Positions 1 through 64,000 of a stretch of DNA of 64,000 nucleotides are shown in pieces. The stretch is from Allofournierella massiliensis (GTDB taxonomy: Bacteria > Bacillota > Clostridia > Oscillospirales > Ruminococcaceae): NCBI RefSeq assembly GCF_004345265.1, contig NZ_SLUM01000002.1, positions 62,001 to 126,000 on the forward strand, read 5' to 3'. Every line of letters begins with the position of its first letter. Position 1 is the first letter of the stretch. The position numbers and the translations under genes were made by a program. The notes under the pieces are model-generated. The model saw nothing but the letters and a program-made list of their open reading frames with translations. It did no database searches and had not been told where the DNA came from.

Positions 1-189
1 TGTATCGCAGACAATCAGTGTCTGTTCCAGCATCTGGTCCACCAGCGCCATATCCTCCTCGCTCAGATTGTTCCGCAGGTCTTTCAGGAGCTGTTCAATC
101 TCCTTACCCGCCTGTTTGTGCCGACCGTTTCCTTCCATGTTGTTTTCACAGGGAAGCAACTCTCCCCGGTAGATTGCATCCAATACCAT
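1..189 (-). CDS. Small DUF6809-like protein, C-terminus cut by window edge
   Basis: The minus strand reads 63 codons without a stop, from an ATG at 189 to the window edge. The start is preceded by AGGAGG at good spacing and lies 18 bases after the stop of the GHKL-nuclease gene, so the two look co-transcribed. The product begins MVLDAIYRGELLP and continues as a charged helical protein, which resembles small DUF6809 proteins of Clostridial mobile elements. That family name is from memory and no function is known. The 3' end is outside the window. Confidence 0.6.
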   Translation of the reverse strand, partial: MVLDAIYRGELLPCENNMEGNGRHKQAGKEIEQLLKDLRNNLSEEDMALVDQMLEQTLIVCDT

Positions 190-206
190 GCGGATTCCCT
201 CCTTTA

Positions 207-1748
207 TCACAGAAGCTGCTTTTCTTTGTGGGTAGCAAGAGAGAAGTTGTAGGGCGCACTGGGCCGTCCGTCCGGGAAGTTGGGCGCGGGCAGGGTATTC
301 AGAATGCGCACCATCTCCTGCAGTCTGTCAGAATAGCCGTTTGTCAGCAGGATTCCCCGGGTGGGCTGAATTCCCTCCAGAACCAGACCGTCCCAGTACA
401 TCCGCAGCTGGTACAGATCCTTCGGTTCCGCCTTTCGAGTCTTCAGCTCATAGATATCGCATTTTCCATTTTCTCCTTTGTCCACCACATCCACGCGGGT
501 ACCGGTGGGCCAAACACAAATTTCGCTGGTTACCTCATCCTCCGGGTTTGCTGCCTTGAGAATTTTCATCCACTTCTTTTTCAGTTCATCCTCGCTGAAT
601 GTGGCGGCGTTTTTCTGCGGCGGGAACTCTGCCAGCGCTTCAAAGACCTTGTCCCAGTCCGGGTCGTTGCGGTCGATACCGGTCTTGTTATTCAGGGTGG
701 CAAGAACACCACGGGGCAGCTCCGGCAGGATCAGCTCGCCCACAAAATCGTTGTAGCTGTTGTGCCGGGAAATGGGCGTGCCGTCTTCTTTGTGCCAGAT
801 TTCCCCCAGCTGAGCGGTGGCAATCACCCGCTTGCCCAACCGGATATCGATGCCCTGCGTGGGCTGGGTTCCCTGATAGTAATACCGGGCCTTGCCGCCC
901 AGTACCAGATGATCCCGCTTGGATTTATCGAGGGTACCGTGGACGTAAATCACCGGTACAATCTGGCCATCCAGTTCCACTTCCAGCTTTTCGGTGCGGG
1001 CCATCATCATGGGAACCTGGATAGGCGGAACCAGCATGCTGCTCTGGCCTACCGTTACCGCGATCTTGGCGCTGGGCTCCAGCGTGACCGGATCCAGTTC
1101 CAGATAGCCCCGGTACGCAACGCCCAGATGCTCGATCAGCCACAGCCGCAGAGTTGCCAGATCGCTGAGCTTCCGGTTGCCCTGCCGCTGCAGAGTGCGG
1201 GCAATGGCCATCGGCACCCGCACATAGATGACCGTGGAGGGATCGAGCCACTGAAGATTCAGGCCTTCGGGCAGCTGAAGATGGGTTTCCTCGGTTACAG
1301 TCATCTTCAGGTCAAAGGGGCCGCTTACTTTGTAATAAGGGCCGGGCTGGCTGCGGGTGTAGATGCACCAGTCACCGGTGCCGCCGGACAGACAGGCCAG
1401 TGCATTGTTGAGACCATATCCGTGCTCATTCAGGCGGCTGTTGGTCAGCGGAGCACTGCCCAGCTGAAGCGCATTGGTGAGTGCGGCAAGATCCATGCCA
1501 CAGCCCCAGTCGGCCACTGCCAGATGAATATAGTTCTTGTCCGCATCAGGTGCCAGCGCCACACAGATCCGGGCCTTTTCGCCCGCCAGTGCGGCGGCAA
1601 GAGCATCATCGCACCCCTCGAGGATACCCTGATGGAAGAGCATTCCCTGACGGGCCAGCCCGACAAAAGCCTTGCGGGTGATGTTGATGGCGATTTCGTG
1701 GCTTTCGTTGGTGCAAGCGGTGATGTTGTTCATGTTCTGGTTGTTCAT
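207..1748 (-). CDS. GHKL (HSP90/MORC-like) ATPase fused to a PD-(D/E)xK nuclease-like domain
   Basis: 513 residues. The N-terminal half is a GHKL ATPase: an acidic helix EGCDDAL (44-50) stands where the ATP-binding N box lies, DWGCG at 80-84 is the G1 motif, and NEHGYGLNNAL near 107-117 is the G2 motif. The C-terminal 100 residues look like a PD-(D/E)xK nuclease: D431, then E434-L-K436, then a QLRMY segment matching the QxxxY helix. The sequence therefore suggests an ATP-gated DNA or RNA nuclease. Fusions of this kind occur in conflict systems, but I cannot match it to a named one. It heads a small operon with the DUF6809-like gene and is driven by the operator-bearing promoter at 2091-2153. 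Start: the ATG at 1748 with an in-frame MNNQNMNN beginning; its RBS (AGAGAGGATTC) is adequate. Confidence 0.75.
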   Translation of the reverse strand: MNNQNMNNITACTNESHEIAINITRKAFVGLARQGMLFHQGILEGCDDALAAALAGEKARICVALAPDADKNYIHLAVADWGCGMDLAALTNALQLGSAPLTNSRLNEHGYGLNNALACLSGGTGDWCIYTRSQPGPYYKVSGPFDLKMTVTEETHLQLPEGLNLQWLDPSTVIYVRVPMAIARTLQRQGNRKLSDLATLRLWLIEHLGVAYRGYLELDPVTLEPSAKIAVTVGQSSMLVPPIQVPMMMARTEKLEVELDGQIVPVIYVHGTLDKSKRDHLVLGGKARYYYQGTQPTQGIDIRLGKRVIATAQLGEIWHKEDGTPISRHNSYNDFVGELILPELPRGVLATLNNKTGIDRNDPDWDKVFEALAEFPPQKNAATFSEDELKKKWMKILKAANPEDEVTSEICVWPTGTRVDVVDKGENGKCDIYELKTRKAEPKDLYQLRMYWDGLVLEGIQPTRGILLTNGYSDRLQEMVRILNTLPAPNFPDGRPSAPYNFSLATHKEKQLL

Positions 1749-1869
1749 ATTGAATCCTCTCTTTCTTATTTATAAGGAATGTGGTTGGTTTACTGCCCTT
1801 TCCCGGCTTGTTTTGTTGCGGCCGGCATGTTATGATGAGAGGGCAGATTGGATTGTTTTAACGTACGGT

Positions 1870-2037
1870 TCATTTTGCGTTTGCCGTGTCTGAGTTGCCG
1901 CTCAGATACGGCTTTTTTCGTGTGGGGAAAGCAATCTTTATCACGGCCAGCAGGCAGGGACAATGACCGAACTGCCTGCTTCGGTGATCCGGGATGTTGT
2001 CCGCTTCGTAGATGAAGTGGGCGCGGATGTGTTTCAT
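1870..2037 (-). CDS. 55-residue hypothetical protein, leader of the GHKL operon
   Basis: ATG at 2037 is preceded by GGAGGTATCAAT, a near-perfect ribosome binding site, so this short ORF is plausibly translated although nothing in its sequence (MKHIRAHFIYEADNIP...) is recognised. It is the first gene after the regulated promoter and lies 122 bases ahead of the GHKL-nuclease gene. Its 3' part is the complement of a hairpin that would work as a terminator on the other strand, which constrains its sequence and lowers confidence that the protein itself is under selection. Confidence 0.4.
   Translation of the reverse strand: MKHIRAHFIYEADNIPDHRSRQFGHCPCLLAVIKIAFPTRKKPYLSGNSDTANAK
1883..1918 (+). 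terminator. Rho-independent terminator on the plus strand
   Basis: A 12-bp stem (GCCGTGTCTGAG with CTCAGATACGGC, one G-U pair) closes a 6-base loop and is followed by six T residues on the plus strand only. No plus-strand gene precedes it, so it may end an antisense or small RNA that reads against the 5' part of the GHKL operon. Confidence 0.55.
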
Positions 2038-2090
2038 ATTGATACCTCCTATCCAAGATATATAGGGTGTAGTGGTTTCCCTGTGCTTAT

Positions 2091-2119
2091 ATTATAATAT
2101 ACTGTCGTCAGTATAGCAA
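2091..2119 (-). promoter_or_regulatory. Promoter of the GHKL-nuclease operon
   Basis: On the minus strand TTGCTA (2114-2119) and a consensus TATAAT (2091-2096) are separated by exactly 17 bp. The -10 lies about 55 bp ahead of the 55-codon leader gene. A perfect-arm palindrome fills the spacer, the layout expected of a tightly repressed promoter. Confidence 0.7.
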
Positions 2120-2153
2120 GTAGCAGCTCGCCAAAAATACTGACGATAGTATA
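2098..2153. promoter_or_regulatory. Two palindromic operators
   Basis: Operator 1 (2098-2115) is TATACTGTCGTCAGTATA with perfect 7-bp arms. Operator 2 (2136-2153) is AATACTGACGATAGTATA, sharing the ACT...AGTATA core. Their centres are 38 bp apart, and operator 1 lies between the -35 and -10 of the operon. The cognate repressor is not obvious; the ribbon-helix-helix protein at 2247 is one candidate. Confidence 0.65.
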
Positions 2154-2246
2154 GGTCATGTATTGTGCATATTGACAGTAGAGCCGAAAACAGCTTTCCT
2201 ATATAATTAAAATACTTATAATGTTAAAGAAACGGGGGTGCCTATA

Positions 2247-2468
2247 ATGCCATATACTGATGCCCAAAAAAGAGCGACGGCCAAATATAATGCTAAGGCA
2301 TATGATCGTATTGAAATCAAAGTAAAAAAAGGACAGAAAGAAATCATTCAGAAGCGGGCGGAGCAGCTGAATAAGAGTGTGAATGGCTATATTACAGATT
2401 TGATTGAAGAGGATCTGGCCGGCAGCGATTTGGCGGAATATGCAGAAGCCAATTCTGAATCAATTTAA
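2247..2468 (+). CDS. Arc/CopG-type ribbon-helix-helix protein
   Basis: 73 residues from ATG 2247, chosen over an in-frame GTG at 2238 because GGGGGTG then stands as its ribosome binding site. AQKRATAKYNAKAYDRI leads into IEIKVKKGQK (the DNA-binding strand) and two helices, EIIQKRAEQLNKSVNGYI and TDLIEEDL, the standard fold of Arc/CopG-like regulators in Clostridial mobile elements. It is divergent from the GHKL operon and may bind the palindromes between them, or act as the antitoxin of a lost pair. A terminator follows at 2634. Confidence 0.7.
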   Translation: MPYTDAQKRATAKYNAKAYDRIEIKVKKGQKEIIQKRAEQLNKSVNGYITDLIEEDLAGSDLAEYAEANSESI

Positions 2469-2633
2469 ATCCGACCTACAGGAAGATGGCGGTCCCTCCC
2501 TGAGCACAAATCGACATGTTCAACTATAGGAAAGATGATGCTTGGGAAATCCAATGCCTCAAGAGACCACCGCACCAGCCATAAACCAAGCCTGCTTACA
2601 TAACTTTGTGAAATGAAGAACCTTACATAAAGC

Positions 2634-2681
2634 AGAGGAACCTACCCAGAGCCTTGATTGGTACCGGGTAGGTTCCTCTTT
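2634..2681 (+). terminator. Hairpin terminator after the ribbon-helix-helix gene
   Basis: Perfect 14-bp arms AGAGGAACCTACCC and GGGTAGGTTCCTCT with an 18-base loop, followed by a T-rich but interrupted tail (TTATAATTTATT). Confidence 0.65.
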
Positions 2682-2707
2682 ATAATTTATTAAATCAACT
2701 GCCGTAT

Positions 2708-2860
2708 CTATCCATTGTCCTCTCGGCTCAGCTTCTTCAGACGATTATCTTCCACCAGGATTTGCAGATGCTCCCGGGACGCAAGATCATACAGATTTTT
2801 CAAGTCTCTGTGCGTATCACCTGTCATCAGAGCTCTCAGGGACGACAGTGTCCACTTCCA
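2708..2860 (-). pseudogene. C-terminal remnant of an unrecognised gene
   Basis: The minus strand keeps about 45 codons of protein-like sequence (LMTGDTHRDLKNLYDLASR, then REHLQILVEDNR) ending in TAG at 2708-2710, with no start and with another open frame over the same bases upstream. It reads like the helical end of a lost gene that I cannot name. The rest of the 2469-3068 gap shows nothing beyond this and the terminator. Confidence 0.3.
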
Positions 2861-3068
2861 GCGTGAAGTCAGACGGGGAACCTAACGTTCTGTATGATCC
2901 ATCCGATCAGCATCCAAAACAGACCGCACACCGAAGCCCACTGGGTGCCGATCCACATTCAGGATCATGGCGCTCTATTCCACTTCCACAAATTTTGCTG
3001 TATTGGCGTTCAATAAGTAGAAAGACCAGAGTGAATTTACGGAGAACAACGCTTTATATACTCCTGTT

Positions 3069-3341
3069 TTAGATTTGCTTTTGCAACTGCTTCTGGAAGA
3101 ACTGCGTGTTGTATAGCTTCCGTGCAACAGGTACATTCAGCCGGCTCTTCTTGTAGCCCAACACAATCTGACAATTGTTGGCCATATCCCCGATCAACAG
3201 TTGACCAGAAACGAATCGGGCCATCGGAGAATTTAAAAACAACAAAGGTTCTGCCATCTCGACAGGGGTAGCCAAACGACCGGCTGTGCCATTTTCTTTT
3301 AGCAGCGCCTCTATGCCTTCTTTTGTTCCAGTGCAATCCCA
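3069..3341 (-). pseudogene. C-terminal fragment of a short-chain dehydrogenase/reductase
   Basis: The frame encodes GRLATPVEMAEPLLFLNSP, then MARFVSGQLLIGD, which matches the conserved end of SDR enzymes (GRxxxPEEMAxxxxFLxSxxAxFxxGxxxxxDGG). About 170 residues with the Rossmann motif and catalytic Tyr-Lys are missing. Its start overlaps the last codons of the AAA ATPase gene in another frame, so the ATPase seems to have landed in, or been joined to, an SDR gene by deletion. Confidence 0.6.
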
Positions 3342-4651
3342 ATCAACCGATCGGTCTGATCTGCCATAAACAGTGGGACATTCAGCACATCATCATCCAA
3401 CTTCAAATTACTCAGTGAAAATCGGACACGGAGCTTAACCTGGTCTGGAAATAGTTCTTTGAATTTCTTGAGACTTCTGCTGGTGGTATTGGCTTCGGAC
3501 TTGACCTCCACAGGAAAAATATCGTTTTCACGCTGAATCAGGAAATCCACCTCATAAGGAGGATTTGTCTGCGTCCAGTACCGAGGAGTCACTTCAAACT
3601 GTGTAATCAAAGTCTGAAGCACAAAATTTTCAGTTAATGCGCCCTTGAACTCGGTAAATAACCGATTACCCTCACCAAAGGCAGTCGGTGCCAGTTGCGC
3701 CAGTCGGCGGAGCAGCCCCACATCCACCAGATAAATCTTGAAAGCAGCGAGGTCATCATAAGCAGACACAGGCAAACCCGGAGCCGTACTGCGGTAGACC
3801 TTATGCACCAGTCTGGCATCCACCAGCCACTGCAAGGCATCCTCGTATTCACGGGCCCGTGCCCCTTCTTTGACTACCTTGTAGATAAACTTTTTGTTTT
3901 CCCTCGCCAACTGGGACGGTATGGACTTCCAGATCATTGAAATCTTGGGAAACTCGCTGATGTTAGGGTGCTTGGCAAAGTCACGTTCATAAGCACCAAT
4001 AATCCCAGACAGAGCTTCCTGCATGGCTTCCACATCCCTTGCTTCTGTCCACATCTTGACGGGTTCTGGCATACCACCGGTCACATAGTACATTTTCAGC
4101 TTTTCATACAAAGGATTAAAGAAGGCATCGGGAATTGGCTCAATGGTGTTTACTGTCTCCAGATAATTTGCAAAGTTCGCATCTCCATTGGCCAATAGAA
4201 ATTCTGTAAAGGTCATGGGATCAATCTGCATAAAATTGACCTTGCCTACCGGGAAAGAAGATGGCTTTGCTAAGGCAATACCCAGGAGAGAACCAGCGCA
4301 GGCAATATGATACTGCGGCGCATTCTCACAGAAATACTTCATGGAATTGATGACCTTAGGGCAATCCTGTACTTCGTCAAAAATAATAAGGGTCTTCTCT
4401 GGCCGAATCTTCTGACCACTTGCCAGCATCAAATTCTGCAAAATTCGGTCTACATCTTTCGTGGTTTCAAAAAACTGCTTGTACTCTTCGTTTTCATCAA
4501 AGTTGAAATAAGCAGTATTTTCGTAGTAGCGTTTGCCGAATTCTTTCAGAATCCAGGTCTTGCCGACCTGGCGCACACCTTTTAAAATTAAAGGTTTGCG
4601 ATAGGGAGAATTCTTCCACTTCAGCAGTTTCTTCAGAATCAATCGTTCCAT
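3311..4651 (-). CDS. AAA ATPase with DUF4143 C-terminal domain
   Basis: 446 residues. GVRQVGKT at 25-32 is the Walker A, and LIIFDEVQDCP the Walker B. The C-terminal part carries the DUF4143 domain with the nuclease-like strand PYEVDFLIQRENDIFPVEVK. Such proteins are common stand-alone ATPases of mobile and variable regions in gut bacteria, with no settled role; a toxin-like or DNA-repair role has been suggested by context only. The length is normal for the family, so the gene appears intact, although its 3' end abuts an SDR fragment. Four direct repeats lie upstream of the start. Confidence 0.85.
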   Translation of the reverse strand: MERLILKKLLKWKNSPYRKPLILKGVRQVGKTWILKEFGKRYYENTAYFNFDENEEYKQFFETTKDVDRILQNLMLASGQKIRPEKTLIIFDEVQDCPKVINSMKYFCENAPQYHIACAGSLLGIALAKPSSFPVGKVNFMQIDPMTFTEFLLANGDANFANYLETVNTIEPIPDAFFNPLYEKLKMYYVTGGMPEPVKMWTEARDVEAMQEALSGIIGAYERDFAKHPNISEFPKISMIWKSIPSQLARENKKFIYKVVKEGARAREYEDALQWLVDARLVHKVYRSTAPGLPVSAYDDLAAFKIYLVDVGLLRRLAQLAPTAFGEGNRLFTEFKGALTENFVLQTLITQFEVTPRYWTQTNPPYEVDFLIQRENDIFPVEVKSEANTTSRSLKKFKELFPDQVKLRVRFSLSNLKLDDDVLNVPLFMADQTDRLIGIALEQKKA

Positions 4652-4662
4652 ATATACGCCCC

Positions 4663-4790
4663 ATCACACTTTTATGATATATTTAGTGCCTATTAATCAC
4701 ACTTTTATTATATGTCAAAACGTCAAAAAATACAAGCTGAATCACAAAATTATATGTATTTTAAGGCGATACAATCACACTATTATTAAA
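4663..4790. repeat. Four direct repeats in the AAA ATPase promoter region
   Basis: ATCACACTTTTATGATAT starts at 4663, ATCACACTTTTATTATAT at 4696, a weaker ATCACAAAATTATAT at 4741 and ATCACACTATTATT at 4774. The first two and the last two are each 33 bp apart, about three helical turns. They look like binding sites of an unknown regulator. Confidence 0.55.
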
Positions 4791-4820
4791 AATCCCAATT
4801 GAATTTTCTGGAAAAGCAGA

Positions 4821-4857
4821 AGGCCTGGATTTTATATCACAAGTAGCATCCAGGCCT
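4821..4857. terminator. Hairpin between the AAA ATPase and the HipA-like pseudogene
   Basis: Ten-bp arms AGGCCTGGAT and ATCCAGGCCT around a 17-base AT-rich loop. The T tail is poor on both strands (TTTGG on plus), so it is only a possible terminator, probably of the HipA-like gene. Confidence 0.35.
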
Positions 4858-4900
4858 TTGGGGAGTAACTATGGAGCTATACAGGAGCCGATCAATCTGA

Positions 4901-5374
4901 CTACCGTAGATGCAGATTACCGGTATAATCTGGCCGCCCACTTCCAGCACTTGGCATAGTATCCGTCGGTGGCAAATTCCGGTGGGTGGAGAAAAGGCTC
5001 TGCTCACTGAAGGAGCCGTTCAGCTCGGCTTCGGCAATGCTCTCATCAAAGTCATTCTGATACAGGGAGACATTTCGCCAGCACAACTGGGAATCCGCCT
5101 GTTTTACCCAAAAGATATCGTTGAGAGAAGGCGCATGGCTGACCTGCAGAAAGCCGTCCAATGTGCAGCAGCCATATTTCTCCAGAAGCTGCTCGATGTG
5201 CTTTCGGTGCTTGGGGGCACGCCGCCCTTCCAAAAAGCTCAGAAGAGATTTATCGCCAATAGGGCGCAAGGACGAGAGCTAGATTCCTTCCAAAGCCACC
5301 ACATCGCAGAATTTATCCTCTTGGGTAGAGAACTCCAGAAACGGTGTGTCTTGGTTCAGCAAAATCCAGTCCAT
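4901..5374 (-). pseudogene. HipA-like kinase gene, decayed
   Basis: ATG 5374 follows AGGAGG and starts MDWILLNQDTPFLEF, the usual opening of HipA-like kinases in Clostridia. A TAG stops it at codon 32. The same frame resumes with FLEGRRAPKHRKHIEQLLEK and SLNDIFWVKQADSQLCWRN, equivalent to the family's RRIPxxR and LSLSDxYWIxPxxxxLxW segments. Near 4985 the continuing homology (EFATDGYYAKCWK) moves to another frame, and the kinase domain proper is absent. It is clearly non-functional. Confidence 0.7.
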
Positions 5375-5706
5375 CTTGGCCCCCTCCTTCCTGTTTTTCA
5401 TCATACCTTAGAACCGGTGCTATTCTTGCCTTTCTCTGTCTGTAAAAGAGAGCACTCCCCCTTTTCTGCTCCCGCTGGTGTTGAAACTATTGATTTATTG
5501 GTGTCCAACAAGTATTCTCTTCGAGAAGAAGTACGGAAAGCCTATTCTTTTTGGAAATGCAGTCCTTAATATCCCTGAATGTCAAATCTGCTCTATTCAT
5601 AGGCCTTCTCATATAATCATCGGCCATCTCCCGATGCGCATTTATTGTGGCATCTTTCCAACACCCAACGTATCGAAGGGGGCATATATTCCGTTAGTCT
5701 GTACCG
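5375..5706. other. 332-bp stretch without a recognisable gene
   Basis: I see no gene, hairpin or repeat here beyond the HipA-like ribosome binding site. The last 60 bp next to the small gene at 5707 resemble the sequence flanking its second copy near 31.2 kb. Confidence 0.4.
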
Positions 5707-5919
5707 CTACTTTTTTTCCTTCAAAATATCAATAAGTTCTAAGGTGCGCTCGTAGGATTTGGCGGCCTCTGGCACCCCCACCAAAGCATTACGGATTTTT
5801 TCCAAAGCCTCAATATTGCCCAAACGATCTTCCTCTGTCTCGTTGCTTTCGCAGCTGATCAGCGATCCAAATATAAAATTCCGCATGATTTCTGTCTCGG
5901 AGTTGTCATCTCGAAACAA
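5707..5919 (-). pseudogene. Copy 1 of a small duplicated gene, start codon lost
   Basis: 70 codons closely matching the product at 31252-31509: both share MRNFI.GSLISCE, NETEEDRLGNI and ALEKIRNALVGVPEAAKSYE. Copy 2 has an ATG and ribosome binding site, while here the matching bases are altered and the frame runs back to a TAG, leaving only TTG at 5919. Function is unknown. It sits upstream of the HipA-like remnant on the same strand. Confidence 0.5.
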
Positions 5920-6005
5920 ATCTATAATCTGATCTTTATAGCTTGTGGTTTTCTAGTTAAAAAAGGGCGCCAAGTCTTTACGACTTGACGCCTGAAGTAC
6001 CGAAT

Positions 6006-6893
6006 TCAGCGTATCTGCGCACGCATCATATTGATTTCTTGAATAAAAAGAGATGTGGCCGGGGAAAAGAGCTGGTTTTTCTTCCATGCCAACACGCTTC
6101 GTGTTGTTTTCTCCGGATAAATGGGGATAAATTTGAGGTTCCGACCGCCGTGTACAGCAATCGCTCCGTCCAGGCAGAACGCACACCCCAAGCCCTCTTC
6201 CACCAGCAATACAGCATTGGAAAGGAGTGTATAGCTCAACGGGATATGAAGATCCTTTTCTTCTTTTCCGATCCAGTTGATGATATCCTCCCGCACCTTT
6301 TCGCGCAGAGGCAGAATAAGCGAACAGTCCGCAATGTCCTCCGGTGTAATCACTTCATGACCGGCCAAAGGATGATCGTCCCGCAAAAGAATCCCCCAGG
6401 TCTCCTTTTGTGCCAAACGAAGATACTCGTATTTATGAACATCAATGGGTTCCAACAGCAGACCAATGTCTGCAAGCCCTTTATCCAGCCGATCCTTCAC
6501 ACTGTCTGCCATTTCGTTATACAAGTGAAATTGCACAAGGGGATATTTTTCAGAAAAATTCCGAATCAATCTGGCCATCATACGGCTGCCGATCGCCTCC
6601 GAAGCGCCAATATTGATGATTCCGCTCACAATATCGCTTTTTTCAGCAAAACGCTGTTCCAGAAGATCGGCCAGTTCCACAATCTCCTCTGCACGCTGCC
6701 GGAAAAACAGACCGTCATCCGTAAGGGTCAGCCCTTTTTTCCCGCGTAAAACCAGCGTGGTACCAAGTTCTTTTTCCAGATCCATCAACTGACGGCTGAG
6801 CGTAGGCTGCGTTACATGGAGAACATCTGCAGCGCGGGTAATATTCCCTTCTGCCGCTGTTGTTAAAAAGTAACGCAGTGAGCGAAGCTCCAT
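6006..6893 (-). CDS. LysR-family transcriptional regulator
   Basis: 295 residues, standard length. MELRSLRYFLTTAAEGNITR and AADVLHVTQPTLSRQLMDLE form the winged helix-turn-helix, followed by an effector-binding domain (IINIGASEAIGSRMMARLI; ADIGLLLEP; GCAFCLDGAI). No target operon is attached: the downstream gene is the small broken copy at 5707, and the upstream gene is an ArsR on the same strand. LysR genes often regulate a divergent oxidoreductase, and the SDR fragment at 3.1 kb may be what is left of one; that link is speculative. Confidence 0.9.
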   Translation of the reverse strand: MELRSLRYFLTTAAEGNITRAADVLHVTQPTLSRQLMDLEKELGTTLVLRGKKGLTLTDDGLFFRQRAEEIVELADLLEQRFAEKSDIVSGIINIGASEAIGSRMMARLIRNFSEKYPLVQFHLYNEMADSVKDRLDKGLADIGLLLEPIDVHKYEYLRLAQKETWGILLRDDHPLAGHEVITPEDIADCSLILPLREKVREDIINWIGKEEKDLHIPLSYTLLSNAVLLVEEGLGCAFCLDGAIAVHGGRNLKFIPIYPEKTTRSVLAWKKNQLFSPATSLFIQEINMMRAQIR

Positions 6894-7053
6894 CGCAAAT
6901 CACCTCGCAGGTCTATTTGAGCTTCAGTCTATACATTCATTCCAAATTCGCAACATTCTGCTTTTCCGATACATTATTCAAATGTTTGTTCACAATTGAA
7001 CGACATCTCCAGCCACAAACAGCCGACTGTTCCGTTCACCATCATCCGATAAT

Positions 7054-7362
7054 TTATAATTTTCTGATATGCTCACATCCCTGCGCAATCATCCACCTGA
7101 CATGATCGTCTTTTAAAATGTAGTAAATTGTTTTTCCTTTTCTGCGCCTGTGAACCATACCATTCATTCGTAAAATATGGAGGTGATGAGAAACCGCAGA
7201 TTCCGACATATTCAATCTGCCTGCAATTTCACTGACACATGCTTCCGAGGAACCGATCTGAAATAAAATTTTCATGCGGGAAGGGTCGCCCAACGCCTTA
7301 AACAGCTGTATGAAATCTTCCAGTTCCCGCCCTTGCGGCTCCCTGGGCCAAGACCGATTCAT
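7054..7362 (-). CDS. ArsR/SmtB-family metal-sensing repressor
   Basis: 102 residues with GGAGGGG ahead of ATG 7362. The helix-turn-helix is EIAGRLNMSESAVSHHLHIL, the wing HRRRKGKTIYYILKD. In the last helix D85 and H87 plus C96/E97/H98 occupy positions like the alpha-5 metal site of CzrA (DxH...HxxH), so zinc, cadmium or cobalt sensing is likely. It is the last gene of the metal exporter operon, 36 bp after the ATPase, and should act on the palindrome at 9746-9769. Confidence 0.85.
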   Translation of the reverse strand: MNRSWPREPQGRELEDFIQLFKALGDPSRMKILFQIGSSEACVSEIAGRLNMSESAVSHHLHILRMNGMVHRRRKGKTIYYILKDDHVRWMIAQGCEHIRKL

Positions 7363-7398
7363 AAAGTCCCCTCCATTTCTTGTGCGCCTTCCAAATCC

Positions 7399-9399
7399 TT
7401 AAATCTTTTTCACAAACAGCGCTCGAATGGCATTGAGAACGGCGATAATCATTACGCCCACATCGGCAAATACCGCGAGCCACATGTTGGCCAGGCCCAG
7501 GGCAACCAGGACAAGACAGATCAGCTTGATGCCAATGGCAAAAACGATGTTCTGGTAGACAATGCCCAGACACTTGCGGCTGATCCGAATCGCTTTGGAG
7601 ATCTGCATGGGGTCATCATCCATTAGGACCACATCGGCAGCCTCAATGGCGGCGTCAGAACCCATGGCTCCCATGGCAATACCGATGTCTGCCCGGCGGA
7701 GTACCGGAGCGTCATTGATGCCATCTCCTACGAAAGCCAGCTTTTCCTTTTCCGATTTGATCTGAATTAGCTCTTCTACTTTCTCTACCTTATCAGCAGG
7801 CAGCAACTCGCTGTAGACCTCATCCAAGCCAAGAGCGGATGCTACACTGTCAGCCACCTTTTTTGCATCACCTGTGAGCATTACAGTCTTGCGAACTCCA
7901 GCCGACTTTAATGCCTGAATGGCTTCCTTGGAGTGAGGCTTCACGATGTCGGAAATAACAATGTGTCCGGCATATTTTCCGTCAATCGCCATGTGAATGA
8001 TGGTGCCTACGCTGTGGCACGGAATAGATTGAACGCCCAGACGATTCATGAGCTTGTCATTACCAGCTGCCACCTGATGACCGTCCACCGTAGCGATGAC
8101 ACCGTTGCCGCTGAGTTCCTGGATGTCAGTCACCCGGTTACGGTCGATTTCCATACCGTAGGCTTTTTGCAAACTCTTGCTGATGGGGTGGCTAGAGGCA
8201 CTTTCCGCCAGAGCAGCATATTCCACCAGCTTGCGCTCATCCATCTCGTTGTGATGAATCGCATTCACCTCAAATACACCCTGAGTCAGTGTGCCGGTCT
8301 TGTCAAAGACTACAATCTTAGCCTGTGACAGAGTCTCAAGGTAGTTGGAACCTTTGACCAGCACACCTGCCTTACTGGCTCCGCCAATCCCTGCAAAGAA
8401 GGACAGAGGGATAGAGATGACCAGTGCACAGGGACAGCTGGCAACAAGAAATGTCAGTGCCCGGTATACCCAGGTTTCCCAGCCAGCAGGAATACCCAAG
8501 GCGAACATCCGCACCAGTGGCGGCAACACAGCCAGCGCCAGCGCTGCATAGCAAACAGCCGGGGTGTAAATTTTCGCAAAACGGGAGATAAAATCTTCCG
8601 ACTTCGATTTTCGAGAAGAGGCATTTTCCACCAGGTCCAAGATTTTTGAAACCGTAGACTCACCAAATTCTTTGGTCGTCTGGATATGAAGCAGTCCGGT
8701 CATGTTAATGCATCCAGAGATAATCTCATCACCGGTCTTCACCTCACGGGGCAAACTTTCGCCGGTGAGGGCGGCAGTGTTCAGAGTGGATTCACCCTGA
8801 ACCACGGTACCGTCAATGGGAACTTTCTCGCCAGGCTGAACCACGATGATCGTACCGATTCCCACCTCATCCGGATCTACCTGTTCGAGCTTGCCATCCC
8901 GTTCAATATTGGCGTAGTCTGGACGGATGTCCATGAGTTCGCTAATGTTACGGCGAGATTTGCCAACAGCATAGGACTGGAACCATTCGCCTACCTGATA
9001 GAACAGCATCACTGCAATGGACTCCAGATAATCACCGTTTTCGTAGACAGCCAGAGCCAAAGCGCCAATGGTGGCAACTGCCATCAAGAAGTTCTCGTCA
9101 AAGACCTGGCCATTACAGATACCTCTATATGCTTTTCTCAGAATATCATAACCAATAATGAGATAGTCTACCAAATATAGCGCCAATCGTACCCAGCGCC
9201 CGGCTACACCCAACTGGTCAAAAACGTTGGACCCCAACGTTTGTAACGCCAGCAGTAATACCGTGGCAGTCAGGATTCTTCCCAACATGATTTTCTGTTT
9301 CTTTGTCATGCCGCTGCTGGGCCGCCGGCCAATCAAGAGAAGGATAATTGATAATACGGCTACCACGATCAGCAAGCCGCTTTCAATCATTTCTTGCAT
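7399..9399 (-). CDS. cadA: P1B-type heavy-metal ATPase (Cd/Zn/Co exporter) without HMA domain
   Basis: 666 residues. The membrane CPC ligand motif is at 322-324 (ASCPCAL), the phosphorylated Asp is D366 in DKTGTLT, SSHPIS is the HP motif, and GDGINDAPVL is the hinge motif. TGES in ALTGESLP marks the actuator. CPC with no CPH/SPC variation points to Zn/Cd/Pb rather than a certain ion. The usual N-terminal metal-binding domain is absent and is supplied by the separate gene at 9488. The enzyme pumps metal out of the cytoplasm. Gene order HMA-ATPase-ArsR on one strand indicates a detoxification operon. Confidence 0.92.
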   Translation of the reverse strand: MQEMIESGLLIVVAVLSIILLLIGRRPSSGMTKKQKIMLGRILTATVLLLALQTLGSNVFDQLGVAGRWVRLALYLVDYLIIGYDILRKAYRGICNGQVFDENFLMAVATIGALALAVYENGDYLESIAVMLFYQVGEWFQSYAVGKSRRNISELMDIRPDYANIERDGKLEQVDPDEVGIGTIIVVQPGEKVPIDGTVVQGESTLNTAALTGESLPREVKTGDEIISGCINMTGLLHIQTTKEFGESTVSKILDLVENASSRKSKSEDFISRFAKIYTPAVCYAALALAVLPPLVRMFALGIPAGWETWVYRALTFLVASCPCALVISIPLSFFAGIGGASKAGVLVKGSNYLETLSQAKIVVFDKTGTLTQGVFEVNAIHHNEMDERKLVEYAALAESASSHPISKSLQKAYGMEIDRNRVTDIQELSGNGVIATVDGHQVAAGNDKLMNRLGVQSIPCHSVGTIIHMAIDGKYAGHIVISDIVKPHSKEAIQALKSAGVRKTVMLTGDAKKVADSVASALGLDEVYSELLPADKVEKVEELIQIKSEKEKLAFVGDGINDAPVLRRADIGIAMGAMGSDAAIEAADVVLMDDDPMQISKAIRISRKCLGIVYQNIVFAIGIKLICLVLVALGLANMWLAVFADVGVMIIAVLNAIRALFVKKI

Positions 9400-9434
9400 A
9401 CCACTCGTTCCTTTCTATAATTTGCTTATTTGTT

Positions 9435-9471
9435 AAAAAAGTGCCCCTTTCGCCCGTAGCGTCTGGGGCAC
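9435..9471 (-). terminator. Intra-operon terminator/attenuator between HMA gene and ATPase
   Basis: On the minus strand GTGCCCC and GGGGCAC form a 7-bp stem around a 17-base loop, followed by six T. It lies between the HMA gene and the ATPase gene, so it probably makes the small protein more abundant than the pump. Confidence 0.65.
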
Positions 9472-9487
9472 CTGTGTGAAATAGACC

Positions 9488-9706
9488 TTACAGGAAGATC
9501 TCGCAGTCAGGCTCCACCTTTTTGCAAGCCTTCTGCACAGCAGCCATCACGCTGGCCGGCTCCTGACCTTCCGCAAATTCCACAATCATCTTCTGGGTCA
9601 TGAAGTTCACAGTAGCGTTCTGCACACCGCTGGTCTTGCGGGCGGCATCTTCCATCAGGTTGGCACAGTTGGCGCAGTCTACTTCGATCTTATAAGTTTT
9701 TTTCAT
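9488..9706 (-). CDS. Stand-alone HMA metal-binding protein (CopZ-like)
   Basis: 72 residues from ATG 9706, which follows AGAGGAG; a longer in-frame reading up to 9820 runs through the promoter and operator and is not used. MKKTYKIEVDCANCANLMED carries the metal-binding pair C11 and C14 in the usual first loop, and VNFMTQKMIVEF the third strand. It equals the HMA domain normally fused to the N-terminus of CadA/ZntA and presumably hands metal to the ATPase encoded downstream. Confidence 0.88.
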   Translation of the reverse strand: MKKTYKIEVDCANCANLMEDAARKTSGVQNATVNFMTQKMIVEFAEGQEPASVMAAVQKACKKVEPDCEIFL

Positions 9707-9745
9707 TTTGGAAAACTCCTCTCTTAATTTGCTCCTGTTACCCGA

Positions 9746-9804
9746 ACAATTAAACCATCGTTTAATTGTGTTTTCATCATACTTGGATAAGCCGGCCTCG
9801 TCAA
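9746..9804 (-). promoter_or_regulatory. Promoter and ArsR-type operator of the metal operon
   Basis: On the minus strand TTGACG (9799-9804) and TATGAT (9776-9781) are 17 bp apart. Just downstream, 9746-9769 is a perfect inverted repeat ACAATTAAAC-CATC-GTTTAATTGT, typical of an ArsR/SmtB operator. The repressor at 7054 would block initiation here until metal is bound. The rest of 9707-10040 holds only this and a terminator. Confidence 0.8.
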
Positions 9805-9912
9805 TGCTTTGAATGCACATCCTGCCGTTTGGGCAAAAGGTTCTTCTACTTGGGAAAATGCGACTTTATAAACACATTTCAACGTATTAACAAGGCAACA
9901 ACATCACCGCGC

Positions 9913-9957
9913 AAAAAAGGTTCTGACACGGAAGCGCTTCCATGTCAGAACCTTTTT
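9913..9957. terminator. Strong bidirectional terminator
   Basis: GGTTCTGACA, GGAAGC and their complements form a 17-bp near-perfect stem with A6 on the left and T5 on the right. It ends the radical SAM operon on the minus strand and isolates it from the metal operon promoter. Confidence 0.85.
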
Positions 9958-10040
9958 CTGTTTCACAAATTATTTTTTGTGGTTACGTCGCCCGGTATTT
10001 TCCGAGCCGCGCACTTCCTCATGGTAAAAGTAATCCACAA

Positions 10041-10886
10041 TTACGGGGTGCCAGGCTCTGCTCGTTCGTAGGGCAGCTCGTTGTCCACAAAGGGACAGTT
10101 GTATTCTTTTGCCAGCCACTCCGCTTGATCCTCCAAACCACGAAAATAGCTTCTGTCGCCCTTGTTGTAGATAACGTCGTACAACGGAACTAATTCAGGA
10201 TATTTTTTACGAATATAGTCTAAGATGTCTTTTTTGAATCCGCCACGCAGATTCAGATTTTCCAGCCATACCAGGTCGCACTGCTTTCTGACCCGGTGGA
10301 AGATTGCCTCAAAATCTGTGATGCCTGGAAAGACAGGGGCAATAAAGCATACTGTGCGAATGCCCGCATCATAGAGCCGCTTCATGGCATCCAGCCGTCG
10401 CTTGATGCTGACGGCATTGTCCATATCATTTTTAAAGCCTTCATCCAATGTATTAATCGACCAGGAAACCGTGACCTTTCCCAGTTCTTTCAGAAGGTCG
10501 ATGTCACGGATTACCAAGTCTGACTTGGTACAGATGAGAATTTCTGCCTCGCTGCCTCGGAGCTGCTCAAGAAGCTTTCGGGTGTTCTGGAACTGAGCCT
10601 CCTGGGGCAGATAGCCATCGGTCACAGAACCGATAACTACGCGCTGCCCTTTGTACTTTTGTGGATTTTTGATTACTGACCAATGCTTCACATCCAGGAA
10701 TGTGCCCCATGGTTCGGTGTGCCCGGTAAATCGCTTCATAAACGAGGCGTAGCAGTATTTACAGCCATGGGTACAGCCCACATAAGGATTGACGGAATAG
10801 CCGCCCACCGGCAGGGTGGATTTTGTCATAATATTTTTGGTTTCGACACCCTGAATCAGAATGCTACTATCGTTCATTTCTGCCAT
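10041..10886 (-). CDS. SplB-like radical SAM protein
   Basis: 281 residues from ATG 10886, chosen because GGAGG precedes it; the frame is open further upstream only by overlap. The radical SAM cluster ligands are C38, C42 and C45 in CTHGCKYCYA, and GSVTDGYLPQE and TVSWSINTLDE match the core barrel of the SplB/Rv2578c group (spore photoproduct lyase-like). Substrate is unknown; none of the flanking genes points to UV repair. It overlaps the end of the upstream radical SAM gene by 13 bp, so the two are translationally coupled. Confidence 0.82.
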   Translation of the reverse strand: MAEMNDSSILIQGVETKNIMTKSTLPVGGYSVNPYVGCTHGCKYCYASFMKRFTGHTEPWGTFLDVKHWSVIKNPQKYKGQRVVIGSVTDGYLPQEAQFQNTRKLLEQLRGSEAEILICTKSDLVIRDIDLLKELGKVTVSWSINTLDEGFKNDMDNAVSIKRRLDAMKRLYDAGIRTVCFIAPVFPGITDFEAIFHRVRKQCDLVWLENLNLRGGFKKDILDYIRKKYPELVPLYDVIYNKGDRSYFRGLEDQAEWLAKEYNCPFVDNELPYERAEPGTP

Positions 10887-11563
10887 GTTTTCTGTTCCTC
10901 CAACACCCGGTAAAAGGCCGGGGGAAATTCCTGTACCATCTGTGTCTCTCCCATGATAGGAAGCAGATCTTCTTTCATGAATACCGGGATACCACGCGCA
11001 TGGGCCTGATGTGTCAGATTCCACACCCATTCCGGTTTCGATACGGATTTGCCCTTCCTATGTCCGGTCTCAGTTCCAATGACGATCCACTCAATTCCGG
11101 TAAAATCCACCACGCCAATATCATCAAACATAGGTTCAAAGGTCACATGATAGTGTCCGCCATGGATATGCTCCTGCAAAGTCTGGATACGTTTTTTCTC
11201 TTTGCTGGAGGTAACAGTCACACCAAACCAAGCATTTCCCAGGGCAGTGGAAAATACAATCGTTTCCGGTTGCTTGGTCAAAAACAGATATTGGTGCTGC
11301 GGATTTTCAGTCATCTTGGCAAATATCTGTTCCCGCCAATCCGGCTCCCAGCGGGAAAAATCGCTCATCCCGGTGAGCAGGAAATTCTGTGGGCGCTTTT
11401 TCTCCATCAGCCGTAGCTTATTGGGGAAAAATACCGGCTTTTCAAAGTCGTCAATCATGTGAAACCGTCGGACATTGTTTCTGGCATAGCAGTAGCTGCA
11501 ACCAATCGTACATCCGATCACCAGATTCATATTCTGAATGCAGTCTTTAATACAGACAGCCAC
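10874..11563 (-). CDS. DUF5131 (phage Gp37/Gp68-like) radical SAM-type protein
   Basis: 229 residues. CTIGCSYCYA places cluster-type cysteines at 18, 22 and 25, and WFGVTVTSSKEKKRIQTLQ plus FEPMFDDIG and WIVIGTETG are hallmarks of the Gp37/Gp68 family, found in phages and bacteria with no proven reaction. Homologues are commonly near 230-260 residues, so this one seems full length. It overlaps the SplB-like gene, suggesting two radical SAM enzymes acting together. Confidence 0.82.
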   Translation of the reverse strand: MAVCIKDCIQNMNLVIGCTIGCSYCYARNNVRRFHMIDDFEKPVFFPNKLRLMEKKRPQNFLLTGMSDFSRWEPDWREQIFAKMTENPQHQYLFLTKQPETIVFSTALGNAWFGVTVTSSKEKKRIQTLQEHIHGGHYHVTFEPMFDDIGVVDFTGIEWIVIGTETGHRKGKSVSKPEWVWNLTHQAHARGIPVFMKEDLLPIMGETQMVQEFPPAFYRVLEEQKTWQK

Positions 11564-11591
11564 CGCTGACGCCTCCTTACCGTTTTAGAAT

Positions 11592-12095
11592 TCAGCCTTC
11601 TGCCGCAGGTGCGACTTTCCCGAACCCATTCCAGGCATACAGGCCTTTTCTGTCCTCATCACCCAGGAACTTGTCTACCTGGCAGATGTGCAGGATATGG
11701 TCGCCAACATCTACAGACTGCTGTAAGGTTGCTACGATAGCCAGTCGGGTGTCCACGGGAATCCGGATGTCGCTACCGTCCACCGCCTTCATTTCAATGT
11801 GGTTTTCGACAACCTTGTTGGTGGTCGCACCGGTGGAACTGCCACAGGCCATCACTGTGTCAGCCAAGCTTTTGCCGGGAACCGTGACGATAACTTTTCC
11901 AGTCTCACGCACGCGCTTACCGGTGTGGGATTGTTTTCCGGCGGCAAAGCCGATCATCGGCGGATTGAAGGAGAGATAGGAAACGAAGCAAATGGGGGCC
12001 AGATTGGTGGTCCCATTTTCATTCAGCGAGCAAATCAGGGTCAGAGGATTGGGCGAGGTATAGGCCGTTGCCTCCATAATGTTCAGTTCTTTCAT
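11592..12095 (-). CDS. Flavin reductase-like FMN-binding protein
   Basis: 167 residues from ATG 12095 (RBS AGAAAGG); a longer frame to 12155 lacks a ribosome binding site. SPNPLTLICSLNENGTTNLAP, then SYLSFNPPMIGFA, and later SLADTVMACGSSTG are the split-barrel FMN-binding signature of the flavin reductase/HpaC-like family in anaerobes. It likely moves electrons from NAD(P)H to flavin or another acceptor. It is divergent from an HxlR regulator, a frequent pairing for redox genes. Confidence 0.8.
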   Translation of the reverse strand: MKELNIMEATAYTSPNPLTLICSLNENGTTNLAPICFVSYLSFNPPMIGFAAGKQSHTGKRVRETGKVIVTVPGKSLADTVMACGSSTGATTNKVVENHIEMKAVDGSDIRIPVDTRLAIVATLQQSVDVGDHILHICQVDKFLGDEDRKGLYAWNGFGKVAPAAEG

Positions 12096-12249
12096 AAGAA
12101 TCGGACCTTTCTGATAAATTTCATGCATTGACCCTACGGCCAACTTATGATACATTTATTATACCTAATAGCAATATTTGTTCAAGTACGCAAATTATTT
12201 GTACCTGGTATCAAAAAATATACTGCAAAAGACGAGGAACGATCCAATT

Positions 12250-12603
12250 ATGACTTATGAAGAATTCAAAGAAAAGGTTGGCAGTATCATTCTAACCGGC
12301 AAGGGCAACTGCCCGGTTACACCGGTGGTTCAAATGCTGCAGGGCAAATGGAAACTCCAAATTCTCTATGAACTATGCATCAAGTGTCCCATGCGGTTTG
12401 GCGAACTGAAAAAAGTTCTCAAGCCCATCACCAACACAGCTCTGACCAACGCCCTGAAGGAACTGGAAGCGGATGAATTGGTTCAGCGTATCCAATACAA
12501 TGAAATGCCCCTGCGCGTGGAGTACTCCCTCACCGAGAAAGGGCAAGATCTGCTGCCTGTTTTTTATGCCATCTCCCAGTGGGGTATGAAGTATATACCA
12601 TAA
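12250..12603 (+). CDS. HxlR-family winged-helix regulator
   Basis: 117 residues from ATG 12250 after GAGGAA. GNCPVTPVVQMLQGKWKLQI has the conserved N-terminal Cys and the GKW start of helix 2, followed by MRFGELKKVLKPITNTALTN and the wing RVEYSLTEKG. HxlR proteins respond to reactive electrophiles or redox state through that Cys. It probably controls the divergent flavin reductase. Confidence 0.88.
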   Translation: MTYEEFKEKVGSIILTGKGNCPVTPVVQMLQGKWKLQILYELCIKCPMRFGELKKVLKPITNTALTNALKELEADELVQRIQYNEMPLRVEYSLTEKGQDLLPVFYAISQWGMKYIP

Positions 12604-12636
12604 TTCTGAATATAATAGTGCCTTTTTAGAAGATAG

Positions 12637-12683
12637 AAGCCGGGAAGTATTGGTGTTAGCCCAACTCCCCGGCTTTATTTTTT
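12637..12683 (+). terminator. Terminator after the HxlR gene
   Basis: AAGCCGGGAAGT pairs with ACTCCCCGGCTT (one mismatch) and is followed by TATTTTTTTC on the plus strand. Confidence 0.75.
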
Positions 12684-12765
12684 TCATTTACTAACGTGGT
12701 TCGATTGTCAAGGGTATTACGAACAATATTTTATAGCTTTGCCAAGTAAGGGAGTAAAATGTGTT

Positions 12766-13563
12766 TTAAAACGACAAAGTTTCACCGTCAGCAGGGATCT
12801 TCACTTTAGAAAGAAGATTCTGTGATTCCAACTTTTCACGTAAAGAGGTGCGAGAAAGAGAAGCATGTGCCACATTATCCATATGACTGATAATAATATC
12901 TGCTTCTGGAGCGTGTGCGATTACTTCCGCCACATCTGCGGCATCCATGATCAGTCTGCCAAAATCAACAAGTTCCGCAGCGCAGGCATTTAATATGATA
13001 ACGCCAGGCTGAAAGCGTCTCAAGCTTTTCTCTACCTGTTCATACCAAATGGTGTCCCCAGCGAGATAAAGAGTTTTTTCCTCTCCTTCCATCATAAAGC
13101 CCATAGCTGAACCACAGGGAATCGTCACGCCATGTCGTGCCGGTACATTTGTCACGGTTACTTCTCCAATAGAGAGACCAGACTGCGGTAAAATTCTTAC
13201 ATCCTTAAATCCCGACCGAACAAAAATCTGCGCGTCTTCATCATTTTGTACCAGTACAGGTGTTTCCTTGTTTAATACATTCCCAACTGTTCCGTCCATC
13301 TCCATATCAATATGATCCGGATGGATATGAGTAACAATATAATAGTCCACATCAGAAAGAATTTCATCAACAGTTGTGGGCAGCGGACAGATGGGCATGG
13401 AAATAAATGTTTTCTGCGAATCTGGCGTTTTAAATGGAATAGATTCCGGAAGTCCGGCAAAACAACCAAAACCGTCCTTGGGAGCGAGCCACGGATCAAC
13501 TAAAAACACCTTCCCACCATAGTGAATCTTAATGGTTGCATTTCGTATCTGTTGAATGAGCAT
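12766..13563 (-). CDS. UlaG-like metallo-beta-lactamase-fold hydrolase
   Basis: 265 residues. THIHPDHID gives the metal ligands H79, H81, D83 and H84; ARHG, LAGDTIWYE and IISHMDN supply the later His and Asp ligands. The overall layout (LIQQIRNATIKIHYGGKVFLVDP at the start) is that of UlaG/YtnP-like hydrolases. The substrate is not deducible. It may be the last gene of the sirtuin operon, 197 bp after the TIGR04076-like gene. A paralogue with an altered active site lies at 23788. Confidence 0.85.
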   Translation of the reverse strand: MLIQQIRNATIKIHYGGKVFLVDPWLAPKDGFGCFAGLPESIPFKTPDSQKTFISMPICPLPTTVDEILSDVDYYIVTHIHPDHIDMEMDGTVGNVLNKETPVLVQNDEDAQIFVRSGFKDVRILPQSGLSIGEVTVTNVPARHGVTIPCGSAMGFMMEGEEKTLYLAGDTIWYEQVEKSLRRFQPGVIILNACAAELVDFGRLIMDAADVAEVIAHAPEADIIISHMDNVAHASLSRTSLREKLESQNLLSKVKIPADGETLSF

Positions 13564-13760
13564 AATGTATTCTCCTGCTTGATTTTAAATATTAAAAACT
13601 AACTATAATAATTTCTACCATCTGCAAATAGGCATCGTCGATTATGATCCCCTTAAACTTTATGCTGCTCTCTTTCCAATCTTTTGAGATCGCATTTGAC
13701 AACAGTGGACCGCAATCAACTTCTTCTTGGACAAGCTTTTCATTCGTCCCAGTGTATTCT

Positions 13761-14069
13761 CTACTCCACCTCTAAGAGAAAAATAACCGGCCGGATGCCA
13801 TCCGGACAAGCGAATACGCCAATCGTATCATTATTTAGCCAAGTACCAGAAGGCTGGACCAACTCTCCCATGGATAGCTGATGTACCATGGGAGCAATCA
13901 CCTGCCAGGCAACTCCACACATCTCTTCTGGCGGATGGACACCGTCGCTGTATAGCACTTGACCTTTTTGATGAAAAGGACACATTCCTGAATTAGGAAT
14001 CGCATACCGTTCTGCCAATTCCTGATCGTACTCCGTCCGCAACACGGTGATTTTAACCTTTTTATTCAC
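13761..14069 (-). CDS. TIGR04076-family small protein
   Basis: 102 residues from GTG 14069, chosen because AAAGGAGGG precedes it at normal distance and the ATG at 14087 overlaps that ribosome binding site. KVKITVLR, CPFHQKGQVLYSDGVHPPEEMC and GVFACPDGIRPVIFLLE match a family of small proteins with conserved CP motifs, of unknown role, common in anaerobes beside oxidoreductases. It follows the three sirtuin genes on the same strand by 135 bp. Confidence 0.72.
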   Translation of the reverse strand: MNKKVKITVLRTEYDQELAERYAIPNSGMCPFHQKGQVLYSDGVHPPEEMCGVAWQVIAPMVHQLSMGELVQPSGTWLNNDTIGVFACPDGIRPVIFLLEVE

Positions 14070-14204
14070 TATCAACCCTCCTTTCAAATTGTTTGGTGTC
14101 GTGCGTTTTTGTGCGTCTATCAGTATCAGATGTCAAAGCCTGTACGTTCTGTTCGAGAAAATAATGCCATCACTTATGGCCATTTTGAACTTACTCTGGA
14201 ACTC

Positions 14205-15041
14205 TCACACCTCGCATGCCGCCCGGAGAGCAGGCAGCAGCTCATCCAGCCGTCCGTCCAGTCCGAAGGACTTCTCCTGGATATTGTCCGCAATGTAGAT
14301 CTCTCCCAGATTGATAGTCACATAAGTCGCGTTTGGCTCGCCAGCCACCAGGCGCATCATTGGGGCCTTAATTAGCTGATTGCGCCAACCAATGCCCAGC
14401 TCCAGAACCATCAGCTTTTCCCCGTGATAGGTATTCAGAAAGTTCTGGAACCGTACCTGGGCAGCAACATCTGAAATCATTCTCTGACCCGCCCCCATGT
14501 GGATGTCCATGGGACCCCCGCACTTGGGACAGCGCGGCACCAACTCTGTAGGCACATGGCCGCCCTGTTCCACATCTGATAATTTTTCGGCCAACTCCAG
14601 ACTGGGATAGCGGGTGTCGTGGCAAGGGCGAGCACACTGCATAGTAATCCAGTTGCCCTCAATCTCATAGATTTTCGACGGATCGAAGCCACACAGTTCA
14701 AAGTGGCCTTCTCCGTTTGACGTGACGACAAAGTAATCTTTCTCTCCCACAATGGCCTTCAAATCCTTCATCACCGGCGTGGGCCGGTATTGTCCACAAT
14801 AATGATGGATGAGCCGGCCCCAGAAAGCCCATTTTTCCTCCTCTCTGGGCCATCCAGCCATCATTCCCTGCAAAATGCACCCTATGCCGTATTTCCGTTT
14901 GAAATCCCCAAACAGTCTTTCAAAGGCTGCATTGTCCGCAAACAAGTTCAGTCCTTCCGTGATGGACAGGCCGTTACTGGCCCCGATCAGGATAGCGTCC
15001 GCATCTTTAAATTTTTCTGCGATTGGTTTCCAATCAATCAT
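14205..15041 (-). CDS. SirTM-like sirtuin C, divergent active site
   Basis: 278 residues with GASNG at 20-24 in place of GAGIS, and a zinc ribbon C136, C140, C171, C174. In SirTM enzymes, which ADP-ribosylate lipoylated GcvH-like carriers, TTNxDxQF and a Gln replace the canonical TQNxD and His. Here even those are changed: TSNGEGHF (107-114) lacks the Asp, and E128 occupies the Gln position. It may be a regulatory or substrate-binding paralogue. It is third in a tandem of three, 12 bp after sirtuin B. Confidence 0.78.
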   Translation of the reverse strand: MIDWKPIAEKFKDADAILIGASNGLSITEGLNLFADNAAFERLFGDFKRKYGIGCILQGMMAGWPREEEKWAFWGRLIHHYCGQYRPTPVMKDLKAIVGEKDYFVVTSNGEGHFELCGFDPSKIYEIEGNWITMQCARPCHDTRYPSLELAEKLSDVEQGGHVPTELVPRCPKCGGPMDIHMGAGQRMISDVAAQVRFQNFLNTYHGEKLMVLELGIGWRNQLIKAPMMRLVAGEPNATYVTINLGEIYIADNIQEKSFGLDGRLDELLPALRAACEV

Positions 15042-15053
15042 GCTCTTTCTCCC

Positions 15054-15935
15054 CTATTTTACTTTTGTTGCGCTGGATCGCTTCGGACGAAGAGCAGCCA
15101 GCGTTTCCGCCAAATCTCCTTGCAGATACAGACTGCGTCCCCTCAGATGCTCTGGCACATGCGATGCCTCTCGATTGAGACAAGCATAGAAGACGTTTTC
15201 GTTTTTGGCCGTAAGCTCCCAGAAGGGCAGTTTGATAATACTGGGTGTCATCTCACCCACCCCAAGTTCCAACAGCAGAAGTTTCTGGTCGGACTTTTCC
15301 ATGATCCAGTGCCGCAGGAATCTATGGTAGCGGTTCAGATTGTCCTGCCAGAAGGGTCCCTCCAGGAAGGTATCGTCTCGCACCCAAGGAACCAGCACTC
15401 GCCCGCAATCCGGGCAACGTGGAACAGCCTCTTCCGGCAGGCGAACCCCTATCAAGCGATCGGTCAGTTCCTTCACCAGCTCGCGGTTTTCCCAAATGTC
15501 GTCCCGGCAGGGCTGACTGCACTGACAGTAGCTGAAGTCTCCCTGAAAAGCGCAAATTTGTTGCTGAGGAAATACCCGAAAAAACTGCTGATCCACATTA
15601 GTGGTCAGCACAAAGACGGGTTTATCCGCAACAAGTGCTTGCAGGTCCAGATAGGGCTGCCCTGTAGGGGCTTCCCACATGAAGCGCATATATTGGCTGT
15701 AATACCCCCACTGTTCCCCATAGCTGGAAAAGCAGTGGTAGAAACCAGCCAGTGGCGAGGTAAACGCATACTGTTCTCGAAAGGGAGCCAATGTCTCCGA
15801 AAGCTCCGGTGACCAGTGATAGTGGTTGTATCCGGCCGCGCTTGACAGGCCGGAGCCACCACCGATCACGATGGCATCTGCTTGATCGATGCGCTCGGCA
15901 AGTTCCCGAAGCGCTGCCTGGTTTCCACCGCTCAT
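15054..15935 (-). CDS. SirTM-like sirtuin B
   Basis: 293 residues. GGGSGLS (25-31) is the nucleotide-binding loop, TTNVDQQF (111-118) the NAD ribose motif of class M sirtuins, Q131 in FQGDFS the residue replacing the canonical His, and cysteines at 139 and 143 plus CPDC downstream form the zinc site. Its ATG overlaps the stop of sirtuin A (ATGA), so translation is coupled. NAD-dependent mono-ADP-ribosylation is the known family activity; the target here is unknown because no GcvH-like, LplA or macrodomain gene is nearby. Confidence 0.82.
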   Translation of the reverse strand: MSGGNQAALRELAERIDQADAIVIGGGSGLSSAAGYNHYHWSPELSETLAPFREQYAFTSPLAGFYHCFSSYGEQWGYYSQYMRFMWEAPTGQPYLDLQALVADKPVFVLTTNVDQQFFRVFPQQQICAFQGDFSYCQCSQPCRDDIWENRELVKELTDRLIGVRLPEEAVPRCPDCGRVLVPWVRDDTFLEGPFWQDNLNRYHRFLRHWIMEKSDQKLLLLELGVGEMTPSIIKLPFWELTAKNENVFYACLNREASHVPEHLRGRSLYLQGDLAETLAALRPKRSSATKVK

Positions 15936-16921
15936 TGATTGTTATCTCCGCTTTCCATGGTGTCCCGTGCATCCCGTAGCACTTGGGCAATGTCGGCCAC
16001 AATGGCCATGCCCCTGTCCTCCAACTGCTTGGGCAGGAAGTTGTACTTGTCGTTGATGGCAATATATCGAGCATGAGGAAAGCTGAGAGTCAGATTCCAG
16101 AAGGGCTCCTGGATGAACATGGGAGTCAGTCGGCCAACGCCCAGCTCCAGGAACAGAATCTTACTGTCTTTGTGTTCCAGCACATAGCGAGAAATTTTTT
16201 CGTACTGTTCTTCGTATTTCGCTCCTTGGAGAAAATTTCCATATCCTCGCACCCAAGGGAATGCCTCACCGCCGCAGTGGGGGCATCGGGGAATGAGCTC
16301 CGTGGGAATCTTCGTGCCATCCCCCATAGCGTCCATCATCTCAGCCACCGGCTTTACCGCATCCCATGTGTCATCTGTGCAGCAGGCGGCGCACTGGAAG
16401 AACCGGTGATCGCCCTGAATTTCCGCAACCTTGTTCTCCGGGTAGAGCTTGACAAACTGGGTATCCTGGTTGGTGGTAAGGACGAAGAAGTCCTTGCCTT
16501 TCAGCAAAACGTCTAAATCCAGATAGGGATCACGCAAAGGGGCAGTCTGGGTAGTGTGAAGGAAGGTGGCAAGATACCCCCAATACTCTTCCCGGGTCTC
16601 CCAGGGGTGCATCATCCCTGCAAAAGCGCCTTTGAAGTGATACTTTTCAGCAAAAGGTCGGAAATATTTCCGGTAGGAGTCGTTGTCCTCATAGTAAAAA
16701 TCTCCGCCACCAGCAGCGGACAAACCGGAGGCTCCGCCCACTACCACACAGTCGGCTTCCTTTACCTCCTGTACCAATCGATCAATCTGTTCGCCATACG
16801 GCAGCGGCTTTTTGTCAGTCAGCTGATAAGGCGTACTGCCGGAAGCATAGACAGGATAGTACCTGGAGTAATTCATCTGGGTCTGCGTAACCAACTCTTC
16901 ATAGAAGCTCATTTTCATCAT
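15932..16921 (-). CDS. SirTM-like sirtuin A, first gene of the operon
   Basis: 329 residues, longer than the other two by an N-terminal Tyr-rich extension of about 45 residues. GGASGLSAAGG begins at 62, TTNQDTQF is at 149-156, Q169 in IQGDH replaces the catalytic His, and CAACC plus CPHC form the zinc ribbon. All key positions expected of a SirTM are kept. It is divergent from the Rrf2 gene, with 119 bp between, and is probably under Rrf2 control. Confidence 0.82.
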   Translation of the reverse strand: MMKMSFYEELVTQTQMNYSRYYPVYASGSTPYQLTDKKPLPYGEQIDRLVQEVKEADCVVVGGASGLSAAGGGDFYYEDNDSYRKYFRPFAEKYHFKGAFAGMMHPWETREEYWGYLATFLHTTQTAPLRDPYLDLDVLLKGKDFFVLTTNQDTQFVKLYPENKVAEIQGDHRFFQCAACCTDDTWDAVKPVAEMMDAMGDGTKIPTELIPRCPHCGGEAFPWVRGYGNFLQGAKYEEQYEKISRYVLEHKDSKILFLELGVGRLTPMFIQEPFWNLTLSFPHARYIAINDKYNFLPKQLEDRGMAIVADIAQVLRDARDTMESGDNNQ

Positions 16922-16976
16922 TCCTTTTTGCTGGGTGTTATTTTTATTTTTACTTCCAACTTATCTTAGCATCCGC

Positions 16977-17015
16977 TTGCGCCGCTGTCAATATGTTGTT
17001 ATAATAAAAATAACA
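16977..17015 (+). promoter_or_regulatory. Promoter and probable operator of the Rrf2 gene
   Basis: TTGCGC (16977-16982), 17 bp, TATAAT (17000-17005). The -10 is embedded in an inverted repeat TGTTAT-N7-ATAACA (16997-17015). Rrf2 proteins often repress their own promoter, and this site lies in the intergenic region shared with the sirtuin operon. Confidence 0.65.
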
Positions 17016-17040
17016 TCAATTTCAAAAAGGAGATCCGGCT

Positions 17041-17475
17041 ATGAAATACCCCACCCGCCTTAGCGATGCTGTTCATATCCTGGCCTTTATCGCTCTGTAC
17101 CCAGACTGCGACCTGACCAGCAATAAGCTGGCCGAGAGCGTTCAGACGAACCCTGCCTATGTGCGCCAGCTCATGTCTGCCTTGCGAAAGGGAGGGTTAC
17201 TGGTCAGCGTGAAGGGACATCCTCGCCCTTCTCTTGCCCGTGAGCCGGAAAAAATCACACTGCTGGATGCCTATCGGGCAGTAGAGGGCAACAAGCCCCT
17301 GCTCCATCAGGACATCCACACCAACCCCGCTTGTGGCGTGGGCGTAAACATCCAACTGGCACTGCGTGATTTTTACCTTGACATCCAGAACACAGCGGAA
17401 AAACGAATGCAGGAAATTACACTGAAAGATGTGCTGGAACAATATCGCATGAAGTTAGAAGGGATTCACACATGA
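17041..17475 (+). CDS. Rrf2-family regulator
   Basis: 144 residues with AAAAAGGAGA ahead of ATG 17041. RLSDAVHILAFIALYP and TSNKLAESVQTNPAYVRQLM form the Rrf2 helix-turn-helix, and GHPRPSLAREPEKITLLDAYRAVE the wing and dimer helix. Only one Cys (in NPACGVG) lies in the effector region, so it does not look like a three-Cys iron-sulfur IscR. It overlaps the patatin gene by 4 bp (ATGA) and faces the sirtuin operon. Confidence 0.88.
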   Translation: MKYPTRLSDAVHILAFIALYPDCDLTSNKLAESVQTNPAYVRQLMSALRKGGLLVSVKGHPRPSLAREPEKITLLDAYRAVEGNKPLLHQDIHTNPACGVGVNIQLALRDFYLDIQNTAEKRMQEITLKDVLEQYRMKLEGIHT

Positions 17476-18332
17476 AAATCGGATTGGTTGTGGAAGGCGG
17501 CGGGATGAAATGCGCCTATAATGCAGCAATCCTGGACGCTTTTCTGGATCACAACATCACATTTGCTTACTGCATCGGTGCGTCTGGCGGATCCGGAAAT
17601 CTGGCCAGCTATCTGGCCGGACAACGGGGCCGAAATTTGCGCTTTTTTACGGAGCATATTCACAGCCCCAGCTATTTTGGACTAAGGAGCTTCTTGAAAA
17701 CTGGCGACTTGTTTGGGCTTCAATACATTTATGGGACCCTGACCAATTCCATGGGGAAGGACCCCTTGGATTTTCCCGCCCTGAAAAACAACCCGGCAGA
17801 GTATGAGGTAGTGGTAACAAACGCCTTAACAGGAAAGGCAGAATATTTCGGGAAAGAAGCGATGGCGCAGGACGACTATCGACTCATTATGGCATCCAGC
17901 GCCATTCCCGCCGCCTGCCGCCCGGTGGAATTAAACGACATTCCCTACTTTGACGGTGGTCTTTCGGATGCCATCCCGGTATCGCGGGCGTTGGAAAAAG
18001 GCTGCGACCGTCTGGTGGTCATTCTGTCTAAAATGAGAGATTACGTCCGTAAGCCGCAGGGGATGCGGCTCTTCTACACCATGCGCTGCCACCGATACCC
18101 GCAGATCATATCCCTGATCGATCACCGGCATACCGCCTACAACCAAAATTTGCAGGAGGTCTTTGCTCTGGAACGTGAGGGCAAAGCTTTTGTTTTTGCT
18201 CCCAGCCATCCCATCCATGCAGGGACCTATTCCATGAATGAACAGGCGGAACGGGATCTGTACGCCCTTGGCATGGAAGATTTCAACAAGCAGAAGGATG
18301 CTCTTGCCGCGTTTATGACTACATATTTGTGA
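17472..18332 (+). CDS. Patatin-like phospholipase
   Basis: 286 residues. EGGGMKCAYNAAILDAFLD carries the oxyanion loop, GASGG holds the nucleophile S38 (GxSxG), and DGG at 161-163 the catalytic Asp, so the Ser-Asp dyad is complete. The product resembles YjjU/RssA-type bacterial patatins acting on membrane lipids or acyl esters. It is translationally coupled to the Rrf2 gene. Patatins occur as membrane-damaging effectors in some defence systems, but no cyclase or sensor is seen here. Confidence 0.85.
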   Translation: MKIGLVVEGGGMKCAYNAAILDAFLDHNITFAYCIGASGGSGNLASYLAGQRGRNLRFFTEHIHSPSYFGLRSFLKTGDLFGLQYIYGTLTNSMGKDPLDFPALKNNPAEYEVVVTNALTGKAEYFGKEAMAQDDYRLIMASSAIPAACRPVELNDIPYFDGGLSDAIPVSRALEKGCDRLVVILSKMRDYVRKPQGMRLFYTMRCHRYPQIISLIDHRHTAYNQNLQEVFALEREGKAFVFAPSHPIHAGTYSMNEQAERDLYALGMEDFNKQKDALAAFMTTYL

Positions 18333-18469
18333 ACGCTGGCACAGAAAGCGGCAGCGATGATGTCTGGTCTCTTAGATTGCATCCGCAACGCCGGGCTTGC
18401 AGCATTTCGGAAGCAACATTTCTTTTTCCTCCGGCCTATGGTAAGATAGACTTCAAGGAGGAGTGCCAA

Positions 18470-18856
18470 ATGGTTCAGAACCACTTACCCCACGACCACG
18501 GACAGACCATCGAGCAGGAACTGGAATATATGCCCAGTGCAGAAAACTTTCAGACCGCAGCTGATATGTTCAAGCAGCTGGGAGATGGCAGCCGTATCCG
18601 CATTTTCTGGTTGCTGTGTCACTGTGAGGAATGCGTCGTCAATCTTTCCGCCATGGTGGACATGAGCAGTCCAGCGGTTTCGCATCATCTCAAACAGTTA
18701 AAATCCGCAGGTCTGATTGTCAGCCGCCGGGACGGAAAAGAGGTCTACTACAAAGCTGCCGATACCGTACAGGCCCGAAATTTCCACCGTATAATTGAAT
18801 GGGTTGTAAAGATCGCCTGTCCGTCGCAGGAAGAACAACAGAAAGGGACCTCATGA
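18470..18856 (+). CDS. ArsR-family regulator
   Basis: 128 residues from ATG 18470 (RBS AAGGAGG); the longer frame upstream lacks one. MFKQLGDGSRIRIFWLLCHCEECVVNLSAM has the CxCxxC pattern near the CadC/ArsR alpha-3 metal site, and SSPAVSHHLKQLKSAGLIVSRR is the reading head. Metal or metalloid sensing is therefore possible. Its stop overlaps the AraC gene start. Confidence 0.82.
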   Translation: MVQNHLPHDHGQTIEQELEYMPSAENFQTAADMFKQLGDGSRIRIFWLLCHCEECVVNLSAMVDMSSPAVSHHLKQLKSAGLIVSRRDGKEVYYKAADTVQARNFHRIIEWVVKIACPSQEEQQKGTS

Positions 18857-19875
18857 AAAAGGAAGAATCCACAGCTATCGCTCAAAAACTCCAAACGATT
18901 CCAAACGGCACTCTTGTTGTGAAGCGGTGCGGGGCTGGTGAAACAGGCACCACACTCTTTGGCGAACAGTTTCGGGCGGTTACCACTGGAAAAGGATATG
19001 TGGAAGCATATGAACCTTTTCCCGGAATAGCAGTATCCTTCAATCTTTTTCTTGCTTCCGAGGCCAGGTTTCGGCACCATGCTTCAGATTCTGTTTTGGA
19101 AATATACTATTGCCACAGTGGTCGAGTCGGTTGGAATATGCAAAGCGGTATTGCCGTCTATTTAGGGATTGGGGATGTGACTGCGCACAGTATGACCTGC
19201 TGCGCGGATTCGGCTATGATGTTTCCCCTGGGATATTCGGAAGGAATTTCCATTTCCGTGGATCTGAAACAGCTCTCTTCCATTTGCCCCGAAGTTTTAA
19301 AGGATACTGGTGCAGAAGCTGATCGGTTACGGGAGCGATTTTGCTCCGGAAAGCCCTCCGCAATTCCATCCTGTTCCGATTTGGAGCATATTTTCGCCCC
19401 GCTCTTTTCTGCTCCCATATCTGTTCGGAGTTCCCTCTTGAAATTGAAGGTACTGGAAATTTTGATTTATTTGAGCAACATGAAACCGGAGCAGAAAGAA
19501 CTAACGCAATACTTCTCCCGGCAAACCGAATTGATAAAGGAAATACATCAACAGTTGACGGAGCACTTGGATCAACGATTTACAATTGCAGAACTTTCCA
19601 AACAGTATTTGATCAATACCTCCACCCTGAAGGAGATATTCAAGGCTGTCTACGGCCAGCCGATAGCCACCTATATGAAGGAATTCCGGGTGCGTCAGGC
19701 CATGAAATTATTACGGGAAACAGATGCCACTATCGCGGATATTGCTGCCCGGGTAGGTTATCAAACCCAGGGAAAGTTTTCAAGCGCTTTTCATGCCATA
19801 GCCAAAATGTCACCCAGAGAATACAGAAAAGTCCAGGGTATCGCTTCATCTGATTCATTCAGCAAAACACTGTAA
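18853..19875 (+). CDS. AraC-family transcriptional regulator
   Basis: 340 residues from ATG 18853, overlapping the ArsR stop by 4 bp. The C-terminal 100 residues contain two helix-turn-helices: FTIAELSKQYLINTSTLKEI and ATIADIAARVGYQTQGKFSS, then FHAIAKMSPREYRK. The N-terminal domain is the variable sensor type found in Clostridial PchR-like regulators. No dedicated target follows; the gene ends at terminators. Confidence 0.85.
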   Translation: MKKEESTAIAQKLQTIPNGTLVVKRCGAGETGTTLFGEQFRAVTTGKGYVEAYEPFPGIAVSFNLFLASEARFRHHASDSVLEIYYCHSGRVGWNMQSGIAVYLGIGDVTAHSMTCCADSAMMFPLGYSEGISISVDLKQLSSICPEVLKDTGAEADRLRERFCSGKPSAIPSCSDLEHIFAPLFSAPISVRSSLLKLKVLEILIYLSNMKPEQKELTQYFSRQTELIKEIHQQLTEHLDQRFTIAELSKQYLINTSTLKEIFKAVYGQPIATYMKEFRVRQAMKLLRETDATIADIAARVGYQTQGKFSSAFHAIAKMSPREYRKVQGIASSDSFSKTL

Positions 19876-19882
19876 AAAAAAA

Positions 19883-19966
19883 TTCTGGCAGGCTACTGCC
19901 AGAAAAGACTATCATAAACATAAAAAGCAGAACATTGCTAATGTCGCAATGTTCTGCTTTTTATGT
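19883..19966. terminator. Two consecutive hairpins between AraC and TetR genes
   Basis: TTCTGGCAG/CTGCCAGAA (19883-19904) is followed by a perfect 21-bp stem at 19918-19938 and 19946-19966 with A5 and T5 edges, usable in both directions. The second overlaps the stop codon of the TetR gene. Confidence 0.8.
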
Positions 19967-20605
19967 TCCCTTTTTCTTGACATTGGCTGCCCTAATGGTC
20001 TCGATTCCAGCTGTTTCCATCCGAAGGATAGCAAGCCGTGAAACAAACCATTCGTCGTTTTTAATCCAGTTGAGAGAACTGTTCACCTCATAGGAGCCGG
20101 CAAGCATATAACGAAAAAAACGCTCTGCCTCAGTTTGAGAGATACAGCAGTACTCCATAAGCTCTGGAATGACACTGGGCTTCATCATACGGAAAAGCTT
20201 ATTTTTGATGTACTCCGAGAGGGTCCGGTCCTGAAAAAGAATCCGATATTTGGGCATGTCGGCAATCCGCTGACAGGTTGGCAGGTCGCTGTTATGCTCT
20301 CGGAGGGCCTCTACTGTATCGAACTGAAGTAAATAGTGCAGCCGTTGAGGCAGAGACATGGACAGGGTGGTCGATGAATACTCTGCCACCTCAAATGCCT
20401 CATCAATAAGTTCATCCAGCACCTGATTCAGCGTGTCATAATGACTATAAAATGTAGTCCGCGTAATTTGGGCTGCTTCACATACCTTGCTGATGCTCAA
20501 CTTTTCAAAGTTTCTCTCTTTCATCAGCTCCAGCAGGGCATCCTTGATTGCACTCTTCGTATAAGTGACCCGGCGATCTTCCCGTCCGGCACGCATTTTC
20601 GCCAT
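19961..20605 (-). CDS. TetR-family regulator
   Basis: 214 residues. TKSAIKDALLELMKERNFEK, then LSISKVCEAAQITRTTFYSH is a typical TetR helix-turn-helix; the rest is an effector domain without further signal, akin to the TetR_C_7/DhaS group. It is divergent from the first GH3 gene and probably represses it. Its own promoter is at 20622-20651. Confidence 0.88.
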   Translation of the reverse strand: MAKMRAGREDRRVTYTKSAIKDALLELMKERNFEKLSISKVCEAAQITRTTFYSHYDTLNQVLDELIDEAFEVAEYSSTTLSMSLPQRLHYLLQFDTVEALREHNSDLPTCQRIADMPKYRILFQDRTLSEYIKNKLFRMMKPSVIPELMEYCCISQTEAERFFRYMLAGSYEVNSSLNWIKNDEWFVSRLAILRMETAGIETIRAANVKKKGT

Positions 20606-20621
20606 CTTCTCACCCCCGTTT

Positions 20622-20651
20622 ATTATCCCACAAAACTATACACACTGTCAA
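20622..20651 (-). promoter_or_regulatory. Promoter of the TetR gene
   Basis: Minus-strand TTGACA (20646-20651), 18 bp, GATAAT (20622-20627), with GGGGGTGAG as the ribosome binding site just before the start. Confidence 0.65.
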
Positions 20652-20673
20652 GGAAAGTACAGTCCTGTCATTT

Positions 20674-20702
20674 TTGTCCAGCCTCTATACTATTTTTAAA
20701 AT
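20674..20702 (+). promoter_or_regulatory. Promoter of the first GH3 gene
   Basis: TTGTCC (20674-20679), 17 bp, TAAAAT (20697-20702). TACTAT at 20688 and ATAGTA at 20714 flank the -10 as a wide inverted repeat that could be the TetR site; this last point is weak. Confidence 0.45.
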
Positions 20703-20833
20703 TCTGTTTAATATAGTACAGTTTTATCCAATTTGTTCTTATCATCGAGAGTAAAATTTATATAATTTTTCTTAGAGAAAGTCCTCAATCTTCCATATGG
20801 GACTGTCGTAAAACTGGTTAAGGAGGCATTTAC

Positions 20834-23719
20834 ATGATTACTTTTGAAATGGAAGATGTCATCAGTGTTCTGCAAAACTGCGCCCCTTACCTCATCGCTC
20901 TGGGCATTGCCCTGCTGGTGGGGATTGGCGTACTTATTGCAGTCCGTAGGCGGCCGCGACCGCAGAAGTTCTTGATCCGAGCTCAAGCCGGACTGGCTAT
21001 GGTGCTGGCTCTTGTCTTGGCCGTCAACGGTGTCATGCTGGGCGGTGTATCTGCACTGCTGGACCTGTCCCTGGCTGAGCAGGCGAAAATCAGTGAAGGA
21101 ACCATGGACACTGCAGAACAAACTGCCCTTCAGATTGCGGAGGAAGGGTTTGTTTTGCTGCAAAATGATGACAATACCCTGCCCCTAACTGATGTAACCA
21201 ACCTAAACCTGTTTGGCTGGGCCAGTGCTGTCCCTATCTATGGTGGTACCGGCTCCGGTGGTATCAATGCTCTGTACGACATCGTCAGCATTCAGCAGGG
21301 ACTGGAGCAGGACGGTTTTTCTGTGAACCAGGAACTGTTGGATTTCTACACTGCCTACTCTGCCCAGCGTCCCGACATGACCATAACCACTCAATCCTGG
21401 ACGTTGTACGAGCCCCCAGTGGATACTTATTCCCAGGACATGATGGACAACGCCAAAGAATTTTCTGATGTAGCCGTCATCACCCTGGGTCGTCTGGCTG
21501 GGGAGGGGCACAACGATATGCCCATGGCTATGGGTGAGGCTGGATACGACAACAATTCCGATCAATATGACGATTTCCAGCCCGATGACCACTACCTTCA
21601 GCTCTCCCAGACCGAAAAGGATTTGGTGGAGATGGTATGCGATAACTTCGACACTGTAATTCTCCTGGTCAACAGCGGAAATCCCATGGAGCTGGGCTTT
21701 GTGGATGACTATGAACAGATCAAGTCGGTACTCTGGTGCCCTGGCCCCGGCAATGTGGGCTTTACCGCACTGGGCGAAATCCTGCGTGGTACGGTAAATC
21801 CCTCCGGCAAAAGTACGGACACCTTCGCCTATCATCTGAAAAACGCCCCCTGGTGGAATAACTACGAGGACTACCACTACTCCAACCTGGAACACCTGGC
21901 GGTGGAAGGTATGAACAACGGTGTGTCTCAGACCTATTACCCCTCCTTCACCAACTATGTAGAGGGCATCTATGTGGGCTACAAATTCTATGAAACTGCT
22001 GCCGCGGAGGGGCTCATCAACTACGACGCTGAGGTTCAGTACCCCTTTGGCCACGGCCTAAGCTACACCACTTTCACCCAGAACATGAGTGAGCTGTCGC
22101 TCAGCGACACCACTTTCTCTTTCGATGTCACCGTCACCAACACCGGTTCTGTGGCCGGTAAGGACGTGGTAGAGATTTTCTATAACCCGCCCTATTTAAA
22201 CGGCGGAGTGGAGAAGTCCGTAGCCAACCTGCTGGACTTTGAAAAGACCGATCTTCTCCAGCCTGGTCAGAGCCAGACCCTCTCCTTTACCTTTGACCTG
22301 GAGGACATGGCCTCCTACGACTACCAGAATGCTAAGGCCTATATCCTGGACGCGGGGGACTATGTGATCTCCATCAACAGCGATTCCCATACCATCCTGG
22401 ACCAACGTATTCTTACCTTAGAGGATAAAGTGGTCTATGACGGGGAGGAAGGGCGTGCCAGTGATGACCTCACTGCCACTAACCAATTTGATGACTGCGC
22501 CGGGGATGTGGAGTATCTTTCCCGCGCCGACCACTTTGCAAACTATGACCAGGCTACCGCCGCCCCCACCTCTACGGTGATGCCTCAGGAACTGGTGGAG
22601 CAGTACCATTTGAACAGCAACTTCGATCCCAACACCTATGTGGACCCGGATGCGGTCATGCCCACCACCGGAGCAGATAACGGCCTAACCCTGGCGGACA
22701 TGCGGGGACTGGACTACGATGATCCCCAGTGGGACCTGTTGCTGGATCAGCTTACCGTAGATGAGATGGCCAATATGATTGCTCTGTGTGGCTACCAGAC
22801 CCCTGCTATGGAGTCGGTGGGCAAGCTCCAAACGCTGGACATGGACGGTCCTGCCGCCATCAATAATAACTTCACTGGCTACGGCTCCCTGGGATTTCCC
22901 ATTGAAATTGTAATTGCTAACACTTGGAGCAAGGACCTGGCCACCCAGTGGGGTGAAGCCATGGGACAGATGTGCGTGGAAATGGGCATTCAGGGCTGGT
23001 ACGCTCCCGCCATGAACACCCACCGCAGCCCCTTCGGCGGACGAAACTACGAGTACTTCTCTGAGGACGGTGTGCTGGCTGGACGTATTGCCGCCAGTGC
23101 GGTAACTGGCGCCATGAACAAGGGGGTCTACTCCTACATGAAGCACTTTGCCGCCTATGATTTCAATGGCAAGATGGTCTGCGTCTGGACCAATGAGCAG
23201 GCTCTGCGGGAAATTTATCTGAAACCCTTTGAAATCTGTGTCAAGGAAGGAAACGCCAATGCGGTTATGGTCTCCTGGAGCTTCCTTGGCATCAAGTGGA
23301 CCGGAGAAAACAGCAGCCTGATGAATACGGTCCTCCGGGACGAGTGGGGCTTCCGAGGCATGGCTATCACCGACTTCTTCCGCAACAACGGCCACGGCTT
23401 TATGAATGCCGATGCCGCTCTGGCCAATGGGGTGGATGGCATGCTGGCCACGGTGGAGGGCGGTCCCAACTTTGTCTCCGACCGCACCAATCCTTCCTCG
23501 GTCACCGATATGCGCCGAGCCTGCAAAAACGTACTGTACACTGTAGTGCAAAGCTACCTCTATGATGACACCTATCAGCGCCAGCAAGTTATTGATTGGC
23601 GGATTTATCTTTACATCGCCGATGCGGCGGCAACTATTGTCCTCATCGGTCTGGAAGTTATAGTGCTGCGGAGCTATCGTAGGCGCAAAGCAAACGCCGC
23701 TCCCGGGGCGCACGATTAA
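20834..23719 (+). CDS. Membrane-anchored, domain-permuted family 3 glycoside hydrolase
   Basis: 961 residues after AAGGAGG. Two N-terminal membrane segments (about 17-37 and 50-72) and one near the C-terminus (about 920-940) would hold it at the cell surface. Between them the order is reversed from ordinary GH3 enzymes: first the C-terminal alpha/beta domain (EEGFVLLQNDDNTLPL), then a fibronectin-like domain (KDVVEIFYNPPY), then the TIM-barrel domain (APAMNTHRSPFGGRNYEYF; MKHFAAYD). The nucleophile is D847 in GMAITDFF. Reversed GH3 order is known from rumen beta-glucosidases. The substrate is presumably a beta-gluco- or xylo-oligosaccharide. It is divergent from TetR. Confidence 0.85.
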   Translation: MITFEMEDVISVLQNCAPYLIALGIALLVGIGVLIAVRRRPRPQKFLIRAQAGLAMVLALVLAVNGVMLGGVSALLDLSLAEQAKISEGTMDTAEQTALQIAEEGFVLLQNDDNTLPLTDVTNLNLFGWASAVPIYGGTGSGGINALYDIVSIQQGLEQDGFSVNQELLDFYTAYSAQRPDMTITTQSWTLYEPPVDTYSQDMMDNAKEFSDVAVITLGRLAGEGHNDMPMAMGEAGYDNNSDQYDDFQPDDHYLQLSQTEKDLVEMVCDNFDTVILLVNSGNPMELGFVDDYEQIKSVLWCPGPGNVGFTALGEILRGTVNPSGKSTDTFAYHLKNAPWWNNYEDYHYSNLEHLAVEGMNNGVSQTYYPSFTNYVEGIYVGYKFYETAAAEGLINYDAEVQYPFGHGLSYTTFTQNMSELSLSDTTFSFDVTVTNTGSVAGKDVVEIFYNPPYLNGGVEKSVANLLDFEKTDLLQPGQSQTLSFTFDLEDMASYDYQNAKAYILDAGDYVISINSDSHTILDQRILTLEDKVVYDGEEGRASDDLTATNQFDDCAGDVEYLSRADHFANYDQATAAPTSTVMPQELVEQYHLNSNFDPNTYVDPDAVMPTTGADNGLTLADMRGLDYDDPQWDLLLDQLTVDEMANMIALCGYQTPAMESVGKLQTLDMDGPAAINNNFTGYGSLGFPIEIVIANTWSKDLATQWGEAMGQMCVEMGIQGWYAPAMNTHRSPFGGRNYEYFSEDGVLAGRIAASAVTGAMNKGVYSYMKHFAAYDFNGKMVCVWTNEQALREIYLKPFEICVKEGNANAVMVSWSFLGIKWTGENSSLMNTVLRDEWGFRGMAITDFFRNNGHGFMNADAALANGVDGMLATVEGGPNFVSDRTNPSSVTDMRRACKNVLYTVVQSYLYDDTYQRQQVIDWRIYLYIADAAATIVLIGLEVIVLRSYRRRKANAAPGAHD

Positions 23720-23730
23720 TCAAAACACAT

Positions 23731-23766
23731 CCGGCCGCTGGAACAGACCTTTCCAGCGGCCGGATT
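23731..23766 (+). terminator. Terminator after the first GH3 gene
   Basis: Perfect 13-bp arms CCGGCCGCTGGAA and TTCCAGCGGCCGG, 7-base loop, then ATTTTCATT. The next gene starts only 21 bp later, so readthrough may feed it. Confidence 0.75.
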
Positions 23767-23787
23767 TTCATTAGAAGGTGATGCTAT

Positions 23788-24576
23788 TTGAAACTGACGC
23801 AAATTCGCAATGCCACCGTCCTGTTGGAATATGCCGGAGTTCACTTCCTTATTGACCCCATGCTTTCTCCCAAAGGCACCCTGCCCCCTTGTCATAGCCG
23901 GGTACGTCCTGAGGCCCGTAATCCCCTATGTGAACTGCCCTGTCCGGTTGAGGTACTCTTGGAGGCAGACGCAGTCATTGTCACCCACCTCCATCCCGGA
24001 CATTTTGACCAAGCGGCAGCTCAGTTACTTTCCAAAACAAAACCGATCTTTGTGCAGAATTCCCGGGATGGAGAGGTACTCCGGTATTATGGTTTTCAAC
24101 AGGTCACAGTTTTGAATGCTGATACGATTTTCTCCAACATTACTCTAACCAAAATTCCCGGACGATATGGAAATTGGGATGAGGAAATGCTGGACCACGC
24201 GGGCAGTGTGTGTGGGGTGATTTTCCAAGCATCCGATGAGCCTTGCCTATACGCCACAGGGGACACCGTCTGGTATCCTGGTGTGGAGCAGGCCGTCCGA
24301 ACATTTCATCCCCAAGTGGTTTTGGCCAACGCCGGAGGAAATATGGGGTGGCAATATCAGAGCAATATGGGAACAGAAGATGTATTGGCTCTGCACCGGG
24401 CAGTTCCTTCTGCCCTCATCGTAGCCACCCACATGGAAGACCTGAATCACTGGACCCTGTCCCGTCAGCAACTGCGAGACTTCGCCCAAAAAAAAGGGTT
24501 TCTTTCTAAACTTCGTACACCCGCAAATGGTGAAAGTATTTGCATTTTCAAATCTAAGATACGTAATTCACCCTGA
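23788..24576 (+). CDS. UlaG-like metallo-beta-lactamase-fold protein with altered metal site
   Basis: 262 residues from a TTG at 23788, supported by AGAAGGTGA upstream and by alignment with the paralogue at 12766 (both begin with QIRNAT after four to six residues). THLHPGHFD carries H67, H69 and H72 but G71 replaces the Asp ligand. Later ligand segments are ATGDTVWYPG and VATHMED, still present. Metal binding may be limited to one ion, or activity lost. It follows the GH3 gene and a terminator. Confidence 0.8.
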   Translation: MKLTQIRNATVLLEYAGVHFLIDPMLSPKGTLPPCHSRVRPEARNPLCELPCPVEVLLEADAVIVTHLHPGHFDQAAAQLLSKTKPIFVQNSRDGEVLRYYGFQQVTVLNADTIFSNITLTKIPGRYGNWDEEMLDHAGSVCGVIFQASDEPCLYATGDTVWYPGVEQAVRTFHPQVVLANAGGNMGWQYQSNMGTEDVLALHRAVPSALIVATHMEDLNHWTLSRQQLRDFAQKKGFLSKLRTPANGESICIFKSKIRNSP

Positions 24577-24639
24577 AATCTTGGAAAAAGAGAAATACGA
24601 ACTTAACCTTTTCAAGAAATTGGGTAAAACACTCACCAA

Positions 24640-24835
24640 TTATAGCAGCTTGGCCATTGCTTTTTGCCCAAGATCCAACTCGCCACGGGCTTAGTCGGCG
24701 TTTTTTGAATCCCCAGCGGAACGAGACTGGTTGTTCTCCACTGTTGAACGCGGGGTGTGCAGAACACACCTTCCAACAGCATTGCAAGATACATACAAGC
24801 AACGCCAACCGCATTTGGCATTGCTTTTTCGTTTC
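24640..24835 (+). ncRNA. Candidate structured RNA ending in a terminator
   Basis: The 24577-25279 gap has no convincing gene. Within it the plus strand forms GGTGTG-CAGAA-CACACC (about 24756-24772) and AAGCAACGCCAA-N5-TTTGGCATTGCTT followed by TTTTTC (24798-24832), a good terminator. Overlapping minus-strand ORFs of 76 and 86 codons in different frames look like by-products. From memory, similar sequences recur in Ruminococcaceae genomes, which would suit an RNA or a repeat; I cannot confirm this here. Confidence 0.35.
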
Positions 24836-25065
24836 TTCTATTGTAACCTTTTTCGCCCTTCATCGTAAACGATCATCTAAAAACCTGCATCGACGGTACA
24901 CACATTCTTTAGCTGTTTACTGCCGCTCTAGCTATTTGATGGTTTTGCTCGCTTTCTTACCTGTCTGATATTTTTCTGTTTAACGCTCGTGCTCAATCGG
25001 AATTTCAGCAGAAGATTTTGAGATTACACAAATCACATACCTCCTGGTGCATTTTTACAATTAAT

Positions 25066-25103
25066 AAACCCCAGACTTCCGCAGGGTCGGAAATCTGGGG
25101 TTT
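25066..25103. terminator. Hairpin upstream of nothing obvious, possible terminator
   Basis: AAACCCCAGA and TCTGGGGTTT with an inner TTCCG/CGGAA extension form a 15-bp interrupted stem with A/T edges. It lies between the candidate RNA and the end of the second GH3 gene, which reads toward it on the minus strand, and may terminate that gene. Confidence 0.45.
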
Positions 25104-25279
25104 AAAAGAGGAAACGATCGCACTTTGTGTGCGAATTATCTCAACGCCAATGCTATCGGCAAGAGATCAGATTATCAATTTATTTTTAACACATTTAGCT
25201 CAATGCGCACCCATAACTTAACCATCGCACAAATTTGCCTTCTTAAAGTGCAGTATGCCGTTATAATCAAACTAGAAGT

Positions 25280-28147
25280 TTACTTCATGCGATTCCGGTA
25301 ACGGCGAATGGTAATCCATTCGCAGACTGCCAGCACCAGGATCACTCCGGCCAGGCACAGATAGAACACGGTCTCCCAGGAGAGTCCGGCCACATCGCCG
25401 TCGGTCATGTAGGCGTTGCTATTGGCCACCGCATACAGGATACCATGGGCGGAATCCCGCATAGCCAGTACCGAGGTGGCGCTGGTCTGGTCGTGGACCG
25501 AGGTCTCCTCCACCAGATCCGGATTCAAGATGGCATTGGTGCCGTTGCGGATGGCCTGGTCGCCGTTAATGTAGTTGTAGCCGTCCAGCGCAGCGTCGGT
25601 GAGCACCATGCCGTTGAAGCCCCATTCCTCCCGCAGAACGGTCTTCATCAGAGCGGAGGAGCCGCCCACCCACTGGGGCCCCAGATAGTTGAAGGCCGCC
25701 ATAGCAGCGGTGGCGTGGCCTTCCTTCACCGGCAGCTCAAAGGCCTTCAGGTAAATTTCTCGGATAGCCTGCTCGTTGGCCCACACGCACAGCTGGTTGT
25801 TCCGGTTCAGCTCCTGATCGTTCAGAGCGAAATGCTTGAGGAAGCAGTACACGCCCTTTTTCTGGGCGGCGGCCACCGACTGGGCAGCCATCTCACCGCT
25901 GAGCACCGCGTCCTCGGAATAGTATTCGAAGTTGCGGCCAGAGAAAGCAGAACGATGGATATTCATAGCGGGGCCGTACCAGCCGTTTACGCCCACCTCA
26001 CTGGCCTCCTGACCGATCATCTCGCCCAGGCGGCGGGCCAGCTCCTTGTTCCAGGTGCAGGCCAGGGTGGTAGGCGCCGGGTAGGAGTAGCCCTTCATGC
26101 TGGGCTTGAAGAAGGAGTGCAGGCCGGAGGGGCCGTCGATCTCGTTGGTGGCAATCTTGCCGATGGAAGGAATTTCGATGGTGGAGAAGCCGGCCTTGGC
26201 GATCAGAGTAGACATTTCCTCCACAGTCAGCTCGTCCAGCAGCTGATCCCACAGGGGATCGTCATAATCCTTGCCCGCCAGGTCTTCCAGCATCACGCCA
26301 TTGTCGGCGCCGGTGGTGGGCATCACGTCGTCGGGGTTGTTGTAGTCCTCGGGGTTATAGTTGTCGTTGTTCAGGAAGACCGCCTTCACCTCGTCCGGCA
26401 TACTGTAGCTGGTGGGAGCTGCAGTAGCCTGGGCATAGTTTGCAAAATGATTGGCGCGGCTCAGATAGGTCACGTCGCCGCGAACGTCGTCAAACACATT
26501 GGTGGCGGCAATCCCGTCGGTGGAGCGGGCGTTCCCCTCGCCGTAAACCAGTGTTTCGGCCCTGTCATAGGTGCGGGAATCCAGCACAGTGTGGGAGTCG
26601 CTGCGAATGCTGATCACGTAACTTCCGGCCTCCAGCACATAGGCCCGGTTCACCTGATCGTCGTAGGAGGCCATATCCTCCTCATTGAAGGTAAAGGTAA
26701 TGGTTTCGGAGGCACCAGGCTCCAGCAGACTGGTTTTGGCGAAGTCCAGCAGGTTGACCTCGGCCTTCTCAATGCCGCCGTTGGTATAGGGCGGGGTAAA
26801 GTAAAGCTCCACCACATCCTTACCGGCCACATCGCCGGTGTTGGTTACGGTTACATCCACCGTGATGGTTCCGTCGCCGTTTTCCTTCAGATCGCCCATG
26901 GTCTGGGTAAAGGTGGTGTAGCTCAGGCCATAGCCGAAGGGATACTGCACCGTGGTCTCGTAATCGATCAGGCCCTCCACCGCAGCGGTCTCGTAGAACT
27001 TATAGCCCACATAGATCCCCTCGGTGTAGTTCACGAAGGAAACCAGGTTGTACAGGTCGGTGTCCTTATCGGCAAATTCCTGGGTATTGTCGTACAAAAA
27101 GCTGCCGATGTTGTTGAAGTTGTAGCTCTGGGTCAGGTCATAGACAAAGGTGTCCGCCAGACGACCGGAGGGATTTACCTCGCCGCTGAGCACCCGACCC
27201 AGCGAACCGAAGCCGTCCTGCCCGGGGCCGGCCACAGTGAGCACGCCGTTGATGTTCTCGTACTCGTCCACCCAGCCCATCTCGAAGGCGTTGGCGCCGT
27301 TGTACAGCACAATCACGTTTTCAAAGTTGGCGGTGACCATCTCCACCAGACTGCGCTCGGTGGCGCTCAGCTCCAGATAAGTCTGGCCGGCCACAAAGTC
27401 ACCCTCATGGGCCATTCCCGGCTCGTCGGTGATGTATTTTACCGTACTCATGTCGGTGGGCAGGTCGTCGCCCTCGCCGCCGATGCGGGCGATCACGATA
27501 AGAGCGGTGTCGGAAAAGCTGCGGGCATTCTCCAGCATTGCATCTGGGTAGCTGTCCACCGCAGGCTCCGGCAGAGTCCAGTTGGTGTTGCCATCCAGAC
27601 TGCCAGTCTCTCGCACTGTGTTGTAGCTGGTGTAAAAGTCGCTCAGCTCGTCGTTCAGCTCAAAACCGGCGTTCTTCAGGCCCGCCAGCAGCGAAATAGC
27701 GGTGGAGCTGTCCACACCGCCGGAGCCGGTGCCGCCGTAGCAGGGATTAGTGGAAGCCCAGCCAAACACATTCAGCTTTTTCTGCGCAAGGGGCAGTGCG
27801 CCGTTCTGGTTTTTCAGCAGCACAACGCCCTCATCACCGATGTCGCTGCTCAGCTGCGCACCGGCAGCGACGGTCTCGTCGCTCAGCACCTTGGCCGGCT
27901 GCATGACCAGGCTCAGAGATGAATACATGGGTCCCATGCAGATACCGGTGACCCCCAGCGCAAAAGCCAGGATCACCGCAATCACTGATTCACTGCGGAT
28001 CAGCTTGCGGCTCGGTTCGGGCTTTTGTTTGGTCACGAACAGCAGCACGCACGCGATCACCAGCAAAAACAGAAACGGAATCAGGTACGGCAGGCATTTT
28101 GACCCATAGTTGATAATGTCCTCCATGCGGAGCATATCCAATGCCAT
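25280..28147 (-). CDS. Second membrane-anchored, domain-permuted GH3 enzyme
   Basis: 955 residues, built like the protein at 20834: two N-terminal membrane segments (about 17-37 and 52-72), GH3 C-terminal domain first (DEGVVLLKNQNGALPL), fibronectin-like domain (KDVVELYFTPPY), then the catalytic barrel (GPAMNIHRSAFSGRNFEYYS; LKHFALND), and a C-terminal membrane helix. D851 in GMVLTDAALDG is the nucleophile. The two share long stretches of identity, so they are paralogues. It lies downstream of the LytTR two-component genes, with LytTR-type repeats at its promoter. Confidence 0.86.
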   Translation of the reverse strand: MALDMLRMEDIINYGSKCLPYLIPFLFLLVIACVLLFVTKQKPEPSRKLIRSESVIAVILAFALGVTGICMGPMYSSLSLVMQPAKVLSDETVAAGAQLSSDIGDEGVVLLKNQNGALPLAQKKLNVFGWASTNPCYGGTGSGGVDSSTAISLLAGLKNAGFELNDELSDFYTSYNTVRETGSLDGNTNWTLPEPAVDSYPDAMLENARSFSDTALIVIARIGGEGDDLPTDMSTVKYITDEPGMAHEGDFVAGQTYLELSATERSLVEMVTANFENVIVLYNGANAFEMGWVDEYENINGVLTVAGPGQDGFGSLGRVLSGEVNPSGRLADTFVYDLTQSYNFNNIGSFLYDNTQEFADKDTDLYNLVSFVNYTEGIYVGYKFYETAAVEGLIDYETTVQYPFGYGLSYTTFTQTMGDLKENGDGTITVDVTVTNTGDVAGKDVVELYFTPPYTNGGIEKAEVNLLDFAKTSLLEPGASETITFTFNEEDMASYDDQVNRAYVLEAGSYVISIRSDSHTVLDSRTYDRAETLVYGEGNARSTDGIAATNVFDDVRGDVTYLSRANHFANYAQATAAPTSYSMPDEVKAVFLNNDNYNPEDYNNPDDVMPTTGADNGVMLEDLAGKDYDDPLWDQLLDELTVEEMSTLIAKAGFSTIEIPSIGKIATNEIDGPSGLHSFFKPSMKGYSYPAPTTLACTWNKELARRLGEMIGQEASEVGVNGWYGPAMNIHRSAFSGRNFEYYSEDAVLSGEMAAQSVAAAQKKGVYCFLKHFALNDQELNRNNQLCVWANEQAIREIYLKAFELPVKEGHATAAMAAFNYLGPQWVGGSSALMKTVLREEWGFNGMVLTDAALDGYNYINGDQAIRNGTNAILNPDLVEETSVHDQTSATSVLAMRDSAHGILYAVANSNAYMTDGDVAGLSWETVFYLCLAGVILVLAVCEWITIRRYRNRMK

Positions 28148-28257
28148 GATGTTTCCTCCTCAATATGATTTCACGGGCAGGCGGCGGTCTGCTTCGGCGG
28201 GTTTTACGGCCGCTGACCAGCCAAAGATAACGCCCGGCACCTGCTGAATCTGGGTGC

Positions 28258-28325
28258 ATTGTAACACAGCGCCGCCCGGGAGAGGGTGAATTTTCGTATC
28301 CTGTCGAACCGGACCCGTATCCTGT
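28258..28325 (-). promoter_or_regulatory. LytTR-activated promoter of the second GH3 gene
   Basis: ACAGGATACG occurs twice on the minus strand (28316-28325 and 28295-28304), start to start exactly 21 bp, the arrangement bound by AgrA-type LytTR regulators. TACAAT (28258-28263) is a good -10, and the -35 position (28281-28286, CCCTCT) is poor, as at activator-dependent promoters. The regulator encoded at 29715 is the obvious partner. Confidence 0.75.
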
Positions 28326-28381
28326 AAAAAACACTCCCGGTGAGGGATACGGCCCAATGACCGCTCCCCCGCCGGGAGTGT
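28325..28381 (-). terminator. Terminator of the two-component operon
   Basis: ACACTCCCGG (28331-28340) and CCGGGAGTGT (28372-28381) pair across a 31-base loop; minus-strand T6 follows. It directly abuts the LytTR repeats of the GH3 promoter. Confidence 0.75.
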
Positions 28382-28386
28382 TGTTA

Positions 28387-29718
28387 TTAAACTGCAGATT
28401 CCGCGGCGCCCTCCTGCCGGGGTGGCTGGACCGGCAGCACAACGCACAACACAAACACATGGTCCTCCACCTGCACCGACAGCGAGCCGCCGTATTTTTC
28501 GGCGGTCTGCCGCATGCTTTTCATTCCGAAGCCATGGACCGCGCGGTCCTGCTTGGTGGTCACCGGCAGGCCATCACGGAACAGGGGTGGCGTTTCGCAG
28601 TAATTTTCCACCCGCAGGACGGACAGCCCATCCCGCCGGAACAGCGTCACCCCAATCACCCGCTTGGCCGGGTCCTGCAGCTGCTGCACAGATTCAATGG
28701 CATTGTCCAGCGCATTGCCCACCAACGCATACAGATCCACCGGGTTCATACCGGCCAGTCCCCGTCCATCGGCCATGCAGGTCCACTGGATGTTCCGGTG
28801 CTCACACACCAGGCTTTTTTCGGTGAGCACCGTGTTCAGAACCTCATTGCCGGTCTGTACCACCGCGTCGTAAATCAGTGCCGCCTGCTCGATCTCCCGC
28901 AGGGATTCCTCCCGCTGAGGCTCGCTGCAATGGCGCAGTGCAGCCAGCTGGTGCTTCAGATCATGACATTTGCGGTTGATTACCTCAATGGTAGCCCGGG
29001 AAAGCTGATACTGCTCCTTCTCCTTTTCCCACAATGCCTGCTGCACCTTCAGCTCGGCTTGCAGCTGCACCTCCCGGCTCTGGCTCACCTGCACCCACAG
29101 CACATAAGCGCTGCACAGCATGGCGTACACCTGACACACCAGAAAGGCTACGCCGCTCCCGCCCGAAAGCTTTGCCACCAGGCTCAGGAACAGCGCCACC
29201 GGAAGCACCAGCACCGTGATCCCACCGGCCCGGAACAGGCTGGCCCGGTAGCTGCCGCCCCGGCCCAGAGGCCGGGCACACAGCCGATAGATGAGAAAAT
29301 AGGGTGGCACGTAGGCCAGCAGATAATAGCCCAGGGTCGCGGGGTCCAGCAGCCGCCAGATGTCGTGACCGGCCCCGGTGCCCAGGCAAAGCAGGATATA
29401 AAGCGAGGAGGAAAAATGCTGCATGGCATAGGCACAGATGGTACCGTAGACCGCATCCTCCACCGAAACGTCGCAGCTCAGCCAGATGGGCAGAACCACC
29501 ACGATCAGCTGGGCCAGATAGGCTACACCCGCCTCGGCCACACCTGTGGAGGAAACACCTCCCACCGTCATGCTCACCACCAATGCCGCAAGCGCCCCCG
29601 CCCCAAAACGCAGCCAGGGGCGATGCCGTTTTTTCAGTGGCAGGGCAAACAGCAGACAGGCGGCCACCATTTCCAGGATATAATTGCACTGCTGCAAACG
29701 ATCTAACAGTCCACTCAT
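28387..29718 (-). CDS. AgrC-like GHKL sensor histidine kinase
   Basis: 443 residues. The first 210 residues form about six membrane helices. The phosphoacceptor is H252 in CHDLKHQL, the HPK10 type used in peptide-sensing systems. NALDNAIES is the N box and GFGMKSMRQTAEKYGG the G box. AgrC-like kinases usually sense peptides, but no agrB/agrD-like gene is in the window. The gene overlaps the regulator's stop by 4 bp. Confidence 0.9.
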   Translation of the reverse strand: MSGLLDRLQQCNYILEMVAACLLFALPLKKRHRPWLRFGAGALAALVVSMTVGGVSSTGVAEAGVAYLAQLIVVVLPIWLSCDVSVEDAVYGTICAYAMQHFSSSLYILLCLGTGAGHDIWRLLDPATLGYYLLAYVPPYFLIYRLCARPLGRGGSYRASLFRAGGITVLVLPVALFLSLVAKLSGGSGVAFLVCQVYAMLCSAYVLWVQVSQSREVQLQAELKVQQALWEKEKEQYQLSRATIEVINRKCHDLKHQLAALRHCSEPQREESLREIEQAALIYDAVVQTGNEVLNTVLTEKSLVCEHRNIQWTCMADGRGLAGMNPVDLYALVGNALDNAIESVQQLQDPAKRVIGVTLFRRDGLSVLRVENYCETPPLFRDGLPVTTKQDRAVHGFGMKSMRQTAEKYGGSLSVQVEDHVFVLCVVLPVQPPRQEGAAESAV

Positions 29719-30425
29719 TCTCCCCCACCCCCGTAATAGGCCGAAAGGGCCTGCATGAAGGCCTTGCGTCGGGGTCGGCTGATCTTTAGTTCAGTCTCGC
29801 CCACCACCACCTGCTCCTGATTTACCGCCCTCACATGCATCAGATTCACAAGGTAGCAGTTGTTGCAGCGGGCAAAACCCTGAGGTTCCAGCTCCTGCTC
29901 CAGCTTTTTCATGCTTCCGGTAGCGGAGAATTCCCCTTCGCCAGTGTAGTAATACAAGCTGTGATCTCGCACTTCCACATATAAAATAGAACGTACCGGA
30001 ATGCGGCGGAGCTCCCCCTTACTGCTCAGCACCACGCTGTTACCCTGCCGCTCGGCCAGAATTCGGCGCACCTTTTTCATCTTCATTTCAAAGGAATAAT
30101 AGCTCACCGGTTTGAGCACATAATCCAATGCATCCACCTCATAGCCCCGAATAGCGTACTGGGCCATATTGGTGATAAAAATAAGGATTACGGTCCGGTC
30201 CAGCATACGCAGCTCCCTTGCGGTCTCCAGCCCGTCCAGGCCCGACATCTCCACATCCATGAGAACCAGATCGTAATTCGGTTGATATCCTTCCAAGAAC
30301 TCTGCTCCGCTGCCAAACACCGTCGCGATACAGCATTCCCCGCAGGTCTCAGAAAACCGGTCAATCATCTCCTGAAGATGTCGGCGGTCACCCAAATCAT
30401 CCTCTACAATTGCTATTCGAAGCAT
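29715..30425 (-). CDS. LytTR response regulator (AgrA-like)
   Basis: 236 residues from ATG 30425, directly after AAGGAGGTCGAC; the ATG at 30449 overlaps no ribosome binding site. The receiver domain has D57 in LMDVEM with acidic pair E8-D9-D10. The C-terminal LytTR DNA-binding domain reads ELRRIPVRSILYVEVRDH and ARCNNCYLVNLMHVRAV. It should bind the 21-bp-spaced repeats ahead of the GH3 gene. Confidence 0.92.
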   Translation of the reverse strand: MLRIAIVEDDLGDRRHLQEMIDRFSETCGECCIATVFGSGAEFLEGYQPNYDLVLMDVEMSGLDGLETARELRMLDRTVILIFITNMAQYAIRGYEVDALDYVLKPVSYYSFEMKMKKVRRILAERQGNSVVLSSKGELRRIPVRSILYVEVRDHSLYYYTGEGEFSATGSMKKLEQELEPQGFARCNNCYLVNLMHVRAVNQEQVVVGETELKISRPRRKAFMQALSAYYGGGGE

Positions 30426-30452
30426 GTCGACCTCCTTTTTATCGCTCATCTT

Positions 30453-30499
30453 ATTATAGCTGTCTCACACCACATTGACAACGACACTTCGTTGTCAAT
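30453..30499 (-). promoter_or_regulatory. Promoter and palindrome of the two-component operon
   Basis: TTGTCA (30476-30481), 17 bp, TATAAT (30453-30458) on the minus strand. The -35 sits in one arm of a perfect 11-bp inverted repeat ATTGACAACGA-CACT-TCGTTGTCAAT (30474-30499). The palindrome could be a repressor site. Confidence 0.7.
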
Positions 30500-30667
30500 A
30501 ATGTCATAAAAGCAATAAAATCATCAGGCACCACCCTCACATTCATTTACCTTGTGAATAAACATTTTTCAATCGGCGTGTTGAGGAGAAGGTCGTTCCC
30601 ATGGAATTGGCATACTCCCCTGTGTATGCTATACTTTAAACAGTCTGAAAGTGTGGAAGTGGCATCC

Positions 30668-31045
30668 ATGAATCGTACGGAATTGAAACGGTTTATTTTC
30701 GAAAATTATAATACGGAATCGGATTTTCCCTGGATGAAGCATCCCAATTATGAAGTATTTCGCCATAGCAACAATCAAAAGTGGTTTGCCCTGATTATGG
30801 ATATCCCCAAAGGCAAACTCGGATTGCCGGGTTCCGATCTTTTGGATGTAGTTAATCTCAAGTGCGACACAATCCTGATCGGCTCTTTGAGGTGCGAACC
30901 AGGCTTTTTCCCAGCATATCACATGAACAAGGACAGTTGGATTACGGTTGCTCTGGATGGCAGCGTTTCAGATGACAAAATCAAAATGCTACTCGATGCA
31001 AGTTATGATGCAACCGCACCAAAGGCAAGGCCCAAGAAACACTAA
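30668..31045 (+). CDS. MmcQ/YjbR-family protein
   Basis: 125 residues from ATG 30668 (RBS GGAAGTGG); an upstream in-frame start at 30554 has none. FPWMKHPNYEVFRHSNNQKW and the later HMNKDSWITVALDG are hallmarks of the YjbR fold (CyaY-like, DNA-binding suggested). It is widespread in Clostridia as a small single gene and has no proven function. Confidence 0.85.
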   Translation: MNRTELKRFIFENYNTESDFPWMKHPNYEVFRHSNNQKWFALIMDIPKGKLGLPGSDLLDVVNLKCDTILIGSLRCEPGFFPAYHMNKDSWITVALDGSVSDDKIKMLLDASYDATAPKARPKKH

Positions 31046-31070
31046 AGAACATTTGCGCTCAGCAACAAAT

Positions 31071-31116
31071 AAACGGCGCAGGCATCACTGATGCGGTGAT
31101 ACCTGCGCCGTTTATT
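31071..31116. terminator. Bidirectional terminator after the YjbR gene
   Basis: AAACGGCGCAGGCATCAC pairs with GTGATACCTGCGCCGTTT (one G-U/A mismatch) around a 7-base loop; T-rich on both sides. Confidence 0.75.
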
Positions 31117-31251
31117 TCAGGTTGCAGATTCGATGGTCATTCATCCTTGAATTTCAGATCTTCCCTGTTCATGGGCCCTCCCATATTATAGATGCACATT
31201 TATTCTGTCTTTCCCAAAGCCCAACATATCCCAAGGAAGCATATATTTCCG

Positions 31252-31509
31252 TCAGTCCGCACCGCTATTTTTTTCTTCCTTCAAAATATCAATAAGTTCC
31301 AGGACCTGCTCATAGGATTTGGCTGCCTCCGGCACACCCACCAAAGCATTCCTGATTTTTTCCAAAGCCCCAATATTGCCCAAACGATCTTCTTCCGTCT
31401 CGTTGTTTTCGCAGCTGATCAGCGATCCCAATATAAAATTCCGCATGGTTTCCGTCTCGGCGTTGTCATCTCGAAACAAATTTATAATTTGATCTTTATT
31501 GTCGGTCAT
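31252..31509 (-). CDS. Small protein of unknown function, intact copy 2
   Basis: 85 residues from ATG 31509 with GGGGGAAGGAA upstream. It is acidic and helical with no recognised domain (FRDDNAETETMRNFI; NETEEDRLGNIGALEKIRNA). A broken copy lies at 5707-5919, and similarity continues for about 60 bp past the stop, which indicates duplication of a segment and not just convergent sequence. Both copies read on the minus strand. Confidence 0.6.
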   Translation of the reverse strand: MTDNKDQIINLFRDDNAETETMRNFILGSLISCENNETEEDRLGNIGALEKIRNALVGVPEAAKSYEQVLELIDILKEEKNSGAD

Positions 31510-32042
31510 TTCCTTCCCCCTTCTCTGTACTCGTCATTTAATCATTCTGGACTCCGGTTTTTATCCAGTAAGTTCTCCGACTCTGCCCTGATTCTTTGCC
31601 AAGTCAGAAGTTCTGCTGATGTAAAATTGCTCTGAATCATGACAGAAAAATCTTGCTTTTGAACTTTCCAGAACAGTACATCTACCATGCTGGAAATGAA
31701 ATAAAGTTACTGTTGTCCTGCACAGCATCACAGCTTCGCTGTTTGCAGTTATACGCATTCAACTTGGCCGCCATGGTATCAATTATATCTTTCCACCAGC
31801 AGTCCCTCATGCCGAATATAATTCAAGAGAATACGTCCAGGCAGTTCTACAACTCCATATCTGGGTGTTGCGTAATTGATAGCACACCTGCTTCGGGCCT
31901 GTATTCCCAGACATTCGAACCCAATACGCTGGATCAAGCACTGACAGGCAGGGTTAAAGAGCATTGAAAAGCAGCGGTTTTTCTCTGCCCTTTTCCTCCA
32001 TTTCTTATAATCCCAAATACGGAAACATCTCGAAGACGACCC
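31510..32042. other. 533-bp stretch without a clear gene
   Basis: Only short, unconvincing frames occur. A minus-strand run around 31779-31964 (YATPRYGVVELPGRILLNYI) has protein-like composition and could be a remnant, but I cannot assign it. No terminator or repeat was seen. Confidence 0.35.
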
Positions 32043-34973
32043 CTACATAGAAACATCTTCCATGACAAGTTGTTCGCTTTCTGCATGACCGCAAAGTGCC
32101 AGAAATTCACCGGCAATATCCGAATTTGTGAACCGGAGTACATCCGTATCTTTTCTGCCAAACGCAAGAAAATCCACTCCTCCATACCACACAACGCTTT
32201 CATCAACGACGGCATACCGCTGATTGAGCGCCTTGTGCGTATGAACCACAATGTCCGCCAGTTCCAGCATCTTGATCGTTTCACGCACGCTTTCCTGATT
32301 TGAGAGTTCTCTGTCATCTAACGTTCTGGTATGGATTACAATTTCGACACCGGAAGCGACCGCCTTCTGCAAAGAGGGAAGCAATTTCACGATTCTTTCT
32401 TTTTGCAGATAAGGACTGACGATAACCACGCTGCGGATGGCATCATCCAAGTCCTGCTCAAAAGGAAGCATAGATGAGTGTCCATCATAAATCACACTGA
32501 CAGACTGATCCGCTGCACCGAATTTGACCTGATATCCAAGTTCCGCATAACCTTTCAGGCGTTTATGATACATCCGCTCCAGAGTCGGAACATGGATATC
32601 CACATAATCGTAGATACGAACTTCCTGCTTTCCTTCATAATTTCTGTGGAGACGTCCGGCATACTGTGCCAATGTACCTTTCCACGATATGGGCATAGCC
32701 AGGAGCAGGGTGTCCAGCCGCGGGGCGTCAAAGCCTTCTCCAATATATTTTCCGGTAGCAACGACTACCACGTCCTCACCGTCAGGCACATTCTGCAATG
32801 CCGTCAGCTTTTCACGCTTATCCTTTTGCTTGTCACTGCCAATGAGCAGGAAAACATGTTTTACCTTGCCTGACAGATGACCGGCAAGCAGTACAGCGTG
32901 GTCTTTCCGTTCCGTCAGAAGAATTGGGGTGCGCCCCTCCTGAATCAACTTTAACGTGTCTGACACCAACAGTGCATTCCGGTTGTGATTTTCAATCACA
33001 CCGGCGTACATATCCTGAATCCCGTTGGCATTCGGCAGTCTTAGACGTGTGAATCTGGGAATGACCATATGGGAGAATCTTCGCTTTTCCGCCTGACTTT
33101 TGGCATCCACCAAATACCGGACGGGGCCGCACTGCATAAAGATGATGGGATGATGACCGTCCTTGCGGACAGGGGTGGCAGACAATCCGTAAACATATTT
33201 GGCTTCCACTGCTTTCAGCACGGTTTCGAAGGTGAATGCGGCCACATGATGGCACTCATCCACAATGACCATTCCGTACTCTGTCACAAAAGACTTTACG
33301 GACTTTTCTCCTCCCTCAAGCAGAGACTGCATGGTGGCAATATCGACGATCCCACTGCGGGTATTCTTTCCGCTGCCAATTTGGCCAATGAGGTGCTGTT
33401 TTTTCTTCCTGCCCCGCTTTTTGGGCGGTTCCGGCAGAACTTCATGGATATTCAGAAATTGTTCCAGCGAGGATTTCCACTGTTCCAACAATGCACTGGA
33501 CTGCACTAATACCAGGGTATTGACTTTGCGCTGTCCAATCAAATAGGCGCCAATTACGGTTTTCCCAAACGCAGTCGTTGCAGACAGAACACCCATGTCT
33601 GCATCCAGCAACGCTCTGGCGGCAGGTTCCTGTTCTGGGCGCAGCACTCCATTAAATTCCACATCAATGGAATGTCCCAGTGATCTGTGATCTTCCAGAA
33701 CAACAGGGACTTCATATTGATTCAATGACCCCAGAAGTTCATCTATACAACCACGGGGAAGAGCGATGTATTCCTCGTCCTCATAGCCGCAGTCCAGAAC
33801 ACGAGGAATGCCATAAACGGAAATACGCATGGCTTGTTTGGAGCGAAATTCCGGATTTGGAAACGCCGCAAGCCGTTTGAGCGTATTCAACGCTCCTTGA
33901 GAGAAGCCCTTTTTCTCAATGTAAATCAAATTAGAACGATGCAGGTTTACCTGCAACGGAAAATCTCTGCGCGTCAGTTTTGTCTGGGTTCGCTTGCGTT
34001 TCCAGGGCACTTGCTTCTCCTCAGCATCCGCCAATTCTCCCATGTCCCCATGATAACACAGTTTCCTTAAAACTTCTTCCAACTGTTCCGGCGTGATTTT
34101 CGGCAAGGAGGACAGAAATGCCCACTGATCAGGATAAGGCTCAAAGCGGTCATCCACAAACAGAGAATTTCCGTCTTTCTGCGCCTGTCCTTGAAATGGC
34201 AAGGCAATCAAATTCCCGAAACCGCCCTTCGGAACAAGATCCTGAGACGGGAACAAACGATCATAGGATGAAAAGGATAGTTCATGCCGGCACGACATTG
34301 TCCGAGTCAGCAAACCGCTCCCCAAGCGCCTGGCATCGGCGGCGGAAACAGGCTCCGAAAAGAAAAACCAGACATGGGCGCCATTTCCGGAACGAGAGCG
34401 TTCCACTGCCGGTACAAGTCCCGCATCATTGCAGGATTTACAAAATGCAGTCACATCAAGTTTCCAGTTTTCTTCATCAAAATCCGCAGCCAACAGCCAG
34501 GTTTTGTTGTCCTCCAGCATTGGATAGATCGCCGCCACATCTCTGCACAAAGCATCACGGCCCATCAAATGCGCCTTGACTACATCGGCCGTGAGCGGCC
34601 GAAACTCGCGATTGGGACATTCTGCGCACCTGTATTTCTTCTTATCACACAGGCCATGCACCCATTCGTTTTTACAGACAGGGGTGTAACCGGTTTTTCC
34701 GGTGGTCGTGCTGTGATACCGGCGTGCATATACATCTTCCCGCCCTTTGAAAACAGAGAGGAAATACTGAATTTTTTCTCGTGAGGAGCTATGTGCGTGA
34801 ACTGGGGCAGACTGTACATCCGTTCGCGCACAGCTGCGCCACAACGGCTCGGAGCAAACCGCCCTTTTGCCGTTTTCATCTTCACAGAGAAGCAGCGCCT
34901 GCTCTCCATCCAGAGACGGGACAATTTCAAGAAGTGTATACTCCCGTCCACTGATAATCGCTTTTCGATTCAT
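32043..34973 (-). CDS. TOTE-type primase-helicase with PLD-like C-terminus
   Basis: 976 residues. A zinc knuckle (C100, C109, C116, C119) leads into an archaeo-eukaryotic primase domain with D164-F-D166 and H200 in SGNGAHVW. A superfamily 2 helicase follows: GKT with K471, DECHH at 572-576, GLSATPVRKDG, and QYAGRLHRNYEG. The last 130 residues resemble a phospholipase D-like domain, but the HxK motif reads NQR before YAVVDESVVWYGG, so it is probably inactive. Databases call this primase family AEP-TOTE, from predicted conflict systems. It may remodel or tag invading DNA. It lies 25 bp after the AlbA_2 ATPase gene. Confidence 0.85.
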   Translation of the reverse strand: MNRKAIISGREYTLLEIVPSLDGEQALLLCEDENGKRAVCSEPLWRSCARTDVQSAPVHAHSSSREKIQYFLSVFKGREDVYARRYHSTTTGKTGYTPVCKNEWVHGLCDKKKYRCAECPNREFRPLTADVVKAHLMGRDALCRDVAAIYPMLEDNKTWLLAADFDEENWKLDVTAFCKSCNDAGLVPAVERSRSGNGAHVWFFFSEPVSAADARRLGSGLLTRTMSCRHELSFSSYDRLFPSQDLVPKGGFGNLIALPFQGQAQKDGNSLFVDDRFEPYPDQWAFLSSLPKITPEQLEEVLRKLCYHGDMGELADAEEKQVPWKRKRTQTKLTRRDFPLQVNLHRSNLIYIEKKGFSQGALNTLKRLAAFPNPEFRSKQAMRISVYGIPRVLDCGYEDEEYIALPRGCIDELLGSLNQYEVPVVLEDHRSLGHSIDVEFNGVLRPEQEPAARALLDADMGVLSATTAFGKTVIGAYLIGQRKVNTLVLVQSSALLEQWKSSLEQFLNIHEVLPEPPKKRGRKKKQHLIGQIGSGKNTRSGIVDIATMQSLLEGGEKSVKSFVTEYGMVIVDECHHVAAFTFETVLKAVEAKYVYGLSATPVRKDGHHPIIFMQCGPVRYLVDAKSQAEKRRFSHMVIPRFTRLRLPNANGIQDMYAGVIENHNRNALLVSDTLKLIQEGRTPILLTERKDHAVLLAGHLSGKVKHVFLLIGSDKQKDKREKLTALQNVPDGEDVVVVATGKYIGEGFDAPRLDTLLLAMPISWKGTLAQYAGRLHRNYEGKQEVRIYDYVDIHVPTLERMYHKRLKGYAELGYQVKFGAADQSVSVIYDGHSSMLPFEQDLDDAIRSVVIVSPYLQKERIVKLLPSLQKAVASGVEIVIHTRTLDDRELSNQESVRETIKMLELADIVVHTHKALNQRYAVVDESVVWYGGVDFLAFGRKDTDVLRFTNSDIAGEFLALCGHAESEQLVMEDVSM

Positions 34974-34998
34974 ACACAGCCCCTTTCTACACCAGCAG

Positions 34999-36303
34999 TT
35001 ACTTCCGTCTATACTTTGTTTTCCTGCCGTTTCCGATCTGATAAATGAGCCCCTCCGCCACCATTCGTTTCAGAATCCGGTTGGCTGTAGCCTGGCTTAC
35101 CTCCAGCAGCTGATCCACATCACTGCGCACGATATGACCATGTGAACCAATGAAATCCAGAATCTGTTGCTCTTCGCTTTTGAGCGTACCAACCAGTGTC
35201 ACTGTATGATTTGCGCTGGCGTTCCTGTTTGGCAGCGTGATTTTGAATGCGTTGCTCGACACCTCGATTTTGGGCTTCAACTCCTTCTCCGTGTAGGCGT
35301 TTATGATTTTAGGCATACCTGTGCCGTATGCCTCAATCAGCTGCAGACGATAAAATACGGCTGCCAGTTTGGGATTTCGGCAAACAGAGAGTCCCAGCAT
35401 AATGTCGTCAAGTGCAATGCCAGTTGGCAGCCCACCCACAGAGACAAATTCAATTCTGTCCGCATATACACTGACAAGGGTGCTTGCACGGAAAGAATAG
35501 TCTCTGTGAACCAGTGAGTTTAACATCGCTTCCCTCAGTGCATCTTCCGGATAATCCCGTGTATCGATTCGGTATAGCCCATCAAACGTTGCCTTTGTCT
35601 GGTTACGCAGATCGAGATAGCTGTATAGCTCCTCCATTTGCTGAAACAGCGAACCGTCAAATTCTCTTCTATCCTGAAAACTTCCTTTATCTTCCCCCGA
35701 GAAAGTCGCCGCCTTGATGGTGCCGGGACACTGATCGGACAGGAGGAGTGCTACATTGGAGTAAATACCATCTGCAGAAATCATCCCAAGGGTCTGCATT
35801 TTTGCAGCATCAAATGGGATATTCTGCTTTTCAAATTGCTTCTTTGCCGCGTCAAAGCTGAGGTTTTGTTCCAGTGAACGCATGGATTCGAAGCTGTCGC
35901 CATCAGTTTCTTTAATCATTCTTCGGATCGCAGTATCTGTAGCTGGGTCAGAAGAAGTACCGTTCCTGACATAGACCCCACTGGGTTTCAATCCCTTACT
36001 GCCCAGATAATAGGGCCGGTCGGTTCCTTTTTGAATGGTCACGGCAATGATATCTTTGTCGCCGACATGCTGGGTCTCATAGCCCACAAACATTGTCACA
36101 TCAGGCTTAATAGAATCTCGAATCATATTGTTTAGCTGCAACATGACTTGGTCGGTGTTTTTGATCCCCAAGACAGTTCCGTCATTACTGACGCCAATAT
36201 ATAGCGTGCCACCTTTTGTGTTGGCAAAGGCAACGACTTCTTTGCAGATATCTCCCACAACCTCTGCTTTTAGTTCAACAACTTCACTCTCAACAAATAC
36301 CAT
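34999..36303 (-). CDS. AlbA_2/Schlafen-like ATP-binding protein with winged helix
   Basis: 434 residues. The N-terminal AlbA_2 domain reads ELKAEVVGDICKEVVAFANT, then KGGTLYIGVSNDGTVLGI. A GHKL-type ATPase domain follows (EAMLNSLVHRDYSFR; VSVGGLPTGI; YGTGMPKIINAY), and a winged helix ends the protein (VSQATANRILKRMVAEGLIY). These multi-domain proteins are common and often called transcriptional regulators. Close linkage to the primase-helicase suggests shared expression and perhaps one defence function, which is inferred only. Confidence 0.85.
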   Translation of the reverse strand: MVFVESEVVELKAEVVGDICKEVVAFANTKGGTLYIGVSNDGTVLGIKNTDQVMLQLNNMIRDSIKPDVTMFVGYETQHVGDKDIIAVTIQKGTDRPYYLGSKGLKPSGVYVRNGTSSDPATDTAIRRMIKETDGDSFESMRSLEQNLSFDAAKKQFEKQNIPFDAAKMQTLGMISADGIYSNVALLLSDQCPGTIKAATFSGEDKGSFQDRREFDGSLFQQMEELYSYLDLRNQTKATFDGLYRIDTRDYPEDALREAMLNSLVHRDYSFRASTLVSVYADRIEFVSVGGLPTGIALDDIMLGLSVCRNPKLAAVFYRLQLIEAYGTGMPKIINAYTEKELKPKIEVSSNAFKITLPNRNASANHTVTLVGTLKSEEQQILDFIGSHGHIVRSDVDQLLEVSQATANRILKRMVAEGLIYQIGNGRKTKYRRK

Positions 36304-36647
36304 ACATCGTGCCTCCTTTTCTTAGTTTTCATTATATTCATACTTGTCATTCTTGTCAAAATATATTCATCTGCCAAGAGCATCGTTCCGTGTTGTCAAA
36401 ACCCACAGTCCAGAGGATTATTGGGTTTATACGGCGCAGTTTCTGCTCCTCTGTTCTGAGGTGATTGGCCTATCATCGCCCCCTAAAACCGGGCGGAACG
36501 TCTTTATAATACACCGAATCCAATCCCATACAAATCCCAAAAAGGCGAAAGGATTCCTTGCACCAAGCAGGGCGAAAAGTGGGAACTGCCGGAGCAGCGA
36601 AAAGGTTCAAAGAAGGCGGTAGAAAAATCAGCAAACAATTTTTTAAT
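36304..36647. other. 344-bp stretch without a gene
   Basis: Holds the promoter region of the AlbA_2 gene and, further on, sequence that once followed the XRE gene remnant. No structured element was recognised. Confidence 0.35.
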
Positions 36648-36776
36648 TCAGCTATGAACCTTATCCAACACATACATCCGCTCTGCCACTTTCTTCTAAA
36701 CCAGCCCCTTTTCCTCGCGCAGCCGTGCCACAAAGGCCCCGAATTTTTCCTTATCAATTGCAAACACTCCGCTCAC
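36648..36776 (-). pseudogene. XRE helix-turn-helix regulator remnant
   Basis: The minus strand reads IDKEKFGAFVARLREEKGLV, then a TAG, then KKVAERMYVLDKVHS and a stop. This is the first helix-turn-helix of a well-known XRE group (DKEKFGxFVAxLRKEKGLTQKELAERLxVSDKAVSKWE) with the Gln codon CAG changed to TAG and the rest lost. Confidence 0.65.
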
Positions 36777-37016
36777 CTCGAGAAAATCATACCAGTGATC
36801 CGGCTGAGTGGCAACCGAACAACAGTAGAGTCCCCTTTTTTCGCCCGCCTGACAGAAGATTCCCTCCCCATTTCCGGAAAATGCGGAGCAGTTTTCCCTT
36901 CTATTGACACCCTGTCTGAATTCCTGTATCGTTTTTATAAAGATAGTTCCAAAATTCCGCGCATTTCGTCATCCGGAAGGTACAAAATGCAGTCAGGCAG
37001 GAAGGGATGTTTGCTC

Positions 37017-37958
37017 ATGAAATGCTATGATGAACAGCTGCGTCAATTACAGGCCCAGTGCACCCGCAAGAAAAAACTGGAAGCTTCCATGGATGAACTG
37101 CGCATCCAGCGCAAAGCCTATGCCGACCGTGCGGATGAGCTTCGAAAGGTCCTCTCCAAAGAACAGGCAGATGTGGAACGGCTGGAGGAACGCAGTCTGG
37201 CTGCTTTCTTTTATCAGATGGTTGGCAAAATGGACGAAAAGCTGACCAAAGAGCAGCAGGAAGCCTACGCCGCTCAGGTAAAATACGATGCCGCTGCCAG
37301 GGAGCTGGAAGGCATTGAGCGGGATTTGAAACAATGCGAAGACGAGCGGAATTCGCTCTGGGGCTGTGAGGCTCGCTACGATTCCCTTTTGCAGGAAAAA
37401 ACACTTGCCGTAAAAGCAGCCGGCGGGCCCACTGCGGAAAAGATTCTACAGCTGGAAGAACGGAACGGCTATCTGGACAGCCAAAAGCGGGAATTGCAGG
37501 AAGCTCTGATCGCTGGTAATGCCGCACTGTCCTGTGCGGATCAAATTCTGTCCGAACTGAACAGTGCAGAAGGCTGGGGAACCTGGGATCTGGTCGGCGG
37601 CGGACTGCTCTCGGATCTGGCAAAGCACAGCCATCTGGACCAGGCACAGGCTTCTGTGGAAACCCTGCAGTCGCAGCTGCGTCGCTTCAAAACCGAGCTG
37701 GCCGATGTGACGATTAATGCTGACATTCAGGTCAGCATTGATGGTTTCCTGCGCGTGGCCGATTACTTCTTTGATGGGATCTTTGCCGACTGGGCCGTAC
37801 TGGATCAGATTCGCCAGTCCCAGCAGCAGGTGCAGCTCATCCGGAATCAGATTGAAATTGTTCTGAACCATTTACACACATTGATAAACCAGACGGACGC
37901 AGAGCTGTCCCGCATTTCTCGGGAAATAGAGCAGCTGGTCGCGGGTATCTCCATGTAA
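37017..37958 (+). CDS. Coiled-coil protein of unknown function
   Basis: 313 residues from ATG 37017 (RBS GGAAGGGATG, rather far); an ATG at 36987 with GGAAGG is an equal alternative that adds 10 residues. Long heptad-rich helices cover residues 1-160 and 225-313, separated by a Gly-rich segment WGTWDLVGGGLLSDLAKHSH. Similar coiled-coil proteins with this GGGL segment are widespread and uncharacterised. No membrane segment or signal peptide. Confidence 0.7.
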   Translation: MKCYDEQLRQLQAQCTRKKKLEASMDELRIQRKAYADRADELRKVLSKEQADVERLEERSLAAFFYQMVGKMDEKLTKEQQEAYAAQVKYDAAARELEGIERDLKQCEDERNSLWGCEARYDSLLQEKTLAVKAAGGPTAEKILQLEERNGYLDSQKRELQEALIAGNAALSCADQILSELNSAEGWGTWDLVGGGLLSDLAKHSHLDQAQASVETLQSQLRRFKTELADVTINADIQVSIDGFLRVADYFFDGIFADWAVLDQIRQSQQQVQLIRNQIEIVLNHLHTLINQTDAELSRISREIEQLVAGISM

Positions 37959-38163
37959 GATTCGTGAGTCGCACCTTTGCCGAGTGAAACTTTCTTCACC
38001 GCTCCACTTCGGATCCCGTTCGAGATAAATCCAAAACGGTCTGCATACCAGTGCTCCATGGGCTTTCCGGTACAGTTCTTCCCTGTTCCGCACCGGAAAG
38101 CTCCAACCAGGATTATCCGGTTCCAGAATCACAGGAAGGTCGGTTTTCAGTTCTTCCACATAA

Positions 38164-38203
38164 ATAAGAGGGATCCGCTGACAAACAGCAGATCCCTCTT
38201 GTT
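38164..38203. terminator. Hairpin between convergent genes
   Basis: AAGAGGGATC and GATCCCTCTT with partial inner pairing (CGCTG/CAGCA). Weak T tails on both sides. It separates the coiled-coil gene from the truncated kinase gene. Confidence 0.45.
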
Positions 38204-38222
38204 CAATTAACGCATAATTACT

Positions 38223-38795
38223 TCATTCCCGCATATTCGTTACCGGCAAATTCAATTCCACTTTTGCTCCCTGCGAGGTATTTGAAAGATGAAGAGAACC
38301 ACCATGCTGTTTTGCAGTCTGTGCGGCGCCAAACAGGCCCATCCCCAGATGCCCCTCCTGAGGGCGGCTGGCATCACTGGTGAAAAAGGGCTGGCCGCCC
38401 TTGGCGAGGGCCGCAGCTGAAAACCCGGGGCCAGTATCCTCCACCGAAAGTTTCACCTGTTTCTCTTCCAGTAGTATATTCAGAACCACTTTGCCACCCG
38501 CCGGGGTATAACGCACCGCATTATCCAGAAGATTCGTCACTGCCCGATCCAAAGCAGCAGGATATACCCAAAGAGAAATAGGCGGAACCGAAGAACAGAT
38601 GAATTCGACCTGTTTGGCTCCGCAAAGGCTTTGCCCTGTTCGCTTCCAGCCTTCTGCCAGGTGTTCCAGAGAGACCTGTTCTTTCTGTTGTTCCATCAAT
38701 CCTTCCGGGCTGGTCATGGCTCGAAGTTGTACCAGATACTCCTGCACTCGAACCGCACTGCGAAGGATAGTCTCTACCATTTCCTTCTGGAAACC
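38223..38795 (-). pseudogene. 5'-truncated sensor histidine kinase
   Basis: About 190 codons of a HATPase domain remain: LLDNAVRYTPAGGKV is the N box, VEDTGPGFS the G1 box, GHLGMGLFGAAQTAKQHGG the G2 box. The sensor part and most of the His-phosphotransfer helix, including the phosphoacceptor His, are missing, and no ribosome binding site precedes the first ATG (38780). No response regulator is adjacent. It is probably dead. Confidence 0.72.
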
Positions 38796-38924
38796 GATTT
38801 GTCAAGGGGAGATTACCCTGGAGTTATACATTTTTCTTTTTTGAGCTTCTGAGCCGTCGCCTTTCACCGCGGCCCTAAAATTTTGCATAAACACGACACA
38901 AGATCAGCAGCGTGTAAGCAATCA

Positions 38925-38983
38925 GAAAAAACTAAACCGCCTGTCCCTATGGCCGAGATAAGGGTCACTAGGACAAGCGGTTT
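38925..38983 (-). terminator. Terminator after the three-helix membrane protein gene
   Basis: Minus-strand AAACCGCTTGTCC pairs with GGACAGGCGGTTT across a 24-base loop and is followed by AGTTTTTTC. Confidence 0.7.
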
Positions 38984-39029
38984 TCTTTGCCTTAAATGAT
39001 GACTGGTAAGATGTACATATTCCATGACG

Positions 39030-40220
39030 TTAGTCAGAACGGAAATAAGCCTGGTGGTGTACCATAACATCGTCTAGAATGCCTGAATCATCAAAACCAA
39101 GCTTCCAAGAGGCCGGGTCAAGAGGGTCATCAATTTCGTATTTCAAGCTATATCCACCATAGGTTGCCTCAAAGCTATCGTTCGGTTGGCCATACAGTTT
39201 TAAGACATCTTCTCTGGTAGACCATCCCAGCATCAACCCACCGGGAAGGCGTAGTTCTGTACCGGAAAAGTCGTAGTTGCCATATATTACATGAATACCT
39301 CCCACCGTGCTCTCGGCGACGGGGATCGTGCTTTCGGTGGTGTTGAAGACACAGACGCTGATATCCTGCTCGTGGTCATTGGTCAACGAGACCCATTCCC
39401 ATTCATAGGACGCATACGGGCCTTCCGCGCCAGCCAGAGAAAGCCCGGCATCCTCCTCGGAAATCACCCACCCATCGTCAAGGAAAGCCGCAAGGGGAAC
39501 TGGTAATGTATAAACCGTATCATTGATCTGGATTGAAAAACTTTCCCAATCATTCGGGAGTTCAGGGGATGGTGGGTACAATTCTGCCCCTGACGCGTCG
39601 AGTTCTGTCATAAATTCGAGCGACATCAAGGTGGAGGTGTGCGGCAGGTAGGTGACTTTCGCAAACAGATTGTAGTCGTTCCCGCCCCACAGCGCGCGCC
39701 CTTCCTCGTACCTCTTTTCACTGATTTCAAAGGAATGCCGCTCGCCGGTCATATCTACGCCGCGCAGATAATAGTCGTCCGAACCATAGTCCCCGATCCC
39801 TCGCGAATATTCAAATTCCAGCCGCTCCAAATAGGCGGCTTCCGGGCGCTTGAGATAGGGAATGTCCAAAACGAGCGGCCGGACAAGGAAGAAAGCGGCG
39901 GCGACGCATAGCAGAATGCCTGCGGTTCTGCCGACCTTTTGCAGGAACGTTGCGTCCGGCCGAATCAGCAGTACGAATAAGACAAGGGCGATGATCACCG
40001 CTACCAGCCCTAAACCGCCATGGACAATGACGGCTTGCATAAACCCCGTGATTCCGATGGCAAAGGCATCGGCGCTTGTAAACCATTCCATCACCGCGAG
40101 GATGGTGATCGGCAGAAAAAAGATGACGGCAAGGAACAAAATAAACCATTTTAACTCCGCCTTGTTTTTTTCGCCGCCGGGTGTTCTTTCGTCTGTTCGG
40201 TTCTCATTTATATTGTTCAT
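39030..40220 (-). CDS. Membrane protein of unknown function
   Basis: 396 residues from ATG 40220 (RBS AAGAGAGAAA). Three N-terminal membrane helices (about 24-45, 55-83 and 98-118) precede a 270-residue, probably extracytoplasmic domain rich in aromatic and acidic residues (LPHTSTLMSLEFMTEL; GLMLGWSTREDVLKLYGQP). The end resembles loose repeat domains of Clostridial lipoproteins but no family is recognised. It follows the gene at 40244 on the same strand by 23 bp. Confidence 0.75.
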   Translation of the reverse strand: MNNINENRTDERTPGGEKNKAELKWFILFLAVIFFLPITILAVMEWFTSADAFAIGITGFMQAVIVHGGLGLVAVIIALVLFVLLIRPDATFLQKVGRTAGILLCVAAAFFLVRPLVLDIPYLKRPEAAYLERLEFEYSRGIGDYGSDDYYLRGVDMTGERHSFEISEKRYEEGRALWGGNDYNLFAKVTYLPHTSTLMSLEFMTELDASGAELYPPSPELPNDWESFSIQINDTVYTLPVPLAAFLDDGWVISEEDAGLSLAGAEGPYASYEWEWVSLTNDHEQDISVCVFNTTESTIPVAESTVGGIHVIYGNYDFSGTELRLPGGLMLGWSTREDVLKLYGQPNDSFEATYGGYSLKYEIDDPLDPASWKLGFDDSGILDDVMVHHQAYFRSD

Positions 40221-40243
40221 TTTCTCTCTTGCTTTTATGAAAA

Positions 40244-40666
40244 TCAGTGTTTCAAACGCTCCAGTACCTCGCAAATCGCGAGCATCCCCTGTTTTTGATC
40301 TTTGATTTTGGCGGTGATGCTGTTGTTGACCAGCGACAATTTTATTTTGGTTTTCCCGCTTTTCGCTTTGATGATCCGCTGGGAAGGCAGTAAACCTTTT
40401 TGTACTTTCAGTTCGTCAAACTGGTCAAACGGAATGCAGATTTTACCGTAAATATGCGAGATATCAAAAGTTTCCAACACTGCGATAACCAATGTTTTTT
40501 CTGTCACGCCAACATAACAATATACATTACTCAAAGCTCCCAGTGCCAACATTTCAGCCGTCCCAGACATCAAGGTCCCCCATGCTTTTCCCTGGTACGT
40601 TTCCCCGTCCGGGCAAATACTGGCTAACATTTCATTCATATCTTTCTCATTCATGAACAAAGTCAT
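40244..40666 (-). CDS. Hypothetical protein, possible bacterial PH-like domain
   Basis: 140 residues from ATG 40666 (RBS GAGGTG). TEKTLVIAVLETFDISHIYG, then IPFDQFDELKVQKGLLPSQR and KIKLSLVNNSITAKI suggest an all-beta fold like the short PH-like proteins of Firmicutes, a guess from strand pattern. It probably forms an operon with the membrane protein downstream. Confidence 0.55.
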   Translation of the reverse strand: MTLFMNEKDMNEMLASICPDGETYQGKAWGTLMSGTAEMLALGALSNVYCYVGVTEKTLVIAVLETFDISHIYGKICIPFDQFDELKVQKGLLPSQRIIKAKSGKTKIKLSLVNNSITAKIKDQKQGMLAICEVLERLKH

Positions 40667-41042
40667 ATAGTTCACCTCGTTGTTTTGTTCATGGGTCAGT
40701 GGATCCGATTCCATCTTAGTTATAGCACTTATCTTATTTTACGATGTGAAATCAGGGTAAAATACCCGTAAATATTAGGCGAGAAAGGCACAAGGTTACC
40801 CAATAATTTGGCTACGACGAGATTCTGGAAGATGTGATGCTCGCTGAGGAGTGGGAAGGAAGTCCATGAAAATGTCAGAAAGGCTTGTTCCTGATAATGA
40901 TAGCATTTAATGAAATCTTTTGAATCAGTTCCGGGATCATGCCATAATTTTACGCAATCTTAGCCTGCTCATGATAGATGTCAAACACGAATCACGATAT
41001 AATTATACTGAATTGTTGTATCTAATGGATGAGGCGTTTTTT
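40667..41042. other. 376-bp divergent intergenic region
   Basis: It separates the two-gene minus operon from the long plus-strand run. TATAAT at 40998-41003 is a likely -10 for the plus operon, but no good -35 stands 17 bp before it. An in-frame extension of the first plus gene into this region lacks a ribosome binding site. Confidence 0.4.
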
Positions 41043-41765
41043 ATGGGGGCTTTCTTTGACTGGCTGCTGTCAAATTCGAACGGAATCATTACAGTGATCG
41101 TCATCCTGGCGGTTGCGATTCCGTCTTTAACCGTAGTCCGCAGGCTGACGAAAGGGCATGTCAGCAAAAATTCCTGCACCGTACAGACCGTGGGATTTAT
41201 CCGCTCCACCCGGCAGACCGGCCTGTATGTCAACGAAAACCCGCAGCTGCTTTTTGAACTGGACGCCCTGGCGGAGGACGGAACGGTGTTCCAGACCAGC
41301 GTGCGGAAAATCATCCCCATAACGGCGATGGCCGGTATGGTTCCCGGCAGGGCGATCCCCATCCGCTATAACCCGGACGACAGAATCCGGGCAGTGTGGG
41401 ACTACCATCCGGATGAATCGCTGGCGCAGGAACGCGCCGCCCGCTATCTGTGCCAAAAGCACCCGGGCGATCTTTCCTATGAACAGCGGATGGAGCTGTT
41501 AAAAAACGGCGTGATGAAAAAGGCGTTGCTGAAAAGCTTCCGGCTGACCGGGAAAGAAGAGGCCGGGGACTATGAGGCAGAAGCGGCCATCCAGCTTGCC
41601 GGCGAGGAGCAGAGCGGCCATACATTCGAGCGAACGCTGTATGTACCCAATACGGCTTTGGAATACCTGATTCCCGGGCGGTATGTGGACGTGCGCGTCA
41701 TCCCGGGCAGGGAAAATCTCTTTGTTTTTGTACTGGATACCTCCGTGGCATCCGGCATCAGTTAA
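41043..41765 (+). CDS. Single-pass membrane protein, paralogue 1
   Basis: 240 residues from ATG 41043 (GATGAGG upstream). One N-terminal membrane helix (about 15-35) is followed by a soluble domain: VGFIRSTRQTGLYVNENPQL, LDALAEDGTVFQTSV, IPIRYNPDDRIRAV. The C-terminal part repeats the theme YVDVRVIPGREN. It closely resembles the next gene. The pattern is like DUF3592-type beta domains, but I do not recognise a named family. Confidence 0.7.
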   Translation: MGAFFDWLLSNSNGIITVIVILAVAIPSLTVVRRLTKGHVSKNSCTVQTVGFIRSTRQTGLYVNENPQLLFELDALAEDGTVFQTSVRKIIPITAMAGMVPGRAIPIRYNPDDRIRAVWDYHPDESLAQERAARYLCQKHPGDLSYEQRMELLKNGVMKKALLKSFRLTGKEEAGDYEAEAAIQLAGEEQSGHTFERTLYVPNTALEYLIPGRYVDVRVIPGRENLFVFVLDTSVASGIS

Positions 41766-41812
41766 GAGGAATACGGCGTCCGTTTGATACAGAGAAAGGG
41801 GTTGACCGTTTC

Positions 41813-42583
41813 GTGGAAAACGTATGGAGTCTTTTTTTCAACTGGATGGCTGAAAATCCGATTCGGGCCACCGTGATCATATCTGCGGTGGTCATTGCGC
41901 TGTGTATCCTGCTGGGATTTGTGCTCCCGGCCAGATCCGAAAGGCGGAAAAGGGAGAAGGAGCAGCGCTGGAGGGATGCCCGCACAGTGAAGGCCTTGGG
42001 TTTTATCCGTTCCGCAAAGCATACGGGACGATGCGTCAATGACAATCCCGAGTTTCGCTTCGTGGTGGACGCACTGGCCGAGGACGGGACTTTTTTTGAT
42101 ACCACCGTGACGGAAATCATCCCGAGGGCGCAGCTTCCCATGTGCTCCGTCGAAGCGCCGCTCTCCATCCGGTATGACCCGGCAGACCGCTCCCATGCCA
42201 TCGGGGATGATAATCCGGATGCCGATGTGCTGAATGAGCGCATCGCCCGCTACCAGTGCCGAAAACATCCGGGCGAGCTGACCTATGAACAGCGCATGGA
42301 GCTTAGCAGAAACAGCGTGGTCAAAAAAGCGCTGCTGGAAAACCTGCGGCTGACCGGGAAAGAGGAAGCCGGGGACTGGGAAGCGGAAGCGACGGTTCGG
42401 ATCACGGACAATGCGGCGGGAGACACGGTCATGAACCGCACCCTTTATCTAAACGACAAGATGCTTAAGCATATGGTTCCAGGCAAATATATCGACATCA
42501 GCGTTGTGCCGGGCAGGAAGGACTTTTTCGGTATCGTAACGGATATCGCTACGAAGGTTGTCCCTGAGAAAAGCGGGTCTTGA
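41813..42583 (+). CDS. Single-pass membrane protein, paralogue 2
   Basis: 256 residues from GTG 41813 after AGAAAGGGG. Membrane helix at about 19-40, then LGFIRSAKHTGRCVNDNPEF, VDALAEDGTFFDTTV and LSIRYDPADRSHAI, aligned with paralogue 1 throughout, including KHPGELTYEQRMEL and LRLTGKEEAGDWEAEA. The tandem duplication is old, since identity is only moderate. It is 47 bp after paralogue 1. Confidence 0.72.
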   Translation: MENVWSLFFNWMAENPIRATVIISAVVIALCILLGFVLPARSERRKREKEQRWRDARTVKALGFIRSAKHTGRCVNDNPEFRFVVDALAEDGTFFDTTVTEIIPRAQLPMCSVEAPLSIRYDPADRSHAIGDDNPDADVLNERIARYQCRKHPGELTYEQRMELSRNSVVKKALLENLRLTGKEEAGDWEAEATVRITDNAAGDTVMNRTLYLNDKMLKHMVPGKYIDISVVPGRKDFFGIVTDIATKVVPEKSGS

Positions 42584-42641
42584 ACGTCAAGCGGGCGCTC
42601 TTTCCTGTCCGGGATAACGTCAAAAAAGAAAGGATTGCGTT

Positions 42642-43139
42642 TTGAAAACGATCATTCATGATCTTAATAAAGCAGACTTCTCTGCTTTTGAACTTCCAGA
42701 TGAAAATGTCGTGGTTTTCACTGCGGACGGCCAGTATGCTCCGTGCAGTGGCTGCTTTGCATGCTGGCTGAAAAATACCGGATTCTGTGTGATGGACGAC
42801 TCCTTGAAACATGCGGGCGCATTGATCGGGCAAAGCGACCCGCTGATCATTATCAGCCGTTTGTGCTACGGCGGCTACAGCCCCGGCGTCAAGGCTGTTT
42901 TGGACCGCGCTATTGGAGTATCCCTCCCCTTCTTTACCTGGCGGGGCGGCCAAACCCATCATATAGGGCGCTACCCGCAGCGAAAACTGCTGCGGGTTCT
43001 CTTTTACGGAGATTCTACGGAATCGGAACGGCAGACTGCCACAGAGCTTGCCGAGCGTAACCGGCTCAACCTTGGATACAAAACAGCGGAAACGCTGTTT
43101 TTCCAAAATCCTGCACAGATCAGGGGAGCAATATCATGA
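42642..43139 (+). CDS. Flavodoxin-like NADPH-dependent FMN reductase family protein
   Basis: 165 residues from TTG 42642 (RBS GAAAGGATT). PCSGCFACWLKNTGFCVMDD is the Cys-rich loop of iron-sulfur flavoprotein-like reductases, and SDPLIIISRLCYGGYSPGVK the flavin-binding segment. The usual first-strand phosphate-binding loop is absent, the gene beginning MKTIIHDLNKADFS. It overlaps the next gene by 4 bp, and the two may form one flavoprotein complex. Confidence 0.75.
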   Translation: MKTIIHDLNKADFSAFELPDENVVVFTADGQYAPCSGCFACWLKNTGFCVMDDSLKHAGALIGQSDPLIIISRLCYGGYSPGVKAVLDRAIGVSLPFFTWRGGQTHHIGRYPQRKLLRVLFYGDSTESERQTATELAERNRLNLGYKTAETLFFQNPAQIRGAIS

Positions 43140-43888
43140 AGCTGCTGATCTTCAATGCAAGCCCCAAAAAGAGAGGCGGCGCTTCTCAATTTTTCTCCGG
43201 TATCCTCCGGCTGTTTCTTCCCGGCCTTGTCAAAAAAACGGTTCCTCTGCGGAGCCGGAAAGACTTTGACCATGCGCTTTCCCAGTTGGGCAGCGCGGAC
43301 GCCGTGTGTATCTCTTTCCCGCTTTATGTGGATGGATTGCCCTCTCATTTAGCAGAGTTCCTATCGCTGGCAGAAGAATATTGTAAAGCCCGTTCTCTTC
43401 GGTTCCGCCTGTACGCCATTGCCAACAACGGCTTTATAGAGGGACAGCAAAACCGTACTGCACTGCGGATACTGGAATCCTGGTGCCTGCATTCCGGCGC
43501 TATCTGGAGCGGCGGGATCGGGATTGGCGGAGGCGTCATGCTGCGGGTGCTGGGAATCGTCTATCCTGTTTTGATCGCGCTATCTATCGTACAGATCGCC
43601 GTTTCGTTTCTTACGGCAGGAAGCGTACCGCCGGACATGCTTTATACCCTCGCCATTCAGGCGGGAAGCTGGCTGTTTTTCAATTTCGGTGTATTGTTTT
43701 GCCTGGCCCGGTTGTCTGAGGCCGTTTACAAGCGCAAAACCGTAAAGAGCCGCTACACCCGTGTGCTGCTTCCATCCTTCCTGTTTGTTCCGATTGCCGA
43801 TCTGTTTATGATTCTATCCTCTCTGTCTTGCGGCCGGTTCCTGTTCGCACTTTTAAAACAGGACGATTGTTCTCGTAATAAGGGGTAA
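43136..43888 (+). CDS. Flavodoxin-fold protein with C-terminal membrane domain
   Basis: 250 residues. The first half is flavodoxin-like (LLIFNASPKKRGGASQFFSG, with the phosphate loop NASPKKRGG; DAVCISFPLYVDGLPSHLAE). The second half has three to four hydrophobic segments (about 133-160, 172-193, 208-235). A flavin domain tethered to the membrane is unusual. It is coupled to the reductase before it and precedes a second flavodoxin by 9 bp. Confidence 0.72.
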   Translation: MKLLIFNASPKKRGGASQFFSGILRLFLPGLVKKTVPLRSRKDFDHALSQLGSADAVCISFPLYVDGLPSHLAEFLSLAEEYCKARSLRFRLYAIANNGFIEGQQNRTALRILESWCLHSGAIWSGGIGIGGGVMLRVLGIVYPVLIALSIVQIAVSFLTAGSVPPDMLYTLAIQAGSWLFFNFGVLFCLARLSEAVYKRKTVKSRYTRVLLPSFLFVPIADLFMILSSLSCGRFLFALLKQDDCSRNKG

Positions 43889-43897
43889 GGTGATTGC

Positions 43898-44440
43898 ATG
43901 AAGTCTGTCATTTTATACGGAAGCAGGTACGGAAGCGCCCGCCGGTATGCGCAGGAGCTGTCAAAGCAAACAGATATCCCTGCTGTCAGCTATCAAGAAG
44001 CACCGCCGCTTTCCAAACTGGAAACGATCGTGTATATCGGCGCGCTGTATGCCGGAGGCGTTCTGGGATTGACAAAGACGCTGCGAAGGCAGTCATTCGG
44101 AGAGCATCAAAGGCTGGTGATCGTTACGGTCGGGCTGGCTGATCCGGATATACCGCAAAATCGGGAGAATATCCGGAACTCCCTGCAAAAACAGATTCCC
44201 GCCCAGCTATATGGCAGAGCAGCGGTTTTCCATCTGCGAGGCGCCATTGATTATCAGGCGCTATCTCTGGGACACCGAACCATGATGGCGCTACTGCACC
44301 GATCTCTGCAAAAGAAACCGGCGGAAGAATGGAGCGAAGAAGACAAGGCGTTAATGGAAACCTACGGCAAGCAGGCAGATTTTGTCGATTTCGCTTCCCT
44401 GCGGCCGATTATCAATGAGATGCAGAGGGAAAGCAGGTAA
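43898..44440 (+). CDS. Flavodoxin
   Basis: 180 residues. ILYGSRYGSARRYAQELSK is the FMN phosphate-binding loop, VYIGALYAGGVLGLTK the 50s loop, and VTVGLADPDIPQNRENIRNS a following strand-helix, as in protoporphyrinogen-oxidase-like (HemG-like) flavodoxin-domain proteins of Firmicutes. It likely shares electrons with the two flavoproteins upstream. Confidence 0.8.
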   Translation: MKSVILYGSRYGSARRYAQELSKQTDIPAVSYQEAPPLSKLETIVYIGALYAGGVLGLTKTLRRQSFGEHQRLVIVTVGLADPDIPQNRENIRNSLQKQIPAQLYGRAAVFHLRGAIDYQALSLGHRTMMALLHRSLQKKPAEEWSEEDKALMETYGKQADFVDFASLRPIINEMQRESR

Positions 44441-44578
44441 GAAAAATTATTTGAATGCATAGCTTAGCCAGTTTGGCTTTCTCTGCTGCGAGGGATTCTA
44501 TGTAGGTGCCACGAGCGCATTATTTTACGCTCTCTTATCAATCGGGTGCTTTCACGCGTATCGGAAAGGAAATGGTTT

Positions 44579-45190
44579 ATGGCTGAAAAGCGAACTGTCC
44601 GCTTTGTAAAATGGCTGATTAAGGTTGTGATATCCTACGCAGTGTTTATCGGGACCGGCTGGCTTCTCGGGCGGATCCCCGCTCAAAAAATTGGCCTTTC
44701 CGAGGATATGTTTTTCGATCTGCGGATGTTTTTCATGCTGTTCGGCCCCATTTATCTCTCTCTGATCGTAAAAATTGTTTTGACAATTCTGGCCGCAATA
44801 AAGCATAAAGAAAAAGATACCGCCGAACAAAACAGGGGCGTTCTGCTTGCCGTCACTGCCATATTGATGCTTGCAAATCTGTCCAATGCCCAGACCGCAG
44901 CGGATCTGAGCAGCGGACTCATCGAAAGCAAAGGGCTGAAAAGCCTGAACAGGAGCAAACGGTACAATCTGAAAGGCAAGCGGTTTTTAAATATTTTCCT
45001 TCCCATCGCCTTTTATATGCTGATCCTGGAGATATTGACGCTGCTGGTCTGCATCGTCACCTTCGCACCGTTATCCAACGCGGCAAGCAACGCTTTTATT
45101 TTTACCATCGCCCTGACCGCTTTGCTCCTGCTGTTGATTCCACTCATTCTCACTTTTATCTCCGGGTTTAAGGGACAAGGCGGAACATGA
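44579..45190 (+). CDS. Multi-pass membrane protein of unknown function
   Basis: 203 residues from ATG 44579 (AAAGGA upstream). Four strongly hydrophobic segments (about 13-30, 52-73, 135-165, 170-195) surround a cytoplasmic loop with TAADLSSGLIESKGLKSLNR. No family recognised. It overlaps the reading frame ahead of the next gene and belongs to the same operon by spacing. Confidence 0.65.
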   Translation: MAEKRTVRFVKWLIKVVISYAVFIGTGWLLGRIPAQKIGLSEDMFFDLRMFFMLFGPIYLSLIVKIVLTILAAIKHKEKDTAEQNRGVLLAVTAILMLANLSNAQTAADLSSGLIESKGLKSLNRSKRYNLKGKRFLNIFLPIAFYMLILEILTLLVCIVTFAPLSNAASNAFIFTIALTALLLLLIPLILTFISGFKGQGGT

Positions 45191-45224
45191 AAGAAAGCGG
45201 GACAAGGAGCGGCAGGCCGCAGTT

Positions 45225-45752
45225 GTGTCCGGCAGCCTGGTCCTAGAAACCGATCTCATTCGCCGCAAACAGTATCTGCGGCTGCCGAAGCTGCTTGTGC
45301 TGGCGGTTTGCCCGGGCGCGTTCCTGCTTTCTTTTCTCGTGCTGTATTTCACCAAGAACCATCAGGACCAGTTGGCGGTCTTGATGCTGCGTCAGCCGTT
45401 TATGGCTCTGGCGGCCGCCTCGATCTTCGCTGTGATCCCGCTTCTGATGTACTGGGCAAACTGCTCAGGGACGTCTTTGGTTCAGCGCGTATATCTCTCG
45501 GAAAACCGGCTGTGCTATACCGGTCATAGCGGCAGCATGGACGAGCGGGTGGAATTTGCCTTTGTGCTGCTCCGGCTGAAAGAGTATTCTGTGGGAAGAC
45601 GATCCATCTGTATCCGGGGAATATTTACCCGGAAGACAAAGGACGCCTACGGTACGCATCAGAAAAATGCCTTTTCCAAGACGCTCTGGATTCCCCGCAC
45701 CTTTCCAGTGGAGCAGGAACGGATCCTGCTGGATTTTTTAAGAAAATCGTAG
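45225..45752 (+). CDS. Two-helix membrane protein, uncertain start
   Basis: 175 residues from GTG 45225; AAGGAG lies 15 bases upstream, further than usual. The open frame extends back into the previous gene without an ATG, so the start is doubtful or the gene is a 5' fragment. Two membrane helices (about 22-42 and 60-78) precede a YcxB/PH-like strand pattern (VQRVYLSENRLCYTG; GRRSICIRGIFTRK). Confidence 0.5.
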   Translation: MSGSLVLETDLIRRKQYLRLPKLLVLAVCPGAFLLSFLVLYFTKNHQDQLAVLMLRQPFMALAAASIFAVIPLLMYWANCSGTSLVQRVYLSENRLCYTGHSGSMDERVEFAFVLLRLKEYSVGRRSICIRGIFTRKTKDAYGTHQKNAFSKTLWIPRTFPVEQERILLDFLRKS

Positions 45753-45807
45753 CCGTAAAATAATTTGCGCTCACACACTCCAAAAAAGATAACAAGGAGG
45801 CTTCAGA

Positions 45808-46008
45808 ATGTATAAGACGATTGTTGTAAAATACTCTCCTAAAGCAAAGGAAATGGCGGCAAGAATCGAAGATGTAGCCAATCAAATGGAACAGGAAGGA
45901 TTTGAACTGGTTTCTTGTTCTATTACACCTTCTTCCAAGGGGATTCTGGTTTTTAGACAGATAAAGACTCCCCAACCGACCGAAGTTTGTGAGCACGAAA
46001 AAGGATAA
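45808..46008 (+). CDS. Small DUF4177-like protein
   Basis: 66 residues after a strong AAGGAGG. MYKTIVVKYSPKAKEMAARI and MEQEGFELVSCSITPSSKGI, then LVFRQ give the beta-alpha-beta pattern of short DUF4177-like proteins. Function is unknown. It is the last gene of the plus-strand run, before a terminator. Confidence 0.6.
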   Translation: MYKTIVVKYSPKAKEMAARIEDVANQMEQEGFELVSCSITPSSKGILVFRQIKTPQPTEVCEHEKG

Positions 46009-46080
46009 AATAAAAATTCCACCCAATTTACGCTGCTTATCTGTGAATAAGCTTATCCTGCTACACACAGCAAAAACATA

Positions 46081-46136
46081 AAATCCCTTTTCAGGTTGTG
46101 CTGAGCAGTCAGTTTTGCAACCTGAAAGGGATTTTG
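46081..46136. terminator. Bidirectional terminator
   Basis: AAATCCCTTTTCAGGTTG pairs with CAACCTGAAAGGGATTT (one bulge) around a 19-base loop, with A-rich left and T-rich right edges. It separates the plus-strand run from the TelA remnant. Confidence 0.75.
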
Positions 46137-46148
46137 CCATTTTGTCTA

Positions 46149-46532
46149 TTACTGCTGCGCAGCTTCAAGTAGCGCCTTTTTAAGCTGCCGCTCGATCCTC
46201 AGGAGGTCCGCTTCCGCACTCTGGCGGGCAGCGCGGCCCTCCTGCCGGTGCAGTCCCAGAGCGATCTTGATCTGGCTTTCCCACAGTGGAACGGTGCTGA
46301 GAGCCGCCATTTGGATTTTATCTGCCGGCATTTTATCGTTGCTCTGGATCAACCGGATCTGCGGCGCAGTCTGGATGGCGACGTTTTTGCTCAGCTTTAG
46401 GTCGTGAATTTTCTTTTCAAAGCGGTTCACGGCGTCTACAAAACCTCATACCACCTGGGCGCTCATAGGATCGTCCTCGTCCGACGCCTCGGCATGAAGC
46501 TTCGGCAGGTTGGAAGCTTTATCCAGTATATC
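46149..46532 (-). pseudogene. TelA-like (toxic anion resistance) remnant with internal deletion
   Basis: The frame reads LPKLHAEASDEDDPMSAQVV, TGA, then GFVDAVNRFEKKIHDLKLSK, TAPQIRLIQSNDK and STVPLWESQIKIALGL, clear TelA sequence. It then jumps from LGLHRQ to EGRAARQSAEADLLRIE, omitting about 70 residues that normally lie between. The N-terminal third is also gone. TelA proteins usually accompany 5-bromo-4-chloroindolyl or tellurite-type operons or stress ATPases. Confidence 0.7.
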
Positions 46533-46830
46533 ATCGCCTCCGGATGAAGGACAGCAGGACTGCAAGAATCCCAACAAGAAGGATGCCGGCCGAGAGACCC
46601 ATGAGGATACCGGAGGTGAAATCCTGGGACGGAGATCCGCCCGCCGCCCTGGAAACAATCCCCAAAACAATACCGAGCAGGATCAGCAGTACGCCGATAC
46701 ATCGTTTCCGGCTGCTCCTGAGCTTTTGCCTTATCCGTGCGATGGCCTCCTGAAAAGAACGATTTCCCTTCATATCGCTAACAACCTGTGCTATACTTGG
46801 TGCAAAGCCATTACCATTTTGCTCTTTCAT
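46531..46830 (-). CDS. Small two-helix membrane protein
   Basis: 99 residues from ATG 46830 (AAAGGAAAAG upstream). A basic cytoplasmic helix (AIARIRQKLRSSRKR) precedes two membrane helices (about 53-70 and 77-95). In intact loci, small membrane proteins of this kind often precede TelA, so it probably belonged to that operon. Family not recognised. Confidence 0.5.
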   Translation of the reverse strand: MKEQNGNGFAPSIAQVVSDMKGNRSFQEAIARIRQKLRSSRKRCIGVLLILLGIVLGIVSRAAGGSPSQDFTSGILMGLSAGILLVGILAVLLSFIRRR

Positions 46831-46947
46831 CGCTTTTCCTTTCCGCTGGGTTGTTGGCACTTTCCAGTGTACAGGATTTAAAAGAGCATCGGTAGTAGCT
46901 TTATCTTTTCCGACTAGGTGTGGCTGCGAACTCCCGACACTTGAAGG

Positions 46948-47064
46948 TTAGTTTCGCCCGACCCGAATAATGGTAAACACATCCGCTAAGACTTCTCCCT
47001 CAGAGCTGAGAATGAAGCAATCGTGTTTATCCTTTGAGACATCAACACCAACAGAAACGACCAT
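46948..47064 (-). mobile_element. IS110-family transposase fragment
   Basis: 38 codons starting MVVSVGVDVSKDKHDCFILS match the N-terminus of IS110 transposases with the first catalytic Asp in GVDVSK. The reading then departs and stops. It interrupts the IS66 gene upstream, the two being joined at about 47065. Confidence 0.72.
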
Positions 47065-47065
47065 A

Positions 47066-47417
47066 CCAGGCCGGCCAGATAGCCGGCCGGTGTATCCTTG
47101 GGAAGACGAATGCTGATATTGCCCGTTCGGATCTCGATGCTTTCTTCGCAAACCACCGGCGCGGCCTTTTCCAGAGCCGTCTCTGTGCTCCGATGGGAAG
47201 ATTGTTCCGGCAGTTCCACCTGCACCGGCACGATCTCCTGCGGCGCCAAAAGTTCTCCGGCCAATTCATCCCGAAGCCGTTTTTGCCACCGCATGAAGGT
47301 GGAATAGCCAATGCCGTTCTCTGCGCACCACTCCCGCTTGCTTTTTCCGCTGTGCGTACACTCCTGCACAAGCTGCAGGCACCGCTGCTTTTTCAGATTT
47401 ACATATTCCTTGCCCAT
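47066..47417 (-). pseudogene. tnpA: IS66-family accessory protein TnpA, 3' truncated
   Basis: QRCLQLVQECTHSGKSKREW and ENGIGYSTFMRWQKRLRDEL form the helix-turn-helix of IS66 TnpA, and IRTGNISIRLPKDTPAGYLA the usual end. The last few codons are replaced by the IS110 fragment. No tnpB or tnpC is present nearby. Confidence 0.72.
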
Positions 47418-47596
47418 TTTATTGCTCCTTTGTGAGACTTTTGAGACTTCTGAGATTTTTGCGACTTCTTAGACTTTTGAGACCTCTTTTCTCATTTGTC
47501 CCATTTCCTCCTATTGTCCCACATCCTTTCAGCCTTCGGTAGCCGGGGGATTATGGAGCGGTTACGTTTTCTCCACCCAAGGCTAAAAATTGGCAT

Positions 47597-47629
47597 AAAA
47601 AATACCCCGTCAGATTTCTCTGACGAGGT
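47597..47629 (-). terminator. Terminator of the AbiE operon
   Basis: Minus strand ACCTCGTCAGA-GAAA-TCTGACGGGGT followed by ATTTTTTATG; located 15 bp after the abiEii stop. Confidence 0.8.
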
Positions 47630-47643
47630 AAGATAGGTTCAGA

Positions 47644-48483
47644 CTATTGAATCATGCCCAGCAAGGACTTTGTGCTCTCCATGATGTCCTCGTAGCTGAT
47701 TGTGGCAGCGTATGGATATTTATTCTGGTAGGACTTCCACAACGCATGCAGTTGCTCATCGTTCTCAACGGCTGCAATAATCTGCGGTGCGTCCGTTCTC
47801 AAATTTTCTGTACTCCGCTTTTTGCAAGTGGCATCAAACGCTCTTCCTAAAACTTCTGCATTGATTTCCTGTTCATAGATAGCAAGCAGCGTTCTGATAT
47901 CGTAGAAATCCCTCATGCGTGTGTTCAGGAGACCTCTTGCAAGAACCGTCTGAAGCTTTTCCGCAAGGATGGTTTCGAGGTTGTATGACCATAGACTGAT
48001 TGACCGGTCATCCAGCAGCAACTTATATTGATACTCAACTGCCCTAGGCGTAATCACGTCGCCAGTCGAAATATCAATTTTCATTGGAGTAATGAGCTTC
48101 CCCATTACGGCGTTCATAGTGAACCGAATACCCGGATACTCCATTTCGTCCATAATGTTGGAAACTTCTTTGATCTCGAATGTCACACCGTCTCCGAGGT
48201 CAATATTCTTGATTTCATTTACAATTCGAAGTGCATCCTCCACAGAAAGATTTTGATTCTTGAGACTGGTATCAATGTCCATCGTAGATCGGAGTGCTAC
48301 GCCGACCATCGCAGTCACAAGCATTCCACCCTTGATGATGAAATTGTCCTTGTACTGCGAAACCGCAACTCGTTCCAAGAATCGTTCCATCATGTAGATT
48401 CGCATCAGTGTTCTTGCATCGGCTTTGTTCTTTTGGGCGACACTTTTAATTCGCCCCTTTACCTGATCTGGTGTAAGCTGCAT
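47644..48483 (-). CDS. abiEii: AbiEii-type nucleotidyltransferase toxin
   Basis: 279 residues. FIIKGGMLVTAMVGVALRST, then MDIDTS is the nucleotidyltransferase core (GG...RxTxDID) of AbiEii/AbiGii toxins. MKIDISTGDVITP and ILAEKLQTVLARGLLNTRMR, then DFYDI are further family motifs. Related enzymes add nucleotides to tRNA acceptor stems or otherwise stop growth during phage infection. The start is 2 bp after the abiEi stop. All active-site positions seem kept, so it is likely functional. Confidence 0.88.
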   Translation of the reverse strand: MQLTPDQVKGRIKSVAQKNKADARTLMRIYMMERFLERVAVSQYKDNFIIKGGMLVTAMVGVALRSTMDIDTSLKNQNLSVEDALRIVNEIKNIDLGDGVTFEIKEVSNIMDEMEYPGIRFTMNAVMGKLITPMKIDISTGDVITPRAVEYQYKLLLDDRSISLWSYNLETILAEKLQTVLARGLLNTRMRDFYDIRTLLAIYEQEINAEVLGRAFDATCKKRSTENLRTDAPQIIAAVENDEQLHALWKSYQNKYPYAATISYEDIMESTKSLLGMIQ

Positions 48484-48484
48484 T

Positions 48485-49069
48485 TTACAATAGTACTCCC
48501 ATATATCTTCGGATCACATTATCAACACGAAACAACTTCGCATATTTCATCAATCGGTTCAGATCTTTATCTTTTCTCGACACATACGCTTTAAGAACCG
48601 AATTGAACTCCTGTGCCTCAATGGAATTACGGCTTCGCATCAAATCGCAGATTGTTCTTTCCAAATCGTACATCGGGATTTCATTACCACAATTGTCTTT
48701 GACCATGATTTTTCCGACATCCAAAAGTTCCTTCTTCACCGTGTAAGCTTTACAACTTCCATCGGCTGTCAATCTGTGCGAATTGTAGCCACTATAAATG
48801 GTAAACGTATGCACAAGTGGCTCTCTGTCCGTCAGATCATAATAGTAAAATGCTTCGTCATGCGAAAAAACAGCATTGGGGCATCTCTGATGCAGCACAT
48901 ACAATTCGTCCGGCCAGTTTTCACTCGCGGAATAGATTCCACGGCCGACCTGCTCTAATCCATTTTCACGAACATATTTATAGAATTTGAATTTTGATAC
49001 TCCAGATTTTCCTGCAATGCGCGGCGTCAAGTAGTCATGGCTTTGAATCAGTCTTGTCATCTCATTCAT
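48485..49069 (-). CDS. abiEi: AbiEi-type antitoxin/transcriptional regulator
   Basis: 194 residues. The N-terminal winged helix (RLIQSHDYLTPRIAGKSGVS, KFKFYKYVRENGLEQVGRGI) is followed by the AbiEi antitoxin domain (ELYVLHQRCPNAVFSHDEAF, YYYDL; PMYDLERTICDLMRSR). In type IV systems this protein neutralises AbiEii and binds inverted repeats in its own promoter; matching repeats lie just upstream at 49083-49176. Confidence 0.88.
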   Translation of the reverse strand: MNEMTRLIQSHDYLTPRIAGKSGVSKFKFYKYVRENGLEQVGRGIYSASENWPDELYVLHQRCPNAVFSHDEAFYYYDLTDREPLVHTFTIYSGYNSHRLTADGSCKAYTVKKELLDVGKIMVKDNCGNEIPMYDLERTICDLMRSRNSIEAQEFNSVLKAYVSRKDKDLNRLMKYAKLFRVDNVIRRYMGVLL

Positions 49070-49082
49070 AGAACCACCAACC

Positions 49083-49176
49083 TTTCGTGCTTATATTGTA
49101 AGTGAAATAAGCACGAAAGTCAAGTAAAATTCAACGACCGTGCTTATTTCGTTTTTAATATATGCACGGTCGTTGA
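49083..49176. promoter_or_regulatory. Inverted-repeat operators of the AbiE promoter
   Basis: IR1: TTTCGTGCTTAT (49083-49094) and ATAAGCACGAAA (49107-49118), 12-bp perfect arms. IR2: TCAACGACCGTGC (49131-49143) and GCACGGTCGTTGA (49164-49176), 13-bp perfect arms. The half-site CGTGCTTAT recurs a third time at 49139-49147. These fit cooperative AbiEi binding. Confidence 0.72.
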
Positions 49177-49187
49177 GTGCGATGCTG

Positions 49188-49456
49188 TTAAAATTTGTCA
49201 AAGTCAGCCTGCGAAGCCAGTTCTCGATAGGGATACTCGTCGTTCTGCCGCTCTGTGAACATGTCGTTGACCAACCCGATGGTCAGCAAGTCGAGGTCGG
49301 CGATGCTGATACCGAGCTGCACACAGCGCAGCATGAAGAGCGGGGTGGTCATTACCCGCTCACTTTTGCGAGGTTTTTTCTTGCCTCTACCTCCGTCTGC
49401 ACGTTCAGGCCCCACAGTTCGATCAACTGGGGCAAAATCTGGTAGATGGAGAAGGT
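49188..49456 (-). pseudogene. Prophage tail assembly chaperone remnant with -1 frameshift site
   Basis: From the IS edge at 49456 the zero frame reads IYQILPQLIELWGLNVQTEV, then EARKNLAKVSG and stops at 49352. The -1 frame runs on with MTTPLFMLRCVQLGISIADL, DLLTIGLVNDMFTERQNDEY and ends ATQ-like at 49188 (ASQADFDKF). The heptamer A AAA AAC (complement of 49373-49379) lies in the overlap in the correct phase. This is the layout of tail chaperone G/GT-type genes. The 5' end is cut off by the IS. Confidence 0.65.
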
Positions 49457-49605
49457 TGCAAAAATCGCCACCCCAGCCCCATCTGCACGCAGTTTTAGCA
49501 CCACCTTGCCGGAGTTTTAGCCCCACTTTCACGCACTGAAGCCCCAAAGCCTTATAATTGGTTTAGCACAGCCAAGCTGTGACTAAATCAATTGGAGGTT
49601 TCGTA

Positions 49606-50607
49606 ATGACAAATTATCGGGAGATCTTGCGGTTAAGCAGTCTTCAGTACAGCCAGCGAACCATTGAATCAATGGCACACTGTTCCAGACATACGGTGCG
49701 AGATGTACTGCAGGCAGCAAAGAAACAAGGCATATCCTGGCCCCTCTCCGACGATGTCGCCAATGCCGATCTGGAACAGCTTCTCTTTCCGAACAGGCAC
49801 AAAGCATCCAGTCAATATGCTGAGCCCGACTATCCGTACATCCACCGCGAACTGGCACGGTCGGGCGTGACCCTGACGCTGCTATGGGAAGAATACTGCG
49901 CGAAGTGTCAGGAGGCGGGCCAAAGGCCGTACATGAGTACTCAGTTTGGCGAACGGTACCGCCGCAGTGCCTATCTGGAAGAAGAGAAGCCCTATATGCT
50001 GCCGCTGCCGGTCAGTGCGTTTGAACCGGCCGTCTGGTCGGTTTCCAAGGTCGCCAACGACTATCTTGTTACGGATGGCAGGAACAAGTATTCTGTTCCC
50101 TATAACTTGATTGGCGAGCGCGTGGACATCCGCGTGACTAAAACAACGGTAGAGGTATTCTACCACGGCAGCCGTGTAGCCAGCCACCGCCGGCTGCAGA
50201 CCCGGCAGCGTGATCCGCTGGTGAAGCGCGAGCATATGCCGCCGGAGCACCAGAAATATCTCACCTACAACGCTGACGAGTTCAGCCGCTGGGCGATGTC
50301 GGTCGGTCCTATGACCGAGAAGGTAGCCGAACACTTCCTGAAGTCCGGTAAAGCCGCCGAGCAGGGCTACAAGGCCTGCGCTGGTCTGACCAAACTGGAA
50401 CAGCGGTACGGCAAACAGCGGCTGGAGGTAGCCTGCGGCAAAACTCTGGCGTACAGCACCACGCCCTCGCTGCGCACCATTGCCAGCATTCTGAAAAATG
50501 ACCTGGACAAGCCGGACAAGGCCGAGAGCCAACTGTCGCAGTCCAAAGCCAATAGCTACGGCATTACCCGCGGCGCGGCCTACTTCCGGAAGGGAGGCGA
50601 CCGCTGA
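49606..50607 (+). CDS. istA: IS21 transposase IstA with catalytic core deleted
   Basis: 333 residues from ATG 49606 (GGAGG upstream). It starts with the helix-turn-helix (LQYSQRTIESMAHCSRHTVR) and reaches YMSTQFGERYR, then jumps to LPVSAFEPAVWSVSKVANDY, the C-terminal domain. Compared with the copy at 51775 about 170 residues, including all three DDE residues, are missing without a frame change. It can bind DNA but not catalyse transposition. Its stop overlaps istB. Confidence 0.8.
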   Translation: MTNYREILRLSSLQYSQRTIESMAHCSRHTVRDVLQAAKKQGISWPLSDDVANADLEQLLFPNRHKASSQYAEPDYPYIHRELARSGVTLTLLWEEYCAKCQEAGQRPYMSTQFGERYRRSAYLEEEKPYMLPLPVSAFEPAVWSVSKVANDYLVTDGRNKYSVPYNLIGERVDIRVTKTTVEVFYHGSRVASHRRLQTRQRDPLVKREHMPPEHQKYLTYNADEFSRWAMSVGPMTEKVAEHFLKSGKAAEQGYKACAGLTKLEQRYGKQRLEVACGKTLAYSTTPSLRTIASILKNDLDKPDKAESQLSQSKANSYGITRGAAYFRKGGDR

Positions 50608-51389
50608 TGCTGAACCAGGCAACGATGGATATGCTCACGGCAATGAAGATGACCGCTATGGCAGCGGAGTTCGCCAACCAGTTGAAAGACCCCACGTTCA
50701 ATGAACTGGGCTTCGAGGAGCGCCTGGGCTTGCTGGTAAATGCGGAATGGAACCGCCGACAGAGCAACAAACTGAACCGGTTTATCCGCAACGCGCGCTT
50801 CGCCGTGCCGTCTGCCACTGTAGAAGGCATTGAATACCACGAGGACCGAAAGCTGGACAAGGCACAGATGCTGCGGTTTGCCACCTGCCAGTACATTGAC
50901 GAAGGCCACCACATTATCCTCAAGGGAGCCTCTGGCAACGGCAAGACTTACATCGCCTGTGCCCTGGGCAATGCGGCCTGCCGCCGTTTCAAGAAGGTGC
51001 AGTACATCCGTATGCCGGAACTACTGGATGAACTGAGCATTGCCCGCAGCGGCGGTACGCTGAAAAAGGTGCTTGAAGCCTACAAGAAGAAAGATTTGCT
51101 GATCCTGGACGAGTGGCTGATTCGTCCGCTGTCCCCGCAAGAATCCTATGATATGCTGGAGATCGTGGAGGCGCGGTGCCACAAGTCTACGATCTTTTGC
51201 ACGCAGTACGAATCTGAGGGTTGGTACACCAGGATCGATCCCAACCCGGAATCTGACAGCCCCGTTTCAGAAGCCATTATGGACCGCATTATCCACAACG
51301 CTTATGAGGTTCTGGTGGATGGCCGAGTCTCGATGCGGGAACGCAAGGGCTTGAAGGCCACTCGGGAAGGCGATGGCCAGGATGTGTGA
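50607..51389 (+). CDS. istB: IS21 helper ATPase IstB
   Basis: 260 residues. GASGNGKT at 107-114 is the Walker A motif and DLLILDEW the Walker B; GRVSMRERKG is the usual C-terminal end. It assembles on target DNA and stimulates IstA. The gene is complete and overlaps istA by one base in the standard way. Confidence 0.9.
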   Translation: MLNQATMDMLTAMKMTAMAAEFANQLKDPTFNELGFEERLGLLVNAEWNRRQSNKLNRFIRNARFAVPSATVEGIEYHEDRKLDKAQMLRFATCQYIDEGHHIILKGASGNGKTYIACALGNAACRRFKKVQYIRMPELLDELSIARSGGTLKKVLEAYKKKDLLILDEWLIRPLSPQESYDMLEIVEARCHKSTIFCTQYESEGWYTRIDPNPESDSPVSEAIMDRIIHNAYEVLVDGRVSMRERKGLKATREGDGQDV

Positions 51390-51582
51390 CCGCCCATATC
51401 TTTGCGATGAGGAAAAATGTATGGTTTTAGAACTGGAACGGGCCTGCTACTACGAGATGGAGCGTGAGTCGATGGAATACTTTTACGCAGCTGAGAAAGA
51501 ACTCCAACGACAGCGCGAGCGGATTCGACAGTTGGAGAACATCTTGACAGAGAACGGCATTCCTGTTCCTGAAGAAAGTTGA
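51373..51582 (+). CDS. Small coiled-coil protein at the 3' end of the IS
   Basis: 69 residues overlapping the istB end by 17 bp. ERACYYEMERESMEYFYAAE and KELQRQRERIRQLENILTEN is a leucine/heptad helix. No family recognised; ORFs of this kind sometimes follow istB in Clostridial IS21 elements. Translation is likely coupled to istB. Confidence 0.5.
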   Translation: MARMCDRPYLCDEEKCMVLELERACYYEMERESMEYFYAAEKELQRQRERIRQLENILTENGIPVPEES

Positions 51583-51774
51583 CCTGAGCTCTGCTGGCTG
51601 GCTTAGCTGGCAGAGCTTTTGCATGTGCCACAGGGGGTGTCGTTTTAGAGCGATGAGGTGTCGCTGGTTCTCCGGAAGGGTGTCACTAAAACTCCGGCGA
51701 TGCAGGTGGGGCTTTAGTGCGTGAAAGTGGTGCTCAAATCGCGTGCAGATGGGGCTGGGGTGGCGATTTTTGCA

Positions 51775-52818
51775 CTCATACGGCACGGAGTAGTTCATGC
51801 GCTCCACACTGATGTGGTAGTTATACTGGACGGTTGCCACTTTCCAGACTGCCAGCTCGAAAGGAGCTGCCGGCAGCGGCTGCAGAAAGAGCTGCTCCTC
51901 GGCAAAACAGGATGCCCGGCTGCCTTCTCGTTTCTGAAATGGCTTGTGGTTGAAGGTTTCCAGCTTCTCACGGATTGCTTGATTCAGTTCCACAAGGGAC
52001 AGAAACTGGCGGTTGCGCAGAGCAGCCAGGATCCAGGTAGAGACCACGCCGACGGAGCCCTCCACAAAGGCCTTGTCCTTGGGACTGCGGGGCCGGGCGG
52101 GGAGAATGGCGGTGCCGTAGTGCTCCGCCATCTCCTGGTAGGACTTGTTGAGCACAGTCTCTGTACGGGAGTTCTTGACAATACCGGTCTTGAGGTTGTC
52201 CGGCGTGAGGATGCGGGTGACGCCGCCGAAATACCGGTAGGCGTTGACATGGCCGGTAATCCAGGATTCCTGCTTCATGCCCAGGAAAGCCTCTGTGTAG
52301 GCGTAGCCGCTGTATGGCAGCACCGCCACAAACAGGTAGGTCTCCAGCCGTTCCCCGGAGTCTGTGTCCACCAGAGCCACTGTCTGGCCCGCCCAGTCTA
52401 CCTGCATGGTCTCGCCGGGCTTGTGTTCCAGGTGCATGGTGGCTTTAGTTTTGTGGACATAGTCCGCGTAATACTTGTTGAACTGAGTGGACTTGTAGGG
52501 CAGCTCGCCGTTCTGACGGCACTGCTCGCAGTATTCCACCCACAGCAGGCTCAGGGTGACACCGCTCTTCTGCATTTCACGGTGTACCCATTCGTAGTCC
52601 GGCATTTTGTAAACAGGCCCCTTTGACTCGGTTGGAAATAGCCACTGGGAAACTTCCTGCTGCGACATGGACTGCGCTTGCTGCCAGCCAAGCTGCTGTT
52701 CCCGAGCCCGGGCTAATGTGCGTGTGACCGTGTTGCGGCCGCAGCCAACGGCATCCGCAATTTCTTGGTGTGTGAGTCCCAGCCTTTTCAGCCGGAGGAT
52801 CTCTTTGTGATTAACCAT
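51775..52818 (-). pseudogene. istA: Second IS21 istA, cut off by the IS21 element
   Basis: 348 codons with an intact helix-turn-helix (LTHQEIADAVGCGRNTVTRT) and full DDE triad (D141 in QVDWAG, D207 in TPDNLK, E253 in FVEG). The gene ends inside NYSVPYE at the right end of the neighbouring element; the frame runs 115 more codons into the IS without homology. The C-terminal domain and the matching istB are absent, so it is dead. Confidence 0.82.
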
Positions 52819-52886
52819 GGTAAGGCCTCCTAAATTGAATTTGCATCTGACGATGCTAAACTCATTTTAGTGGCCATCCTGTCAAT

Positions 52887-52974
52887 GCACCATGGATGCG
52901 GTGACCACGCACCATTTCAGCGGTCTGGGTGCACCATTCGTGCGGTCTAAGGGCACCGTTTCAGGCGGCGTATT
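52887..52974. repeat. Four 22-bp tandem repeats at the end of the second IS21
   Basis: Units beginning GCACCAT or GCACCGT start at 52887, 52909, 52931 and 52953, an exact 22-bp period, each with GCGGT or GGCGG near its end. Multiple IstA-binding repeats near IS21 ends fit this. Confidence 0.7.
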
Positions 52975-53040
52975 CACCGGGACGGCACGATTTGCATTCT
53001 CGATAATTATCGGGCAAAACACAATCTGCCTCCCATCACA

Positions 53041-53200
53041 TTGCCCATGCAGACAAATCTTTTCTGCGCCAGCTTTAAGCACAAAGCTTGGAGTCAACTG
53101 AAGCTGGCGGCTTATCTTGACGGGAACACGATTACGGAGAAATAAAACAACTGCAAAAGCCGAGGAGGATCTGCTGTATACAGCAGATCCTCCCCACTTT
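53041..53200. repeat. Gene-tail remnant and perfect 30-bp palindrome
   Basis: On the plus strand 53050-53147 is a short open frame ending KHKAWSQLKLAAYLDGNTIT, EK, stop, probably the tail of a lost gene. At 53164-53193 a perfect palindrome (GGAGGATCTGCTGTA and its complement) follows; T tails are weak. The rest of 53201-53502 shows nothing I recognise. Confidence 0.4.
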
Positions 53201-53502
53201 AAATACAGCAGTCTCCTGATGTAGGAAGCCGGATATTATTCTTCATACTCTGCATGAGAGATCATATCGAGCGACCTGCATCAGGGGGGTGTACTTAATG
53301 GCAGTCGGGGTTACTTTGAAAACCTCATTCCAACTGTTTTCTTCACTTAAATATCTATCTACGCAGAAGAAAAAGCATTATTTATACACTGCTGCAGATA
53401 AACAACAGCCTTCATTAATGGCTGACACTTTGGAAAGCAAGATTTCCCGTCAGTGACCGCAACCTTACATTCAATAGCCCTAGCTCATGTCGTTCGCTTT
53501 AA

Positions 53503-54735
53503 TTAATCTCTACGGAAAATGTCTCGGGTATAAACCTTGCTCTGTACATCATCCAAGCAACTGTCATATCGGTTGGCAATGATTGCCTGAGCCTGATTTT
53601 TAAACTGCTCCAGATCATTTACGACTCGGCTGCCAAAGAAGGTTTCGCCGTCTTTCAAAGTGGGTTCATAAATGATTACTGTAGCGCCTTTTGCCTTAAT
53701 GCGTTTCATGACGCCCTGAATGGAGCTCTGGCGGAAGTTATCAGAATTGGACTTCATGGTCAAACGGTATACACCTACCACAACTTCTTTTTCCTTACTC
53801 TCATCCCAGCTGTCATTGGCTTCGTAAGCGCCAGCGATTTCCAACACCCGATCCGCAATGAAGTCTTTGCGGGTTCGGTTGGACTCTACAATCGCCTCAA
53901 TCAAATTTTCTGGTACATCCTGATAATTGGCCAGCAGCTGCTTGGTATCCTTCGGCAGACAGTACCCACCATAACCAAAACTGGGGTTGTTGTAATGGCT
54001 GCCAATGCGAGGATCAAGGCACACACCATTGATAATCTGCTTGGTATCCAAGCCCTTCATCTCCGCGTATGTATCCAGCTCATTGAAATAGCTGACGCGC
54101 AGAGCCAAATAGGTGTTAGCAAACAGCTTAACCGCTTCCGCTTCAGTGAAGCCCATGAACAAGGTTTCGATATCCGCTTTCAGAGCACCTTCCTGCAACA
54201 AACCAGCAAAAGTATGCGCCGCCTGAACTAGGCGATTATCATTCAAGTCCGTACCCACAATAATGCGGCTGGGATAAAGGTTATCGTAGAGAGCCTTGCT
54301 CTCGCGAAGAAATTCAGGGCTGAACAGGATATTTGCGCTGCCGGTCTTTTTACGAATAGACTCGGTGTAACCCACGGGAATGGTGGATTTGATCACCATA
54401 ATGGCGTTGGGGTTATACTCCATCACCAGTTGGATCACATTCTCCACCGCAGAGGTATCGAAGTAGTTCTTCTTGCTGTCGTAATTGGTAGGAGCCGCAA
54501 TGACCACAAAATCTGCATCGCTATATGCCGATTTTGCATCCAATGTGGCAGTCAGATTCAGCTGCTTTTCTGCCAGATATTTTTCAATGTACTCATCCTG
54601 AATGGGTGATTTCCGGCTGTTGATCAGGTCTACTTTTTCCGGGATGATATCTACTGCCGTAACCGTGTGATGCTGCGCCAGCAATACTGCAATGGACAAG
54701 CCAACATAGCCGGTTCCGGCTACTGCGATTTTCAT
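53503..54735 (-). CDS. ugd: UDP-glucose 6-dehydrogenase family protein
   Basis: 410 residues from ATG 54735. [20 protein letters not shown] is the NAD-binding GxGxxG motif, [20 protein letters not shown] the central helix, and [10 protein letters not shown] carries the catalytic Cys. It oxidises a UDP-hexose to the UDP-uronic acid used in capsule. The product of the next upstream gene epimerises it. Together they supply UDP-galacturonate or a related sugar. Last gene of the operon. Confidence 0.9.
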
Positions 54736-54737
54736 TT

Positions 54738-55799
54738 TTATTCCTCTTTTCCCATATAGAATTCTTTGTACCATTCAGCAAATTTGCGAAGTCCCTCACG
54801 CAGCGGAGTGGCCGGTTTGAAACCAAAGTCTCGTTCCAGCGCACTGGTATCCGCGTAGGTTACCGGAACATCACCAGGCTGCATCGGGACCAGCTCTTTG
54901 TGCGCTTCAAAATCATAATCCTCGGGCAGCACACCTGCACGAATCAGTTCCTGCTGCAGAATGTCCACGAAATCCAGCAGGTTTTCCGGCTGATTGTTAC
55001 CGATGTTGTAGACTGCATAAGGAGGAATCGGCAGACCATCCTCACCGGTCTGGCGCTGGGGCGGGCGCTTCATGACACGCTCAACGCCTTCCACGATATC
55101 GTCGATATAAGTAAAATCTCGCTTGCAGTTTCCGTAATTGAAGATCTGAATCTTCTGACCTGCCCGCAGCTTGTTGGTAAATCCGAAATAAGCCATATCA
55201 GGCCGACCAGCCGGACCGTATACCGTAAAGAACCGCAAACCGGTGGACGGAATATTATAAAGTTTGGAATAAGCATGCGCCATCAGCTCGTTGCTCTTTT
55301 TAGTCGCCGCATACAGGCTGACGGGGTTGTCCACTTTATCTTCCGTGGAGTACGGAACTTTTTTGTTGGTTCCGTACACGCTGGAAGAACTGGCATAGAC
55401 CAAATGCTGTACACCCGGACGCCCGTTATCATAAGAATGGCGGCAGGCTTCCAGAATGTTGTAAAAACCAACCAGGTTGCTTTCAACGTACGCATCCGGA
55501 TTTGTGATCGAGTAGCGGACACCAGCCTGGGCCGCCAGATTCACAACCACCTGGGGTTGATACTGGTCAAAAATGAAATTAATCAGATCTTTATTGGTCA
55601 AATCACCTTTTACGAAAGTGAAACCGGAATACTTCCTCAATTCTTCCAGACGCGATTCCTTGATACGCACATCGTAGTAGTCGTTCAGATTATCCAGACC
55701 AATTATCCGGATGGAGTCATTATGCTCCAGTAAACGTTTCGCCAGATTGGAACCGATAAATCCGGCCGCACCGGTGATAAAAACAGTTTGATTTTTCAT
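54738..55799 (-). CDS. UDP-glucuronate 4-epimerase-type SDR
   Basis: 353 residues from ATG 55799. [19 protein letters not shown] is the Rossmann motif, [13 protein letters not shown] holds the catalytic Ser, and [19 protein letters not shown] the YxxxK pair. [15 protein letters not shown] is characteristic of UDP-glucuronate 4-epimerases. It is 2 bp upstream of ugd, so dehydrogenase and epimerase are made together. Confidence 0.88.
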
Positions 55800-55821
55800 A
55801 ATTCTCCTCGTCCGTTTCGGT

Positions 55822-57246
55822 TCAGGCACGTCGCACCACGCGCAATGCCATATTCGCCACAAACGCTACATCCTTACGTTTCATAAACAGATAGATTAAA
55901 TATGCCACAGCATAGATAGACAAGCCTGCAATTCCGCCTACAAACCAGCTGGCAACAATGAAAATGACCGTCAATGCAAGTTCCAGAGCCATATCCATTT
56001 TCACATTTACATCTAGCACCGTGGAAAGAAACAATTCTGCAAATACACACCGGAACGCCAGCAGGAATACAATCGATGCAACTGCCAGATCCAGATTGTG
56101 CAGCCAGTAAGTGGTGATCAGTGTAGTAATTACACTGAGAGAAACAGTAACAATATTGATCATCAACAGCCATTTCTCTTTGTGCAACGCTTTTAGATAC
56201 GGTTCGATAATCATGCTGGTTTTACTAGAAAATACGCACATAGGGAAAAGTATTGCCATGTACCTCAAGCTCTCACTATATTCTGGTAACCATATAGACA
56301 ACAAGGTGTTCATCGGTAAATAAAATACTAATGCTCCTAAAAGCACAACCATTATGCAGCATCGCGAAACAGTATATACCGTACCAAGTTGTTCTGATTC
56401 AGATCTTCGAAGTGTAGGAAGCATAATAGTTGCCACAGCATTTATAAAAACCATCAGTAAATTTGCAACAGAAATTGTTAGCGATACTTTTCCAAACACT
56501 TCCACACTCCATTGCTTTTCAATTCCAATTCGGACTATTCCAACAATCAGATTTCCAGCTAATGTGGCAAATAAAATTTTTACCCCTATGTTAATATTCT
56601 CCGCACTTTCCAATAGAACTGCTTTCTCGAATATTTTCTCGTTCCGAAAGCGAATCAAATTTAAATCTTTTAGAGAAACCACACAATAAATAGACGAGCA
56701 TATGTATCCTAAAACAATTGATAATATATACCAATAAAACCTTTGAACTCCAATAACCAGAAGACAAATTGAGCCAAAAAGATAAACGCTCTTCTCTATA
56801 ACAATGCATGTCGCAAAATCTTTAAATCTGCTGGTTGCTTGAAGTATGTCCAACATCATCAATCTAGGAATAATCGGAATTAGTGAAACTGAGCACAAGA
56901 TCATAACTAGTTTTTTTTCAGTATCGTTAATAAAGCAAACTGAAAGTCCACCAAGAACACCAGTTAAAAAACATTCCAATATTGCACAAATTTTAATCTG
57001 TTTCCTCAAACTTTCTTTGTCAATTTCGGAATAATCCTTTCCCGCATAATTCACTAATATTCCTTCTGGCCAACCAAAAGCTGCTATTCCAATATATGTA
57101 CTATAAAAAACGTATAATTGTACCAGACTATACTCTCTTACACTAATCGCCTTCGGTAAAACAAGAGTAACAACCATCGACACTAATAAGGTAATTACAT
57201 TAGAACCAAATGCATACACGAAGTTCAAAATGTTATTTCTATTCAT
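55822..57246 (-). CDS. Polysaccharide flippase (Wzx-like, MOP superfamily)
   Basis: 474 residues with about 12-14 hydrophobic segments. FVYAFGSNVITLLVSMVVTL is the first helix, SVREYSLVQLYVFYSTY and GWPEGILVNYAGKDY follow as in oligosaccharide exporters. It moves lipid-linked repeat units across the membrane. Base composition is much more AT-rich than in the flanking ugd and epimerase genes. Confidence 0.85.
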   Translation of the reverse strand: MNRNNILNFVYAFGSNVITLLVSMVVTLVLPKAISVREYSLVQLYVFYSTYIGIAAFGWPEGILVNYAGKDYSEIDKESLRKQIKICAILECFLTGVLGGLSVCFINDTEKKLVMILCSVSLIPIIPRLMMLDILQATSRFKDFATCIVIEKSVYLFGSICLLVIGVQRFYWYILSIVLGYICSSIYCVVSLKDLNLIRFRNEKIFEKAVLLESAENINIGVKILFATLAGNLIVGIVRIGIEKQWSVEVFGKVSLTISVANLLMVFINAVATIMLPTLRRSESEQLGTVYTVSRCCIMVVLLGALVFYLPMNTLLSIWLPEYSESLRYMAILFPMCVFSSKTSMIIEPYLKALHKEKWLLMINIVTVSLSVITTLITTYWLHNLDLAVASIVFLLAFRCVFAELFLSTVLDVNVKMDMALELALTVIFIVASWFVGGIAGLSIYAVAYLIYLFMKRKDVAFVANMALRVVRRA

Positions 57247-57252
57247 ATATCA

Positions 57253-57780
57253 TTATTCCCTATACTTCACCACTCGTCCCGGATTGCCCACAACAATTGC
57301 ATATGGAGGAACATCTTTTGTAACCACTGCACCTGCTCCAACAATACACCCTGTCCCCAGTGTTACTCCTGGTAATATAGTCACTCTTGCCCCAATCCAC
57401 ACATTATCTTCAATGTGGATCGGCTTACGTTCAGAAAATCCCTGTTCTATCATTGGGATATTCACATCTTTAAACTCATGATTTTGCGTATAACAAAGTA
57501 AAAATGGACCTATCATCACATCATTTCCAATACTAACCCCATAGTTAATAATAGAATCTCGACCTATCCCTGATCTTTCTCCAATCAACGTATCATCAGA
57601 TAATGCCACATTTCTTTCAATATTTACACTTTCTGGGATAAATCTTCCCGTCCATCTTTGGTAAGTAAATCTTCTAAATTTCCGTGCATAGTTTCCAAAT
57701 TCAATTCCTAAAAACGAACATCCCGATTCTGGAAGCTTCATAGCAATTACTTTGTAAAGCATTTTAAACACTATGTTCAT
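57253..57780 (-). CDS. Hexapeptide-repeat O-acetyltransferase
   Basis: 175 residues. IGERSGIGRDSIINYGVSIG, NDVMIGPFLLCYTQNHEF and IEDNVWIGARVTILPGVTLG, then TGCIVGAGAVVTKDVPPYAI are left-handed beta-helix repeats ending in the GAGAVVTKDVP...GNP motif; H in QNHEF is the likely catalytic residue. It presumably acetylates a capsule sugar. It overlaps the glycosyltransferase start by 4 bp. Confidence 0.9.
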   Translation of the reverse strand: MNIVFKMLYKVIAMKLPESGCSFLGIEFGNYARKFRRFTYQRWTGRFIPESVNIERNVALSDDTLIGERSGIGRDSIINYGVSIGNDVMIGPFLLCYTQNHEFKDVNIPMIEQGFSERKPIHIEDNVWIGARVTILPGVTLGTGCIVGAGAVVTKDVPPYAIVVGNPGRVVKYRE

Positions 57781-58883
57781 TGCAGAAACTCCTTATACCA
57801 ACTAAAAAGTTTTTTACAATTAGAATATAAATCCAATCCAGATTCCCTCAAATCATGTGCATAATAATTTCTTCCATCATTATATGCTTTTTGAATTGCT
57901 CGCTTCCACTCATTCAGCGGAGCGTCATTTTCTACCGTATATATATTTTTAGCAATTTTAGCCTCATCTTGTATATTACTTGAAACCACGCAAGGCAAAC
58001 CATTTGCCTGTGCTTCTAATAAAGCAATGCCAAACCCCTCACTTATTGATGGGAATATAAATACATCCATTGCTTGCAAATACGCTGACACATCCAGCCT
58101 CTTTCCAAGCAAAAGCAATCGATCTCGTAAATCATGGTCATTAGCATAAGACACTAAAGTTTTTTTCAAAGGCCCAGATCCTATAATTACTCCAACAACA
58201 TTATCCTCTTGCTTAAACTCATTAAGAATTCTTAATAACTGCATATGATTTTTAGCCGGCACTAAAGCTCCTATCGTTCCTATTACCAGCTTATCCTCCA
58301 CGCCGAGCTTCTTTCTTACAACGTCACGCTTATTTTCATCAAAAGCAAACTTCAGAAAATCAATGCCATTCAAAAAAACTTTACCTTTCTCTCTAAATGC
58401 TTCGCACCCAAATAAATAGTCGCCTGCACTTTTACTACACGCGAGCAAACCATCAGAGTACTTTGACATAAATTTTCTCATCACAACTTCATACGGCTTT
58501 CTTATAAAAGCATTTTTTGTTGGCAGCATAACGCCATGTGAATGCGAAATTATATATTTAACACCAGAACGTTTTGCTGCCAATGCAATAAGACCATTCG
58601 TAAAAGCCATATGAATATGAACAATATCATAATTTTGCCTTTGGTTTCTAAAAAACTTGTATAGATCTATGTAAAATTTAATTTTAGTTTTATTAGGCGC
58701 CGAAAGTTTAAACACATTTATTCCAGCCGTTCGTAGTTCTTCTTCATAATCAGACTCTTTTTCATCACAGATTAAACAATCGCAAATAACACTTTCTCTA
58801 TCTGCTGATAGGAGTATACTTTTCACGATGTTTTCTAATCCACCAATATTCATACTACGGACAACATGGAGCACTCTGATCAA
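57777..58883 (-). CDS. GT4-family glycosyltransferase
   Basis: 368 residues. VVRSMNIGGLENIVKSILLS is the GG nucleotide-side loop, IIGSGPLKKTLVSYA and FIFPSISEGFGIALLEAQAN, with the EGFGIALLEA catalytic signature, mark a GT-B retaining enzyme. It probably adds one sugar of the repeat unit on the cytoplasmic face. Confidence 0.9.
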   Translation of the reverse strand: MIRVLHVVRSMNIGGLENIVKSILLSADRESVICDCLICDEKESDYEEELRTAGINVFKLSAPNKTKIKFYIDLYKFFRNQRQNYDIVHIHMAFTNGLIALAAKRSGVKYIISHSHGVMLPTKNAFIRKPYEVVMRKFMSKYSDGLLACSKSAGDYLFGCEAFREKGKVFLNGIDFLKFAFDENKRDVVRKKLGVEDKLVIGTIGALVPAKNHMQLLRILNEFKQEDNVVGVIIGSGPLKKTLVSYANDHDLRDRLLLLGKRLDVSAYLQAMDVFIFPSISEGFGIALLEAQANGLPCVVSSNIQDEAKIAKNIYTVENDAPLNEWKRAIQKAYNDGRNYYAHDLRESGLDLYSNCKKLFSWYKEFLQ

Positions 58884-58905
58884 TTATCTTCATCTCCTAT
58901 CTAAG

Positions 58906-60021
58906 TTATGACAAAAATTCTGTATACGAAAATATTGTCTGGTAATTCTCATAACTAAATTTTCCGTCATTGTTATAGTAAGTATTCCAAAATATAAAAA
59001 CACTTACCAAAATAACACCCAATACCGACACAACTCGAAGTGCTCTTTTCCGTATAACAGAAATCAGCAAAGGAATAACGATTATTACTGTCGGCATGAA
59101 ATAATAAACGATTCTAAAAGTTTGAATTAGGGCCGGGGAGTTAATCATTAGCACAAAATAGCAAAATGTCATATTGACCCAGAAACAATTCATTTCGTCA
59201 AATTCCAATATTCTTTCATAAAACACAATCAACAAAACAAGTAACACAAAGGAAAACACCATGTGTGTAAGCGATCCTTGATTCTCTCCATACTGTGTCC
59301 CTATAAACTCTCTACCATACTCTGTTTTCTCAATTATTTTAGAAAGTCCAAATATCGTAAACGGGCACAGTACTACTGTTCCAATTGTGATTTTGATAAG
59401 GAACGCCTTAGAAAGCCTCACCAACGAAAAGCAAAAGCAAATAACACATAACAGAGCAGATGAATGTGCCATAAACGATAGTATAAACATCAAAACTATT
59501 CGCCAATTTATTCGCCGTTCTCTTTTATTTAACAGTTCACAATATGCTATCAATAAAAAACTGATTGCCAATGCCTGTTTCAAAGCTCCAAACGCAAAGA
59601 AAAACAAATCTGTTGTCAGGAACAAAAACACACTTATAGGAGTATTTGATGAGCATCTATAAACCAAATTAAAAAAAGCAACTATATAAATTAGGCCAAG
59701 AAAAAAAACCCACCAAAAATATGGAATTTTCAAATAGCAAAACAATTTTGTTAGGAGCGAAAACAAAGGATCTGTCTCATAAGGTTGTGTCGGATCATTT
59801 AAAAGCAATCTATATATTTGAGGATATGTACCAACATACCAATTGGCATCTATTCCAACTCCCCATCTTAACAAAAAAACAAGTGCAATCGGTAAGCTGG
59901 CAATCGCAAAGCTTGACGCTTTCCTCACTTTCACAGTACAAAACCCTTTCTGAACACTTCGTACAGAAAACAGGCATGTTAACGCAATAGCGACAAAAAA
60001 TGCAAAATAGTAATTCAGCAT
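58906..60021 (-). CDS. EpsG-family polysaccharide polymerase
   Basis: 371 residues, about ten hydrophobic segments. LLRWGVGIDANWYVGTYPQI and YETDPLFSLLTKLFCYLKIP are the EpsG signature (GxDxxxY...EPLF). It polymerises repeat units outside the membrane (Wzy role). Only one such gene is seen in the locus, which supports assignment as the polymerase. Confidence 0.85.
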   Translation of the reverse strand: MLNYYFAFFVAIALTCLFSVRSVQKGFCTVKVRKASSFAIASLPIALVFLLRWGVGIDANWYVGTYPQIYRLLLNDPTQPYETDPLFSLLTKLFCYLKIPYFWWVFFLGLIYIVAFFNLVYRCSSNTPISVFLFLTTDLFFFAFGALKQALAISFLLIAYCELLNKRERRINWRIVLMFILSFMAHSSALLCVICFCFSLVRLSKAFLIKITIGTVVLCPFTIFGLSKIIEKTEYGREFIGTQYGENQGSLTHMVFSFVLLVLLIVFYERILEFDEMNCFWVNMTFCYFVLMINSPALIQTFRIVYYFMPTVIIVIPLLISVIRKRALRVVSVLGVILVSVFIFWNTYYNNDGKFSYENYQTIFSYTEFLS

Positions 60022-60022
60022 C

Positions 60023-61033
60023 TTATATTTTTATCAACCTCTTAGTTTTTCTAACCATCCCAAAGAAATAACAAATAAAAAACAGTTTTATCTTATGCTC
60101 ATTTCTAATCTCTTTAGCAAAAAAGCAATCATATGTAGTGTTTTCCAAATCAGACGCAGCTTTTTTAATCAGTTGGCCATCAAAAACAATTTCACAGTCC
60201 AATCTTGCTTCTTTAATTGATTCTGAAGAACAAATTCTAATAAAGTATTTTACAGTTGATTCAACAATTTTCTTATCTAGAGCTCTTTCGTCTAATTTCC
60301 AGTTCAAAAAAAGATCTCTCCATATTTTTAGAGACATTTCAGGCGTCCATTCTTTTTTAAACGAACGTTTAGTTACAGATTCTGCTCTCACATTATAAAG
60401 ATACTTCACATCATTAGTTACTTCGAATTTTTTTATAAATCTTATATAGCTTAAAACAAACAGCAAATCCTCCCCCATAGATTTTCCAACCGGGAACTCT
60501 AGCTTTGCTTCCTTTATTATTTTGCTTCGAAAACATTTATTTCCACATGAATTAAACAGCATTGGATTCTCACTCATTTGGAAAAGTGTCATTGCATCTT
60601 TCGCAATAGTATATGGGCCTTTAAACTTCCACTTTTTAGTAAGTCCTCCATATACCATAGCTGTTATAAAAAGATCAGTCTCTTTTGATCCCATGGCATT
60701 TACAGCACTTTCTAGATAGTTAGCTGAAAACTCATCATCCGCATCCAAAAAAGTTATATATTCTCCAACCGCTTTTCTTAAACCTTGGTTCCTTGCCGCG
60801 CTCACTCCTTTGTTATTCTGATTAATCACAAGAATTCTCTCATCATTTTCCGATAAGTTTCTCAATATATCTTCTGTTTTATCACTTGATCCATCATTTA
60901 CTATCACTAGTTGCCAATTTATATATGTCTGTTTTTTTACGGATTCAACCGTTTTTGTAATTGTTTTTTCAGCATTATAAGCTGGAACAATAATAGAAAC
61001 TATCGGTTCTGTTCGCCTTTCACTTGAATTCAT
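60023..61033 (-). CDS. GT2-family glycosyltransferase
   Basis: 336 residues. VSIIVPAYNAEKTITKTVES, IVNDGSSDKTEDIL and ITFLDADDEFSANYLE (the DxD) are the GT-A motifs, and MGEDLLFVLSYI the later acceptor-side ED. An inverting capsule glycosyltransferase, sugar unknown. Confidence 0.92.
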   Translation of the reverse strand: MNSSERRTEPIVSIIVPAYNAEKTITKTVESVKKQTYINWQLVIVNDGSSDKTEDILRNLSENDERILVINQNNKGVSAARNQGLRKAVGEYITFLDADDEFSANYLESAVNAMGSKETDLFITAMVYGGLTKKWKFKGPYTIAKDAMTLFQMSENPMLFNSCGNKCFRSKIIKEAKLEFPVGKSMGEDLLFVLSYIRFIKKFEVTNDVKYLYNVRAESVTKRSFKKEWTPEMSLKIWRDLFLNWKLDERALDKKIVESTVKYFIRICSSESIKEARLDCEIVFDGQLIKKAASDLENTTYDCFFAKEIRNEHKIKLFFICYFFGMVRKTKRLIKI

Positions 61034-61048
61034 ATATCAAACCTCACT

Positions 61049-61951
61049 TCAAATTGAAAACTTCTCTCCAAAGAGATAATCTACGCTGTCTGGATCATAC
61101 TTCATATATCCGCTTCCATCAAAAAAAGTAATTTCCCCAAAAAGAATAGTTTCATCTTGACAATAGAAATCAATTCGGGCATGTGGAAAAGGCGTGGCTA
61201 AAATCTCTGCGTATTCGATCATTTTCTCATAAGGTTTCGGCTGACCAATTTCTCGCTTCAATGGTCTCTCATCAACTCGTTCAAAGGGCAACCGATTGAA
61301 CTGCATATCATAAATCCCCAATCCTGCCCCCTTGCCAAAATCTCGGTCTGCAATTACATATAAAAATTTTGCTTTTCCTGAAAAACAAAAGAACTTATAG
61401 TCAATTAATCCTCCGTCCTGCGGACTAGAAGGGATATATTTTTCAATCAAAATTCGATGCTTTGCATTGTCATACACCCATTCTCTGCCTGGATGTTTCC
61501 CCTTTACTGGCTGAGTCCAACGTGCAAGAAGTTCATAAAATTCTGTTTTGTTCAGCTTGCTCTTATCCTTGCAAATCAAAACATCATTTCCACCGCCGCC
61601 CAGTGTGTCTTTCGCAACAAATTGATCCGGAAGTTGATTCCAATCTACTTCCTCCGGGCTATTGTACACACCATAGATCGGATTCAGAATATTCTCCAAT
61701 CCAACCTGCTTCACATATTCCCGAACTTCGTATTTATCTACACACTTCGCCATCAGTGGATCGCGGTAATTGAGTTTGTACCACTGAAGTTTTTCTGTAT
61801 AACGCTGCGGATTTTTCAAATTCAACTTGCGTCCGGTCTTCAATCGGTACTGGAGCTTTACCATCCAAGCATCCGGCACAAAGCTCAAAATCCGCATCAA
61901 CTTAATGCGGACTGTTCTGCTTTTAATCAGCTTTTTATAATCCATTTTCAA
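61049..61951 (-). CDS. TupA-like ATP-grasp protein
   Basis: 300 residues. LNLKNPQRYTEKLQWYKLNY is the family hallmark, FVAKDTLGGGGNDVLICKDK the ATP-grasp glycine loop, and FCFSGKAKFLYVI and FGEITFFDGSGYMKYDP the later metal-binding segments. TupA-like proteins are thought to attach amino acids to polysaccharides, as in teichuronopeptides; the substrate here is inferred to be a uronic acid in the capsule. Confidence 0.85.
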   Translation of the reverse strand: MKMDYKKLIKSRTVRIKLMRILSFVPDAWMVKLQYRLKTGRKLNLKNPQRYTEKLQWYKLNYRDPLMAKCVDKYEVREYVKQVGLENILNPIYGVYNSPEEVDWNQLPDQFVAKDTLGGGGNDVLICKDKSKLNKTEFYELLARWTQPVKGKHPGREWVYDNAKHRILIEKYIPSSPQDGGLIDYKFFCFSGKAKFLYVIADRDFGKGAGLGIYDMQFNRLPFERVDERPLKREIGQPKPYEKMIEYAEILATPFPHARIDFYCQDETILFGEITFFDGSGYMKYDPDSVDYLFGEKFSI

Positions 61952-61972
61952 ATTTCCTCAGATATAAATCAT

Positions 61973-63085
61973 TTACTTTTCAGTCTGATTCAGCTCGCTC
62001 AAATACGCATCCACCACAATCTGGCGGTCAAATTCCCGTTCAATCTTAGCTCGACCTGCAAGGCCCATATCTCGCCGCTGTTCCCAGTTCAATGCAAGAA
62101 ATTTTTCAATCTGCTTTACCAGATCCTGCGTATCTTTTTGTTTGCAAATAAATCCATTTACACCATCATCAATGATTTCCCGGCATCCACTGCGGTCCGT
62201 TGTGATTAGTGGGCGGCCACAGGCTGCACTTTCCAGCAAAACATTGCTCATTCCTTCCGGGTAATAAGTGGGGTGGATCGTACAACTGCTCTGCATCTGA
62301 TACGGCAGCAAGTCCTTTTGCTGTCCGTGATACTGGATCACACCCTCACGAGTCAGTTCATCCAGTTTTTTCTGATACTCCGCATCATCACAAACTCCCA
62401 GCACATGAAACACTGCCTCCGGATGGTTCTGCCGAATGATTCGTGCTGCCTCGGTATACTGATCAATCCCTTTCTCTTTCAAAATCCGGGCCATAAACAG
62501 GAAGTTGACCTGCTCATCGTGAGGATACGGCAACACATGATACTGACTCGTATTTACACCTGAGCCAGGCAGCAGTCCTTGTTTATCCAGCGCAATTCCA
62601 TGCTTACGGAAAAACTCCTGATTTTCGGTATTCTGAAAAAACACCTTTTGTGCTTTACGCGTCGCCAACCGATATAACATAAGCGTTACAAACTGAAGCG
62701 GACCGGGATTTTCCACCGCTGTGCCCAATCCGGATACATTCATTACGCACGGAACCCCGCAACTGGCTGCAGCCATACCTCCGTAAATGTTCGGTTTGAT
62801 TGTGTAAGTAAACATCATATCCGGACGAATCTGCCGCAGAATTTTTTTGTAATTCTGCATCAGCTTTAAATCCGTCAGAGGATTGGTTCCATGACTGGAA
62901 ATCGGCGTATCAATATAATGGCATCCCATCTTTTCAGCAGTGGTGTAACCATCGCCAAACTGACTTTGAGGGAAAGAAACATACACCTCATGGCCCTCTT
63001 CAACGAGTTGCTCCACTAGCTCTTTGCGGAAGCGAAAAATCACCATTTCACTATTGCCGGCCAAAAGCACTTTTTTCTTATTCAC
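61973..63085 (-). CDS. GT4-family glycosyltransferase (CapM/EpsD-like)
   Basis: 370 residues from GTG 63085, chosen for AGAGGGG directly upstream; the longer frame to 63160 overlaps the previous gene. KKKVLLAGNSEMVIFRFRKE opens the protein and EGMSNVLLESAACGRPLITT is the GT-B signature. TPISSHGTNPLTDLKLMQNY is typical of EpsD/CapM enzymes adding the second sugar after the initiating transferase. Confidence 0.9.
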   Translation of the reverse strand: MNKKKVLLAGNSEMVIFRFRKELVEQLVEEGHEVYVSFPQSQFGDGYTTAEKMGCHYIDTPISSHGTNPLTDLKLMQNYKKILRQIRPDMMFTYTIKPNIYGGMAAASCGVPCVMNVSGLGTAVENPGPLQFVTLMLYRLATRKAQKVFFQNTENQEFFRKHGIALDKQGLLPGSGVNTSQYHVLPYPHDEQVNFLFMARILKEKGIDQYTEAARIIRQNHPEAVFHVLGVCDDAEYQKKLDELTREGVIQYHGQQKDLLPYQMQSSCTIHPTYYPEGMSNVLLESAACGRPLITTDRSGCREIIDDGVNGFICKQKDTQDLVKQIEKFLALNWEQRRDMGLAGRAKIEREFDRQIVVDAYLSELNQTEK

Positions 63086-63098
63086 GATATTTCCCCTC

Positions 63099-63890
63099 TT
63101 ACATCGCCCGGCGCTGCTGACGCAACACCTGAGTTTCTTCCTGGAACTGTGTAAATTCACACTGCTCTTTTTCCTTCTGAATCAGCTGTTCCTGTTGGTG
63201 ACGCACCTCATCCCGATGATGGTGTGCAGTTACACCTTCTTTGATGTCCTGGCGGCCCAGCACCTTCAGTACACTGTCGAAAAATACTTTCGCATCGAAG
63301 GCCATGCTCACATTCCTTAAGTACTCCCGATCGTAGAATACTTTGTCGTAGTCGTTCAGCAGATCGCGTCCATTGATCTGTGCCCAACCGGTGATGCCCG
63401 GCTTCAACTGATCCACCCCGTAGTACCGGCGCAGGAAGTGCACACTGCGCTCTTGGCGAATCAACGGGCGGGGGCCGATCAGGCTCATGTCTCCCACCAG
63501 CACATTGAATAGCTGCGGAAGTTCATCGATGCTAGTATCCCGCAGGAATCGGCCCAGTTTGGAAATATAGCTATCTGCATTCTGCAAATTTCCAGTGGAA
63601 GAGTACTTCGGCGCAGTGCTTTTCATTGTTCGGAATTTTACGATATAAAACACATGACTGTTCTGCCCCACTCGCTTCTGCCGAAAAAATACCGGTTCAT
63701 TGGGACTGCTCAGTTTCTGCAATGCTGCCACAAACAGAAACGGGATTGCCAGTACTACAAGTGCCATGCCAGAAACAACCATATCGAATATCCGCTTCAT
63801 TTTCAGATATCTCCGCTGTTCCGAAGTCAGCGGAATACGATGTTCCCGCATGATTCCTCTCATGGTTTTTGTTCTCAACTCTGTCTCCAT
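63099..63890 (-). CDS. Initiating sugar transferase (polyprenol-phosphate phosphoglycosyltransferase)
   Basis: 263 residues from ATG 63890 with GGGGAG upstream. One membrane hairpin (about 35-55) precedes the catalytic domain: FYIVKFRTMKSTAP, then DELPQLFNVLVGDMSLIGPR with the Asp-Glu dyad, and PGITGWAQINGRD. It places the first sugar phosphate on undecaprenyl phosphate. The C-terminus has an odd tail of about 45 residues, rich in His, Gln and Glu (TAHHHRDEVRHQQEQLIQKE), beyond the usual end. Confidence 0.9.
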   Translation of the reverse strand: METELRTKTMRGIMREHRIPLTSEQRRYLKMKRIFDMVVSGMALVVLAIPFLFVAALQKLSSPNEPVFFRQKRVGQNSHVFYIVKFRTMKSTAPKYSSTGNLQNADSYISKLGRFLRDTSIDELPQLFNVLVGDMSLIGPRPLIRQERSVHFLRRYYGVDQLKPGITGWAQINGRDLLNDYDKVFYDREYLRNVSMAFDAKVFFDSVLKVLGRQDIKEGVTAHHHRDEVRHQQEQLIQKEKEQCEFTQFQEETQVLRQQRRAM

Positions 63891-63914
63891 CCTTCTGCTC
63901 CCCTTATGCGTATT

Positions 63915-64000
63915 TCAAATTCCCAATCGCTGTAATTTTTCCCGTTTCTCTGTGGGCAAAGGTTTTTTCGCTCCCAGCTGGAGGGCTCTCCTCTGCTCAT
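63915..64000 (-). CDS. 3' end of a gene entering from the right edge
   Basis: An open minus-strand frame enters from the window edge and ends at TGA 63915-63917; its last residues are QLGAKKPLPTEKREKLQRLG, I. The basic, charged helix and spacing of 24 bp to the sugar transferase gene suggest an upstream member of the capsule operon. Only 27 codons are visible, so no identity can be given. Confidence 0.45.
   Translation of the reverse strand, partial: EQRRALQLGAKKPLPTEKREKLQRLGI

Follow-up and report, generated by a model that had tools for sequence, protein, structure and literature searches.

A stretch of 64,000 nucleotides from Allofournierella massiliensis (contig NZ_SLUM01000002.1, positions 62,001 to 126,000; hereafter the window) carries three adjacent sirtuin genes of the SirTM type, set apart from the genes that usually accompany SirTM. 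What such an array does, and how its members share the work, is the question addressed here.

Gene organization and relation to SirTM

The array had been noticed in a preliminary description as three tandem SirTM-like genes, coupled or closely spaced, and both points were confirmed. All three genes lie on the minus strand, A and B overlap by 4 nt, and 12 nt separate the stop of B from the start of C.

15932 to 16921, minus strand: gene A, SirTM-like sirtuin of 329 aa, catalytic type by its active-site residues
15054 to 15935, minus strand: gene B, SirTM-like sirtuin of 293 aa, catalytic type, optional in the family
14205 to 15041, minus strand: gene C, putative partner sirtuin of 278 aa with a rebuilt active site

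The best solved-structure match of each protein was the SirTM of Streptococcus pyogenes (5a3a; E-values 6e-44 for A, 1e-39 for B and 8e-39 for C). By sequence comparison, A, B and C are full-length relatives of this ADP-ribosylating sirtuin (SpySirTM), and in the window genome they were the only matches to A (E 0.01). Protein A has an N-terminal extension of ~40 aa, the catalytic-type set N151, D153, Q169 and R225, and zinc cysteines at 177, 181, 213 and 216. The predicted structure of C (pLDDT 95.8) matched 5a3a with Z 31.9 (rmsd 2.3, 276 aligned), the fungal SirTM 8rsn with Z 28.4 and the best ordinary sirtuin with Z 20.6. The corresponding values for the A model were 31.3 (rmsd 2.6, 279 aligned), 27.9 and 19.4. 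In predicted fold, as in sequence, A and C are nearest to SpySirTM.

Active-site residues and the replacements in C

Asn118, Asp120, Gln137 and Arg192 (SpySirTM numbering) are all present in A (TTNQDTQF...IQGD) and B (TTNVDQQF...FQGD). C (TSNGEGHF...IEGN) retains Asn118, shows Glu at 120 and again at 137, and has lost the equivalent of Arg192. The preliminary description, which had read TTNxDxQF with the Gln in two paralogues and a lost Asp with Glu for Gln in the third, was exact on the motifs; the place of the lost Asp is taken by Glu. Two further changes in C had not been listed, namely the missing Arg192 and the conversion of GVGx[NT]TP to GIGWRNQ. At the position of the catalytic HG, QG is found in A and B and EG in C. 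The class motif GVGx[NT]TP reads GVGRLTP in A, GVGEMTP in B and GIGWRNQ in C, none of which conforms, and its N or T was present in 0 of 47 sequences of A/B type versus 54 of 55 single SirTMs.

The signature of C comprises ASNG, TSNGE-G-H113, E128 and GIGWRNQ. Among 146 aligned sequences, TTN was accompanied by Gln in 102/102 and TSN by Glu in 44/44, while Arg192 was present in 101 of the 102 TTN sequences and none of the 44 TSN sequences. The replacement residues Glu128 and His113 are invariant (44/44 each, and 29/29 rows in a smaller alignment). In SpySirTM, mutation of Arg192 greatly lowered the activity and Gln137 touches the ribose 3'-OH (PMC4518038). The residues whose mutation crippled SpySirTM are kept by A and B; Gln137 and Arg192 are missing from C. 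The suggestion of an inactive or altered member holds in its second half, the alteration being fixed across relatives. Inactivity of C is only possible, the replacement residues being invariant.

Distribution, phylogeny and selection

Tandem loci, 48 with the window included, were collected from Clostridia and Bacilli plasmids. A single scan with patterns derived from C, in which 42 of the 80 retained loci were tandem, supplied 42 of them, so the set is biased to C-bearing arrays and blind to A without C. Five are plasmid records matched with C, drawn from a longer list including further Lactobacillaceae records. The set contains two fragmentary loci (L094, L120), two in which the sequence starts at C or within it (L073, L087) and some near-duplicates (L072, L076, L077, L093); L036 and L037 were removed because they duplicate L056 and L062. 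The 56 single-SirTM loci used for comparison comprise the remainder of the C-pattern scan, 17 stretches from a family search and one Vibrio plasmid. Of 197 genomes sampled from the family, 3 carried triple arrays, and of 398 in the phylum sample, 1 carried an array; plasmid carriage was also seen. Carriers of the paired-sirtuin gene set include some gut and soil bacteria. As orthologous arrays occur in other genomes, the window array is not a product of chance.

Among 44 typeable C loci, a full-length A (or A plus B) stands directly upstream in 39 and SirTM fragments in the other 5, and no locus had neither. C is the last sirtuin of the array in the typed loci. The window array did not arise by local triplication: the arrays of relatives mark A and C as an old pair and B as an optional extra. 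In L066, L078 and L108, of which two are from MAGs, an open C stands behind an upstream gene that is broken although no contig end cuts it, so an intact A may be dispensable for C.

A phylogeny against SirTM, proposed in the preliminary description, placed A, B, C and the macrodomain-linked SirTMs in four clades, each on one side of a branch, with support of 98-100. SirTM-like character was upheld, but A, B and C stand apart from the macrodomain-linked clade. The A, B, C and single labels had been assigned by motif before the tree, a point answered in part by a second tree with the signature columns removed, in which the same four clades appeared with support of 94-100. Meeting of long branches was flagged within A (window type with Lactobacillaceae rows) in the first tree and at the junction of A with B in the column-stripped tree. 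Distances of A and C correlate over 19 loci (r 0.89; 0 of 2000 shuffles), a correlation that would also come from plain co-inheritance. The dN/dS values were 0.07-0.15 for window C against six orthologues, 0.04-0.15 for A and 0.07-0.12 for B against five each. With its changes fixed under purifying selection, C looks, at the sequence level, specialised rather than decaying.

Usual partners of SirTM

Class M sirtuins had been said normally to occur with GcvH-L, LplA2 and a macrodomain. This is so for some lineages, GcvH-L and LplA2 flanking SirTM in Lactobacillales and Staphylococcaceae, while elsewhere an operon of SirTM and macrodomain can stand on its own (PMC4518038). With one Vibrio macrodomain as the query, a macrodomain within 3 kb was detected in 0 of 48 tandem loci versus 39 of 56 single-SirTM loci, the latter a lower bound given the single query and the shortness of some flanks. 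Two tandem loci have a macrodomain farther out, at 5.9 and 9.1 kb.

The window genome (96.8% complete) gave no GCV_H match over cut-off and no LplA-B_cat match; the best GCV_H match, 15.1 bits over 32 positions, was too weak to be taken as GcvH. With no macrodomain near the array, the noted lack of the usual partners was borne out. The genome also yielded no Zn-type macrodomain over the NF003163 cut-off. Its one macrodomain, unlinked to the array, has the MacroD-type GGGxDx3H motif and scores 146.7 bits against the Zn-type cut-off of 272; this protein could still be the eraser. An unlinked standard GcvH-L/LplA2/Zn-macrodomain locus serving the array was looked for in the window genome and rejected, none being found.

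In 29 tandem-bearing genomes, GCV_H over cut-off occurs in 8 (four full-length, >130 bits; four short, 22-26 bits), so the absence of GcvH is not universal. A Zn-type macrodomain over the family cut-off lies somewhere in 13 of the 29. These 13 genomes have 14 Zn-macrodomains, 8 of them next to a single SirTM distinct from the array and not one on a contig with a tandem array.

Regulator, operator-like sites and other neighbours

The sirtuin genes are flanked by the following features.

14101 to 14202, minus strand: remnant of an HD-domain gene, 34 residues at 56% identity, with stop codons
16936 to 16954, minus strand: second, degenerate copy of the operator-like site, between the -10 element and gene A
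16963 to 16991, minus strand: promoter-like site of A, TTGACA, 17-bp spacer, TAAGAT
16997 to 17015, no strand assigned: operator-like site, 19-bp palindrome TGTTAT-N7-ATAACA, between the Rrf2 gene and A
17041 to 17475, plus strand: Rrf2-family regulator of 144 aa, divergent from A
17472 to 18332, plus strand: patatin-like phospholipase, directly after the Rrf2 gene

The regulator matches PF02082 with 102.3 bits (cut-off 30). A divergent Rrf2 gene within 3 kb was found at 30 of 48 tandem loci versus 4 of 56 single loci; as it also occurs at those four, it is not unique to the tandem unit. The exact pattern TGTWATN7ATWACA occurs once in the window genome, as does its reversed control, so its force comes from position and conservation. 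With up to 2 mismatches, the operator-like site was found in 28/28 tandem intergenic sequences. At single loci with a divergent Rrf2, a match at 2 mismatches was seen in one of four. The -35 of the promoter-like site is 5 bp from the operator-like site, and the second copy is nearer to the consensus in several relatives. The Rrf2 protein has Cys23 and Cys98, the latter kept in the tandem-locus orthologues compared and the former not conserved, and scores 39.6 bits against NCBIfam HypR (cut-off 180). Judged from sequence, it is probably a redox-sensing repressor of A-B-C, the redox role being based on this below-cut-off match and the one conserved Cys.

Twelve other tandem loci have a full HD gene after C. 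Within 3 kb it was found at 12 of 48 tandem loci versus 0 of 56 single loci, and 36 of the 48 are without a full copy. As the Pfam HD scores (19.6 and 21.6) fall under the cut-off of 22, the name comes from an H/HD/D pattern and database labels. The one solved-structure match of the HD protein, an aminotransferase (E 0.019, 43 residues), was taken as chance. The patatin gene follows Rrf2 directly at 12 of 48 tandem loci, the window among them, and may be functionally tied to the sirtuin unit; the protein gave a weak PADLOC match (14.8 bits, E 0.0033). On Paenibacillus and Mesobacillus megaplasmids, an NAPRTase and a nicotinamidase-like gene follow A-C-HD. The regulator with its operator-like site, the HD partner and these NAD-salvage neighbours of relatives had all been overlooked in the preliminary description.

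Proposed function and alternatives

The best reading of these data assigns catalysis to A and a partner role to C, with its rebuilt active site, in a unit that would carry out ADP-ribosylation or consume NAD and would probably be redox-controlled. In its full form, tentative and a little short of probable, the gene set would be a self-contained, macrodomain-independent unit repressed by Rrf2, in which A (or A and B) ADP-ribosylates a protein other than GcvH-L and C is a regulatory or substrate-presenting partner. For the enzymatic activity, the repression and redox sensing, the heteromer and the target we infer the following course. Rrf2, probably redox-sensing, would hold off A-B-C from the 19-bp sites beside the divergent promoter. 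On derepression A, and B where present, would consume NAD+ through the Asn/Asp/Gln/Arg centre of SirTM, ADP-ribosylate a protein that is not GcvH-L and release nicotinamide. The next cistron would supply C, which shares the fold of A and has a rebuilt nucleotide site; within a heteromer with A, C would most likely regulate or present the substrate, and would bind NAD+ or ADP-ribose instead of repeating the reaction of A. The HD-family hydrolase may be a further part in some relatives, decayed in the window genome. The ADP-ribosylation cascade imagined earlier found nothing in its support, and a heteromeric pair is at least as good a fit.

The invariant replacements in C would suit a new chemistry and a regulatory function equally well. 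C might be a built-in eraser or second-step enzyme, a Glu-based ADP-ribosyl-hydrolase or NAD/ADP-ribose processor in place of the Zn-macrodomain, which we consider unlikely though worth weighing. We know of no sirtuin-fold hydrolase of ADP-ribosylated protein, and the HD protein or an unlinked macrodomain could do the erasing. This reading would account for a unit devoid of the macrodomain that most single loci have, for the constancy of the Glu137 equivalent and the new His113, and for the terminal place of C. The Glu also occupies the Gln/His position by the nicotinamide ribose, whose 3'-OH is contacted by Gln137 in SpySirTM (PMC4518038). The stronger version, in which C reverses or processes the ADP-ribosylation by A, so that writer and eraser share one fold and one operon and the macrodomain becomes dispensable, is slightly less likely again.

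It is improbable that A and C form a NAD+-depleting, defence or toxin-like glycohydrolase pair, each weak alone. FAM118A/FAM118B are a precedent for mutually dependent paired sirtuins (PMC12700824), and the patchy distribution, the plasmid carriage and the NAD-salvage neighbours on two Bacilli plasmids agree with such a role. However, A, B and C match no PADLOC family (E 0.01), a scan of viral_contigs with C gave no relative, and the dedicated regulator and long shared history of A and C look regulatory. Moreover, the FAM118 proteins are described there as ThsA-like with an active-site His (PMC12700824), and this His is absent here. A phage origin was rejected on that empty scan and a distant match in 2 of 50,697 phage records, and an anti-phage system on the lack of PADLOC matches for A, B, C or HD.

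Ordinary duplication, with C a redundant or decaying third paralogue and the macrodomain elsewhere in the genome, is very improbable. An unlinked macrodomain does exist in the window genome, and Zn-macrodomains in 13 of 29 tandem-bearing genomes, but the former is of MacroD type and under the Zn-type cut-off, and the latter adjoin separate single SirTMs in 8 of 14 cases and never share the tandem contig. A triplication with a dying copy is ruled out, or largely so, by the purifying selection on C, its fixed residues and their conservation over Clostridia and Bacilli. That A, B and C are NAD-dependent deacylases and not ADP-ribosyltransferases, as the database label 'NAD-dependent protein deacetylase' and weak NCBIfam deacylase scores (25.1, 28.4 and 20.4 bits; cut-off 243) would have it, is hardly credible, the catalytic His being replaced by Gln or Glu in all three and the nearest solved relative, SirTM, being described as devoid of deacylase activity (PMC4518038).

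Comparison with known systems

Among the titles and abstracts listed by literature searches, mostly outside subscription journals, none dealt with tandem SirTM-like pairs, a Gln-to-Glu sirtuin class or a sirtuin/Rrf2/HD unit. A 2024 account gives GcvH-L as the sole SirTM target known at that time and presents SirTM signalling as a pairing of SirTM with a macrodomain (PMC11490716). The arrays represent a conserved SirTM-like system that lacks the known substrate and the known eraser and has an altered second sirtuin, pointing to a different control of the ADP-ribosylation of proteins, or of NAD+ use, among gut Clostridia and certain Bacilli. The gene set is compact and seems to carry its own repressor and operator. 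The labels 'NAD-dependent protein deacetylase' and 'cupin domain-containing protein' are suggested to mask the nature of these proteins.

Class M SirTM of S. pyogenes and S. aureus (PMC4518038) shares with the tandem unit the fold, the Zn site and the lack of the catalytic His, and with A and B the Asn/Asp/Gln/Arg centre. The tandem unit differs in having no adjacent macrodomain, GcvH-L or LplA2 and in forming separate clades. It adds a second sirtuin, in which Gln is replaced by Glu and Arg192 is missing; GVGx[NT]TP is altered in A and B and lost in C, and Rrf2 is present in most loci and HD in some. The minimal SirTM/Zn-Macro pair and the fungal Mfs1 fusion likewise have SirTM outside the lipoylation operon; their eraser macrodomain is adjacent or fused, while the tandem unit has none (PMC11490716). 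FAM118A/FAM118B also keep two sirtuin paralogues together, each weak alone and active as a mixture, but these vertebrate proteins are ThsA-like, have the active-site His in both and form filaments, unlike A and C (PMC12700824). HypR of S. aureus is, like the presumed regulator of the array, an Rrf2 repressor with a Cys at about 98-99; it uses Cys33-Cys99' and controls MerA, whereas the window protein has Cys23 and Cys98 (PMC10715087).

Gene organization and identity of the sirtuin array

The preliminary description had reported three tandem SirTM-like sirtuins, and both the gene layout and the similarity of each protein to Streptococcus pyogenes SirTM (SpySirTM, structure 5a3a) bear this out. 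The genes were assigned by open reading frame and similarity to 5a3a as follows.

15932-16921, minus strand, gene A, SirTM-like sirtuin
15054-15935, minus strand, gene B, SirTM-like sirtuin
14205-15041, minus strand, gene C, SirTM-like sirtuin

They lie head to tail in the order A, B, C, with a 4 nt overlap between A and B and a 12 nt gap between B and C. Among solved structures, 5a3a is the best relative of all three (E 6e-44 for A, 1e-39 for B and 8e-39 for C), followed by 8rsn, a fungal macrodomain-SirTM fusion. The Pfam SIR2 model scored 17 bits with A (cut-off 24) and gave no match with B or C. Only A, B and C were matched when the whole genome (3.73 Mb) was searched with A at E 0.01. On the strand opposite B and C, an open frame of 340 aa (14790-15812, plus strand) was judged a probable by-product of codon use.

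Active-site replacements in C

The activity of SpySirTM drops dramatically when Asn118, Gln137 or Arg192 is mutated, and changing Gln137 to His abolishes it (PMC4518038). These positions were compared in 146 SirTM-like proteins of at least 250 residues from the gathered loci, exact duplicates removed. All 102 TTN proteins have Gln at 137 and Asp at 120, and 101 have Arg at 192 (exception L041). All 44 TSN proteins, representing the C type, have Glu at 137 and His two residues past position 120, and none of the 44 has Arg192 or the pyrophosphate-loop TP. Position 120 is Glu in 39 C proteins and Asp in the five from Paenibacillus, Mesobacillus and Lactobacillaceae. Of the two changes described earlier for the third member, the replacement of Gln by Glu is thus shared by the whole type and the loss of Asp by most of it, and Gln-to-Glu is probably the older change, since Asp120 persists in these five. 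An alignment of 29 C rows shows ASNG, TSN, His113, Glu128 and the loop Asn without variation. The full set of Zn cysteines is present in 40/44 C proteins (exceptions L083 and L138-L140) and has been lost from the three Lactobacillaceae A proteins. The [NT] of the class motif GVGx[NT]TP was present in 54/55 single SirTMs vs 0/47 A or B proteins.

C is no dying copy. Nei-Gojobori dN/dS was 0.07-0.15 for the window C against six orthologues; with five orthologues each, A gave 0.04-0.15 and B 0.07-0.12. The C protein of the L062/L037 array shares 88% identity with that of the window, compared with 45-46% for A. AlphaFold2 models of C and A (pLDDT 95.8 and 93.6) were aligned by VIA-align to 5a3a with Z 31.9, rmsd 2.3 and 276 aligned residues for C, and Z 31.3, rmsd 2.6 and 279 residues for A. 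Fungal SirTM followed (Z 28.4 for C, 27.9 for A), and the best ordinary sirtuins scored 20.6 and 19.4. The predicted C model thus retains the SirTM fold despite its changed active site.

Phylogeny, distribution and pairing

In a maximum-likelihood tree of 73 rows, thinned of near-copies from 146, the 21 A, 6 B, 29 C and 17 single-SirTM rows were each set apart by a single branch (support 98-100), and A and B were joined. Because these labels had been set by motif, a second, quick tree of 66 rows was made without the signature columns and L138-L141, and the four groups were recovered with support 94-100. Phylogeny, proposed earlier as a check against known SirTM, thus separates A, B and C from single SirTMs. 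The joining of A and B in the 73-row tree may be a long-branch effect, which the tree tool flagged in the 66-row tree.

The triple array was found in 3/197 sampled genomes of the family (any match in 49/197). Matches at E 1e-20 occurred in 22 of 398 sampled genomes of the phylum; judging from the listed coordinates, they were adjacent in the window genome only. A contig scan with C found 114 relatives, of which 80 were kept; 42 of these are C-type loci, hosted by Lachnospiraceae, Oscillospiraceae and other gut Clostridia. Plasmid records added pairs in Paenibacillus, Mesobacillus and Lactobacillaceae, and in the Levilactobacillus record scanned a Cupin_5 domain is fused to C. The C proteins of three Lactobacillaceae plasmids (L138-L140) are 439-444 aa long, with Cupin_5 found in L139; L140 has pnuC (nicotinamide riboside transporter) about 4 kb upstream. 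Faecalibacterium sp. I4-1-79 carries the whole array twice on one chromosome (L061 and L080), the C frame of the second copy being interrupted near its end.

Among 48 tandem loci, two start at or inside C and two are too fragmentary for typing. In 39 of the 44 typed loci C comes immediately after a full-length A or an A-B tandem, and in five it comes after SirTM fragments, so none has C without any sirtuin partner; as the loci were fetched with C, these counts do not demonstrate that C always accompanies A. In three fragment loci (L066, L078, L108) the gene upstream of C is broken within the contig. Tree distances of A and C correlate (r 0.89, 19 loci; 0/2000 shuffles as high), for which co-inheritance alone would suffice.

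Neighbouring genes and SirTM partners

A macrodomain lies within 3 kb in 0/48 tandem vs 39/56 single loci; two tandem loci have one farther out, at 5.9 and 9.1 kb. The window genome has no GCV_H over cut-off and no LplA-B_cat match, and its one macrodomain protein (347 aa, GGGxDx3H) reaches 146.7 bits with NF003163, whose cut-off is 272. The array is thus without its usual partners, as first described, and an unlinked GcvH-L/LplA2/macrodomain locus was looked for in this genome and not found. Zn-type macrodomains and GCV_H were also looked for in 29 tandem-bearing genomes (the window's, two relatives and 26 via loci), a subset of those known with completeness stated for three. Zn-type macrodomains over cut-off occur in 13 of the 29 (14 copies), GCV_H over cut-off in eight, full-length in four. 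Eight of the 14 macrodomains adjoin a separate SirTM, and none shares a contig with a tandem array.

Tandem and single loci also differ in a divergent Rrf2 regulator gene (30/48 vs 4/56 within 3 kb; 32 vs 9 in any orientation), a downstream HD-domain gene (12/48 vs 0/56) and a patatin beyond Rrf2 (12/48 vs 0/56), all within 3 kb. In the window an HD remnant with stops immediately follows C, and a genome search with the HD protein found nothing beyond it. The Paenibacillus and Mesobacillus megaplasmids both carry A, C, HD and a nicotinate phosphoribosyltransferase gene in this order, followed by an isochorismatase-family gene, which in Mesobacillus lies beyond a small gene. For the Paenibacillus isochorismatase-family protein, the best NCBIfam match is to nicotinamidase, at 40.9 bits where the cut-off is 174. 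This order would fit recycling of sirtuin-released nicotinamide.

Two adjoining ORFs at 10041-11563, with CxxxCxxC-like cysteine clusters and radical-SAM-like by eye, recur by type near some tandem arrays elsewhere. Genes for an HxlR regulator, a flavin-reductase-like protein and a heavy-metal P-type ATPase do so too, and this part of the window may belong to a shared insertion neighbourhood. Two related metallo-beta-lactamase-fold proteins (12766-13563 and 23788-24576) flank the array, one on each side, and their Gemmiger sp. An87 counterparts form one blast cluster. Farther away, 56001-64000 looks like an acquired cluster, with a run of minus-strand ORFs and G+C of 35-42% vs 46-55% elsewhere.

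Control region

16997-17015, operator-like palindrome TGTTAT-N7-ATAACA, between A and Rrf2 (17041-17475, plus strand)

A promoter-like TTGACA, 17 bp, TAAGAT lies 5 bp from the palindrome. TGTWATN7ATWACA occurs once in the genome, at this gap; the reversed pattern, used as a control, likewise has a single match. With up to two mismatches the window has six matches vs a mean of 2.2 by chance. At this tolerance a match is present in every one of 28 tandem intergenic sequences (in 25 with at most one mismatch) and in one of the four single loci with divergent Rrf2. Cys98 of Rrf2 is conserved among the orthologues compared from tandem loci. The four single loci (L102, L103, L125, L128; Schwartzia, Veillonellaceae, Selenomonadaceae) also have a divergent Rrf2 gene with this Cys, so the Rrf2-SirTM link is broader than the tandem unit. 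S. aureus HypR senses oxidants via Cys33-Cys99' (PMC10715087); as the window Rrf2 matches HypR below its cut-off, redox sensing is inferred.

Proposed function and comparison with known systems

A (and B) would most likely carry out SirTM-type NAD+-dependent ADP-ribosylation of a protein, with C as partner. C should not repeat the SpySirTM reaction, because two required residues are absent, and the fixation of its replacements means that it must have some function. For C we favour first a role as regulatory or substrate-presenting subunit, and second a Glu-based eraser or second enzyme. The earlier interpretation is partly supported, in SirTM likeness, absence of partners nearby and the altered third member, and is widened to an A-C pair conserved in other genomes.

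A literature search found no account of such a SirTM-like pair. PMC9503650 covers two-gene systems of a sirtuin and a macrodomain as well as viral sirtuins that lack a macrodomain, and the part examined does not describe an A-C type pair. GcvH-L is given as the sole known SirTM target in PMC11490716. Macrodomain linkage and GVGx[NT]TP were tested and found absent, so the A-B-C unit is regarded as a SirTM-related system and not a class M member. FAM118A and FAM118B, which are weak singly and active as a mixture (PMC12700824), set a precedent for sirtuins that work in pairs, though they differ in kind from A and C.
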